The position numbers and the translations under genes were made by a program. The notes beneath the pieces were generated by a model. It was not told where the DNA came from. It searched no databases and saw only the letters and a list, made by a program, of their open reading frames with translations. Below, in pieces: positions 1 through 64,000 of a DNA stretch of 64,000 nucleotides; position 1 is the first letter of the stretch, and every line of letters starts with the position of its first letter. The stretch covers positions 42,957,049 to 43,021,048 of the forward strand of contig CM046856.1 of NCBI GenBank assembly GCA_025617745.1, in the 5' to 3' direction. Source of the stretch: Heliocidaris erythrogramma (lineage: Eukaryota; Echinodermata; Echinoidea; Camarodonta; Echinometridae).

Positions 1-731
1 TGTTATAGCTAGGAACTTTTTAGTGGTGGTTCAAATTGTCGACAATACAGTATTCAGAACAGCAGCTTCCGGTATATGCTACGTAAAACATATCTATTTG
101 TACGTGCAAATTTTGAACAGTAATACAGTATAGTGCGTAACAAAAGACAACAAAACTTGGCAAATCTTTAAGAAATAATCATTTATTGTCAAATAGAAAG
201 CATGATTCTTGTACGATTGCAAACAAGAATAAAGATGGAAATATGAATGTAAGTACCACGTTTCTTCACAAACAGTTACGTTTAACGCTGTTTCTTATGT
301 GAAATTAGTGCCGGTCGGAAGCAATGTTTTTCACCCGGAGTGGTGGACGGAAATCCCCCGTGCTGGTCGGGCCCGTCCACCGCCGACCACCGTAGCTATT
401 ACAGTGGGTGTAATATTTCTTATCTTGTGCTTATAGTTTGATTCAAATTATTATCTTTGACATTAGTCATGAGAGGGGAGATGTTACTGCAGACCGATCT
501 TACACTGCTGATCTTCAATACCATTTCCAGTCTTAATTTTAGGGCACATATTATGTCTTTAGCAGTCCTGACCAGATGATTTACATATCTGTAGACTCTT
601 TGCTTTTAATTTTTTATTATTATCTTTGTTCTTCTACCTTTCATGCTGGAGATCAAATACCTGCAACGATGCAAAAAGTTAATGAAAAATGAAATGTTGA
701 TATTCACAATATGATTGCACTGTCATTTCAG
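1..731 (+). other. Pumilio intron, upstream flank
   Basis: No exon is recognised. A GC-rich island near 305-400 contains an inverted pair GTGGACGG ... CCGTCCAC that could fold into a hairpin. It is unlike the AT-rich surroundings and is probably a repeat fragment. Confidence 0.5.
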
Positions 732-923
732 GTCTTAGTGGCTCTGGTGCAGACACTCCCATCCAGCGCCGTGATTCACTGGGTGGAGGTTCAGACTACA
801 AGAGAGGGCTTGGAATGAGCCAGTTCTATGGCAGCTCACCCCAGCTTGGTCCAATCATATCCCCTACCCATACAGGTGGATCGCTGACGCCTCCCCCATC
901 CCAGAACATTGGGCTAGGACTCG
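732..923 (+). CDS. pum: Pumilio exon, low-complexity region N-terminal to Puf domain
   Basis: The acceptor TTTCAG ends at 731 and the donor GTATGT starts at 924. The exon begins with 2 nt of a split codon and ends with 1 nt (phase 1 at both ends). The translation contains [14 protein letters not shown] and later SLTPPPS, which match the conserved SGADTP..RRDSL stretch upstream of the PUM domain in vertebrate Pumilio proteins. It is Ser/Gly/Pro-rich and probably disordered. Preceding exons are outside the window. Confidence 0.9.
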
Positions 924-3900
924 GTATGTACAGTCAAACCTGCTTTAGCGACCACCTGTTTATAAAGACCACAATATTTGTTTCCCTTGAACATCATTTC
1001 TCATTGACACATGTATCAAAGGAACCTGCTCATAAAGACCGTTTTTCTTGTCTCCCTTGAGTGGTCTTTATAGACAGGTTTCACTGTAATATCTGTCATG
1101 GTTAATTGAGAAAGTTATGTTAGTGCAAGGTACGTTAATCGTCAAAACAAAACTAAATTCAGGTACGTCATCTGTTAAATACTGATAGCTGGCTGGTTAC
1201 ACGTAATAGTACAGAGACACATCTGTGCAACCACCATAAGTGTCGATTACGTGAATTTTCAGTATGTTATGACCATTAACCTACCTAGAAATAAAATAAA
1301 AGATAAAATAGTTTTCATGGTACCACCCTTGGTGGATATGATATTTTTTGGAACACCAAATTTAAGACAATTGATGACGATAACTCTTTGCCAGTCAATA
1401 TATTTTGGTTGCCCTGGGCAAAGGAATTCTTAGCTCCCTCCCACACAAGGTTAATTTTTCCTCCTTTGTGGATGTAGTTAAGAAGTCGTAGCAACAAGTA
1501 GACAGATTTCTTGCTGTCATATATGAAGTTACCTAGTTAATTTTGCAGGAAGTAAAAAAAGTATGTTTGTGTGAAAACACTTTATTCCCCATGACATAAG
1601 TGGGGGACTTTAAGTGCCTTTCCCCAGCCTTCCCCCAATGAATATGACCCTAGACACTGTAATGTGTTAGGACAAGTTATCGGATCCGGAATAAAGGAAG
1701 GTGTACCTTTCCATATTGGGCATAGCAATGTAGCCAGTAATTGGACAAATCAAAGAATGGCGCTGCTTCATATGAAATTAACCTGCTTTATTTCTGACCT
1801 TTCTTTCATATGCTGAACTTTCCAGCTGACTTTGGTAAGTGTTTGTGCCTTCATACTTTGTGTTCTTGTGTTTTTTGTGTTTTTGTGTGCTTTATTGCTT
1901 CTATCTTCAATGGGAGAAAGCTCAAAATGGCTGGTTAATCTTTCATATCCACAAAAAAAACAGTATCTTGTAGATCCAAATAATGTAAATTATCCTTGAA
2001 ATCTCATGATTTATAAAGTTTTGAAACAGAAATTAAAAAACTAATTGAATTATTTGAAATACAATCAGAATTGAACATATAACGACTTGAAGAGAGCTTG
2101 TAAATTTCACCTGTAATGAGGAGTCTATTGATTACTAAATCAGAGAAACACGTGTCAAAAAATCTGCTTGAAATGAAAGATAGATGAGATTGTTACCAAG
2201 AGGTTAAAAGTCCTGAAAACCAATGTTCTGCAAGAATATTGGTGGTAGTGATTTATATGTGAGGTAATATTGGGCAAAGATGAATAGAAGTTTTATTTGA
2301 GTCTTTTCGAGAAATTCAAGCTTTGATTACTCCACTCCATCATCCATCATGTGGTCAAAACAATTCTCAATCTTTTTATTTCAAGACAAAAAAATAAAAA
2401 TGAAATTAAAGGTAACAGATAAGACAGTGATTTACAATTATAACAAGCTTTGTGCTTTTCAATTCTTGATTGCAGTATTATGCGTTGACATCCTCTACCA
2501 AGTGAACATATCATTTGAGTTTTCTCTTATATATGTTTCAATATTTATTTTTCACTGTATTAAAGGAAAAGTGTGCCTCTTTCACTTGAAATACTTATAC
2601 CAGTTATTCCGTTTTGTTGAAGTTGTTAATGCATTATGTAGTTCATTCTAATAACACTCATTCATCCTACCAATAGTTTTCAATTATTCAGTGCAATTTT
2701 TCTTTTTCAGTTTTTTTCTTCACATTTTAGGAATCCTGTGCAAACATTTTTTTAAAAAAGAAGTGTGTCCGCATTACTTACAAAGATACAGAATAAGAAT
2801 TTATAACCTATAAATAGGAAAGCAAATTCGATTGTGACATTGATTTGTCTAAATAGTGACAAAGGAATGCAATGCAGACTGCTTTGCAGATTCTGAAAGC
2901 TGACAGGGACTTTCGGGAAAAGGAAATTTGGACTTTCTTTTTACTATGGCAGATGGATATTGCTGCGGCAAAGTTAATTTCATGATAATGAGGATATTTT
3001 TGTGTTTCATAACCCGAACTATGAAATATGAACCTCTATAACTGAAAGATCTAACAAGTTAATTTTGAAGAAATATCTTGAAGAAATATTTACTTGTGAT
3101 AATCTATGTTTTTTATAGTTGGATTCAGCAGCGTTACGCCGCTGCGGCGGCGTCACATTCTTGTGTGTGCTTTAACTGCCACATTCCTTCAGATTTCTTT
3201 CAAATTTTGTATGGAGGTGTATCTTGGTATAATCTACACACCTATAATTTCTGGTGATGCTGCCCCAGTGTTCCGTCTTTTATAGGGTAAGAGGCCATAT
3301 TTTTGTGGATAGTTTGTGTGCGCTCTGGCGGTCACATTTCTCAATGGATTTTGTTCAGATTTTGCATGAAGGTGTCTCTTGATATAATCTAGAAACCTAT
3401 AGTTTTTTTGGTGATGCTGCCACCAGTGTCCCATCTTTTATAGGGACAAAGGTCATACTTTGGAGGATGGCGTGAGTGCACTCTGCAGGCCACATTTCTG
3501 GATGGATTAAATCTCATCTTTACTTTTTTGGTGATGCTGCCCTCATTGTTCCATCCTGTATAGGGTCAAAGGTCATTTGTCCATTTTGTGTGCTCTTCTG
3601 CATTTCTTGATGGATTTCTTTCAGATTTTGTATAGAGATGTATCTTGGTCAAATCTACACATCTTTAGTTTAGTTTTTGGTGATCCTGCCACCAGTGTTC
3701 CATCTTTTATAAGGTCAAAGGTCATATTTTCGATGTCTTGTGTGCGATCTGAGATGTACCTTGGTACAATCTACAAATTTATACTTTTTGATAATGCTGC
3801 CCTCATTGTTCCGTCCTTTATAGGGTCAAAGGTCATCTGTCTTTGTGCGCTCTATCTGCCACATTTCTTGACGGATTTCTTTCAAATTTTATATGGAGTG

Positions 3901-6900
3901 TGTCTTAGTAAAATCTACACATCTTTAGCATTCTGCTTTTTAGTGGCTCAAATGTCATATTTTGGTTGCTGTCTTTCATGCAGTCTGGAGGTCACATTTG
4001 TCAACTGATTTCTTTCAGATTTTGTATGGAGGTCCATCATAGATTACTCTCGACCTCTACAGTTTTTTTTTATGCTGCCCCTAGTGTTCCAAATTTTATA
4101 GGGTCAAAGGTCATATTTTAGTGGATATCTTTTGTGCACTGTGCAGGTCACATTTCTTGACATATTTCTTTTGAATTTTCTATAGTCCGGGCCACTGGTG
4201 GCAATCTCTGCGCCGTCCTTTTGTTTTTTGGGGGGGTTCTTTGTCCCTCCTTTGAACAAAAGGATGACGCAAAAATCGCTGCCAGTGCTGGGGGATACAT
4301 TCGCATTGCGCGGCAATGGACATTTCTAGTTCTTTGGTAACGGTTGTTTACACAGGATTTTGTTTCTTTGCAATGGTTTCTTTCCAGAGTGTTTTTCATG
4401 TTTTTTTATGGGTTTTTTGGAGGGATACCCAGAGATTGCAGAAGAAAAATAAAATAAAACCTGCTGTTCTATGCACCATATATATTACAGTAGGAAAATT
4501 AGTTACATGCACTTTGAAAGGTCACTTGAAAGCTGTTTATTAGATGTGTTTACAGATGTGTCCACATAAGATTTGTCACGAAGTGTGGAGAAAATATATC
4601 AGAAGTCTGTTGGCCAGAATCTATTTCTACTTGTGGAGCAAATGAAATGTGAAGCCAGCGAGGCCTTTAAAAAAAAAAATATATATATATATATAGCAGG
4701 ATGCATTGCTGTGTACTGTTGCTGTCAATTAATTTCCTCTGAACTATATGGTGCATAGATTGCTGAAAACGAAGAAAAACAAGTAGAAAACAAAACGTTG
4801 ATTATTTGCTGTTTTCAGATAACCTACTAACAGGGCCTGGCGCTACGTGGTCCAGGCAAAAGAATGAGTGGGGAAACCGGGCACTCGGCACCAACGCACC
4901 ATTCAGTATGGACCAAATGTCATACTCGGTTCCATCCCCAGGCAAGCAAAATTTTCCCTTTCTACTCCTACCTGTAGAGATCATTCCCCGCTTCCCCTGC
5001 TACTCCCCTTCCCCTTCCCCTGCTACTCCCCTGCTACTCCCCGACTACCCATTACCCGACTACCCTTTACCCGACTACCCTTTACCCCTGCTACCTGCCC
5101 CTCCTAATCCCCCTCCACCCACTCCAGTGTCAATCCTATCATTCTTTTGCTGTTTTTTTTTCAAGCATTATCTTCCCTTTCAAGTCCTGCTTACGTATCA
5201 ACTCTTGTTTTTGTTTTGCTGTCTATTTTCTGTTGTATTCTGGAATTGTGCATAATGTTGCCACCCTTTGTTACACTTTACAATTTTGGGGCCACGTCAA
5301 AGTTATTGAGCTTGAAATCTCTATACTAGAGATTTAATTTAGTACTAAAGAAAAGATATAGACCCTTCTTGAAAACTGAAGATATGAAATTAAGAAATTT
5401 GTAAATTTAATAATCTCTGAACTTGGAAACCATCAGTAATTGGTAGTATGAGAATGACAATTTTTGTAAATGTTAGTTCGGAATGAAGTGGCATGTGAGT
5501 TGCATTCACCGCTGCTAACATAAATACTTACATACATAGATTGCAGACTTTGTGATGTCACTTTAAGGTTTACACTAGAGAAACAGCAAAAATAGAAACA
5601 AAAATTCTTGTTCTTACCTTTACTGCAATAGTACAAGATAATTATGGCAACAGTATCAAGTTGATGCAAATATTCCTGTCTTTTGCTTTCTAACTTTCTC
5701 AGACACATGACCTGCCCTGCCCTTCTGACCCCCCCCCCCCCCCCCCCCCCCTCTCACAGCTCCTTAACCTTGTATGACAGTTGTACTTATTGAGTTATTG
5801 CATATGTTAAGAATTCTGATATAAGCATGTGTCTTTGAACTAGACTGCATTCAGAATGAACATGCAACTGGGTATAAGAATGGGATTAGCTAGCCACATA
5901 CCTGTAGGGGGTTGGCCAATTTTAGTATGTTCATGTTCTAACCATACTTGCTGTGTTGTGTTTCTTGTGGTCTTTAATCCAATAGAGTGCCGCTGTTTGA
6001 TATTAATTAAGAGACGAACCTTTATCATTGCACAAGATTTAGTTTAGAGTTTGACGTGTTTCACTTGATTCACCGCTAATTTTGATATCTTATCCTGTTT
6101 CATTGTGATGGAGTGAACCTATTTCTCCAATCGTTTTTTTATTTAATTTTTATTCAGTGTTCCTTTTGTGTGTCATTTGAAAACATTTCAAAAAGTTCTT
6201 AAAATATTGTGATCTAAAAATACAAAAACACAAAGAAGTCATTGTGAGACAAATGGCCTTGATGTAACTTTTGTGAAATCTAATGCACTTGCATTAAATA
6301 CATTGCCACATATGCTGTTGTATTGGTATTTACTAAAATATTAGAAATTAGGATTCATGTATGGGGTATGTTTGCTGATAATTTGATTTGGAATGTATAA
6401 CATGTTACCCGATTCCAAGCATGGTAATTATGTAGTCCACCACTTGAGCTGATGATGTAAAAGTTAATAAGTAGGACAATCTGGATGCATGTACATGTAT
6501 ATGTATATGTAGTTGCATGTTCCTGTGCAAAAGTTTGACATGTGCTGCATCCAACTGTAGTTAGTAGTATGATAATTTTTTGGAAAAGAAAATTCTTTGA
6601 TTCAGAATACTTTGGAAGACCATTGTCTTTGGCAGATTTTGTCCTTAGATTTGCTGGGAACAGTAGTCAAACGGGTAAGAAGTGGACATTGGCTAGTCTG
6701 ATTCACTTTTGTTGATGCTTGTATCAATGACCAGGCGGGGAAGTCAAATACCGCAGTGGATCAACCTCCTCCAGCACCAGTGGGTCAGGATGGGGTTCCA
6801 ACACGCTATTCCCTCCCCGTAGCCTCCGCAGCACCGCCTACATGGAGAAGAGTGCACCCGGTCGCAGCAGGCTCCTGGAGGACTTCCGCAACAACCGCTT

Positions 6901-9900
6901 CCCAAACCTGCAGCTCCGAGACCTTGTCAGCCACATTGTGGAGTTCTCTCAGGTAAGGCCCAGATTAGATTTTTGTCCCCCAGTACACCAGTCGCAACAC
7001 CAAATTGACGCCAAGCTGACCTATAACCAATTAAGTCTTGAAGATTAGGGGTAATGTAATATTTGTGGTCCATTATTTGTCTGGTGTCGGTGTCTTTGGT
7101 GTGACTGGGGTATCTCTGGTGTGTGCTCTTCATGGTGGCACTAAGAGAAGTATATTATCTTGAACCTGTAATATGATGGATTATTTTTTTTTTGTCCCTT
7201 TTAGAATATTAAAACCACAATTCATTGAACTCTTTATTGGTTGCATACATGTATCGTCTGAGATTGATAGTGTATATACAAGCGTAAGCGATGAAGTGTT
7301 GACCAATAAATAGAGTCAAAATGTTCTACTAAAGGATGTATTTGCTTCATGCAATCAGAGAAATTTCGCAATCTTACCATTGTCAGCAATAAGATTATTT
7401 CTTTGTTTCTTGTCACAGGACCAACATGGCTCTCGCTTCATCCAGCAGAAGCTTGAACGTGCTACTCCCACTGAACGACAGATGGTCTTCAGCGAGATCC
7501 TGGGCGCTGCGTACAGCCTTATGACCGATGTCTTTGGCAACTATGTCATCCAGAAGTTCTTTGAGTTTGGCCTTCCTGAGCAGAAGCAGGCCCTTGCACA
7601 ACGGATCAGGGGTCATGTCTTACCTCTAGCCCTCCAGATGTATGGGTGCAGGGTGATTCAGAAAGCTCTTGAGTCTATCCCACCTGAACTACAGGTACTT
7701 GATAAATACCTTTGATTGGTGACTGTATTTTGTAAGGGAATCCTGTGCTTTTTGTGATGGCTCAATACTAAATGGCCAGCTACTCCCCAAATTTCTAAAA
7801 GTTAATGTCTCAGGCTCATGGACCCCCCAAAATCCACTTCAAGACTTGGAAAAAATAAAGTTAGAATAAAGTGTACGGAAGGTGTAGATGTACTTATGAT
7901 TTGACAGAATTTCTCTTTGAGAGCAATTGTAAGCACTCCACTATTTTAAAAATAAGGTAATCATTATGTGATTTTCACAAAAGATGTACCAAATAATGTA
8001 ACAAGGTTGGTTAGATATACTGATTCAGTCCTTGATAAGTGGCATAGAAGAATGGGATAATGTGACTAAAATGCACTCTGTTCTCTGTGTTTGTCCTAGG
8101 TTGAGATGGTGAAGGAGTTGGATGGCCATGTGCTCAAGTGTGTCAAGGACCAGAATGGCAACCATGTTGTGCAGAAGTGCATTGAATGTGTGGAGCCACA
8201 GGCACTGCAGTTCATCGTGGATGCCTTCAGAGGACAGGTAACCTCTACATTTTTATCTGAGGTATCTTATGAAGCTCAGAATTCACAATGAAGTTGATAG
8301 TAAATATTCAAGGCAGACAGAAAACCTTTGCAAGTCACTTCCGCTATATGCCTCGCACCATATTGATGTCTGTCATTGACAGTTATTCTACAACAATGCA
8401 CATTTGTTCTTGACACAGGTGTATTCTCTGTCCACACACCCGTACGGCTGCCGTGTCATCCAGCGTATCTTGGAGCATTGCATCGTTGAACAGACCAAAC
8501 CGCTTCTAGATGAGCTTCATCAGCAGACGGAGAGCCTTGTGCAAGACCAATATGGCAACTATGTCATTCAGGTAAGATTGCAATACATGTGATGATGACA
8601 AAGATGGAATACCCTCTTAGGATATCTCCAATACGTAGAAAATGTGCTGTCAAACTCTGTATCATACAAATGTTATACATATATATCAGTGAGGATGCCA
8701 GATAGAATCGTCCATAAAAAATAATGTTTCACCCTTTCAAACGTATCCAGGGTGAATAATTATACAAATGCTGAACACGGTGTGTATTATATGTAGGAAA
8801 TGATCAATATGGGTTCTTGTCATTTGATTAAGTATATATATATATATGTATATATCACAAAATTAAATCTGTTGAGTTGTTTTGGCTTGTTTATAATTTA
8901 AGAACAATCTCGACCAGCTTACCATTTAAAAATTGTAATAGAACATATGCTCTTCATGTTGAAATATTCATTGATATTGTGAGCAGCGAGTTATATTCCA
9001 CTTATACCTCAAACATTGTTTTTCTCTCTCTTTCATTATCAGAATATATTTTCTTTAGCAGCATGTTAAATCTTACACATCTTGTTTGCTCACTGGCACC
9101 CCCCTCTCTCTCTCATTCTCTCTCATCAATATAATCAAGGGTACATTACTCAGTTACATTACACCTGTACCTCAACATCATTGTTTTTGCTCTCCTCTCT
9201 CTCTCTCTCTCCCTCTCTGCAGCACGTGTTGGAGCATGGTAGACCAGAGGATAAGAGCAAGATCGTATCTGAGATGAGAGGGAAAGTCCTCGTCCTCAGT
9301 CAGCACAAGTTTGCCAGGTAAGGAGGGTCTGTCTCTACACACCAAGAAGTGGTACAGACCCATGGGCAATTTCAGTTCTCTGACATTGGCTCAGCAATAG
9401 TTGTTGCAGGCTTTATATCGTGAAAGATATGTGGTTATGGCTAGGGTTGCAATTGGGTTTTAAGTTAGGTTAGGTTTAGGGTTGCAGTTAGGTTTTAGGT
9501 TATATTTAGGGTTGCAATTGGGTTTTGGGTTACAACATAGGTTAGGTTTAGGGTTGCAATTGGGTTTTAGGTTAGGTTAGGTTTAGGGTTGCAATTGGGT
9601 TTTAGGTTAGGTTAGGTTAGGTTAGGTTTAGGGTTGCAATTGGGTTTTAGGTTAGGTTAGGTTTAGGGTTGCAATTGGGTTTTAGGTTAGGTTAGGTTAG
9701 GTTTAGGGTTGCAATTGGGTTTTAGGTTAGGTTAGGTTTAGGGTTGCAATTGGGTTTTAGGTTAGGTTAGGTTAGGTTAGGTTTAGGGTTGCAATTGGGT
9801 TTTAGGTTAGGTTAGGTTTAGGGTTGCAATTGGGTTTTAGGTTAGGTTAGGTTAGGTTTAGGGTTGCAATTGGGTTTTAGGTTAGGTTAGGTTTAGGGTT

Positions 9901-11456
9901 GCAATTGGGTTTTAGGTTAGGTTAGGTTTAGGGTTGCAGTTAGGTGTTAGGTTAGGTTTAGGGTTGCAATTGGGTTTTAGGTTAGGTTAGGTTTAGAGAT
10001 GCAATTGGTTTTTAGGTACGGTGTAGCGGTCCAGGGTTGAAGTGAGGAAGGGGGATAGTGTATGATATTGATTGCTATGCAGTTGTGACCTGAGCATTTG
10101 TGGTATTACTGAAATTCCATAGGAGCAATGACAAAATGACATGGCATATTGTCTATATTTTTGAATGCCAGAGATTAGTGTTGAATTTCTTATTGATTAG
10201 AATGCCTTTCACAATGTCAGGTGGTACACTTGCTATTGAAGGAAAGAAATGAAAAGAACATTGAACTCTTTTGTCATTTTTATTTTACATGGACTAAGTA
10301 AGAAAAGGTATGTGTTAGAAGGAAAAAAATAATTTGATTAATTTAAATGTGCCTTACAGGTTCTTGTTTTGAAATTTTAAACATTTTTAGATTTATGGAC
10401 AATACACACAGATGACTTGCTTTTAAAATGTTATCCATGTGGATATTGCTGTTAGTTTTTCATTTTAGAATGACCGGTATCTTAGATAAGTAAGATGTAA
10501 TTAAGATCGCATTCATGACTTTCTTCTTTGTTTTCTTCCCCCATTTGTTTCAATAGCAATGTGGTGGAGAAGTGCATCACTCACTCCTCACGACCTGAGA
10601 GGGCACTTCTCATTGATGAAGTCTGCTCTTACAATGACGGGTAAGCCGGGGAGAATCATCCACATATTGTCCATTTACTCATTCCATGTTCTCCAATATT
10701 TGCAAGATAATTGCACTGCATAGTATCTTGGATCTGAATCCTCTTTTAGCACAGGAAATGTTTATCATTTGGGTTGAAGTCTTCCAAAATTGTTATTTTT
10801 CAAATTATTAGGGAACTTTTCGGGGGTTGGACATTCAGTCTGTTGTATCGAGGAGACTTTGAAGGCGATTACCGTCCTCCTTTTATGTATATATGTGCTT
10901 GCCTTACAGATGTAGGAATTTAACAAAGTGAAAGAAGCCACCTGTTTTTCAACAGACACAATGATAATTATTCTGATTGAAGCTTTGCTCTGTATATTTT
11001 TCTTAGAATGTCGTAGATCCATCCACTGTCATCTTTTTGCCTGAAAATAATGAATTGGGACCTTTAGAGAGATGTATGCACAATTGAAGCACTTGTATTT
11101 TCTCTTGAAATGTGTGAAGTAATAACTTTATTACGTTTCTTTATGTCACAAATATATCTGAGTTGTAATTCTTGCATTGGTAGGAGCAGGATTGTTGGTT
11201 AACGCAAACTTTGCTCTCTTCACACAGTGCCCTGTACACCATGATGAAGGACCAGTACGCCAACTATGTGGTGCAGAAGATGATCGACGTGTCTGAGCCC
11301 AACCAACGCAAGGTCCTCATGCACAAGATCCGTCCCTATGTGGCCTCTTTGCGCAAGTACACCTATGGCAAGCACATCCTGGCCAAGCTGGAGAAGTTCT
11401 TCATGAAGAACAATGACCTGGGACCCATTGGTGGACCAACCAACGGCACCTTGTAG
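732..11456 (+). CDS. pum: Pumilio (PUF family) RNA-binding protein, 3' part of gene, 8 constitutive exons
   Basis: Joined exons 732-923, 6735-6952, 7419-7694, 8100-8237, 8419-8571, 9223-9317, 10557-10640 and 11228-11456 give one open frame of 460 residues ending at TAG 11454-11456. All junctions are GT-AG with matching phases. The first exon starts inside a codon, so the N-terminal part lies upstream of the window. The protein ends in a complete PUM homology domain with eight Puf repeats. The base-reading triads can be read directly: SRFIQ, NYVIQ, CRVIQ, NHVVQ, CRVIQ, NYVIQ, SNVVE, NYVVQ. These are the same as in human PUM1/PUM2, so the predicted target is UGUAHAUA in mRNA 3' UTRs. Family members repress translation and recruit deadenylase in the cytoplasm. 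Identification is close to certain; orthology within the family is inferred. Confidence 0.97.
936..1085. repeat. Repeat built from 'agaccacctgt/tataaagacc' words
   Basis: The words ACCACCTGTTTATAAAGACC, CATAAAGACC and GTCTTTATAGACAGG recur in direct and inverted order right after the 732-923 exon. This looks like a short interspersed repeat. The family is not named from memory. Confidence 0.5.
1085..3114 (+). other. Pumilio intron sequence
   Basis: AT-rich, with stops in all frames. Apart from the possible microexon at 1826-1834 I see no gene, RNA or recognisable mobile element. Confidence 0.5.
1826..1834 (+). CDS. pum: Possible 9-nt Pumilio microexon (Ala-Asp-Phe)
   Basis: A pyrimidine-rich stretch with a CTGAC branch-like word and the acceptor TTTCCAG precede CTGACTTTG, which is followed by a consensus donor GTAAGT. 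Nine bases preserve phase 1-1 between the exons at 732-923 and 6735-6952, so inclusion would add three residues without a frame change. Seen in sequence: both splice sites and the compatible phase. That it is used is inference; such short matches also arise by chance. Confidence 0.3.
3115..4333 (+). repeat. Dispersed hairpin-ended tandem repeat element, copy 1 (about 7 monomers)
   Basis: About seven degenerate monomers of 110-160 bp share the words TTTCAAATTTTGTATGGAG, TGATGCTGCC and TATAGGGTCAAAGGTCAT. The 5' end has a GC-rich palindrome (near 3130-3150). The 3' end (4190-4333) has a long inverted repeat around TCCTTTTGTT/AACAAAAGGA, then GGGGGATACATTCGC and GGACATTTCTAGTT. The same head, monomer and tail order recurs at 41513-42330 and, partly, 55530-55928, all in + orientation. 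Confidence 0.8.
3563..4113 (+). promoter_or_regulatory. DR1-type nuclear receptor half-site pairs in repeat monomers
   Basis: GGGTCAAAGGTCA at 3563-3575, 3823-3835 and 4101-4113, AGGTCAAAGGTCA (perfect DR1) at 3712-3724, and a one-base variant at 3443-3455. DR1 is the known binding arrangement for RXR/HNF4/COUP-TF receptors. Function here is inferred only. Confidence 0.5.
4819..4941 (+). CDS. pum: Probable alternative cassette exon of Pumilio with GC donor
   Basis: The acceptor GTTTTCAG precedes 4819. The open stretch encodes 41 residues beginning D-N-L-L-T-G-P-G and including SRQKNEWGN. It ends at CCCAG followed by GCAAGC, a strong non-canonical GC donor. The exon is 123 nt and phase 1-1, exactly what is needed between the flanking exons at 732-923 and 6735-6952. 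Composition is coding-like (Trp, Asn, Gln, few low-complexity runs) while the surrounding intron is full of stops. I cannot confirm homology to a known Pumilio isoform. Use as a regulated exon is inferred from phase and splice sites. Confidence 0.55.
4978..5110. repeat. C/T-rich minisatellite next to the cassette exon
   Basis: Imperfect tandem copies of CTACTCCC and GACTACCCTTTACCC lie 36 bp downstream of the GC donor at 4942. The stretch is pyrimidine-rich. Confidence 0.8.
5111..6734 (+). other. Pumilio intron with poly-C tract
   Basis: Contains a 23-base C run at 5729-5751. Otherwise AT-rich, with no gene recognised. Confidence 0.5.
6735..6952 (+). CDS. pum: Pumilio exon leading into Puf repeat 1
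   Basis: The acceptor CCAG ends at 6734 and the donor GTAAGG starts at 6953. The exon begins with 2 nt of a split codon and ends at a codon boundary. It encodes GEVKYRSGS, a Ser-rich linker, then [19 protein letters not shown], the diagnostic start of the PUM homology domain, and runs to VEFSQ in the first helix of Puf repeat 1. Confidence 0.96.
7419..7694 (+). CDS. pum: Pumilio exon, Puf repeats 1-3
   Basis: Phase 0 at both ends, 92 codons. It encodes [16 protein letters not shown] (repeat 1), [14 protein letters not shown] (repeat 2) and [12 protein letters not shown] (repeat 3). The Arg, Tyr and Arg stacking residues and their Gln edge residues are present. Acceptor TCACAG and donor GTACTT flank it. 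Confidence 0.97.
8100..8237 (+). CDS. pum: Pumilio exon, Puf repeat 4
   Basis: Acceptor TCCTAG and donor GTAACC. 46 codons in phase 0, starting [18 protein letters not shown] and carrying the repeat 4 motif [11 protein letters not shown]. The usual His stacking residue of repeat 4 is kept. Confidence 0.97.
8419..8571 (+). CDS. pum: Pumilio exon, Puf repeats 5-6
   Basis: Acceptor GACACAG and donor GTAAGA. 51 codons in phase 0. Encodes [12 protein letters not shown] (repeat 5) and DQYGNYVIQ (repeat 6, completed in the next exon). Confidence 0.97.
9223..9317 (+). CDS. pum: Pumilio exon, end of Puf repeat 6 and start of repeat 7
   Basis: The acceptor follows a long CT-repeat polypyrimidine tract (TCTCTGCAG). 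The donor is GTAAGG. Encodes [15 protein letters not shown] and LSQHKFA, ending with 2 nt of a Ser codon completed at 10557. The following intron contains a telomere-like minisatellite. Confidence 0.96.
9434..10020 (+). repeat. Telomere-like intronic minisatellite
   Basis: About 16 copies of a unit containing GGTTTAGGGTTGCAATTGGG followed by TTTTAGGTTA and one to four GGTTA pentamers. Unit lengths therefore vary in 5-nt steps. The strand is rich in TTAGG and TTTAGGG words. It lies inside the intron between the Puf repeat 6/7 and repeat 7 exons. Confidence 0.95.
10557..10640 (+). CDS. pum: Pumilio exon, Puf repeat 7
   Basis: Acceptor CAATAG and donor GTAAGC. The split Ser codon plus NVVEKC form the repeat 7 triad Ser-Asn-Glu that reads G in the target. 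It ends [11 protein letters not shown] plus 2 nt of a Gly codon. Confidence 0.96.
10641..11227 (+). other. Pumilio intron, nothing recognised
   Basis: Stops in all frames. No repeat or RNA gene was seen. Confidence 0.5.
11228..11456 (+). CDS. pum: Pumilio terminal coding exon, Puf repeat 8 and C-terminus
   Basis: Acceptor TTCACACAG. Encodes [20 protein letters not shown] (repeat 8), then [22 protein letters not shown], the conserved C-terminal cap, ending GPTNGTL and TAG. The vertebrate form has a Pro-His-Ser at the start of this exon. Here the best acceptor lies just after the equivalent His-Ser codons, so those residues are skipped in this model. Confidence 0.96.
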
Positions 11457-14400
11457 AGAGTGAGACAAGTCCTCCTCGGCTGCGGCTGGGACGAGACAGT
11501 TGTTTATCATGCACATGTGTACAACTCAAAATGAAACTGGAATTATAGTCTCATGCATAATTTTTTTGTTGGCTTCATATCTAATAAACACATTGTCTGT
11601 AGCTTTACGTTTCAAGTAGCAACGTTGAAATACCTCAGATCATTCAATCTCCATTTTTTTTCCTCTTTATTTACATACTTTCCTCAGTTAATTTCAAATT
11701 TATACACTAAACAATTGGAAAAAAAAATTTAAAAAGTAGAATTCTCTTGTGTTCGCTCAGAATGCTGGAAATTTGCAATCCTCAGAGTGAAAATATTTAG
11801 TACAGTGCAAACGATTGTCTCGCCCTTGAGCTCTCAAGTGTTGGAACAAGTTTTATCACATGCAAATTTGTTGAATTCCTTAAAAAAAAAAAAAGGACCA
11901 GATTATTTAGCTTGGGCAGAGGGTAGACCAAAAGGATCAGAGATGAAGATGATAGCGTTATACTATTTTAGAAAAAAATATGCTTGTGTATCCTCCCATG
12001 AAGCTCTACTGAAAAATGAAATGAGATGAATGTTGATTGCAAGGATTCTGATTTATAGAGGAGATAATGAACAGTGAGGTATTCTCTTCTAGGCGTTGTA
12101 ACATTGGACATGGAGGGGGTAATAATTTGACTATTCACATGTTACAGAATCAGTTGCGTATATCTGGCCTGAAAGACACCCATGAAACTGCTGAGCGGGT
12201 ATTGGGCTCCCTGAAGGTCATTCATACAAGAAAAAAAATGTACCCTCTGCCCCGTTGAGCTTCAGCAATGTTAGTCTAGTGTGAATGCTTGAATAGCTTT
12301 GAACAAGTTTGAAAAATGAGGAGGAGAAATGTTGAAAAACACATTAAAAAGCTTTTCTATGATAAATGTTATTATCTGGATTGAACCTAGTCGGTAGTTT
12401 AGGGACCTCAGTATGAATGTCCGTTGTAGTCATACACATGTAGTCATTGAAATTCAACTTTTGCTGTGGACTCTGTTGTGTTTTGAATAAATATTATATA
12501 TACATATATCCATAGATCTCAGAAAGTAGTAGAATAGTAAGAGAATTCTCAGTTAGATGATTGGTGGATGGACTAGCAGATATTGCATTTGTTCTGTAAT
12601 TTCTTCTGTGAAAATTGTATTTAGCATGTTACATATTTAGCATTAACAAAATTTATTGCATGAATTTCTTGTTACTTGTAAAAATGAAAATGTAATATGA
12701 AGTTTGTTTGAATATGACTTATAATTGTATGATATACATTATTTTACAAGCATTTAATACTTTGCTCTTTGTTAATTATTTTTTCCTTTTTGAGGGTTTT
12801 GTATTTTACTTTGCATTATATGTATGTATCTTGGTGTATCTAGCTATTGTATTTCTATTGTAAATTGGCTTGATAATTTAATGGCATTTTTAAAATAGTT
12901 TGACTAGGCAATTTGCCAAATAAGCAAAATAATAACCTTTGGTGTATATTACTCATAGCATGATAAAAACAAAGTTAAGCCACTCATTGTTGCCCTCTTG
13001 ACATTATCTTGGCACTGCTACACCTGACTTTCCCTACACCACAAAACCCAAAAGCTCTCCATAGTTCTGTCTTGGTGTAAACAAAGGGCTCTGCCTTTGG
13101 GTCCACATTAGAGGATCGGTGTTGGGTGTCTAGTTCGTTGTTTGGTGTAATGCCCCGATGAATGCTATTCTGTAGAACTATGATTGGGGGTAGAACACTG
13201 ATCTCTCGTCCGGTTGCACTAAGCGCTTGGTTTATCAACTATCTATCGCAAAGCCTCAAAGTCTCTATTTAGGACAGGCAGGCTCATGAAAAGTAAAGTG
13301 ATATGTAAATATAACATGATTGCATTGCAAAAGACATCCAAAACCTAATATTGAACATACTCCAGACAGAAGAATAGGGAATATTTGTGCTCTGTGCCCT
13401 ACTGAACCCTCTGAATCGTCTTCCAATGTGTGCCTTTTAATAGGCAAAGAAAATGAAAAGAAAAAGGAAAATATGACTGTACTGGGCAGGAAAATGATCC
13501 CTTTGAGAAAAAAAAGGCTTGAAAAGCTATATTGCCCTCTTTATAAGGGTCCATATATCTTGTAATTATTGTAAAATAGAAAGAGTACATATTGTAAAGA
13601 TTTTGCTTTTCTCTCACTTTGGAAACTATCCATTATCATAGGAAATGTATCATGGCAACCTCATTTGAGTTCCTAATCGGGATGAATTTTCTTACAACTT
13701 CATTGTACAAATTTCAGAGTGGCAGGAAGTAGTTCAAACTTATTTTAAAGTCGTGTCATTGACTTGTAGTCAAAAGAATAACAAATCTTAGAGCAGTGGA
13801 TTTCTGTACATATGTTTAGATGTGGATTGGAAGGTGGGCAGCAGGTATGCAACATTGACTCCAGTCAATGTGGATTGATATCTCTACGAAAGAGTAAGAA
13901 ATTCAAAAGCTTCTGTTACTGTAAAAAAGCAAATATCGGAGCGTAATGGGACTCATCAAACTATAAAATGTTTCATTCCTACCTTGTAGTTTAAAACACA
14001 TCAACTATCTCAACCATTCAATATGCCTAGCAGTTTGAATTGTAAATAGATCACAAACTTATGCAGGACTACCACTCTATAGACGTCAGATGATGGGAAC
14101 ATTGTGCATTGTGGGAGGCAGTCACACGTGTGGCTCGGTACATGTAAATATACATCAGCCCATATGTTTCTGTAAAATGTGTACAGCGTTTGGATAAGTT
14201 ACTGACCTCGTCTGCCAGATCGGCTCTGACAGCTAGGTGTACAGCAAAGATTGACTCTACCATGACCCAGAATTAACCTACCGAAACAGCATACAACTTG
14301 TATAAAAATGTATATCAGAGACAGACACATCATTATGGAACTAACAGAAGAAGCAATTATTTGTACAGATTCTGTGTAGCTTGTAAATTCTCCTTTTATT

Positions 14401-17126
14401 GTTATATTTTTTTTTACTCTGTAATTCTTGTAAGCTTTGTATAGGAACACAGTAAAGGTATCCTCCCAGATATGTTGCAATCACATGCTTACCATGAAAT
14501 GGTTACTGAGCATTTACCCCAGTGTGATATGAGCAATTGAAGCCTAATTGAAAGGAGATAGGGTGTGTATCAAGTCAGAAGTTGGAAGCAGGAAATGCCT
14601 CTTGATGATATCCTGTGTTTGGGCTGTTGAATGAAGGCTGGTTCCTCCGGCCGTCAGGTTCAAAACTAGACCCTAAGATGCGGGGAGGCTACCTCGTGCT
14701 CGCGAAAAGAGTCGAGAAAATGGAACTGGAATGCTATTTTAACACAGGTATCAGAACACATAGTGATGAACTTGTTTTACTTTCTTTTTATTACCATTCT
14801 TTGAAACATTTCCTTCATATGTTTGATAGAATTCTTACTGGCTAATTTGTCCTTGCCAAGTTCTTCAAATTTTAAATATTTTATGGTGCTTTTAAAACAC
14901 TCCTTTACAGTTGTTTTAATCCTCCCTAAAGAAAAATACAGATACAAAGAGAAAATGCAAACATGATATATGAAAGCATTGGTGTAAAAATGGTAAATAG
15001 TTTATAGACTTTTGTAAATTACAGAGAAAACTTGCACATAATTTCCACTAAATATTGGACTTTTGTGACATAATGTAAAAAAAGACGACTTGTAAAAGCT
15101 TTGTTACACAATATTTTTATTGTAAAGAAACAAGAAAATGTGATTTCTTCATTTGAGAAACACTGGCTGCTTTGTGCATAGTATTCTAATGGAAAATACT
15201 GTTATTGGCCCGATTTTGAAGGGTATGTGTATTTGCTTATTTAGAGACCAAAATTATGAGGTAAATAAGTACCATATTACATATGTATGACCATGTAGAT
15301 CAATACCCTAAGGTCAATGTGTAAATAAGACTTTATAATTTCCAAATGACAAAGTATAGTTTTCATTTGTATAATTCTTTTGTAATTTAATGTAAAGGCA
15401 TACTCTCCCAATTCACGATTCCCTGACATTAACATTGTAAAAAGACAAGACTTTATTTGACTCACTTGAAATACATGTAGAGAATGTATAGAAAATTTGG
15501 TTCAGAATGAAAACGGGACTGATCCATTTGTACATAGATTATTACGCAACTGATGAAAATAAAAGACAGTTTGTGAAGATCAGGAACATTTAAAAAAATT
15601 TTCCCCGAGTTGGAATGTTTCCTGGAATCGTTCACGATATCGAATTATTTTGTAAGAAAAATACAACAAAAAGCAGCTTTGCATTGTAATTATTTTCTTC
15701 CTGAGTGCAAGTCTTCAGCCATAAGCCAAGAAAAAAAGGGAATCTAACATGATCTGTACGTCTCATGTAATATGAAACTGAATTTGTGCTTATGGAGCAT
15801 GTAAATTATGTAAAAATTGCATTAGCCCATGATACTTTTTGAATTCTTGTGATTCATTCTCCTCGGTGATTGCAATTATGTAAGAAAGGGTTTGTGCAGA
15901 TCTTGCTGTCATACACCAGCCACCTTTCAGTGTGGCCTCTTTGTATAAATTCTCATAATTTGAGCGATTGTTCTGATAGCAATTTATGATCTATGATGCT
16001 CTATGACGAGGAATTAACTGCAATTTTTTCAGATCATTTTATACTGCACGCAATTTTATATTGGATAATTTGTTTCAATTAGCCGTGTAACCCGTGCCTC
16101 CATAATGTGTATAATAGGACAGTGTAAAGGCCAAATGTGATGTATTTTGTCAATTTTAATTTATTTCAAAAGGATAATGAATTGGTTTATTTCAGTTTTA
16201 GAATTGTGAACAGATATGTCAATATAGTAGCATTTTTTGGTGTGATCATGTATTATGTATTTATCCTGATATGGATTTGTAATTTTGATGTAGATTTTGT
16301 CCAAAGGAAAGAAACTAGCACAGAAAAATGCTCCCTATTATGACGAAAAAGTGTACATTTGTACAGTAGCAAGTGTAAATTTCAGAGAACACTTATTTGT
16401 TTTATTTCTGTACAAATGTTTATGTTTTACATCCCTCCTCTTGTACACAAATTTGTGAAATAGAAATTGGCCCTCTATATATGTTGTACTTTTCTGAATG
16501 ATATTTGTGTAACGGTCCGAAGTCTAGTGTATTCATCCATTTGTAAAGTAGATGTGTCAAAAGGATTTGTGCATAATTTTTTTTTCCAGTAGACAGCTTT
16601 TTGAGGTTGTGTGTCGCTATTGATGGAAGCAAACAGAACTGTGCAAAAAATGAATTTTAGGTGACTAATTTTTAAAAACTGGCTTTCCTGAGATGTACAT
16701 GTATTTCATGTTGGTAGTTGACTGATGCTTGTGAAATGACTACATGTACCATGTGATATTGACTTCTTATTCCTATTTTCTTTCTTTTTTTGACAAATGA
16801 AAGAAAAACAGAACTTGTTTGAAATAGCCAAAGCGATTAATTGGATTGGTCAAAAAGAATACTCCAGAAGTGATTTTTTGTGTTTACCAAGAAGGTTGAC
16901 TTGCCAAAAATATAACAAGCTATAAATTCTGTTACATCTTCTGACGGAATTGCAGCATACATAAAGGGAAATGTCTCCTAGTTTTGATATGTTTTTAGTG
17001 ATAGCTACCTGATTTCAACAACCAAGAGCTTGATTTTAAATGATTTTTGTTTCCTTTCATCAATTGCTTGTTTATATTCATAGAGTGTGCATGTCAAACT
17101 GTATAAAATACCTGCATGAAAATAAA
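11457..17126 (+). other. Probable long 3' UTR of Pumilio with several poly(A) signals
   Basis: No coding exon is recognisable here. AATAAA hexamers occur at 11583, 12486, 15558 and 17121, so alternative polyadenylation is possible. The stretch is AT-rich, lacks obvious transposon proteins and is strewn with TGTAAA words, especially 13300-16550. Long 3' UTRs are usual for Pumilio genes. The exact end is inference; another AATAAA lies at 17472. Confidence 0.55.
13304..15536 (+). promoter_or_regulatory. Cluster of six exact Pumilio response elements (UGUAHAUA)
   Basis: Exact matches on the transcribed strand: TGTAAATA at 13304-13311, 14041-14048, 14143-14150 and 15320-15327; TGTACATA at 13805-13812 and 15529-15536. 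The Puf repeats encoded just upstream have the residues that read this motif, so the mRNA is a candidate target of its own product. Confidence 0.55.
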
Positions 17127-17893
17127 CTTTGTCCCAGTTCTTGTTTTAAGTCTTTTTTTATGTGAATGATGTCTCTTTTTCTCAGACCTTTTATTATTCT
17201 TCTACTGCATATTTTGTTATTTTTGGTGCAGCCTGCCTCTTGAATGGTGATTGTAAAAATTTTGTTTGTGCATAGTATGTCAATTGTTCATTTTCATTTT
17301 CTTAATGACTAAATTGGTGATTGGGTATGTGATTAGCAGTATTATTAAGCCACGCCTACCCGTAGATAGCCACATAGTTTTTAGTGTATCTTATACAAGC
17401 TGTACACTATGTAAAGCGAGGAACATACTCATTTTTTTTTCTTTCTCTTTGTACAAGTGTAAGAAAAGTCTAATAAAAGAGTGTGTTAAGAAATCATCTG
17501 AATATTTCTTGGTAACTGTTCATTTCTTGTTTTGTTTGTGACAAGGCAGAGGCCTGCTGGTACTATTGCATGGACTTTAAACTTCTGTTTGAAAGAAAAA
17601 AAAATGTGCGAGTGCAAAAGCTATTTTGAAAAAGATGTTTACATTCTATGTGTTGGTACCAGTATACATTTTTTTTTTTTTTTTTTTGTGAATAGAAAAA
17701 TGTTTGTTTGAGAGGAGTGGGGTGTGTGTGCATGTGTGACTACTGAGTATTTACATCAAATAATCCGGGCAAGTAATATACCCAGATATAGTAATAAGCC
17801 TATAATTAGGCATTTACGAACAACAAATATATATATATATATATTTAAAACAAAATAAACAAAATATGAAAGTTCTGCGTCGGTGTGTAAACA
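17127..17893. other. Intergenic AT-rich sequence
   Basis: Contains a T run at 17669-17687 and a TA repeat near 17828-17845. A further AATAAA at 17472 could be an alternative Pumilio polyadenylation signal. No gene seen. Confidence 0.45.
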
Positions 17894-18373
17894 ATAGATA
17901 TCGAAGAAAGAGTAAATACTCTGGGGTCAAATAAAAACGCCGCAAGAGCCAAAAATTTGGACTGACGTTTCGGTCAAAGACCTTTATCAAAGTAAGACTG
18001 AAAATAAACGATCTGATGCAAAAAAAATTAAGAAGACGCATAAGTTGCCAAGATACAAATAATAAAAATACTAAAAGTAAGCTCGACGCATGATGTAAGC
18101 GCTAGGTAGTGACGCCACAAAGGAAGGATTAGTTGGTGCGTAATTTTATAACAATAAGATGCAAAAATTTAAAAAGACGCATGAGTAGCCAGATACAAGT
18201 AGAACAAAAATGAAAAGCGCAATTCAAAAATACATATATATATTTTTGCATCAGATTGTTTATTTTCAGTCTTACTTTGATAAAGGTCTTTGACCGAAAC
18301 GTCAGTCCAATTTTTGGGCTCTTGCGGTGTTTTTATTTGACTCCTGAGTATTTACTCTTTCTTCGATATCTAT
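17894..18373. mobile_element. Foldback element with Penelope/hammerhead-like motif in both arms
   Basis: Inverted arms of about 130 bp, 17894-18027 and 18243-18373, begin and end with ATAGATATCGAAG. Each arm carries TTGATAAAGGTC-TTT-GACCGAAACGTC (17964-17991 minus strand, 18276-18303 plus strand). A GGTC/GACC stem followed by GAAACGTC is the layout of hammerhead ribozymes in Penelope-like retroelements; here core bases corresponding to C3 and G8 are changed. The interior has two direct copies (about 18015-18080 and 18160-18222) sharing AAGACGCAT and GCCAAGATACAA-like words. Family assignment is inference. Confidence 0.6.
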
Positions 18374-18487
18374 AAAACAAAATAAACAAACATGCAAACC
18401 AAATCCATAGAAACAACTGAACTGTCCCGGAAAACTGTGTAAAGAGTTATCACTATCTGATAATGAAAATGACAATTCCTGTCCCTG

Positions 18488-18522
<35 letters not shown>
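18488..18522. repeat. (CT)n microsatellite
   Basis: Uninterrupted CT dinucleotides of about 34 bp. Confidence 0.95.
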
Positions 18523-18526
<4 letters not shown>

Positions 18527-18581
18527 TTATGTCATATTTGAAAGAGGCCCTACTTCTTCTCCTCCTTTCTTGCTGAATTTT

Positions 18582-18804
18582 CTTCCTCAGTTTCCGGAGT
18601 CATTAAATGCGACAGTAAGGCAAGAGAATGGTGCAAACATCGAATATAATTATTATAGACGGAGATTTGTATCAAATGAATCAAATCAAATACAAATATT
18701 TAATCCGTATGATCTGACAAAAGCTGCGCTGAAACTAGAAGAAATCACCTCTGAGGAGGCTCATATCCTAAGCGTGTTTGAAGCCCCCCCCCCCCCCCCC
18801 CCCT
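18582..18804 (+). pseudogene. Orphan coding-like fragment ending in poly-C
   Basis: An open frame follows the acceptor-like TCTTCCTCAG. It encodes about 66 residues with non-repetitive composition (LNATVRQENGANIEYNYYRR, then NPYDLTKAALKLEE) before running into a C tract at 18785-18803 and a stop. I do not recognise the family. It may be an exon relic or a fragment of a mobile element; no donor or partner exon was found. Confidence 0.25.
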
Positions 18805-20220
18805 AAAAAGAACGATAGGGGAAAAAGGTCCATTACACAATAAGTTAATGAAATATATTTGAAAGGAACTTGCCTTTTGTTCTTTTGAAAATATAAATCA
18901 CTTATAAATGCCATGGCCATAGAGATCCTCCCATTTGATTATGACGTGCGATATTTCTTCATAGGTAACTGAACTACATGTACTCTAAAAATCTTCTTAA
19001 TCAATTTTCATAGTGGAACAATATACTTTCCTGATAATTTATAGGGAAACAATCATTTACATGGCCTTCGGTGTAATGGTAATGTAAAAAGTAATGTCTG
19101 TTCCATTAAAATGAAGAAATTATATATTTTTAATATTTTGTAGAGAAGTACATGTAGTGACTTTTATGACTGACTTATCAATTGTGGTTTTCCATAATTA
19201 TCGTAGATCTCAATGGTCAAACATGTCAAAAGTTTAATTATTCTCTTTGAACGGCACAACAGTTTTTTTTCCATTATAACACATTCAGCGCGAGAGAGAG
19301 AGAGAGAGGGGGTGGGGAGGGGATGTGGGGGTGTCCCTCCCCCCCCCCCCCCACACACACATTCAAAATTGCTGTAGGCAAATGCGCCACCTCTGTTGGC
19401 AAAAACAAAAGGAGGGGGGCGGAGGGAGAGGGAAGATGAACTTGAGAAAAGGAAAAGGAGAAAGGAGAAAAGGTAAGGGAAAAAAGGAAATGGAATGGCA
19501 AGGAAAGAAACAGAAGGAAATTTTGCCATTTTTTTTTGCTCGATCGCTTCGCTCGCTCTTGCAAACAGTCTGGAAAGTAATTATTCGGGCAAAAGGCGCC
19601 CCCATCGGCAATGGGCTGCAGCCACCCCCCACCCTCCCCCCCCCCCCCCGAGGATTTTCAAAGTTCCGATATTTGGGCAACCACCAAATTGAGGTGCCAG
19701 AATATCCACATATTTGGGTAGCGAGGTTCCCAGAAAAAAAATTGCGTAACCTTTGTACATTCTAATTCGAGAAGTAAAAAAAAAACACAAAAATGTGCTC
19801 GCTTGCTTCACTAACCTTTACAAAGTGAAATGTTGATATTCAGGCAAAAGGCGTCAGCCCTTCTCCCCTTTGTGAATCTAAGCCCGTATGATCAAGATCT
19901 CTACATCTGCACCATTTGGGTGCAAATTTGGGTGTCACACCCCCCCCCCCCCCCCCCCATTCCAAATGGTCTAGCGACGCCTCTGATTAAAATCATATTT
20001 TCTACTTCTAAACTTGAAGGGAGGATGGGGAGGGAAGCGGAGCGGGGGGGGGGGGGGACGTATAAATGTAGCATGAAAGCATAATATACATGTAAATATT
20101 TTGAAAGGGAACGCATTACTATATCTCTTGTCATGACCGGATTCAAGGAGATATAATGGCAGTAAGCTAGGAAGGAAAAACACAAATTGCAGGGGGGAAA
20201 AATCGCCTTACAGCGATTTC
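18805..20220. other. Intergenic low-complexity region
   Basis: Contains poly-C runs (near 19340, 19637, 19940), a poly-G run near 20045, a GA-rich stretch 19290-19315 and a purine-rich block 19410-19520. Open frames here are Pro- or Gly-rich products of those runs. No gene seen. Confidence 0.5.
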
Positions 20221-21340
20221 TTTTTTTTTTTTTAAGAATTTTTTATTACTTCCATTTTCACAATAATCAAGGTAAAATACACAAACAAATATATTCACAT
20301 GCCAGTATCATTGTGCCAACTTACATAACAATAAGTAAATTAATAAATAACAATAAGTAACCATAATATTTTACATGCATGTATTAAGTAAATTATGTAA
20401 AATCTGGAAGTCTTTATTGTGATAAAAAAGGGGGAAAATATAAAAATGAAGATTAAATAGAAAAGGAAGAAATTGAGAAGAAGAAGAAGGAAAAAAATGG
20501 AAAAAGCCCCCCCCCCCCCCCCCCCCCCCCCCCGTTGTGTCCGTTGTTTCGCCTCAGATTACAGTTCAGAATTTTCTTCATGAATTTGATGTTATTAAGC
20601 ACACTTAGCTCCCCATGTCCATCCCTTCGCCCCGGAAATCAAAATTTGCCCATTTTCTAAGGTGTAATTAGAGAGAGGGTACTGTATGTGTTATCTTTGT
20701 TATATTTCAAACCAGACACATTCTTGAATTTTTCAATCAAAACCTCCAATCTTTTCAACGATTCCATGTTTCCAATAAAAAGTGTTATATCATCTGCGTA
20801 CAATATTAGTTTTACCTCAGTTGAACCACATCGAATACCTAAAACATGATTCTCATTTCGTATCATAATATGTGAAAGAACCTCGATACATAGAATAAAC
20901 AGATACGGTGATACTGGGTCACCTTGTCTTACTCCCCTTTATATTCTAAAATAACCTGTTGAATTTCCCCATTTAAAACACAACTAAAACATTATTATAC
21001 ATTACTTTGACCCATTTGCGAAATAACTGTCCAAATCCAAACTCTTTTGGCACTTTTTGTAAAAACATATTTGAAACCGAGTCGAATGCTTTCTCGAAAT
21101 CCACTGCTACTAAATATCCGGGTATGTTGTTATGCGTCGTAAAGAAATAACATATCATCAATCAACCTGATTGCTTCACCGATATTCCTATTTTGCATGT
21201 AACCAACTTGATCCGGTAAAATTACCTCTTCTAAAACTTCCTTAATTCTAATTGACAAAATTTTCGAAAGAATTATATAATCTAAATTTAACAAGGATAT
21301 TGGTCTATAATTTTTAATTATTAAGGGATCCTTCCCTATA
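20221..21340 (-). mobile_element. Tx1/L1-like LINE, 5'-truncated copy
   Basis: Reading the minus strand, fragments in several frames give KNYRPISLLN, QVGYMQNRNI, VAVDFEKAFDSVS and LYADDITLF. These are reverse transcriptase motifs in the correct order. A 3' UTR follows and ends in an A tail (T run 20221-20233 on the plus strand). The 3' UTR matches that of the + copy ending near 32519. A 27-base C run (20507-20533) interrupts the 3' UTR. Frameshifts and stops make it inactive. Confidence 0.88.
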
Positions 21341-21429
21341 AATCGATATTATAGCGTAATCCGATCGATAACAATTTTTGGGGTCAGTCATGTTTTATCC
21401 CTTCTTCTGATTAATTCTTACAACATGTA

Positions 21430-21655
21430 AAGGAAAAAGACCATTGATCTAACATTGTATATGCAGGAAGTCATTTGTTTTGTTAACTGTGGAATGTATT
21501 TGAATTACAGGCTGTATATGGAGGCAGAAAGGGTCAGTTTTGAATTGCAGGGATGAGTAGGAGAGTACATGAAGAAGACCATTGAACTGCGGTAGTTGTT
21601 GCAGGGAGTCATATATGTTTTATTAACTGTGGAATGTATTTGAATTACAGGCTGG
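21430..21655. repeat. Two-copy direct repeat, period about 140 bp
   Basis: AAGACCATTGA...GCAGG and TTAACTGTGGAATGTATTTG followed by AATTACAGGCTG occur twice. The second copy abuts the LINE fragment at 21656. Confidence 0.8.
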
Positions 21656-22008
21656 TTTTTTGTTGGCTATAGACTTCGAAAAAGCCTTTGACTCGGTTTC
21701 ACATCAATTTCTTCAAAAAGTTCTGTCGTCATTTGGTTTTGGTCCATCTTTTCAAAAGTGGGTTAAAGTTTTATACACGAACACTTTAAGTTGTGTATTA
21801 AATGAAGGAGGGTCCACTGGTTATTTCAGAATAGAAAGGGGAGTAAGGCAGGGAGATCCTCTTTCTCCGTACTTTTTTTATCTTATGTATTGAAGTAATG
21901 GCACACAAGTTACGAACAGATATTGGTGGAAGGAATTAATTTTGGAGATAAGGAAACTAAACTAGTACTTTATGCGGATGATATGACAATTTTGCTCGCA
22001 ATGAAAAT
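21656..22008 (+). mobile_element. Tx1/L1-like LINE reverse transcriptase, 5' piece of interrupted copy
   Basis: Encodes LAIDFEKAFDSVSHQFL, GFGPSFQKWVKVLY, RGVRQGDPLSP and, after frameshifts, LYADDMTILL. These are fingers/palm motifs of L1/Tx1-type reverse transcriptase. The homology stops just after YADD near 22005 and resumes at 27467, so the copy is split by an insertion. Confidence 0.85.
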
Positions 22009-22239
22009 TGCATGGGTTAAATGTAAAAAATAAAGGGGGACCTGACTTATCCGACTTTGCTTGTCTTTGGTTAGGCCCTGATTATCTTACCTTGGTTAAT
22101 CATTGGTGCGTGCATGCATGTTTCTGAGAAAACTTCCACTTCTTACGTAATTGCTGTTTGCTTGTTTCTTTATTTGAATTTTCATTATGTCTACAATCCC
22201 ATGACATGCACTGGGGCAATTTTTCTAATATAAACATTT

Positions 22240-23760
22240 TGGGACGGCTGTTATTGTCATCGCCCTGCCTTCGTCGGGCGTGGTCAATAACTTCTCATTT
22301 TTGTCTTCCTGCATGTTTTGAGTAATTGCACCTGAATACGCCTGACAAATACTGGCTGGTATGGGCATCGCTCGACTTACGTTGGGCTACGCTCCTATTT
22401 CCAGTGTTTGATGCGATATGATGCATTTTTATGAAGTGCCCCATTATATTTTTTCAAACTTTTCCGCCTGTTCTCTAACAGAAAAATTTCGGTCGCAATT
22501 CGTGTTGCATGCTTTCACCATATTTGTTATACTAAAATCAGCAATTCACGTTATTTGTTTTGTTTGGTCCCCTTTTATACCCGAATTTCAAACATTACGA
22601 CTATTACCGATTTGATCACTGGCTTTTTTGCTTTAAATGTGAACAAACTGTTACAGGCTATAGTATGGGCGTCGCCCGGATTTGTTTGCACGGGCCATGC
22701 TCTTATTATCCAGTGTTTAGATACTTGTATGCATGCATGTATTGGGAAGTGTTGATACTTGTTACGTTCTTTTCCTTCACACTTTCAACATCTAAATCAC
22801 TTAGAACATTATTATCCTGTTTAGTCGCCTTAATTTTTCATGACACAAATGACAACAATGGCATATTTATTCGAATTGGTTTGCCTGCATGGTTTCCCCT
22901 TTTCATACTTGAATTTTACAATAACTTCTTAGCATGCATCAGAGTGTCATTATTTAAATGTGAATACAATAGTTTGGGCATCACTCGACTTTATCGGGTG
23001 ATGCAAGTTCTATATCCAATTAATGTTAGCGACTTGTTGCATGATTTGAAAAATGTTATACCTGTCATGCATGCTTTTAATCTTTAACAATCACATCTGT
23101 ACTATGCGACATGTTTGTTTTGCTTGCATGCCTTTATCTTTTAATATGCCTAATAACATTTATGAATTTTTATTGTTTGCCTCTCCTTTTCACAATTATG
23201 GGCATTCATTGTCTGGTTAGTTTGCATGCCTACGTCTTGTTATTCCTGGCTTGATCTCCCCATTACATACAATGTTTCAACATGTCCATTCTCTAAAACC
23301 ATGCTTCGGTGAACCGGTGAATACAGTCCAATAGGGGTGTCGGTTGACTTGCTCGGGCAACGCTCCTTTTATTTCTATTATTGATGCATAATCTGCTTGA
23401 AGTGTTTCTCCTTGTTCGTAATCGTCTCGCATACTTTCAACATTGATAAACTATTGTTGAATTGTATGAATGACCTCGCTTTATCAGGTAACATACAGTG
23501 GCGCTGGAGCGTTCTGGCCGGACAGAGTTTTGGGGTGTCCGAGCTATCTGTGCATTAACAATGGTTCGACCCCCAAACCTTTGTCTGCGCGGGGCGTTCC
23601 GGCACCGCTGGTAACATATAAGTCTCACTAATGATGCAACGATCATTTGTATTCCTCACATTTTGTCTCCTCTGACCCAAAAATGCCTTGAGATTATTTA
23701 ACTATTCTATGAACTGGCTGGTATGGACATCGCTCAACTCTGGTCGAACATACCCCACTT
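22240..23760 (+). repeat. Degenerate 5' monomers of the CR1/Jockey-like element
   Basis: Modules starting with variants of TATGGGCATCGCTCGACTT and GGGCTACGCTCC occur near 22240, 22350, 22655, 22970, 23330 and 23710. CACACTTTCAACAT-like words follow several of them. Spacing is mostly 300-385 bp. Confidence 0.6.
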
Positions 23761-26700
23761 GTTACGTAACATGGCTCGCATGCATTTACTCTATTGTTTG
23801 ACTTGAATGTATGCATATTTTTTATTTCTTTTTTCTTTCATTCAAAAAGCTACTTCATTGATATATTGCATACATTATGTGAAGATTTTTTCTTCTTCTT
23901 TTTCGGTGCTTTTACTTGCATGGTTTCTCCTTTCACACTTCAACATACCGCTTTCTTTACTACATGCATTGACTGATTTGATTGAGCTTATGCTTTTACA
24001 GTGAACGCTTGATGCCGACTTGCGGGAGTCTTGTTCGATTTTGTTTATAGACCAGGCCATGGCCAGCTTGACCCAGTTAAGCCGGGTTTTGTTTGTGTTT
24101 TTTGGGGGAGATATTTACATATGTATGTTTTGTTTGCATGCCTCGTACATGTACTTTCATGCTTCCAACTATATTTGATGTTTATTATGTACAGCATAAA
24201 TGTAACATCAAATCATTGTTGTATTGATTGCATAGGTCGTTTTATTTATCCTTTCTCTTTATCCTTTTCTCTTCTTCCTTTTCCCCTCTTCACATTCAAA
24301 GTTCACAATGACGACCCAACCACCTGTGAAAATATATTGCTTATTTCCACCCTCTTTTTTTTTCTCATTCAAATAACCGTTCTTGCATATTCTTCTGCTA
24401 CTTGCACAACTGATTCAAATTTCTAAATAACAGTTAACACTCGGTGGGTTTTTTGTGAATTTTGTACTGATAACATGCTTTATGATGCTTCAATGCATTA
24501 TTTCTATTTGTAAAATAATTTAAAACAGAAAGGAAGAAAGTGGGAAAGGAAGAGACTCCTGATGATCGGTACGTTCCAACTTTAATTTGGCCATTGAATT
24601 TCGCTATATACTTGTTTTGATGTGGCTATTTGGTATTTTCCTTTTGGCTTTGGATCGGTAATGCGCCTCCGTGGCCTTGGTGCTGTTGCCTTCACATAAT
24701 AATAGAGGCAATAGCATTGGGATCGTGGGGGTGTTTTGTTGGTTTGGGGTTGGAGGGCGAGTGCAGGATGGTCACATATAACAAGGATCTTGTTTATTTC
24801 CATGTTTAATTTGTCTTGGATACAAAATTATTAGCATACTATGATATTTGTTTAAAAGAGTATAATTATTTTCAAATTTCAGTCATTATTACAACTTGTT
24901 TACATTATGGAGTCTATTTTTTTTTTTATATAATGTGCATTTTTCATGATACTAATAGTATTTTCTGACGGGCATCTCACCTGGGTAGTACCGATTACCA
25001 ATGTTTTATTGTTTTCGCTCTTTGATGCGTTCTTTCGCTCCGCCTACGAAGATTGCTTTTAAATCCTTTCTTTTGTTTTTATACTTTATTTCCTTGTTAA
25101 TGTTTTATGTGTTCTTATTTCCATGTATCACTTTTGGTTATGTGATTCCACGCAGGACTGTTTTTGTTAACTACCCGCCTTTTTCTATATTCTCTAAGCC
25201 GAAAACTCGAGTTAATCTTGAGAAACCAAATGTACATCTATGGCCTCCTTAACTGATATGCCTTTTTATTCTTTAAGTAATGATGACCTCTCCATTGATT
25301 TTCACACACATAATGATTTGGATGATAACCCTCTAGTTGATCTGCCGTACAACCAGTTCGTAGCTAATAATATTAATGCGTCCCCGGATTTACTTGATCT
25401 TCATCCTGATCATGATTTAATTCACAACCCTTCATCAGAATATATTACTGAACTTCAATTTAAAAGCCTTATCAAACATTTTTCTAAAGACGATTTTTCT
25501 TTGCTGCATTTTAATAGAAGAAGCATATATAAGTAAACATTTTGAAGAGTTTCAACTATTATTAGATAATTCATTCAATATGGTCAAGTTCCAGATAACA
25601 TGAAAATTGCAAAGGTGGTTCCATTGTATAAAAAAGGTGACAAGTTAAATATAGGCAATTACCGTCCAATTTCTTTATTATCTTCTTTATCAAAAATTTT
25701 AGAAAAAGTTGTTTACCGCAGAACAATTGATTTCTTAAAATCACACCATATTTTTCCAACTCTCAGTTTGGATTTAGAGAAAAACATAATACTGAACATG
25801 CATTACTGAATTTTGTTGATAAAGTGGCGCATGCTTTAGACCATTGTTCCCATCTAGTTGGCATCTTTCTGGACTTCTCCAAGGCCTTCGACACCTTAAC
25901 CACGATATCTTATTACATAAACTTTCACATTATGGGGTGCGCGGGAAGGCCTTGGAGTGGTTCAGAAGCTACTTGTCTAATAGACGACAATATGTAACAT
26001 GCAAAATATCAATTGCGGAGTTCCACAAGGCAGTTTGTTGGGCCCTTTGTTATTCATCATTTATATAAATGACTTCTGTAAATCATCAGTTCTGATGTCC
26101 TCTCGTTCATACTTTTTGCAGACGATTCTAATATATTTTATTCCCACCATAATCATTATACTTTAGTTAATATCGTTAATGACGAGCTTTTAAAAGTTAC
26201 ACAATGGATTAGATCTAATAAATTGTCTCTTAACCTTCTCAAAACGAAATATATGTTATTTAGTAATTCCATTAACGCACTTCCCTTGAATATTATATTG
26301 GATGATACTAATTTAGAAAATGCACCATTCATTAAATTCCTTGGTGTAACTGTTGACAACAAGCTTTCTTGGAAACACCATATAGATAGCATTTGTAAAA
26401 CCATTTCACGAAATATTGGCATTATTAACAAATTAAAATATCACTTCCCGACGTTTTCTCTATTAATGCTTTACACCTCTTTGATTTTACCTTACCTGAA
26501 TTATGGGATACTTGCCTGGGGCAACTCCCACCAAACCCTGTTAAACAGACTGTTGTTATTACAAAAAAGTCTCTTCGTATAATTAACAACTTTGCTATAC
26601 GTTCTCACACAGACCCTTTATTCTTTGAGAATAAATTGTTGAAAGTTGTTGACCTTTTTTTCACTTATGGCAATTTATGTATAAATTTGAGAATAATACA

Positions 26701-27189
26701 CTTCCTGGTGTATTTGATACTATGTTTCCTCTCAATCGATCAATTCATAATTACCCAACAAGACAATCTAACGAATTCCACTTACCACGTTTTAGAACAC
26801 TTTTCGCAAAGAATACTTTTTTGTATGATGGTCCTAGATTTTGGAACTCTCTTAGCAATGAAATTAAAAATAGTCCGTCTTTAGATACTTTTAAAAGAAA
26901 ATTAAAAACATTTCTACTTAAAAATTATAGAGGTCTTCACAGCTAATTTCGCTCACTCAACCGGCTTTACGATCTGTGTTACCTTTTCTTTTCGGCAATG
27001 TTTCGTCCTGTTTTCTAGCTTTGTCGATTTTTCATATTTTTTATTGACTTCGTGGCAGTTCCTTCCTTTCAGCATCTTTTTTGTCTCCTTTTGTCCATGT
27101 TCTGTTCTTTGTCCCTGTCCTATCTCTGTCTTGCTTTTGCGTTTGTTCCTCGTTATTGTTCATTTTCTCTTTTATTAATCTTCGTAGGC

Positions 27190-27250
27190 AAATTACAACT
27201 TTTTCCCTTTTTCCCGGGGGGGGGGGGGTCGGGTGGGGGAGGGGGGTTCG
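27190..27250. repeat. Poly-G tract and G-rich stretch
   Basis: A run of G at 27217-27228 is followed by GGTGGGGGAGGGGGG in the 3' UTR of the CR1/Jockey-like element. Confidence 0.9.
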
Positions 27251-27466
27251 CAATATACAAGCCTTGCTTTTTACAAGCCTTGCTTTTTCCAGTCACTATT
27301 TTTTAAAAGAGTACCTTTGCTAGTTACTATTGAAAATAATAATAATCTATATTTGTTAACTTTATTTTTTATATACATATACATATATATAATACTGAAT
27401 GTAAACTATGTCATGATTTCTATTGTCTGTTGGAAATGAATAAACAAGAATTTGAATTGAATTAAT

Positions 27467-27944
27467 AGGTTAGAAGTACTATTTGCAGACTCCGAAAAAC
27501 TTTTTGGACTGAAGATAAACAACGAAAAAAATAAAATATTAAAGTTACATTATGCTAACGTTTAGATTGTGATTTTTCTTTTGGCGAAATAGTTGACTTT
27601 CTTAAGGTTTTCGGGTTTTCTTTCCCTTGATGAACACAAGAAAAAAGATCTAAATTACAAAGAAATCTTAATTAAAATAAAAACACTTTTAATATTATTG
27701 TTTGGGCGCAAAGGGATTTAACACTCATGTGAAAGATTCAACTATTGAAGGTGCATAGTTCTTTATCGGGCGTCACTTACTCCTGTTCCAAAATGGGTTT
27801 ATGGTTCACTGGATGAACTAACTTTCGATTTCATATGGAAAAGAAAGACAGATAAAATCAATAGAAATACAATGTTCTTAGACTATAAGCAAGGGGGATT
27901 AAAGATGTTAAATTTTCTGCACAAGTGAAATTGCAGCGAATTAG
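27467..27944 (+). mobile_element. Tx1/L1-like LINE, 3' piece of interrupted copy
   Basis: Continues the RT domain after YADD: RLEVLFADSEKLFGLKINN. Then, across frameshifts, LTPVPKWVYGSLDELTFDFI and KRKTDKINRN..LDYKQGGLK, the typical Tx1/L1 region downstream of RT. It stops at the T run at 27945. Confidence 0.8.
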
Positions 27945-29115
27945 ATTTTTTTTTTTTTTTTTTTAATATTTAGATTTATTTTATTTCAATTCTTTTCAGC
28001 AGTCAACATACAAATCAATAATAATGTATACCCTACCCGACCTCCCCCCCCCCCCTACCGGTGGACGACTGGCTCTGGGTTCCAATTGTTTGTCTAATAT
28101 TCAGGTTTTCCCATTTAGAAAAATGGATAGTGAGAGTCCCCCTCATTGCTGCCAATTTCCTTTCTTCTACTTTATCCCCTACAATACTATTCTTTATTTC
28201 ATTAAATGAAGGTGGGTCTTTTTTAAGTTCTCTATTTCTATAAATCAGATATTTAACAAGAATTAGAACGTGATTCATTAATTGATGTTTCCTTTATTTC
28301 TCTCCTCCTTCCCAAACAGAATTTCCTCCCAAGTATAGAATAAATGTTTATAAATTATGTTTCTTCTTTTTTTTCGCAAAATGAGCATAAGTTAGTCGAG
28401 ACAAGACCAAAACGGAAGAGGTGATGGTTTGTATATAATATATTATGTATAAGTTTGAACTGAAACACTCTTAGTCGACTATTAAGTGAACACTGTCTTA
28501 GTCTTAAAATTACGTTTTCTATTTCCTTGCAGGAAAAACCATAGTTCCTTCCAATTCTTTCAAAAACCAAAGGTTTAAATCCATCTTTCTTTATTAATTG
28601 TACATAGATTTGTTTTGATTTTACATCAGATATATTAGTTGTTTCTTTCCCAAAGTGAAATCAGTTCCAGAATTATTTTTTCTTCCATTCTAATATTATT
28701 TTTCCAGCAAAAGGGTGAACAGGCATAAATTAAGTGCTTGACCTTTCAATGTCATTCACTTCCACACCTAAATCGGCAAAATGTCTGTCACATTTTAGTT
28801 TACCATGTTTTAATTTGTAAATTCCTTTGTCCTACAACCTCTTATCGTATACAACTTCCTTTATATCGAATAAGCTCATTATTGAAAATGACCACATCAC
28901 CATTGTCTATACTCCTTATGTCTCCTATTTACCCAATCTTCTGATAAATCCATATAAAATTGTGGAGCTGTCACTTTTAATAAACCTGGTATATAGTCAC
29001 ATGAAAATATTAAATCTCCACCCAGGTGTTTAGTGACAAAGTTAAAATATTGTTTCCATTTCATGTCTTCATCTTTATTTAGAAGTTTTTTAATCCCCCC
29101 ATCCGCCCCTGTCAC
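27945..29115 (-). mobile_element. Tx1/L1-like LINE 3' fragment, minus strand
   Basis: The T run 27945-27963 is the reverse of a poly(A) tail. The minus strand encodes LGGDLIFSCDYIPG..APQFY (28900-29110) and, nearer the 3' end, RVFQFKLIHNILYTNHHLFR and CSFCEKKEET (28355-28570), a CCHC-like C-terminal segment common in Tx1/L1 ORF2. 5'-truncated and full of stops. Confidence 0.8.
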
Positions 29116-29790
29116 TATGTCCTTTGTTATTGTTTGTTTGTTTTTGTTTGTTTCGTTTTTGTGTTGGTTTTTTGTTGTTTTTGTTTTGTTTTGTTTTGTG
29201 TTGGGTTTTTGGCCTTTATTTTACTTCCTTGTGGATCCCTCATGTATAATTGCTTACAATTGCCTATAGTTTCCTGCTAAAATAATTAATGAACTTGAAA
29301 TAATTAATTAATAATTGATACGCTCGAAACAATAATACACTCGAAATCCATTTTTTTTCTAATTAAAATTTTTATGTGCTTAAAAAAATAACGTCTTCCC
29401 GTATATTTTGTTTGCTCAAATATTTTATAATCTAATCATTCCCGGGGCCAGCGTTTTGTACAAGCTCTGCTTCTTTTGCTGGTGTCTTTTTTCATTTCTT
29501 TTCTTACTTTAAATCACACACTTGAATAACTTTGTACATGTATTTAAATCGTTTTATTATCTAAATTGATTCTAATGAGTTGTTGTCATGCGTTTCTCTG
29601 GTATTCATGTTACTCATACACTAAGTTTATGATGATTACTTGCTGATTTGTGTTTTTATTATTACTGATTTGTATATAGGGTTTAAAAAAACAAAAAACT
29701 TTCTCTCAGGACAACAGTACAAAGGAAGTTATAAGTTACTACATTGTAAATAAATTAAACTGAAACTGAAACTGAAACTGAAAACAAAAT
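29116..29790 (+). mobile_element. Probable 3' UTR of another LINE with (ACTGAA)n tail
   Basis: AT-rich, non-coding, T/G-rich at 29120-29220. Ends GTAAATAAATTAAACTGAAACTGAAACTGAAACTG at 29747-29781, a short-repeat tail typical of non-LTR elements. The family cannot be assigned. Confidence 0.45.
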
Positions 29791-30159
29791 TGTTGGATTA
29801 TACAACTGGATATGTTTATCTCAATAAGATTTATGTTGTTGTTTTTTTTCTCTGGAAATATGAATTTTTGTTTGCAACTATGAATGTATGGAAATTGGTC
29901 ATGTAAGGGGGAAAAAAGGGGAAAAACTGCTTGTCAGTTTGAGAATTAAGATTAAGGATATCAATTAATTTATCCACAGCTTTTGTTCAATATTCAATAT
30001 CAGTTTCTTTTGAAGTCTTTTGTTAGACGCAAATTTATACTGTTTTAGAATACATGTATTATCATATTTGTAGTATGTGTAATATACGATGATTGTAATT
30101 TGTACCATGATTGTAATTTGTTTCAAAAGAGGGAAGAATAAAACTTGATTATAATATTT

Positions 30160-32519
30160 AAAAAAAATCAAGGTGACCCAGTATCACCGTATCTGTTTAT
30201 TCTATGTATCGAGGTTCTTGCACATATGATACGAAATGATAATCCTGTTTTAGGTATTCGATGTGGTTCAACTGAGGTGAAACAAATATTTTACGAAGAT
30301 GATATAACACTTTTTGTTCGAAACCTTGAATCGTTGAGATTGGAGGTTTTGATTGAAAATTCAAGAATGTGTCTGGTTTGAAATATAACAAAGATAAAAC
30401 ATACATTATGCTGATAGGTCCTACTAAAGACATAACTACGTCGCTGCCTTTTGGAAAGGAAGTACCATGCACTCGTTAGAATACTAGGAGTGTATGTCAG
30501 TTTAGATGTAAATGTAAAGGAGTCTATGAACTACAAAGAGATTCTGAGTAAAATAAAAAGTCCTTAATATGATGAAAACAGAGAGATCTATAACGTTGAT
30601 GGGAAAAATCCAATTATTGAAAAATTTTACATATTCTAAACTAGTTTATATGTAGCATCTCTCACCCCTGTTCCAGAGTGGCTGTTTCAGTCTTTGGACA
30701 AAATGTGTTTTGCATTTTTATGGAAAGGGAAAGATAAAATTAAGTACCTTGTTCTTCAATTATAAGAAATGGGGGCTTAAAATGATGGATTTTCGATTAT
30801 TTATCAAAGTGCGAAGGATCATGTGGGTTAAGAGACTCTTAATGGGAGATCAACGAATGAAATAGAAACAATATTTTGAATATGCAATGCACCTTTATGG
30901 AGGAATTTTTTTTTTCAATGCAATTACTTTGTTGGAATGTTAAGGATAGAGGTATATAATTTTATTGGTTCTAGTATATTTAATCAGAGCCTTTTTGCAA
31001 AAGGCATATTTCGACTGGAGCACATTATTGAAAAGAATGGTAGATTAAGATTGGATGATTATTTCATCAGAAAAGTCTTGTCTACATGGAACATATCACG
31101 AATAAAATATATTTTTGGAATGATCCCAGATAGTTGGAAGAATGGTGAGAAAAGAAGAGGAGAAAATAGGATTAGATAAGGGAAAATCAACTTTGTATAT
31201 TTGGTGACATAGTAATATATACCGTTAAGTGAAATCCCAACAAAAAGATTATATCTCCAATTAGGCCTACATGATTAAATTTGAAAATTCATCTGTTCTG
31301 AATAAGTTGAAAGATTCGTTTAATATACCCATTCTATATGCAGCGCAGTAGAATATATAAATATAGTTTCTGCGCTCTATAAATGATTTATTATTATTAT
31401 TATTATTATTATAATTACTAATTTAAGGAAATGTACTCTTTATAGCAAGCTACGAGAATTTCAATTCAAAATGTTACATAGCATTATTTATACAAACCAT
31501 AATTTGTATCGTTTTGGTGTAGTTCAAAACAATTTTGGATCCTTTTGTAAGAAAGAAGAGGAAACATATAGTCATGTTTTTTTACGAGTGTGTTCACATT
31601 CAAAATATGTGGGAAAAGATTAGCATTGAATTCAAGATTTGAACTGGGAGAAAATTTATTTAGGAATTAATATGGAAAGTGTGGGGAGAGAAAATTTAGT
31701 TAAATTTAATTATTCTATTAGTTAAATATATGACTTTCCTCTTTCCTAAGTAGGAAAAGAGCGACACCTCCGACCGAAAAGGAAATTAAAGCAATGATGT
31801 CAGACAATCGATTAGAAGAGGAAAAAATAGACCTGTTTACTAATGTATTTAAATTTATGCATGTTTCTCTCCAGAATCCTTAGTTACCAACTATTTAGTG
31901 CACCTATTATGCATAATGGTATCTCTATGGATGGAATCATTTTGCATACATTAGTTGTTGCTATGTCGGGCAAGCCTCTGGCAAGCTTTTGAGTCGTCAG
32001 GAGAAACCTTTGTTCACAAAGTATGCATAAAATTAGTAAACAGGTCTATTGGCTTTGGAGAGAGGTATACCCTCTCATTACACATTAGAAAATGGGAAAA
32101 TTTTGATTTCCGGGACGAAGGGATGGACATGGGGAGCTAAGTGTGCTTAATAACACCAAAATCATGAAGAAAATTCTGAACTGTAGTCTTTTAAAATCTG
32201 AGGGGGAACAACGGACACAATGGAGGAGGTGGCCTTTTTCCCTTTTTTTTCTTTCTTCTTCTTCTCAATTTCTTCCTTTTTCTATTTAATCTTCCTTTTT
32301 ATATTTTCCCCTTTTTTATCACAATAAAGACTTCCAGATTTTGCATAATTTACTATTTAATACATGCATGTAAAATATTATGGTTACTTCTTGTTATTAT
32401 TATGTAATTTGGCACAATGATACTGGCATGTGAATATATTTGTTTGTGTATTTTACCTTGATTATTTTGAAAATGTTATTTTGAAAAAGGGAGTAATAAA
32501 AGATTCTTAAAAACAAAAA
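30160..32519 (+). mobile_element. Tx1/L1-like LINE, 5'-truncated, with intact 3' UTR
   Basis: Begins in RT with QGDPVSPYLFILCIEVLAHM, then DDITLFVRN (YADD changed to YEDD in this copy). Post-RT blocks follow (FAFLWKGKDKIKY-like near 30710; IFNQSLFAKGIFRLEHIIEK at 30970; REFQFKMLHSIIYTNHNLYR with FCKKEEET at 31450-31570). The 3' UTR ends with AATAAA-like signals and an A-rich tail near 32500. A SINE-like tail piece (31320-31415) sits inside it. Confidence 0.88.
31320..31415 (+). repeat. SINE-like 3' tail with (TTA)n
   Basis: TGCGCTCTATAAATGATTTA followed by TTATTATTATTATT resembles the 3' end of short interspersed elements in marine invertebrates. It interrupts the LINE. Confidence 0.5.
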
Positions 32520-33190
32520 AATATAGGTTACAACTTCACCTTCTGGAGAACTTCTGATCACACAGGCAATGGCAAATCTGATTTTAATGTGCACCTTCAT
32601 GAGGTTTAGTATTCAGTATGAATCAATATTTTTGAGGTGCTTTTCTAAATTAATTGGGAACGAACTCTTCAACCCGGCCAGGAAGAAGCGTCCTCCAAAA
32701 TGTGCAAGAGGGTAGCACTGGCGTACTGGTGGGGGCCTTGGTTTTTTTCATTTCCATACAGGTGATATATATAATATAAATATCATTCGTGATATCACAT
32801 GATTTTCAATAAAATGTGTATTTCTCCCTTTCTGTTACAAACTAACACATTCCCAAATAGCCATGTAGAGAATATGTTTTTATAGTCACTATTGGGCATA
32901 ATTAGTGAGTAGTGACCACTGGCCACTTGACCAATAACACAACACGAGTATTAAAGTAGATAATTCCTTTCCCGGAGCTACAGTATACTGCGACAAACGG
33001 TGCCGGGAGTTATTAAAGTAAAAAAACTCTTTGGTATAATTCTTATAGCATGCACGCAGTGCGCGCGCGCTGTATACGGTGCAGTGCAGCAGGCGATCAA
33101 GCTCAGGAGTCAAGCCTCAAGGAACTTTTCAAGTTCTCTATATTAAAGTAAGTTTTTTGTAAAATTGTATAAATATAAATTCAAGATATA
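32520..33190. other. Intergenic sequence, nothing recognised
   Basis: AT-rich, with one GC patch near 33058-33070 (GCGCGCGCGC). No gene seen. Confidence 0.45.
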
Positions 33191-34345
33191 TGGCTATATC
33201 GTGGAATAAGTCTCTGCTCATTCAGTGTGTACGTACACACTTGCGTGTTATGTCAATGGAGGTGGAATTAAGTCACCATGTCCATGGCATAGGTATGAAC
33301 TCCAGCGTTGGAGCTCCCTACCCTCACCCTGGAGATACATAGCCGTCATAGGCATAGCCATAGGCTTGCACGCAATAAACCGATACTGTCACTGTCTGTG
33401 CGGAGTGAATGAGGGGCATAACGTTACAGATACTTGAGTATGTATCTCTATGATGAGAAGTGACTAAAATCACGATAATGCCCCTTTCATGAAATGGGAT
33501 TGTCATAAATTACAAGTTCGCCGACATCCCATTGAAACGCATGTTAATTTGGCATTATCGTGGAATAAGTCTGTCCATTCACTGCCGTTTATTTTGTCAG
33601 TGCTGCACTTTAGTCCTGAGTGAAACCACTACTATTCCTTCAATCCTTGGGTCTCACAATTTACATGGGCAAATGACGATGTATAGTTATAGTTGTGCCG
33701 TAGGTACATATTTTTAAAATTAAATTATCATATATCTGCAATGCCACTTACCTAAATAGACCTTCCGCAGATCGGCTCTTCCTCATAAATGTATAGGCTA
33801 GAGTCGATCAAACATGTCAAATGTAACTTTTTTCACTCAATTGTAATCCTCCCTCTCGTCTCTCGTGAGCGAGAATTCGAACGTACGTAAAAACATATAC
33901 TGACGCGCATGCGTATTGCCAACTATACACCCGGCCTACAAAAGTTTTTAGTACAGGAGCCGGGAAATTAATAGACCTTTTTTATATCATCCTCATCAAA
34001 AAGAAAGATGACAGTTATGCGGAAAGTATTGTAAGTATCTAAATTAGCCTTAAATGAAGTTATGTCATATTTCATGGTATAATTTTGACATAAGAGCTTG
34101 GAATTAAGAGGCACCCAACCATTTGAAGGACTGCTGATCGCAGCCCGAACTCTACATGTTCGGGCTGCCGCAGTTATTATAACTTATACATGGACATGGT
34201 GACAGCATTCCACTCCCAGACATAACGCGCAAGTGTCATGAGTGTGTGCGTACACACTGAATGAGGGGAGACCTATTCCACGATATAGCCGTTAATTTTA
34301 ATACACGCGTTTCAATGGGATGTCGGCGAACTTGTAGTACTTTTG
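33191..34345. mobile_element. Foldback/MITE-like element with complex inverted repeats
   Basis: GGCTATATCGTGGAATAAGT with CATTCAGTGTGTACG at 33191-33240 is inverted at 34235-34288. A second + copy at about 33505-33590 (ACAAGTTCGCCGACATCCCA and ATCGTGGAATAAGT) is inverted at 34260-34340. Inside is a perfect hairpin, GCAGCCCGAAC at 34140-34150 and GTTCGGGCTGC at 34158-34168. No transposase was seen. Confidence 0.65.
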
Positions 34346-35890
34346 ACCGTTTGATGAAATGCTGCCCGGGATTTTATTAGTAGGGTCGGTATGGGCCTAG
34401 CCAGGCCAGGACTAGCTTCCTGAAGACCTGAGTGTAAAATTTAAAAAAAAATGGGCTAGCCTATACCTAACGGCGCACGGTTAGCAGGACATGGAAAATG
34501 CCCTGAAATAACACTTTACTGATAACTCCCGCGAGCGACAGGTTCTTCACTGCAGCATCTGCTCCTAGGAAAACTTTTGGAATGTTTTTTTTTTTAATGA
34601 TTGTACGTATTTTTACACAAAAAAAAGAGCATAAGAAATTCCAGAGAAATCAGTGTTTGTGTATCCATGCCTCCTCTTGTCATGCAGATTTAAAATGGCG
34701 GCTGCGTGCGACGGTGCGCGATACAACCATAATTGAAACTATACGTCGCCGACAGCGGGCGCCCACAGAACTCCTAAAGACGTAGAAGGCTCATACCCAT
34801 TCCCAATGCACAGATCGCGGTATAGCCGTCAAACCCGGTGTAGGATTCGCTCGAGTGCACACGCCGCCATATTGCTTAAAGTCCTCTGTCTTCTCAACTA
34901 ACCCACCAGACCGTGTGCTTCTTAATACCTATTTATATTATATCGGATCTTCTTTATCGAAATAAAGGGCCTTGTGCCTTCATCACTTGAAATTTTGAAG
35001 TTGGCTTTTCCACTGTTCAGCTGCTCTTTCATACATAAGTAGCGTCAACTAATATGATGTACATTTTAGGAGGGGGGGGGGGGTCTCTTTCGGACACAAA
35101 GGTTAAAATTGTATTCTCTCAAGTTCAAGATAATATCAAACAGTTGTTTTTTTCTATCACTATTATCATTTTTAGTTCTCTTTCAAGAAAGCAGCCTCAG
35201 TTTGTTTGTTCACCTTCATCCTTCTTGACACCCCCTCGGAAAAAGCAACAAAAATATACTTGCTTTTTTGGTACCATGTTCATGTACATGACTTGTAAAA
35301 CGTTATACTTTTTGTACAGTTTCATCAGATATAAAAAGGCCTACAACTTTGTTTTTAATTAAGGATGTGTTCAACATACTCTGCCATGTTTCTTTTATCT
35401 TTGATGATAATCATTATATAGGCCTAAGTCAGGACTTATATCGATGAACTATTTTAAATTGTGGATTAATCAGATTGGCAGGGGAACGAGGAGGGGGGGG
35501 GTAAGTCTGTAGCTCTCCTCCCATTTCTGAGTAGACACATTGCTCAGCCGCCGCTTGAATCAATTTTTATTCAACTGGGTTTTTTTTTTTAACTTTAAAG
35601 AAACGTTTGTATTTTTACAAGCCAGGCTCAAGATTCTCCTTTCTTTGTATTCTTTTTTTTTTTTATTCATGCCCCTTCAAGATAAAATCAAGCAGATTTT
35701 GAGTGTGTCTAATCGATATTAAGAAACAGATGAATACGATGATGTGCTTATTGAGTACAGTCAGAATTCACTGCTCCCTGATCATCATGTTAAGTACCAT
35801 TTTGGCAAAGAATTAGTCGAAAACCAACCTAAGGCAATTTCAATAGCCATGTTCAATAGCCATGGGACTGGGAGCCGGGGGTGCGGGGGG
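34346..35890. other. Intergenic sequence, no supported gene
   Basis: Short poly-G runs at 35071 and 35491. A coding-looking patch near 35725-35860 (DEYDDVLIEYSQNSLLPDHH) has no splice partner or homology that I recognise. Confidence 0.4.
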
Positions 35891-36235
35891 GGGGGGGGAG
35901 GGGTGCTGCAGCACCCCCTGCAAAAACGCCGAGGACCTTTTTTTTTGCTTGTTAGAGATTTTTGGACTTAAAAAGAGACACTGAAATGCTGAGGACCTTT
36001 TTTTTTTGCTTGTCAGAGATTTTTGGACTTAAAAAGAGACACTGAAATGCTGAGGACCTTTTTTTTTTTTGCTTGTCAAACCTTTTTTTTTTTTTTTTTT
36101 GCTTGTCAGAGATTTTTGGACTTAAAAAGAGATACTGAAATGCTGAGGACCTTTTTTTTTTGCTTGTCAGAGATTTTTGGACTTAAAAAGAGACACTGAA
36201 ATGCTGAGGACCTTTTTTTTTTTTTTTTTTTTGCT
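35891..36235. repeat. About 60-bp tandem repeat with T runs
   Basis: Five imperfect copies of GCTGAGGACC-T(n)-GCTTGTCAGAGATTTTTGG then ACTTAAAAAGAGACACTGAAAT. The T runs expand from about 9 to 20. The array is preceded by a palindrome GGGGTGCTGCAGCACCCC. Confidence 0.9.
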
Positions 36236-38435
36236 TGGACAATAGCCTATTGATATGAGCGAACATTACAACGAAGCATTAAAATTTGAACAGGGTACTG
36301 AAATTGCCCTAAAGTTGATTTTTCGAAATCCTTAGCGGTTGAATTCCGTTTGCATGAAATTAGAATTGTAATGACTTTATTGTTTGCAGGTAATTCATGG
36401 CTCTCGAATTTGATCGGCTGGGAAAAAATAAATGATTAAGTTGTAGTCCTCTCCGAAAGCTACCTTGTTTCCAATTTGGCAGTTGTGACTTGTGACACTT
36501 CGTTGGACTTGATGTATTTTTAATGTTCTTATTTAGAGTGGCAACTTTCAACAAAACACAGATGTCTGGATCATAACAGATTACAGTGATCTGTATAGAC
36601 AAAGAATTTTCTTGAGGGCTATATATGGCAACGTACTTAAATGAGCACACCTCATAATCAAACTCTTACAAGCATGAAGTCTTGCATCAGGATATGAATA
36701 CAATAACCACTTTTATTTGCCAGAACCATGAGAATGACGAGGGCAATTAGCAGTTAAGCAAATGGCCACAAAATTTGATTTTCTTGTCATTTCAGTGATC
36801 AAAGTTGTTTGAAATGGTAAAGTAAATGTAGTGCAGTAAAATTTTCAAAATGAGCAACAAGAGTGGATGATGACTGCATTTCTATAATACCAAAAAAGCA
36901 ACATTTGATAACACTGGCAATATATTTCATGTATTTCGAGAGAAACTTCCCTCTCTTTTTTTTCTTGGTTCATTAACCAGCAAGTTACCCTTCATATAAT
37001 ATCAATAGAAAAAAAATTGAGGTAGGATTTCCCTTTAAATGGTCATAGATTTGCCAAAATGGTATTTTATTTTATAATGAATTATATTTATAAGAAATTT
37101 CAAAGAAAGGGGGGGGGGGGGGGTGGGGTGGGGATATCAAACTAAATTTGCCTACAAGTTAGCAAAAGTTTTCCCACAAACAAGCAAAATAAAGAATGGT
37201 CCTCAGATTTTCAAAGTTACCTTCAGTACAGACTGTTCAAAAATAGTTAACAAAAAAGAAGAGGAACTTTTCATGATCAGTGTGCTTAGGATAAAAGATT
37301 CCTAATTGGTGACAAAGACTTTGGAAGGAATGTCACAACCTGGGGGGGGGGGGGCATATCTAATTGAGGTCTGTACATCATCTGCATTCACGAAAATGGA
37401 TAAAAAGGGTACCTTTTCAGCATTAGGTACGTTTTAGGGTATCCAAAACAGCAAAAAAAAAAGGGTATCAAATTCAGAGGTGATAAGAAGAAGATCCGCG
37501 GAAGGGGGGGGGGGGGGGAATGCATAGCAAATTGCTATGCTATACCAGGTATATTATTCCCTGCAGAGATTTACAGATGTGTAGCAATTTTGCTACATTG
37601 AACTGTGGACAATTTTAAACTGCTGACTGAAATTGGTAAATTGCTATTCAAATTTCAGTATGGCATCAAAAGGGGCCTGAGCTGTAGATCAATATGTAGT
37701 GGTACAGAAAAGTGATAACAATTTGAGGTTTCAATCCATTCAGAGCTCAAACTACAATTGTATGATCATCCCCAACCGATGAAAGTTTTCAGAATTATAA
37801 TATTATGAATAAACATTTTGTAAAATCAGATACCTGCTCATGTCCATATTCTTTAGAATTTTTTCAAGTTTAATTTGAAGATTATACCTTTTTTTCAAAA
37901 GCAACAATACCTCAATTTAATCCAACACAACTTTGTAGTTTTGTGTAGTCTGTTATATTTCTTATTTCTTGTTCTTTGTTTCATAATGTTCCTCAGAATA
38001 GATTTACTCAATAGATAGGAAAATAAAAGTGTGTGTTGATTTTTCTTCAAGAATGAAGGCTCTTGAATTTGATTCTTTTTAATTCACAATGGTGTACCTA
38101 CATGTATTTTTGCTTCAGGAATGATAAAACAAAGTGTGTGAAGTTGGCATCAACACTACTTGCAAATGGCCTATTAAAACCTAGAGTGTTGGTGGGTTTT
38201 TTAATGAAAATGAGATCAATGAATTATCATTTTGTTTAATGTCAATTTCTACACTGGAAAAAAGTACTACAGGTAATCAATCTACATGTATGTGTTTTTA
38301 ATACCCACTATGAGTACAGGTCATTAACAATGATCATCAGTACTTGATCTCTAGCTTATTTAGGTTTAATCACTAAATTGGCAGTACAAGTACATGTATG
38401 TGTAGTTATCTATTATGCTGGTAGTACTTATGAAC
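36236..38435. other. Intergenic sequence with poly-G tracts
   Basis: G runs at about 37109-37122, 37343-37353 and 37506-37518. Otherwise AT-rich, with no gene recognised. Confidence 0.45.
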
Positions 38436-39416
38436 ATGGACCCCATTCACACTCCCAGTTTATAGACCGGTCTAGAGGAACGGTTCTTCAAGACCGATTT
38501 GATTGCATACACACTCCGTGCATTTTTTATGTCTCAAATCGCTCAACGAGTCACAGTGGTCTTGTTGTTATGGCAGCTCAGGTTAGCGGGTCAAATTTTT
38601 TTGTGCGGAATTCAAACCGTATACTGCCTGCCTGATGCATTTATCTTTACATCTTACCAAGGCTTCTGTTTTTTCCACTTTCCTTTCTTTCTCCATGTGA
38701 ATATAATTCTATCATCTTGTCCTTTTTCACATTTCCTTGTGTTTTCCTTGTTTTCATCATTCTGTCATCTTGTCCTTTTTTTACCTTTTCCTTAATATGT
38801 TACACACTTTGTTTTATCATTCTATCATTTCATTTTCTCTCTGTCTTTCCTTGTTTTCTTTTGTTTTTCTTTGGTTTCATCATTCTATTGTTTTCTCTTT
38901 CTATCTTTCCTTGTTTTCTTTGTTTTTTTCATTTTTTATCATTCTATAATTTTCCCTTTATATCTTTTCTTTCTGTTCATCATTCTATCTTTCCTCTATC
39001 TTTCCTTGTTTTCTTTCTATCGTCTTCTTGTCTTTCTTTAAATTTCTTATGTTTTCTTTGTTTTTGTCATTCTATCCATTCCTATTTCTTTCTTTTCTTA
39101 TGTTTCTTTCTTTACATCATTCTATCATGCAGCGATGGCCTGCACTTATAGGAAAATCAAGGTAAATCACACGATTTCCCGAGCAACAAACACACTCACC
39201 TCCGGTTGAAGTACGCTTTAGGATCGCTTTCGCGTACACACTGCACATTAGAGCAGTCTAACTGAGACCCGTTCCTCAAGACCACCTCCCAAGTTGGTCT
39301 TCTGGACCGCTCCAGAAGACGGCTTCCTGGACCACTTACCCCAGAACCATTCTTGAGGAACGGGTCTTAGTTAGACCGCTCTAACGAAGTGAGTGTGAGT
39401 GGGCTCATGGTGTAAT
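38436..39416. mobile_element. Foldback element immediately upstream of the R-SNARE-like gene
   Basis: The left arm (CATGGACCCCATTCACACTC, then GACCGGTCTAGAGGAACGG) is inverted at the right arm (TGTGAGTGGGCTCATGG, preceded by GAGGAACGGGTCTTAG and TAGACCGCTCTAACG). A second internal hairpin is at 39258-39385 (GACCCGTTCCTCAAGACC against GTTCTTGAGGAACGGGTC-like). The interior 38700-39130 is a T-rich minisatellite of TTTCCTTGTTTTC and CATTCTATC words. Confidence 0.65.
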
Positions 39417-39687
39417 CAATGAAAGAGCAGCTTGATATTATTGGCTAAAATCCAGAGTCAGGAAGCCAGGTTGTTATTTCCTGTGTCACATAGTCATGGG
39501 ATATAATTAAGTCCAGTCTACACATAACAAAATTAAAGGTGTACTTTGGGGTTTTATATAATCTATCCTTTGATCTATTGTGTTTTGTCCACTCAGATTG
39601 TGGCTTCCCAGCATGTTGATGCAAGATCCTGTCATGTGGAGTTCAGATGTTTCTCACTCTCAGAGGCCATAGCTTAAGTCACCAACC

Positions 39688-40504
39688 ATGGGTTGCATGT
39701 GCTGCTGTTATAGATCTCCAAAGGAGGAGGAACCAAGTTCGCTTGTGAAGAAGGGTGATTCCCCGGGAGCAAGTCCAAGGAAATCTTATGGTGCTATTAC
39801 AATCCAAGAGCAGTCTCCAGATCCAAAACTAGCATCATCTCCAAGAAAATCGCCTTCTGAACTCTTATACACGGAACCACCAAAGTCAGCCCGTGTGAAA
39901 TCGCCAGAGACGACAAAAGATGAAGAGACATTGAGTTCTGGGAAATCTCCTGAGAAGAGGACATTGGCAGACATTGCAGAAGCTGCCCAAAATGTATCTA
40001 GTGCCTTCCCAACAAAAAAGAAAACCAGGACTTCCACCCCAAGCCCATCAGTCGACAATAAAAACAATGCCAAGGCAGAAGTTTTTGAGGAACGAGGAGT
40101 AGATGATGTTCTATCGATTCCTCGTGAAGGGCAGACGGGCAGTCCTGAATCAATGGAATCTGACACTTGTCACTCAATAGGTGAGGAGGAGGAGGAAAGT
40201 GAGGATGCCAGGATACTTCGGATGTTGCCGAGTGTTCTGCCATCCACCGATCCTGGAGGATCGCAGACCCACCTGGTGCCAAAGTCAACATCCCCAGGTT
40301 CATCAACTCACGATGTATCAAAGGACTCAAAGAAACAATCTAAGGCCAAGGACTTCATGAAGAAAGCTGGAAAGAATATGAAGAAAGCCAAAAAGAAAGT
40401 GGGTAAAGGGATGGAAAAGATGATTCATCATAGTAAAAAGAAGGAGGAGGAGGATACCAAAGCCCAAGGTGATACCAAAGAAAGAGCAGATTCAACAAGT
40501 ACCA
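39688..40504 (+). CDS. R-SNARE-like gene, exon 1 (start codon, acylation motif, basic patch)
   Basis: The ATG is in a good context (ACCATGG). An in-frame TAG lies six codons upstream, so the start is well fixed. 272 codons plus 1 nt; the donor is GTAAGT at 40505. Without splicing the frame would stop after four more codons. Repeated SPRKS/SP motifs (SPRKSYG, SPRKSPSE, SGKSPEK) suggest proline-directed kinase sites. The exon may have non-coding 5' exons that I cannot place. Confidence 0.85.
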
Positions 40505-43500
40505 GTAAGTACATGTAGGTCGTGTTATTAGGTGGCTGTACCTCAAGTACAGACCACCTCATGTTTTTGTAAGAATTTTTCTTTATTTTATTATTATTTT
40601 TTCTTTATTTTCATTTTTACCCACTTTTTGTACACTTTTTTGTACACACAATATCTTCAAAACGACTTTAATATTCAAATGTACTCAAATTTGGTAAAAT
40701 GGTAGATATGGTTTTTCAACATAGTCAATGCATCGAGATGGCATCTAGGCACCATTATGTAAAATTCCAACATATGCTATACATGTATCTCTGCAATAGA
40801 GAGTCATAACATAACCATATTTGGCATGATGCAAGTTACTTAAAAGAGAAATTAATTGAACGTAGGGTGCGTGCGTGTACGCACGCGTCGGTGAAGTCGC
40901 ACACGGGCAAAATCTGAAAATGCTCAAAATGGTCTTGGATCAATTTTGGGCATGTTTTAGACAATTTTAAACATTTAAAAATTTTCCACACATGCGCTTT
41001 AATATGCGCACCCGTCAATGTTCCGTATACAGCATGAAAATGACTTATGACTTGATCCTACATGATTTCTATAATATTTTCTGAAATGCACGCATGCGCA
41101 CGTACTCGCACGTGCGCACAAAAAGTAAAATATGCCCTGGATTGACTGGAATAGACTGTGCATGTGCTGTAGGGCATTGTTGAACATTTGCAATTGGTGC
41201 CTGCATTAATTCCCTCCATCCAGTACGCGCATGTGTGCAACAATATGCACATGTACGCGTATTATGTGCATGTGCGAAAATATGTAAAAATGCTTTTATT
41301 GGTCTATAATTGATTCTAAAGTTGATTTCACATCATTTTGAATTTTAAAAAATGGACTATGTACCCGTCAATGCATTTACATGTGTATGTAGGAACATGC
41401 CTACTTCGTACATCATTATTAGTTCTTTATCGCATTTTAAGATTGTTCCACAGCCCACCTCTGTAGTTGTACTTGTTCAACTCCAGTTTATATTCATTCA
41501 TTTATTTTTTAATTGTATCCCCCGGCAGAATGCCGGAGGATACTTTGGATTCAGCTGCGTTATGATGCCGCCGCCGTGTCATACATGTATTCTTGTGTGC
41601 GCTCAAACTGCCACATTCCTGGATGGATTTCTTTCAAATTTTGTATGGAAGTGTATCTTGGTCAAATCTACACATCTTTAGTTTTTGGTCATCGCACCTA
41701 TAGTTTTTGGTGATGCTGCCACCAGTGTCCCGTCTTTTATAGGGTCAAAGGTCATACTTTGGAGGATGGAGTGAGTGCAGGCCGCATTTTTGGATGGATT
41801 TCTTTCAGATTTTGTATGGAGATGTATCTTGGTCAAATCTACACATCTTTAGTTTTTGGTGATGCTGCCCTCATTGTTCCATTTTTTATAGGGTCAAAGG
41901 TCATATTTTGGATGATATCTTGTGTACGCTCTACAGGCCATATTTCTTGATGGATTCCTTTCAAATTTTGTATGGAGACGTATCTTGGTACTACATGTAT
42001 CTACTCTTTAATACTTTTTGATAATGCTGCCCTCATCTTTTATAGGGTCAAAGGTCATACTTTAGTAAATATATCTTGTGTGTGCTCTTAAGGTCACAAT
42101 TCTTGACAGATTTCTTTCAAAGATGCATTATGCTCTAATCTATACACATTGTTTTGGTAATATTGCTCCTCGTGTTGACAGTAGTCTGGGCCACTGGTGG
42201 CAGTCTCTAATCATCCTTTTGTTTGAGGGAGGTTCTTTGTCCCTCCTTTGAACAAAAGGATGACGCAAAAATCGTTGCCAGTGCCGGGGGATACATTCGC
42301 ATTGTGCGGCAATGGACATTTCTAGTTTTATTTATTTATTTTTTAATTTTTTTTTTATGGGGTCTGTCAGTTAAGGGCTTGTCACTTATCAATGGTAATA
42401 ATGATACAGTCGGTATACTGGATGAGAGTGTAAGATTTTTACCGATTAATGCTAATGAGCCGTCTGCACCAGTTGATTTTTTATTGGATTCAATATATAC
42501 TGATAGACTATAGACGTTTATTAACCTATGGGGGACTGCGTATGCTATTTGCACGCTGTTTAAGTGTGAAGCATGGAGCTTGATTAGCGGGCAGCTGTTG
42601 GGGGTGGAAGGGTCCTAGCGTACATGTAGGGCAGTGTACATTTATAGCCGTTATCTAGCATTCCTCACAGATAATATAATAACGCATTTGTTTCCAGTTG
42701 GGTCTGAGCCAAAAGTAGTCAACATAAACCCTAATTTTTCATTTTAAGATTTGTGTCTGCCCTTGTACATCACATGAAAGCTGAGAATCTGTAGTTTATG
42801 AAAATATACATGTCCCTGCATGATTGCGTTCCGTTTAAAAAAAAAAATAATATGGAAAAAAGCGCCCTCAGAGCGCGACGGGACAGAATTACTAGAAAAA
42901 GCAGTTATTAAAGTAAAAAGTGCAAGGGCATTTGAAATATAAAGTTTAGAAAACTATATGCAATATTATTCAATGCCCAATGCCAGTTCCAGCAACATTG
43001 TTATAATTGGGTTAAAATTTGAACTTCTTGGTGCAAAATTGTATTTTAAGGCACTTTGACACCCCCCTTTTAATTTTTTTTTGTAGCATAAACTGGAGTT
43101 TATAGACTGAGGTCTTATAAAGTATTGCAGCGAGTCTGCCTTGTCGCCGATAGAGGGCGACAAACATTTATTATTGAACTTTTAGCTTTTCATAACAAAT
43201 ATTTAATTTATATTACTTTTGTCAAGGATGATGCCGATTGATGAAGACTCGCTATTAAAGTTATAGACTTAGATTCGTTGTAATCAAAGTATATGATTGA
43301 AATTGGTGATTGGGTGTAAAAGGTAATGGAGTTACACAGACAAAGAAAAACACAGGTTTTGGATAAAGATTTAGGTTTGAACTCAAAAACAAAAACTCAT
43401 CTTTTATTCAACATTTTACATCATTCACAAATCTCGCCACTGTTACAATCAATAAAGTTCTTATTATAATTACTACATAACAATTCCAGTATTTATTACA

Positions 43501-44642
43501 AGTGTTTTAATGCTTTTATATCAATTCATTTCCAAAGGGAATTATGTTCTTTAATTATTATTCAATTAAGTTTCTAATGGGTGTTATATTATATAGAAAA
43601 CTTTGATCTATTACAAGGTTATACCGATTATCAGTACACGTAGTTAATTTAGTTTTAGTTTGCCAATTCTTCTAAGTTCTTACCAATTTGCGTAATAAGT
43701 TCTATACCGAGAGTAAATTAAGGATAAGAAGGGAGAGTTCTGTAGGTATAGGGAGGGAAGTTCTGTGGAGAGGGAAGTTCTATTTGGCCCGGAGGTTCTG
43801 TGGGGAATGAGCCAGCCGAACTCGTGAAAACTACTTATATTTATGCTCTCTATGCGTACGTGGGGGAAAACCTGTCTTGGCCGCATGATCTGATTGGCCA
43901 ACGCATAATCTACATTACTTACAGCGCACGACGCGCATTTTTCTACACGTCGTGAAAACCTATCTTAACGATAAATTGTTAAGAAAATGCTTATTTATTC
44001 TTCTTTCAATACATCATATAACAAATGAAATATCTTATACCAAAGACAAATCTATATTACAATGTTTTATATAATTATTAGATTATAACTTATAACAATT
44101 AATTCATAATAAGTGATTTAGTTTGTAATTCATGCTTTTGTTGGATCGAAACTTATCATAGCTAAACAATACGTCATACACGAATGCGCGTACGACGGAC
44201 TTGCTTTGTATCAAACAACGCAATAATTTCCAATATTTCTCGACACATATCAAGTAAAACATTCAGACATGTAATCTATTTTGTGAATAATTGCCGAGTC
44301 CACGGAATTCTTTAGTCTATTCGTGATCACTGATTTCATAAAAGCTATATTTGGATGTAAAGTTTGAACACTCAAATGTTGGAGCTAGCTAACTATACCG
44401 GGATTATATGTACCGGCACCTGGGAATCCAGGTAGTGCGATTTAGAAGTTGCAACAAGGTAAGCTAAGGCTTAAAAATGAACGTAAGCCTATGCATTGCA
44501 TTTATATTTCACAAAACTACGAGGAAAGAGTTTTGATATGACTTATTCATGCATATAGCTCCTCGATAAAGTTATTTACAACATTTTCTTACCTGAATAT
44601 TTCAAGTATAATAACAATGTAGAATGCAAATGGCAGGCCGAA

Positions 44643-44674
<32 letters not shown>

Positions 44675-47600
44675 GGAGAGAAAGAGAGCAAGAGAGGATG
44701 GTTCTGCCAAGACTATCAAACAGTGTATATATGCGTAATAAAAGTAAAGAGACGGGGTCGGCTCGTTACAGTATCAATGAACTATCGTTCCTTCACTTCT
44801 GTACCATTAAAATTGGTTCCCTTTATATTTCGAGAAGAATTGTGATATGTTACTTTTTTTCCGTCCCGTCGCATTTAGTGGGTATTTAAGGGATTTTAGG
44901 CGTGACGGGACAGAATTTTGCATGGAAAGTACAGTCCCATGTATGTCATTTGATGTAAGTATACTTTTTTTTAACCTTAGCAAGTTATTAATTCATTTAA
45001 TTTGAATAAACAATAGAGATTCACACTTTTCTTACCTGAACAATTTGGTTCTACCACAATTTTTTAGAGAAAAGAACTATTTGATGGTATAAAAAATTTC
45101 TTTTCAAAAGCCCCATTTGTTTTGTACATGTACATGGTGCAAAAGTGTCCACCCTCTCCAATGATTTTCATCTCTTTAATTTGAATCAACAATAAAGCTT
45201 GCCACTTCCCTGTGCCTTAACATTTTATTTCTAGCATAGTTTAAAAGAAAAAGGTATAGTTGGATGATATTTTAATTTTTTGTATAAATCCCCAATGATT
45301 TTGTACATGGTGCAAAAGTGTCCGTCCCATCGCATTCCGTCCTTTCATGCGACACCCATTCCATCCTTTCGTGCGACACCAATTCATCAGTTTTCAAATA
45401 AAAAAAATTTGATTGGGCCAAAGTCTTAGCTTCATGGTTGAATGTCATATATGATGCACCACGCGGTACCCCGGGGTACCACGTTGTGTAGCGCCATCTC
45501 ACGTCCACTCGAGTACAACCCCATTATGAATGCAGTGCGTGTACGTAGTCATTCCCAATGCATGTTAACAGTGCAGTGTTATTATGCATGTTGTACGTGC
45601 ATGCACTGCTGCTCGCGCATGCTAGCTAGTCCTCCCAAGCGCAGTGGCTATAGCGCTAGCTCCCGCGGCTTTAGAACTTGATTTTATTTCACTTCTTCCT
45701 AAAAAACATCACATCATCGTTACTGTATTTTAGCTGTCAAACTTTCAAACTTAGACAATGGTGGAAGGTGATGGTGGATACGGAAATTTACTGTAAGGGA
45801 AAGGACGTAAAAGACGGAAGATTTCAAGGACCGAGAAAGTTGAAAGAGCACGATATCGTGCAATACAGAAGTTGGGGGACGAGCAGGCCGCTGATCTGTG
45901 TACATGGTCATGATGGTAGCGGTTTTTAGGAAGGCGAGTGACGGGGAAGACAAGGAGCAGGCTGATGGTGTTATTATGACCCTGCTGGCCCAAGCCCTCT
46001 CTCAAATCGAAGAAATAGAAATCAATAACAGAATAATTACTCAAAACAACAATGAATTTGAGAAAAATGCATGACTTATAGGATTTTTTACAAGAACATA
46101 GGACACAATTAAATGTTGAAAAAATCACACCAAAATAATTTCCCACTTTTTGGTAACCCAGGGTACAGCCCTAAAAAAAAATTAAATAATTCAACAAAAT
46201 GGCCTATTTTTATTTGGTACCCCAGGGTACCATTTATGTCATCATATGCTCTATCATACTAATCAAAAATCACAATACGTAGCTAGTCTTCAGTTTTAAC
46301 TTCGATAGAATTTTACTTTGAATCTGTCTTACAAAATTTCACCATTCTATCGTTCCGTCCCGTCGCGCTAACAAAAAATGTTTTTACCATAGAACGGAAT
46401 TACGATCAGTCTTGTTTGTAGTGGAATTGTTCTTCAATGTAAACTTATTATATAAGTATAAAGATATGCAGCAAGTAGCATTTCTTATTTTCTTGTGAGG
46501 AGAATAAGGATATTGAATCTGAATTTTTACGTGTCAGTGTATGGAGATTACATCATCAAAAAAATATTGGACGGTTTTACCAAAAAATATAGTGACCGTA
46601 TATGGTTAGGTTGCCCCTGTAAGTCACGCCTATTTGACCTGGATATAAATGATTGTGCGCATGCAGCTAACGTAACGTCCCAATGAAATTGCACTGCGTT
46701 TGTGACCGTATATGGTTAGGTTGCCCCTGTAAGTCACGCCTATTTGACCTGGATATAAATGATTGTGCGCATGCAGCTAGCGTCTTGTCACAATGAAATT
46801 GCACTGCGTTTGTGACCGTATATGGTTAGGTTGCCCCTGTAAGTCACGCCTATTTGACCTGGATATAAATGATTGTGCGCATGCAGCTAGCGTGACGTCA
46901 CAATGAAATTGCACTGCGTTTGTGACCGTATATGGTTAGGTTGCCCCTGTAAGTCACGCCTATTTGACCTGGATATAAATGATTGTGCGCATGCAGCTAG
47001 CGTGACGTCACAATGAAATTGCACTGCGTTTGTGACCGTATATGGTTAGGTTGCCCCTGTAAGTCACGCCTATTTGACCTGGATATAAATGATTGTGCGC
47101 ATGCAGCTAGCGTGACGTCACAATGAAATTGCACTGCGTTTGCGACCGTATATCGTTAGGTTGCCCCTGTAATTCCACGCCTATTTGACCTGGATATAAA
47201 TGATTGTGCGCATGCAGCTAGCGTGACGTCACGATGAAATTGCACTAGACTGTAGATCTACATGTAGAGACGTACATCTAAATATGTTAACGGTTCTGTG
47301 TTCTTGGAATTTAAACATTAACTTTTCTTGTTGTCATGGAGACGAACTTCCAGTTTGCACTTATTTATTAATACAAGCTTCGATTGCCATGACAAGATTT
47401 CTACAAAATGGGGAGTAGAAATCTTGTGGAGTAGGTCTAGATCTAATGTAGATATAGATCTAGACTCTAGTCTATCTAAATAATTATTATAATATTGGAT
47501 GACCATTTTTCGTGGAATACGGGAAATTATTACCTATATAAGGCATTTTAGCGGCGCATTAAAAACGCATATTTTTGTCCGCTTGATTTGCGCGTGCAAT

Positions 47601-50600
47601 ATGCTCTCAAATTGCACGGAACGCTGAATTCCCCATAGGCTACAGTACTAAACTTGCCGTGCAATATTATACCGTATTTTGTCTGGTCTGTTTGCGTGCA
47701 CGCAAATAATGCAATGCATACACACATACACACATGACGTCATAAAGAGGTTAAGTTAAACTTGTGTGATCACAATGAACTATGATGAGGGGCTCTATTA
47801 ACTGAATATGGTTGGTTAAAATGATTTTTATTAAGTTCTAAATCATTTTCCTGTAGGGTATAGATAATAATAATTATATTGGATGACTTTATTTCATGGA
47901 ATACCAGAAATATTCCACTCGTTAGGGCCAATATTGCACGAATCGAAGATGAGTGCAATATTGGCCCTAACTCGTGGAATACATGTATTCTCTGGTATCC
48001 CATTCAGAGCCATCCAATATAATATAAATATTGGTACTCGCTGTGGAAAAAAGGCCATCCAATATTATTTGATTATTCAAAAGTGTCAATTTTTTCTTAC
48101 ATGTAGGCCTACATGATCTTCAAAACAGAATGATGAATTGTTTGTTATTAGCAGGTTTGATGGCCATTTGTATCTTCATATTCTTTTGGCAATAGAAAGA
48201 TGCATTGTTTATCCTTTTGAAGGCATGATGTTGCCTATCGAGGCATGAACTCGTTCATTCTCCTCGGCTTAATAAGCAATACCCCCTACTTCTATTACAT
48301 GCGCCCCATCAGGCGTGATGAGAATGCTGCAGACATCACCCCAGTATCATGCTCACTGCTGTTTCATCTTCATCACTCTCTTCATATTTTATCATTCTGT
48401 TTGGGATTTATTATATTGGAAGACCTTTGATACCTGATATCTCGTGTTTCTATCATAGCAGCTGGAGTAGACATCTTGTGTTCATATGATCTGTGATCAT
48501 TATATCTCTAAAATGAGTAAGCATATGTTATTATGGTGTGATCTCGTAGTGTAGTTGTTGTCGTAAAGACACTTGATGACATGCATCAACGGTGTGTGTC
48601 CTGGGTATAATTGGGTCATTTACATGCAGCTGTGATGGATGACATGAAGTGCCGGGTGATTATACAGTGCGATGTAATGGCGTGTTTATGTCCTGGTAGA
48701 AGTGATACTTTCTTTGCTTTATAATTAATTTTTTAGCAGATTATGAGCTTGCTGTGATCATTACGAACTACGAACCTCAAATGAATTTACGGTGTACATG
48801 TACATGTAGATAAAAAAAATCACCAGCTACATGTGTATATTGTGTGTGTACATGTCGTTTTTCCGAAACTGAAAAAAATAAACTGAAAAAATTCGGTCGA
48901 AACACCCCAATCATAATTTTATTGCATTCAGGTAGAAACATATCATTGAAGCCACATACATGTAGTCTGTAAAAATACCTCTACTACCATAAATTAGGCT
49001 GAATATTACCAAAATTGTCTTTACAATTATGTCAAATTACAACTTTTAATTCACCAATGATTTGGTCGTTTGCGTTCCAGACGTGTCTTTTCTTGCCACT
49101 CCATTTTGCTAAACTACCATATTCCTTTATTTTCAATGTCTTTGAACATAATGCTCCAAAAATCTCCATATGTTACAAGTAAAATGAGAATGATAAGTAC
49201 ACAGCATAAAGCCAATATAAACATAGCAACATATTAAAGTTTTTAAATGAGGTGGATCAGATTGGGTTTACATATGATGACATAAATGGTACCCTGGGGT
49301 ACCAAATAAAAATCGCCAATTTTTTTGAATTAATTTTTTTTTAGGGCTGTACCCTGGGTTACCAAAAAGTGGGAAATTATTTTGGTGTGAGCTTTACAAT
49401 ATGCGGCAACGGATTTTCAACAACAAGCCTTTTAGACAATAAATCTGAAATATCCTCAGACACAAACTCAGAATGTGTCAACGCAGATTTGTTATTAGGA
49501 AAATGAATCGCTGGTGATGTATTGATAAAAGGTAACTTATATCCAACTTGAATAACTTCAAAAACTGAATCAGGTGATCCTATTTTTCTCCAAAATTGAA
49601 GTGAAGCTCTTAATCTATCCTTAACTATGGGTTCAGAATTTTTTTTTTCATATTCAAAATAATTTTTGAAATAAAAATCCAAATCGTACCGTTCTTGCTC
49701 TATATCAATACTTGTAGACGTACTGTCATCCACTAATGCAGTTGAAGGAGTGGAAAGGGGAAAATTCATGGCTTCTGAAAAGGAATATGAAAAGCGACAC
49801 TTTCGTCATACTTACATGGTTTATCATACATCAATTATTGACTATACCCTTGAACTAATTACAATATTCGTATTAAGAGATCTGATTTAAACATATGTCT
49901 CATAGCTATGATCTAACCAGATGATCTATTTACAATTTACTTTTCTTTATAACTTCAATCCTTTGTTTAACTTTCCTTTCATCGTCTGTCATTTCACAGA
50001 CTTAAAATTACCTCACTTTTACCAATTCTGGGTTCCAGTTTCTTTGATTGGTTTTCGATTCTGACCTGTGGAAGGACAGTTGGCTCTCCAGTGGCCTGGT
50101 TTACCGCATGCGAAGCAGATATCGTTTGCTTTGGCTGTACCCCATAAGCTTGTTGTCTACAATATTGCTGAAATGCTGGTCGAAATCCCCAAGGATGAAA
50201 ATAAGCACCAGAACCACTAGGAAGGTTAAGGTTCTCTTGAGGAACTTCATAATTGGGTCTAGCTCTAATAGAGGGAGGGCGGTTAGATTTAGTTTTGCTT
50301 CTTTTAAATCCGGCCTGTGCTTGCCGTATGCGTTTCTCATCCTCAAAATTCGATGCCAAATCGTCTCTAAGGTACTCCTCTACAACTTTCCAGCCTAATA
50401 GTTAAAGGAATATAACATCAATCATCCGAACAGAAATGTTCATAATTAACTACAACAATATGTTCAATTATCTTCAAATTCTTTAATATATCAAAGTAAC
50501 ACTTCATTATTAGTAAATTAAAAATTGAAGCTAAGAAAAGGAACAATTTCAACAATATAACCTTTAAGTAACCTCACATATCTGCTATACTCGCCTCCTT

Positions 50601-53405
50601 CAGATTTGTCAGCTAGACGAATGAGCTTCTTACTTTTCTTAATATCCACTATAGCTTCAATGACAATTTCTTTGGCCTGGCCACTCCTACCACTTTCAAG
50701 ATCAGTCGATGCCTTCTCCAATTTCTCCTGTACAGTATTATTAAACTCAAACTGAAATTTATTCCCTTTATATTTTAATAAAGGAGAGTTCAGCCGCTCT
50801 TTTAAAATTACTCAACTCCTGAGTATTGGCCGTAATTTTTCTGTCGTTATCTCCTTTGAACGTCGAAAGTGTCGAGGTCAAATAATCCTTGAAAGAACTG
50901 AGTGCCTCCTTGATAGTGTCTCCTACTACCTGTGCTGTAAGTGGAGGCGATATTTCTTCACCAGGATTAGCCATACCCTAACCGGGAAAAGAAAGCTGCT
51001 AGTAATTAACACAGGGAAATAAGAGCTCAAATCTGAACGAGTGTCTGCAGACCCGACGAACCAAGTCAATGACCCTCCTTCACTACCACACCCTGTTCCA
51101 GGGCTGTGCTCACTCAACCTGAAAAACATTCCTATGCAAATAGGGATTCTTCGCGCTCTTCTAAGGAAATTTATATGTAGTGAAATTCCAAAGACAGAAA
51201 ACTAAGTACATTAAATTTACATACGGTTCAATCCGCTGTTTTTATCAGTTTCTCAGAAGTAAAAGTAGAAAATGTAAATTACAAAGAACTGGTACATAAA
51301 CAAGAAATAAAGGTTTGAATAATGAAAAGTCAGAGTAGGGAGTCAATACCATGACACTGATTTAAAGTTGATACACTTTGTGATGTCACATTTTATCTAA
51401 TGTGCAATTATTTCAAATAAAGACTGGATGAGATTGACATAACATTTAAAGATAACCAAGGATGTTTGTACCTTTGCAAATAATCATAGACAATAACATT
51501 TCCAAATTTCCAAATTTCTGCGATTTAACATTGACTATTGAAAGTTCTAGAATTAGTTTGTGAGATCTATCGTAATAAATATGATAGTGATTCGGTATGA
51601 CGAAATAATACAAAAGTATTTGGATATTAAGCATTGCTACAACAGAAATCCAATAAGCTTTTAAGTATATGTATATAAGACAGTATATGTGAAGACAAAA
51701 TATTGCTATTACAGAATTCATATTTTCACCTTTAACAAAATAAGCTTGCGGCAAGCTTAAAATGAGCCTTAGAAATGATGGCAAGCTTACCGCAAGCATG
51801 CCACATGCTTGCGACGAGCTTGATGCAAGCTTGCAGAAAAAATGGCAAGGAAAATTATTTACAATAACTATGAAAACACTGATTTAGGGTTTGACCCTAT
51901 GCGAATCTCAAATTGACAATTTGGAGAGTCGATTGTGACATACTTGCGGACAACTCTCCTGTTTGTTGTACACAAAAATACCATTAATTTGCAGTTTTTC
52001 TCTGTAGCGCCTTTACCATTGGGGCAGTACTAAAAATATATTGGAAATAGCATATTGTGTTAGGTCCTCATGAAATAAAAAGATCCTGCTGTATAATACC
52101 TTTTGAAAAAAAAATGACATTTTAGTGATTTGGGTGTTGGGGCAAATGGGGGAGTTGTCCGCAACTGCATGACATTGACATTACCTGTTCAACCAATTTG
52201 AAATTCCCCTATGTATAGTGACAGCAGCTTTCAAAAATTCATAACTTTCTTATTGCTTGTGCAAATTCATTCAAACTTTCACAAATTTGCTTCTCTGATT
52301 TTTCCTCTTTCTTTCAGAGCAACTTGCCATTAAGGTTGGATTTCCCTTTTAATATTAAAGCATGTACCAGAACCTTGATATTGCCTTATCATCTTTACAC
52401 AACGGCTAATATTTTTCCTATCAATTGCTCTGTATAGATGCATACAATGAGATGTAGTCTAAAAAATGATAAAAGAAAATGAAATTAAAATTTGGGAAGA
52501 TTACTGGACTTGTTTCTCCATTTGAATAATGCACATTTGAGATAACGGTATGTGGGTCGTTTGTCAATTATTGTTATTTTTCATTTGATGTCATCTGTGC
52601 CTGTCAAGTTCTGTGCTATTTTATCTCACATTTTGGGAATGACTCAACACTTTAACAGTTGCATGTAGACCTCATTTGACAGTTGCTAGGTACACAATAC
52701 TGGCTGTCTCCCAAAATCTTCAAGTCTAAGGAAAGTTGTTGTGGCATTTTTGATGAATCCACATTCTATGTAAATATGTCGTAGGCAAAGTGAACAGCAC
52801 AGGGTGAAGGTAGAAGTCTACATGTATTTTTCTTATCATTCTGAATTTGTGCTGCTGTGTTGTTGGGTTGACAATGCTTTGTCTTCGATGTGCATTTGGA
52901 AATGTTGATGACGGTTTCTGTAAGTTAAACATTTAGTTATTCATTTATTTATGTGGCCTAAATATTTAAAACTAGAAAATCTTCTTTCTTTTGTCACTTC
53001 GTTGCTCTTGGTGGTATCATTGCGCTCCATATGACGAAAAGCAGTTCTATCACATAAATAGTAAATAGGCCTACATTTATATTTTGTATAGTGATGACAT
53101 ATTTTGTTTACATTTCTGTGAGAGATACATGTATGTATGGTATGATTTTAAGATTTTTTTCTTGGTTATAACATTTAAACAAACTTAACTCGATCTACTG
53201 GTATTCTAACTTTTTTCTTGCTTCTCTCTCTCTCTTTCTCTCTCTCTTTTTCTCTCTCTTTTTCTCTCTTTTTTTCTCTTTTTTTCTTTCTCTTTTGTTC
53301 TCTCTTTCTCTTTTTTTCCTCTCTCTCTCTCTCTTCTCTCACTCTTTCTCTCACTCTTTCTCTCACTCTTTCTCTCACTCTCTCTTTCTCTCACTCTCAC
53401 TCTCA

Positions 53406-53438
<33 letters not shown>

Positions 53439-56400
53439 ACTCTCTCTCTCTCACTCTCTCTCTCTCTTTCTCTCACTCTCTCTCCTCTGCTTCTGTCCCT
53501 ATCTCTCACTCACTTTCTCTTTTCTTTTCTTTTTATATTAACTTGTAACATGGACATAGGTTTCCAGTAAACTCGGCATGCGGTTGGAACAACAAGTTCA
53601 ATTTCCAGTCGTATTTTGCTCGTTACTTTGCTATTATATGATTTCTACCAAGTTTATTTGGCAGAAATCATTCATTTGTGGTATTGAACAAATTGGGTGT
53701 GAATGTGTGAAACTCTGTTTTGTCATTACCAAAAAGATAACATGGAATACCAGTTTGAGGCAAAATAAGAAAAAACAACACTATTATCGTTCTTCTATCT
53801 CTGATTTGCTTTTCAGATGAGACTTCATCTACCAGTAGTAATCAATTCAAGAGAGTCAGCTCAGAGCGCATGAAGTCAAAATATGCACGAGGTAAGTAAT
53901 GTGAAGCTGGCTTTTAAGATACATGTAACTAGCCTTGAGCTGAGTCAAGTACAATGCACACATCCATATTAAATATACATGTACATCCATATTGTACACT
54001 TTATAAATCATACAGTAGAGCATTGTACATGCATTGTGGGTACTTGATTGCATATGGGAGGGAGGCTGGTTATAAAGAGAGAGAGAGAGAGGTACAAGTG
54101 ATTAATTTTTGTACAGGAGAGAGACGGAGATTGAACTGCCCCTGAAGCTGCTCATCATGTTCATGATTTTTACTACTTAATTACATTCAATATTGATATA
54201 GGAATGTTTTGATAAACTCCTCTCATCACAAGTGTGGTATATTGAGTGAAACTTTTCCATATTTTTTCTCTTTTTATACCCCTGCCAAACGAAGTTTGAA
54301 GGGGGTATATAGGAATCAGTCAATGGTTGTGCGGGCGGTTGGGCGGTCGGTCGGGCGGTCGGTCGGGCGGACGGTCGGGCGGACGGTCAGTCGGGCGGTC
54401 TGTCTTTTGCAAATCTTGCGGATCAAACTACTTTCTCAGTTTTCGACCAAAGCTCATGAAATTTGGTACACACATTGGTCTTACTGGGAAGATGTGTACA
54501 ACATATTTTTTTGATGTGTCGGAAGCTACGTTGCCATGGAAACAGCATATCTATGGCAGTAAATCAGGGAAAAATCTTGCGGATCGAACTACTCCCTCAG
54601 TTTTCGACCAAAAGTCAAGAAAGGCTGTTGTCACGGGGTGGGGGTATTAATCATCATCTTCAGTGATATTTCTAGTTAAAATTTGTTATAAATAGCATGT
54701 TCGACATTTGATCTCTGATAAGGTCTAGCTCCTTTTTATACCCCGCCAAACGAGGTTTGAAGGGGGTATACTCAGTGGGCGTTTCAAAAAAAAGAAAACC
54801 CAACTTTGAAAATGCCCTACAAGTGGACTATATATTTACCGGCGTTTAATTTCATATCATATGAAAGAGTAATTAATTTGCTTTTCAATGGTAACTTGTT
54901 TAGGTTTCCAGGGTCACGCATCAATGAACTCCATTGTCTTCAAAATTTTGTACAAAATTCCAGTTGGTTCACTTTCTTGTAAAACACAATAGGCACGGTT
55001 GGAGTTGAATGGCTTTGTCAACTAGCTTGGTTGCTCTTCATGGCCATCCGTTTATAGTAAGCAAATCTCATTATGATTAATTTTGAGCCTTAACAAAAGT
55101 CTTATGAGCTTCACAAAGCATGGAATGAGTTGTTAGTCATAAACTTTGACCAAGGAGAAGTGAGATCTTCAGAGAGCACAGAGAACATGTTCGTTTGTTT
55201 TAAGTACTGCAGCTATCTTCGCCAATTTTGAACTAAAAGGTGACATTTTTGAAAATCAGCAAAGTAAAATCTTGAATCACACATGTGACTTTTTGATTTT
55301 CCTTCTTTATGCTCTTTGTCTTTGAAATTGCAATTCTTTGTGATATTGCAATCCTTTTAGTTCGCACTGGGGTTTTTTGGCATGCAACCTTGTTAAAATT
55401 CACTGAGACTGTCTTCTTTGCAAAATGATTCCTATTTGAAAAGGGTTTCAAAAAGCAAAAATCCTGAGTCAGGGTGAATACCATCTCATTAACCAGTTAA
55501 CACAAATTTGAGAAAGAAAATTATTGCTGGAGGATATTTTGGAGTCGGCAGCATTCCGTCCTTTATAGGGTCAAAGGTCATATTGTCTTTTGTGCGCTCT
55601 ACCATATTTCTTGATGGATTTCTTTCAAATTTTGTATGGAGATGTATCTTGGTACAATCTACAAACTTATACTTTTTGATAATGCTGCCCTCATTGTTCC
55701 TCGTTTATAGGGTCAAAGGTCATTTGTCCATTTCGTGCGCTCTTCTGCATTTCTTGACAGATTTCTTTCAAATTTTGTGTGGAGATGTATCTTGGTCAAA
55801 GGTCATATTTTAGTGGATATCTTGTGTGCGCTCTGCAGGTTACATTTCTTGACAGATTCCTTTCAAATTTTCTATAGAGCTGCATTATACTCTAATCTAC
55901 ACACATTGTTTTGGTGATGCTGCTCCTAGTTTTGATCATTTATTTAATAAAGCTAAGGGAAACATGTCTTCAACATGGAAGATCATCAATAACCTCCTTG
56001 GTAAAAGTAAAAAGAAGAGAGGTTCTGATTTTGAAATTGATGGTAATACTCAAGGTTCAGCTGTCGCTGATGGTTTCAATAATTTTTGTGTAAATATAGC
56101 TCCCAAGTTGTTTGCTAATTTTCCTGTAAGCGATCATTATGATGATAACTATCAGTGCAATCTTCCCAACAATCCTCACTCGTTTTTTTGTAAACCAATA
56201 ACCGAAAAGGAAATCATTGACATTGTTTGCAAAATGAAGAATGGTATTAGTCCGGGATTTGATGGAATAGAAGTGTCAGTTGTTAAGAAAATAATACATT
56301 TGATCTGTAAACCTCTTGGCGCCCCGTAATTTTCAGTCTATCTCTATTTTCCGGTATTGTTCCAAACAAACTCAAAATTGCAAAGGTTATCCCCCTTTTC

Positions 56401-59400
56401 AAATCGGGACAAACCAGTGATTTTTCAAACTGTCGTCAACAAACTCAATTTCTTGCCTAAATCAATATTACTCAACTTATATTATTCACTGTATTATTGT
56501 ATCATTATTTTGGCATCAACATCTTTGTTACTTTATACAATGCTCACACAGAGCCCCTTTTCAGATGATTAAAAGTCATGAATATGTTTGATTTATGTAA
56601 ATTTAGACTGGCTCTGTTTATGTATTCATGTCACAATAAGCTATTACCTTCATCCTTATCCTTATCCTTATCCTTATCCTTATCCTTATCCTTATCCTTA
56701 TCCTTATCCTTATCCTTATCCTTATCCTTCATCCCTATCCTTATCCTTCATCCCTATCCTTATTTTCTTGCCAATTCTGATATTCATTCATATTCTACAC
56801 ATTATAAAGATGATTTTCTTATGCCTAACGTATGACTTGCAACAACTAAAAAACAGTATTTTATGTAGGACCTACATGTAGGCTTTGGAACTCACTATCA
56901 CTTGCCTTAAAAGTATGTTCTATGAATGTATTCAAACATAGTTTTCAGAAAATGCTTTTAAATGGACCTGTCGATGACTGGTCATTAGGGAGCTGTTTTC
57001 TATCTATATAGCTTATTGGTCTTTAACTGCTTTCTTCTCTGACGACTCAATCTGTATTTCCCTCTTTTCTATTATCTCTCTAACACTAACAGTCGATCCA
57101 TTTCTCTGTGTTCATCTTTCTTTTGCTTCTGACTATTTTCTTTTCTCTCCCTCCTTTCTCTCACTCTCTCGCTCTTACCTTCTCCCTCTCTTACCTTCTC
57201 CCTCTCTTACCTTCTCCCTCTCTTACCTTCTCCCTCTCTTTCCCTCTTTCTCCTCAACTTCTCCCCCCCCCCCCCCCCCCGGTGGCCATCTTGTCTGTTT
57301 GTTTGTTTGTTATTATTGCTTTGTACAAGGGCTTATAAAAGCACTAAGATGTCCATCATCTTTAATTCAACCATCACTCATGTCCATTTTTATATGTTTG
57401 TTTTATATATTGTAAATTGCAAACTGTTTCTTTTTAATGCCTCATTTGTATCATTGTTTTCTATTGTATGCTTGAGTGGAAATCAACTTTGAATTGAAAA
57501 AACATTAACATTAAAAATATGTATAATGAAGAGAGGCTTAATGAGAGGAAAAAGGTAGAGAGGAGAGATTGAGAGAGAGAGAGAGAGTGACAGACAGGCA
57601 GAATTGAAGGGAAAAGTATGGCTTTAAAAATAGAAATAGGGAGGTGCAATGAGAGGAAGTAAGTAGCAGGAGAGAGAGAAAAAAATTATCCCATTTTGGA
57701 AAGTGAGCAATAAAAAGGCAAGAGGACCAAAATAAAATAATTATAGGGGGAAAACAGAGAACACTATTCCTAGTGTTAGAAGACACTTGTTGTATCATTG
57801 ACTTTGCACATTTTTTTCTGTATCCATTGAAATGTCAAGAGAGGGATCTACTATCCTTTACAAAAGAAAAGTGAGTCTCGTAAAACTTGTCAGCCATCCA
57901 ATTTCAATTTATGGAAAATGAACCTAAAATTTGCTCACTGATTTGCATGTGAACAATTGTCCTCAGTAGGCATTTTAATCACTAAAATTCTATCTGTCAA
58001 AATAATGGATTTTTAGAAGCAGTGCAATCTTACCACTATTGCTTACCACTATTAAATGTATGATGAAAATACAAAATCTTTTCCAAAGCAGTGTCACTTT
58101 GCAGTGACACTTTGCATTATTCTTTTATCCAGAGAAGCCATGAATTACACATAATTTAGTAGCAGAAAGAGCAGAAATCACTCAAAATTTTGACTTTATT
58201 TCTGTCACAGTACATCATGCTATTAGTGAATAAGAATGATTGATTTAAAATAATCTAAATTGGCATCACAGAGTGGAATTTATTATCACTTTTTTCATGT
58301 ACATCATATGAATACATGTACGTCTCTACACAATTTGTAAACACATAATCCAGGCCCCCAACTCTTTCTGTATGCGCGATCTGATACGTCACATGATCAA
58401 CATGATCAAGAAAGGCTCAGACTGATCGATAATGAACTTAATAGGAGGATCTGCTCTTGGGAGGGAAAAATGCGGCACGTCAGTTCAACCACCTACATCT
58501 TATAATTAACGCACACTTAACCAGCAGTCCTCGCTCACACAAAAATGAGAAAAACATATAAATCTAAAAAGATGCTACTTACTTTTTTAGAAATGAAGAT
58601 TGATTCATATGACATTAAAGCTGAAAAGTCATTTTTTTTTAAAACAGCTTCACTTTTTGATATTGAGCTAATATTAAAAAAACTACGATGAGTTGAACCA
58701 ATAAAAAGTAGTTTCTGGACGCGTTTTTGAGCTAAAACTGAGCGTATTTTATGAAGTGCGAAAGAGTGGACATGACGTTTCAAAATGAATGTCATTATTT
58801 TGTAGTTGCATGTTGTAATTACATTCAGGTTGGTTCATGTGATATAATAGTGAAAGAAAAGAATATCAGGTACCAGTTATAGCAAGCAAAGCTGATTCAT
58901 GGCTCAGACCTCCAGAAAATTCTGAACTGCTATGGGCTATACATGTATGTTTGTTATTTTGTTGGAGTCGCTGTTAGATCAGTGACATTGTTAATGTTTT
59001 GAAAATCTCACTTGGATTTGACAGATAAACTTGCTGCTCTAGAGAAGAAGAGAGAAGAGGAAGCAACTCATAAGTCTGCACATGGATTCCCAGATCCAAG
59101 ACAGGTACACACTCTTCTTTTTACCCTAGTAGTAATGCCTCGTTCACCCTCTAAAAATAAAAAAAGCTCTAAAAGCTGTTGCAAAATAGAAATTTGTCAC
59201 ATGTAAATGAATGGCAGATGGAGGTGAAAATGAGTAGCTGCGCTGAACAAAGCCTCCTACATGTATGTATACAGAATTGTGAAGTGTACTATGCATTTGT
59301 TACTTTATATGCCGCTGCAGGTTTTTTTTTTTAATTGGAGGTGGTTCACCGTGACTTATGCGAATAAGGCTTACTGGGGAAGTCCACTCTTGGTATTAAG

Positions 59401-62251
59401 TACTGGTAAGCAGAAATGAAAGTAGGAAAATGAGAGAAACTGATCAGTGACAGTTGTAGGGAAAATCTGATTAAGGATAAGAGAGTTATGTACATGTACA
59501 ACTGCAAGTACATGTAAATACAACATGTAGTAGTGAACAGGAAATTGAAATGAAAAAAATTTAAAGCTGATACACAGATCTGGTAGCAAAAAGGAAATTG
59601 GAAAGAAACGTGTTAAATATAATCTCATATTGTTTTCCATGTATCAAAAGATGTTATAAAATGGGTTCAAGAATGTAGCCATCCTGATTGGTCAAATAAC
59701 ACCACGTGACTGTGCAAAAAAAAGTACTAGCGCACGGTAAAAAGGCCCTAACGCACAGCTGAGCTGTGCATATGCGTACCTCTGGTGCGTGCAAACTTAA
59801 AACGCAATGAAATCGCGTAGTTTAATTGTCATTTTAGCGCAGGGATTACATGCGCGCACTGAAATGCGCATGACTTTTGTTGGCTGGGCTTATGTGATGT
59901 CATCCGGGAAAGCAAATGGCAGCCTCCATGACTGCGACTCTTGGCGTTTCTATGGGGCTCGTAACCATTTTTATAGAGTTAATAATCATATTACCAACCT
60001 GTTAATAATCATATTACCAACCTGTTTTATAAAACTATTAATACATGGTTGTGAGTTCTTGCGTTAGTGCGATCCGGCAACACGCAGGTTTTTATTGTGG
60101 TGTCCAACACACTCGGCCAGATCGCACCAACGCACTCCCAACCATGTATTAATAGTATATATTTGTTTGAGATAATTTGGTATTCCATCAATGATTTCCG
60201 GGGAATAAATATATGTAAGGAACGCTAGATCACAGCAATATACTGACCTACGCTAGAACCTTTCCACCCGATGGCTCCCCACACAACAATCGGCTTCACA
60301 TGGAGATAGCATGTGTGTCACTCTATGTAGGTTTTGAACGTGTGTATGGTGTATAGTGCACGCTGAAGTTGTTTATATCTCCCTGACCCGGCACCTAAAT
60401 TATTTTTGCCTCTCATTTGTTTAATATGCCACTTTAGGACGTAAAATCTTCACGGCATCTTTGTATTGCTAGTATCTTGCTATTTATCAACAAAAATTCA
60501 ATAAATCTGACAAAAAGCTTTTGAGGCTTACCAAAACTAAATACCGGTATTACCTTTAATATAGTCTCATACAGGTATGGTGAGTTTTTGTCCTTGATTT
60601 GAAACGATTTTGAGCAATTCTAAATTTTGCACGTGTACTGACGTGCGGACGTACGCGTACACATGCATTTAATGAAATGACCGTGACCGGACTGACATTG
60701 ACATTGATGAAAACTGAGTGAAGCGATTTTGAGTAATCATGCTCACGAAAATGTGGGAGAAAAATATAAATAAATAAATAATAAAGAATGAAAGAAAATT
60801 CTGACAAAATTAAGAGGTGATCCGACAGACTACCTAATAAATTTCATTCATAAAGCGCCTTTTCATGAGATACAATGGGCATGACAAAGAAATTTGACAA
60901 AAATGTTATTAGGGGCTTACTAAAAATTCCATGAGCTTTATTATTTGCAAATCTACTCATTTACATGTCTGTAATGAATAATATTTGTTTTGGATTTATT
61001 TTTTACATTTCTTTCCCAACATCCATTCTGATATAGACCTAGATATCCCATGGCATATGAGGTGTTACATGCAGTTAGAATATATTCGTATCAACTAATA
61101 ATCATAGTAGCTTACCAGTACATACATGTGCATGGACATCCTTACTTATACTTGCCCTTTTTTTTTAACAAAGAGTAGTGATTATCATGAACTTTAGATT
61201 TTGTGATATTCCTCAGATGATGCCCTGCAAGTCAGTACTTACCAGAGTACCTTTGTATTGTAATCATGTGATTGTGCGTAGACCAGAATGCATGTGTAGA
61301 ATTTCATTCCAAGCTGCTATCTCGCTAATGTAACATTAATCATATGGATTGTAATGATTATTAATATTTTTTATAATGAATCATCAGTTCATATCACTTC
61401 ATTTGATGAAAATGTCCATTCCATTGTCACCATTGAGAGCTCGTTACAGCATGTACATGTAGTATGCTTTTTTGCAATCATCTTTTTTGCTTACAGTGTG
61501 TGTTTCTATGACCAGTATCTTTTTTTATGTTATCTTATGTTTCCTCTCCCTCTCTTTGTCATTTTTCTCTATGTGCCTCGTAATCTTTAACCTATTCTCT
61601 TCAAGATAATATTTCACTTCCCTTTTCATTGATTAATCACTTCCTATTTTTCACGTGACATATCTAAAACATTATCCTTCATGTCTTTTCCCCCTCAATA
61701 ATCTCATTTATGCATTGTTTTATCTTGCTTTACATCAAACACCCTACCCTACTACCCTGGCATCCTTAACCTGCTCACCCTGCTAACCTGCTCACCCTGT
61801 TACCCTGGCATCCAACTCAACCTGCCCTAATTTACATTACTCAACCTACTACCCTCATCAACTTTGCATCCCAAACTGCCTCTGCCCTGCCCCGCCTCGC
61901 CTCGCCTCGCCTCTCCTCTCATGTTTTACATCACTCACCCGACTACCCTTAATATCAACCTGACATTTGTAACCCTCATCCCAACCCCAACCGGTCATAC
62001 CCTGCCACTTTAACATGCCCTATCCCTTTGTACCTTACATTACTCAACCCAACCCACCCCACCCCACCCCTCACCACCCTGTACCAACTTGCCCCCACCC
62101 CACCCCACCCCACCCCACTCTGCAGGCTACCCATGAACGAGGTGAGAAGCTAGGTGAACTAGAGGACAAGACGGAACAGATGCGGGACCAGGCAGCCAGC
62201 TTTGCTCACAACGTGAGTTTGTTGAAGAACCGTCACGGTTCCACGAGTTGA
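39688..62251 (+). CDS. Predicted N-terminally acylated R-SNARE-like protein, 4 exons
   Basis: Join 39688-40504, 53817-53891, 59025-59104 and 62126-62251: one frame of 365 residues, all GT-AG, phases 1, 1, 0. Residues 1-7 are MGCMCCC, like dual-acylated SH4 motifs (Gly2 myristoylation plus Cys palmitoylation). Residues 8-215 are Ser/Pro/Lys-rich and probably disordered. Residues about 216-253 are strongly Lys-rich, with four acidic residues at the end. The last 41 residues match the C-terminal half of R-SNAREs such as tomosyn and amisyn: zero-layer Arg329, then L333, L336, T340, M343, A347, F350, V354, L357 at layers +1 to +8. No transmembrane segment is present. The N-terminal SNARE half is interrupted by GFPDPRQ, so an exon could be missing. 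Family membership is inferred; no named orthologue is recognised. Confidence 0.75.
41513..42330 (+). repeat. Dispersed hairpin-ended tandem repeat element, copy 2 (3 monomers)
   Basis: Head TGTATCCCCCGGCAGAATGC then CGGAGGATAC (a hairpin). Three monomers each with GGGTCAAAGGTCA at 41742-41754, 41891-41903 and 42045-42057. Tail with GCCACTGGTGGCA, AACAAAAGGATGACGCAAAA, GGGGGATACATTCGCATTG and GGACATTTCTAGTT. Same order and strand as copy 1. The head TGTATCCCCC and tail GGGGGATACA form short terminal inverted repeats. Confidence 0.85.
42360..42513 (+). pseudogene. Unrecognised coding-like fragment
   Basis: The open frame encodes NGNNDTVGILDESVRFLPIN and PSAPVDFLLDSIYTDRL, ending TAG 42511. Composition is protein-like, but no splice partners or family are recognised. 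Probably a relic of a mobile element. Confidence 0.2.
44645..44693. repeat. (GA)n microsatellite
   Basis: GA-rich run with AAAG interruptions. Confidence 0.9.
45749..46074 (+). pseudogene. Unrecognised coding-like segment with frame break
   Basis: The frame starting at 45757 encodes MVEGDGGYGNLL, then a stop, then GKGRKRRKISRTEKVERARY. After further stops it encodes VFRKASDGEDKEQADGVIM and LLAQALSQIEEIEINNRI to TGA near 46072. A CpG-richer stretch (45440-45670) lies upstream. It looks like a decayed gene or transposon ORF; the family is not recognised. Confidence 0.25.
46594..47248 (+). repeat. 110-bp satellite, six copies
   Basis: GACCGTATATGGTTAGGTTG starts copies at 46594, 46704, 46814, 46924, 47034 and 47144 (last copy has one extra base). 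Each unit includes GGATATAAATGATTGTGCGC, ATGCAGC and a site that is TGACGTCA in copies 3-6 (46893, 47003, 47113, 47224). Copies 3-5 are nearly identical; copies 1 and 2 differ at this site. Confidence 0.97.
47476..48075. mobile_element. Palindromic MITE-like element
   Basis: AATATTGGATGACC near 47490 is inverted as GGCCATCCAATATT near 48052. Inside is a near-perfect hairpin, 47876-48022: TATTGGATGACTTT, GGAATACCAG, TTAGGGCCAATATTGCAC, loop, GTGCAATATTGGCCCTAA, CTGGTATCCC, CATCCAATATA. Confidence 0.7.
48076..49257. other. Intronic sequence, nothing recognised
   Basis: AT-rich with ACATGTA words. No ORF or repeat with clear identity. Confidence 0.4.
49377..50975 (-). mobile_element. DIRS-like retroelement fragment: gag-like ORF and start of RT ORF
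   Basis: Minus-strand reading from 50974: MANPGEEISPPLTAQVVGD..., then, after a frameshift, FQFEFNNTVQEKLEKAST and LIRLADKSEGG; after a gap, WKVVEEYLRDDLASNFEDEK and a zinc knuckle CFACGKPGHWRANC (50055-50115). The second ORF (49769-49377) has RLRASLQFWRKIGSPDSVF, VGYKLPFINTSP, NNKSALTHSEFV and ISDLLSKRLVVE, the stretch that precedes RT in DIRS-type elements of marine invertebrates. It then stops where the 46125-49390 inverted repeat begins. RT core and recombinase are absent. Confidence 0.65.
51745..51845. repeat. AAGCTTGC-rich micro-repeat
   Basis: Direct and inverted copies of GCAAGCTT / AAGCTTGC and GCTTGCGGCAAGC crowd about 100 bp. Confidence 0.75.
53222..53530. repeat. (CT)n / (TTTCTC)n microsatellite
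   Basis: About 300 bp of CT and TTTCTC units, 287 bp upstream of exon 2 of the R-SNARE-like gene. Open frames here are Leu/Ser or Arg/Glu artefacts. Confidence 0.95.
53817..53891 (+). CDS. R-SNARE-like gene, exon 2
   Basis: The acceptor TTTTCAG ends at 53816 and the donor GTAAGT starts at 53892. 75 nt, phase 1-1, encoding NETSSTSSNQFKRVSSERMK and SKYAR. It is Ser/Arg-rich and probably disordered. Supported by strong splice sites and fit with both neighbours. Confidence 0.7.
54276..54660 (+). repeat. Palindrome-headed repeat with (GGTCGGGCGG)n minisatellite, copy 1
   Basis: TATACCCCTGCCAAACGAAG then TTTGAAGGGGGTATA forms a hairpin head. It is followed by about 75 bp of GGGCGGTCGGTC units and two direct copies of AATCTTGCGGATC.AACTACT and TCAGTTTTCGACCAAA. 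A head-only copy lies at 54737-54771. Confidence 0.75.
54737..54771. repeat. Palindromic repeat head, copy 2
   Basis: TATACCCCGCCAAACGAGG then TTTGAAGGGGGTATA, matching the head at 54276. Confidence 0.8.
55530..55928 (+). repeat. Dispersed DR1-carrying repeat element, copy 3 (partial)
   Basis: Starts GCTGGAGGATATTTTGG. Monomers have GGGTCAAAGGTCA at 55568-55580 and 55710-55722, and TGGTCAAAGGTCA at 55793-55805. The tail hairpin is missing: the last monomer ends at GATGCTGCTCCTAG, where the CR1/Jockey-like LINE fragment begins. Confidence 0.8.
56648..56765. repeat. (CCTTAT)n microsatellite
   Basis: About 18 hexamer copies, some changed to CATCCCTAT. They expand within the LINE fragment. Confidence 0.97.
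57115..57281. repeat. CT-rich minisatellite and poly-C tract
   Basis: CTTACCTTCTCCCTCT is repeated about four times, then a C run at 57263-57280. Confidence 0.9.
57501..59024 (+). other. Intron of the R-SNARE-like gene, nothing recognised
   Basis: GA-rich patch at 57540-57680. Otherwise AT-rich with stops in all frames. Confidence 0.4.
59025..59104 (+). CDS. R-SNARE-like gene, exon 3
   Basis: The acceptor TTGACAG ends at 59024 and the donor GTACAC starts at 59105. 80 nt from phase 1 to phase 0. Encodes DKLAALEKKREEEATHKS, a charged helix, then AHGFPDPRQ, which would break it. Confidence 0.75.
59754..60163. repeat. Hairpin-rich repeat in last intron
   Basis: A 17-bp palindrome GCACAGCTGAGCTGTGC near 59754. 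A direct 23-bp duplication of AATAATCATATTACCAACC (59981-60025). Long inverted arms 60021-60077 and 60115-60163 (CTATTAATACATGGTTG..GTGCGATC against GATCGCAC..CAACCATGTATTAATAG). Confidence 0.75.
60164..62125 (+). other. Last intron of the R-SNARE-like gene
   Basis: No exon found. 61735-62125 is a pyrimidine-rich minisatellite (CTACCCTGGCATCC, CTGCTCACCCTG, CACCCCACCC) that provides the polypyrimidine tract for the last exon. Confidence 0.5.
62126..62251 (+). CDS. R-SNARE-like gene, terminal exon with SNARE helix
   Basis: The acceptor CTCTGCAG follows a C-rich polypyrimidine tract. Encodes ATHERGEKLGELEDKTEQM, RDQAASFAHNVSLLKNRH, GSTS and TGA at 62249. ERG-K-L-L-E-K-T spacing matches the tomosyn/amisyn/VAMP zero-layer region. 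It ends with no hydrophobic tail or CAAX box. Confidence 0.85.
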   Translation, partial: ATHERGEKLGELEDKTEQMRDQAASFAHNVSLLKNRHGSTS

Positions 62252-62944
62252 TGACACGGATGATAGAGACACCTCATCTTCATATCAACCTCTTCTCTCT
62301 TCCTCTCTCTCTCTCTCGATTTGATGAGACGATGCTTCGATGAAAGGATGGGGAATACATCATGACTATTTTATGAGTTTCGCGAACGATGAAACACGAT
62401 ATAGACCAAACATTGCAACAGAAGGTATTTAATCATAATGTAAACTAGAAGTGATGCAGATAATCTGCAGTGTTTCATAACCTAAAGGAAGTTACAACCT
62501 GAATGCAGATTTATGTACTTGAAATTACAACAGAAGGTAACTAATTATTAGGTTTATGACTAGGGAAAATCTATCTGAGGTATTTTGTCCAACACATTAT
62601 CAATATTATCATCATTTTTGGTATAAGCACAGATTCTATCAAGTTGATAGACCTTACCAGAGCTTGAATTAGACCAAATTACGAGCTAAAATGATACTTT
62701 TGATGCTAATTTAAAAAAAAAAAATTTTTAGTACTGTATGGGAGAAGAAATGACCAAATACCTTATACTTGCCCAGCTACAAATGATGCCCACATACTCC
62801 ATAATATCTGATGTAAAAAGGAAAGTTAAACTCTCAAATCAGATTTATTTCATTGGACATTTGATGTTCCTGGTGACATCGCATATTTGAAGCCTCGTTT
62901 CCATACGGGGCTGTAAACCTTTAAAATAAAAGTGTTGCAATAAA
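62252..62944 (+). other. Probable 3' UTR of the R-SNARE-like gene
   Basis: AATAAA at 62925-62930 and 62939-62944 are the first clustered polyadenylation signals after the stop. No further exon is recognised. Confidence 0.55.
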
Positions 62945-64000
62945 GTAGAATGATGTAAGCATTGTGTGCTTTTACATATCTCTCTCTTATTACACACATA
63001 TAGGCTTTTACAGTTGTACTATCCTTAACCCCCCGAGCTTAGCCTCACGCTTGGTGGGGTTAATCCCCATTTTTTAAGTTTTTAAAATTCTATTTATTTA
63101 TTTATTTAAAATTTATTTATTTATTTTTTTTTTTTTTGGGGGGGGGTTAACCCACTTTAGTAAAATGCAATGTGAACAGAAATTGGTCTAAGCTTTATAG
63201 TCCCATACTACCGATGGGGCTTATATTTCTCGTTTAGCCCCACCGATAGTACAAAACAAATCAAAATTTTGCAAGTTTAAAAAGCCCAATAGAAGTACGT
63301 GTACATGTAAGTATGCGTAGGGGCTTTAGTAACTTGCGGATTGTTGATGCTTTGTTTTTCACTCTACATGCCTTTTATTCCATGTAAAATATTTTTTAGT
63401 TTGCCAGCAGCTGTTTACTGTGTCATATGTGAACGAACCTGTAGGTCAGAATGTCTGTGCATGCCTACACAAAATAAAAGGAGGGGGGGGGGGGGGGGGG
63501 GGGAATGTTGAGGAGCTTGAGAGATACATTAACAGAGAAGTAACCGTAACGGCCATGTACATTGTCAGTATTGTCTGGTGAGACCCAAAAAGTTGTTAAC
63601 TTTATGTAAAAGTATATGAGATAACACCATTCTGGCTCTCAGCAGATCATATGTTAAATTTTGATTATCAAAAGTAGCAAAGTTATTCTAAATTGTGTTG
63701 AATACATGTATCTTGATGGTAATAAGGCGGCATACATGTACCAGTAGCTTCAAAACTCTGCACTTTTGTCTAAAGGCACCATATTTGGCACATGAGTTAA
63801 GAATTTCATTCTGAACAATATTTGATGTGGAATCACTTTCAAAAACACAATTTTGAGGAAATTTTGGGCTAAATTTTAATAGAATTCCTGTAGAGCTCTA
63901 CAAACAATAAATCGCCTGTTAAGAAAATTGGACCCAACCAGAATGGGAGTCTGCACCACAGCCCCAATCAGTTCAATGAGATATTTGGTACTTCCTGTTA
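62945..64000. other. Downstream flank with simple repeats
   Basis: (ATTT)n at 63088-63140, an imperfect hairpin ACTACCGATGGGGCT / AGCCCCACCGATAGT at 63207-63221 and 63236-63250, and a G run at 63483-63503. No gene seen. Confidence 0.5.

Follow-up and report, generated by a model that had tools for sequence, protein, structure and literature searches.

A candidate tail-less R-SNARE with a predicted N-terminal lipid anchor, encoded between Pumilio and LARP4 in Heliocidaris erythrogramma

Between a Pumilio gene and a LARP4-like gene in Heliocidaris erythrogramma lie two coding exons, one opening with the sequence MGCMCCC and the other encoding half of an R-SNARE helix. Do they belong to a single gene, and, if so, what would its product do? 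An initial annotation had described an R-SNARE-like protein held by N-terminal lipids instead of a transmembrane tail; its observation is partly confirmed here and its interpretation is partly supported. The reading that we favour, at somewhat less than even confidence, is one forward-strand gene between Pumilio and LARP4 that would encode a tail-less regulatory R-SNARE of the tomosyn/amisyn kind, acylated at its N terminus. The window, that is, the whole stretch of 64,000 nucleotides analysed, corresponds to positions 42957049-43021048 of contig C4 in a 1.06-Gb genome of 26 contigs. The features are collected in Table 1.

Table 1. Features of the window and its flank (window positions unless marked otherwise; extended positions run past its end)
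Feature	Position	Strand	Details or basis
Pumilio (PUF repeat) gene	701-11454	+	last exon found ends at stop 11454
Exon 1: start codon, MGCMCCC, Ser/Pro/Lys-rich stretch, polybasic patch	39688..40504	+	phase-1 donor
MGCMCCC: predicted N-myristoylation (Gly2) and S-acylation (Cys3,5,6,7)	39688..39708	+	motif
Polybasic amphipathic patch KAKDFMKKAGKNMKKAKKKVGKGMEKMIHHSKKKEEE	40342..40452	+	residues 219-255
Candidate exon, 75 nt, phase 1-1	53817..53891	+	splice sum 10.9
Candidate exon, 80 nt, phase 1-0, ends GFPDPRQ, no SNARE layers	59025..59104	+	phase bridge
R-SNARE C-terminal half, layers 0 to +8, stop codon (SNARE exon)	62126..62251	+	PF00957 and PDB matches
GTGAGT inside SNARE exon, possible alternative donor	62213..62218	+	score 3.95
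Two AATAAA/ATTAAA-type signals	62925..62944 (starts 62925 and 62939)	+	past the stop; also expected by chance
LARP4-like gene (L004-L007)	C4 ~43.043-43.078 Mb; extended positions 86-120 kb	-	coding segments

The two neighbours delimit the region in which such a gene could lie. One Pumilio exon matches PF00806 in Pfam with an E value of 2.2e-28. On the opposite strand, one exon matches LARP4 (PDB 6i9b, E 2.1e-23), and we take the remaining coding segments of the 86-120 kb stretch to be LARP4 as well, from their position; this stretch begins about 24 kb beyond the SNARE exon. Only three forward-strand segments between 11455 and 86000 (extended coordinates) have a codon score above 17, namely exon 1 (50.4), the SNARE exon (22.1, with some preceding repeat included) and 19286-19702 (27.4), the last of which is low-complexity. 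Further forward-strand segments with scores of 11-17 are mostly repeats, and some are unexplained.

The SNARE exon encodes ATHERGEKLGELEDKTEQMRDQAASFAHNVSLLKNRHGSTS (62126-62248) and is very probably a genuine exon for the C-terminal half of an R-SNARE, judging from its matches. It matches PF00957 with an E value of 7.9e-6 and 26.0 bits, where the Pfam cut-off is 26.4 bits; the best form, of 37 residues, reaches 26.3 bits and still misses that cut-off. A profile search with the joined protein, as the initial annotation had proposed, does return a match to PF00957, at 20.0 or 19.9 bits and hence under the cut-off. In the genome-wide PF00957 search the exon ranks 20th of the 44 matches at E<=1 (E 0.045, 23.3 bits). 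Against the PDB, R-SNARE chains make up ten of the 13 rows at E<=10, the others being two NEMO constructs and one ABC-transporter chain; the best matches are VAMP4 (E 3.7e-4) and then tomosyn (0.029). The codon log-likelihood ratio (LLR) of 17.6 is reached by none of 5576 open intronic controls. As first described, the exon carries the zero-layer Arg followed by acceptable residues at layers +1 to +8 (R, then L L T M A F V L). Three of 1500 open Arg-led stretches in the window fit the layer pattern, the SNARE exon among them. Taken by itself the pattern is thus weak evidence, and it is the sequence match, not the layers alone, that identifies the exon.

Its relatives were sought among the R-SNARE exons of the same genome, in a comparison that starts from the 44 PF00957 matches at E<=1, takes in the loci of 30 of them and covers the 23 loci read minus L011 and L027. 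The tomosyn-type SNARE end of this genome is located on contig C6. Its N-half exon ends in GEVAKARI at the donor GTAAGT, and its C-half is the last exon, running from A-LYERGQKL to KKWYQF and a stop. The SNARE exon of the window starts (A-THERG) at the same codon and in the same phase, with a phase-0 intron before A-x-x-E-R-G, and both exons begin at profile position 26 of PF00957. The last two intron phases are 1 and then 0 in the genome's own tomosyn and in the window model alike. The tomosyn layers read R, then L L T M A F A I, and are identical to those of the SNARE exon from +1 to +6. The other R-SNARE exons read are divided elsewhere: VAMP-like exons break at profile positions 41-48 and a Sec22-like pair at 34/35, and a Ykt6-like exon (L020) begins nine residues ahead of the Arg, compared with four in tomosyn and the SNARE exon.

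Ungapped scores over the 37 residues, with z values from 5000 shuffles, are highest of five for a provisional human amisyn sequence (84, 16 identical, z 8.3). The genome's own tomosyn follows (72, 14/37 identical, z 7.9), and then VAMP4, with provisional ends (71, 14/37, z 7.6), a provisional VAMP2 sequence (56, 11/37, z 6.4) and the genome's own VAMP4-like protein (49, 12/37, z 5.8). Tomosyn and VAMP4 are nearly level by sequence, so it is the intron position that favours tomosyn. An R-SNARE-like half helix with no membrane tail is well supported, and the intron position links it to tomosyn and not to VAMPs. Membership of a VAMP gene was also considered and is rejected on the different intron position of the VAMP-like exons read and on the lack of a tail exon in 62300-86000.

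The initial annotation had named a SNARE exon lying in a WD40 tomosyn gene as the finding that would count against it. This was not seen: the tomosyn-type SNARE end sits on the other contig, and a scan found no tomosyn-like N-half exon upstream of the SNARE exon either. In the codon scan no coding segment that could hold WD40 propellers stands out, and a search of the genome for Lgl_C found nothing, its controls being equally silent; the genome may contain a second tomosyn gene. Regarding amisyn, PF15277 (the Sec3/amisyn PH domain) matches two exons in the whole genome; both are on C15, and neither is near the window gene. A Sec3_CC match lies about 3 kb from them on the same strand, and the pair is therefore taken as Exoc1; a second Sec3_CC match, on C17, contains stops. 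At the sensitivity of the PF15277 search, no PH-type amisyn was found genome-wide. Separately, several synaptobrevin-like exons (PF00957 matches) are clustered at ~6.27-6.35 Mb on C19, a local R-SNARE expansion.

Exon 1 is coding beyond chance. Its 817 nt are open over 272 codons and end at an GTAAGTAC donor, its codon LLR is 45.1, and none of 40,000 stretches of equal length sampled from 40601-58300 is open. The well-fixed start reported for MGCMCCC holds: the ATG at 39688 stands in an ACC-ATG-G context, and a stop in the same frame precedes it by 15 nt. The exon is single-copy in the genome (the sole other match has an E value of 4.2), which rules out a repeat. Searches with it returned one chance-level row from Pfam (E 4.2), no PDB match at E<=1 and nothing from NCBIfam, a collection built for prokaryotes whose silence says little.

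The N terminus, MGCMCCCY, fits G-{EDRKHPFYW}-x2-[STAGCN]-{P}, a PROSITE-type N-myristoylation pattern, and the four cysteines at positions 3, 5, 6 and 7 are predicted, by analogy, to be S-acylated. Double acylation, as originally proposed, is thus a prediction from the motif. If exon 1 and the SNARE exon are parts of the same gene, the product likely has an acylated anchor. The Ser/Pro/Lys-rich stretch of the exon, with 12 Ser/Thr-Pro pairs, is presumably disordered. The Lys-rich patch previously noted is real and includes the 18-residue span whose hydrophobic moment is the highest in exon 1 (0.57, net charge +7). Four more phase-1 donors scoring above -1 occur within the exon, at 40181, 40199, 40403 and 40469, so shorter forms are possible, some without the basic patch. 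The donor at 40181 is strong (score 6.3), and its use would skip the patch.

Exon 1 closes with a donor and therefore needs a downstream partner; the SNARE exon opens at an acceptor and needs an upstream one. A direct join from the main donor is impossible by phase; an internal phase-0 donor is present at 40399 (score 2.4). The phases can be bridged in a joined model, 39688-40504 + 53817-53891 + 59025-59104 + 62126-62251, which gives exactly the 365 residues first reported; the four junctions counted at that time should be three, as four exons give three. All splice scores are based on general base frequencies of vertebrate splice sites and are not trained on the host genome. The codon table comprises eight kinase exons and the tomosyn exons, about 6 kb, and includes the last tomosyn exon. 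Combined splice and codon scores were computed using a table with about 45 out-of-frame tomosyn codons, and LLRs and p values using the corrected table.

Over 124 kb, in all phases and on both strands, the 75-nt candidate has the best forward-strand splice sum outside Pumilio. It is one of five forward-strand candidates scoring at least 10, the other four being inside Pumilio. Of the ten such candidates on the reverse strand, eight belong to the LARP4 stretch at 93-121 kb; the remaining two are at 81626-81717 (10.8) and 33328-33395 (10.3). The 75-nt candidate has a nil codon score, no better than intron (p 0.16), and reaches 10.7 for splice and codon combined, between the control maxima of 13.1 and 9.8. 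We regard it as a moderately supported exon candidate, good but not unique, as near-equals occur by chance. The 80-nt candidate, which is required for the frame, heads a list of 25 phase 1-to-0 bridges. Its splice sites are weak, its codon p value is 0.044 and its combined score, 7.65, falls between the two control maxima (5.2 and 9.7); it is within the control range and statistically weak. On the same combined scale the N-half exon of tomosyn scores 19.6. A further forward-strand stretch, 59321-59405, has a splice sum of 9.9 and phase 0-1, and its phases do not fit by themselves.

Exon 1 and the SNARE exon probably belong to the same gene. The strongest alternative is that they are two unrelated things, exon 1 belonging to a lineage-specific gene, for an acylated disordered protein, that has a different 3' end, and the SNARE exon being either the 3' end of another transcript or an old relic of a tomosyn 3' exon. 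The distance of 21.6 kb between them speaks for this, as do the no more than moderate support for both bridging exons and the missing N-half, which a relic would predict; degeneration of the tomosyn SNARE motif is described for Saccharomycotina (PMC2639358). However, an old relic at 14/37 tomosyn identity would hardly have kept its frame open, its codon bias intact and fitting residues at layers +1 to +8, and the forward strand after Pumilio offers no 5' candidate stronger than exon 1. We consider the separation of the two exons unlikely, though it is the most serious competitor of a single gene.

A second alternative concerns the N-terminal half of the helix. The half-SNARE pointed out by the initial annotation is seen in the model splice, where layers -7 to -1 read K E T S F P T, with a proline at -2; the hydrophobic layers -7 to -1 of an R-SNARE are absent from the joined model. 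A missed exon might restore the full helix, which would turn the product into an ordinary full-length R-SNARE of the tomosyn/amisyn type with a new N terminus. The N-half of tomosyn is indeed a separate exon just upstream of the last one, and short divergent exons are easily overlooked. However, scans with three N-half queries, one from the genome's own tomosyn and two provisional ones (tomosyn/amisyn type), found no such exon: for exons ending with GT on the forward strand of 15001-62125 the best scores are 11, 6 and 13, and the minus-strand controls with GT demanded give 10, 7 and 11. The true tomosyn N-half exon, the positive control, scored 67 with a provisional mammalian query. When GT was not demanded, the best scores in 40001-62125 are 18, 23 and 18. 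A missed exon is thus improbable as the explanation; either the halving of the helix is genuine, or the absent exon has diverged beyond the reach of the scan. SNARE assembly normally begins at the N-terminal end of the helix, so that binding to Q-SNAREs may be weak when layers -7 to -1 are missing.

The 3' end agrees with the absence of a C-terminal anchor or CAAX box claimed earlier: the frame closes with a stop, and the model contains no hydrophobic segment, the best 19-residue Kyte-Doolittle mean being 0.14. A scan of 62300-86000 for a phase-0, hydrophobic transmembrane-tail exon returned a single poly-Phe artefact, and the control strand three. Thus, a transmembrane or lipid tail as in VAMP is absent from both the joined model and the tail-exon scan. 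The GTGAGT donor within the SNARE exon was left unmentioned in the initial annotation. Splicing there would make 62126-62212 an internal phase 0-0 exon of 87 nt with a splice sum of 9.4, and the protein would continue, perhaps to a transmembrane tail as in a vesicle R-SNARE. Good as this donor is, we consider such a continuation the least probable reading, because read-through retains Val at +7 and Leu at +8 and gains 1.3 bits in Pfam (26.3 instead of 25.0), the homologous tomosyn exon is terminal, and the tail-exon search did no better than its control strand.

Taking the single acylated, tail-less gene as the working model, we propose the following mechanism. The front end, with its predicted N-myristoyl and S-acyl groups, would act together with the basic patch to keep the protein at an acidic membrane, on its inner face; the plasma membrane is the most likely one. 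From there a long linker rich in Ser and Pro, ~290-315 residues from the Cys cluster and ~45-70 from the basic patch, would let the half-helix reach Q-SNARE acceptor complexes of the syntaxin/SNAP-25 type. There, layers 0 to +8 could fill that half of the R-SNARE groove which lies nearer the membrane, and this occupancy would delay the last zippering step of VAMPs, the protein acting as a tethered decoy. With no transmembrane tail, it could not itself drive fusion. The basic patch could also mask PIP2. An inhibitory role is in our view about as likely as not. A narrower version is doubtful: an acylated half R-SNARE at the plasma membrane, anchored at the end opposite to the VAMP anchor, acting as a clamp on the C-terminal half of the Q-SNARE groove alone and evolved from tomosyn-type 3' exons in a genome in which no PH amisyn was found.

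We compared this candidate with known systems. Tomosyn (STXBP5, R.Reg) shares with it the terminal R-SNARE exon, the intron position and phase, the lack of a membrane tail and layers +1 to +6. Tomosyn has WD40 propellers and the N-half of the helix, whereas the window gene has the acylation motif, the disordered stretch and layers 0 to +8 only. Amisyn (STXBP6) is likewise a small, tail-less R-SNARE with a membrane-targeting N-terminal part; it combines a Sec3-like PH domain with a complete helix, neither of which was found for the window gene. The complexin accessory helix is similar in that one model proposes it, in the place of synaptobrevin, as a clamp on the SNARE bundle at its C-terminal end; unlike the window gene, complexin is not an R-SNARE homologue and is not known to have an N-terminal acylation anchor. 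MARCKS and SH4-type anchors share the N-myristoyl site and basic patch and have no SNARE helix.

The literature provides the following context. Tomosyn is presented as a decoy SNARE in Drosophila in PMC8612732, where the myristoylation mentioned concerns a calcium sensor. According to PMC9715400, amisyn competes with VAMP2 and is fusion-incompetent for lack of a transmembrane anchor; a 2024 study argues against simple competition between tomosyn and VAMP2 (PMC10965968). In one model, the complexin accessory helix excludes Syb2 (synaptobrevin) from the C-terminal groove (PMC8377282). Masking of PIP2 is a known action of MARCKS peptides (cf. PMC11864169). As to distribution, amisyn is called vertebrate-specific in a title cited by PMC8066043, another paper (PMC2374702) gives no similarity in insects, and a coral annotation includes an amisyn by KEGG (PMC3750612). 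No myristoylated R-SNARE was found in titles or abstract starts of the open-access literature, which is weak evidence of novelty, and no paper on half-SNARE peptides was found in open-access literature.

If the single-gene reading is true, the protein separates a targeting domain from the full SNARE helix, two features that are joined in tomosyn and amisyn. It would then offer a natural test of whether a lipid-tethered C-terminal R-SNARE half suffices to gate fusion; gating by the C-terminal half also underlies complexin clamping models. It would further point to more than one origin of tail-less R-SNARE regulators, with a PH domain as the anchor in one case and acylation in another, and the candidate could be a brake on secretion.

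Several other features of the window were recorded. An open forward-strand stretch at 45765-45923 has a codon score of 15.9, matches no Pfam family at cut-off and is unexplained. By eye, open stretches on the forward strand at 25222-26881 and at 55853-56329 resemble LINE-type reverse transcriptase remnants, the latter without a Pfam match. Open reverse-strand stretches at 49377-50977 contain a CCHC-knuckle-like motif, also by eye, and are probably a gag remnant of a mobile element; 49380-49805 on that strand has no Pfam match. A 110-bp tandem repeat occupies 46592-47246 with 5.9 copies at 97% match. Finally, a repeat at 9442-10017 is built of TTAGGTTAGG/TTTAGGGTTGCAATTGGG units and has a telomere-like look.
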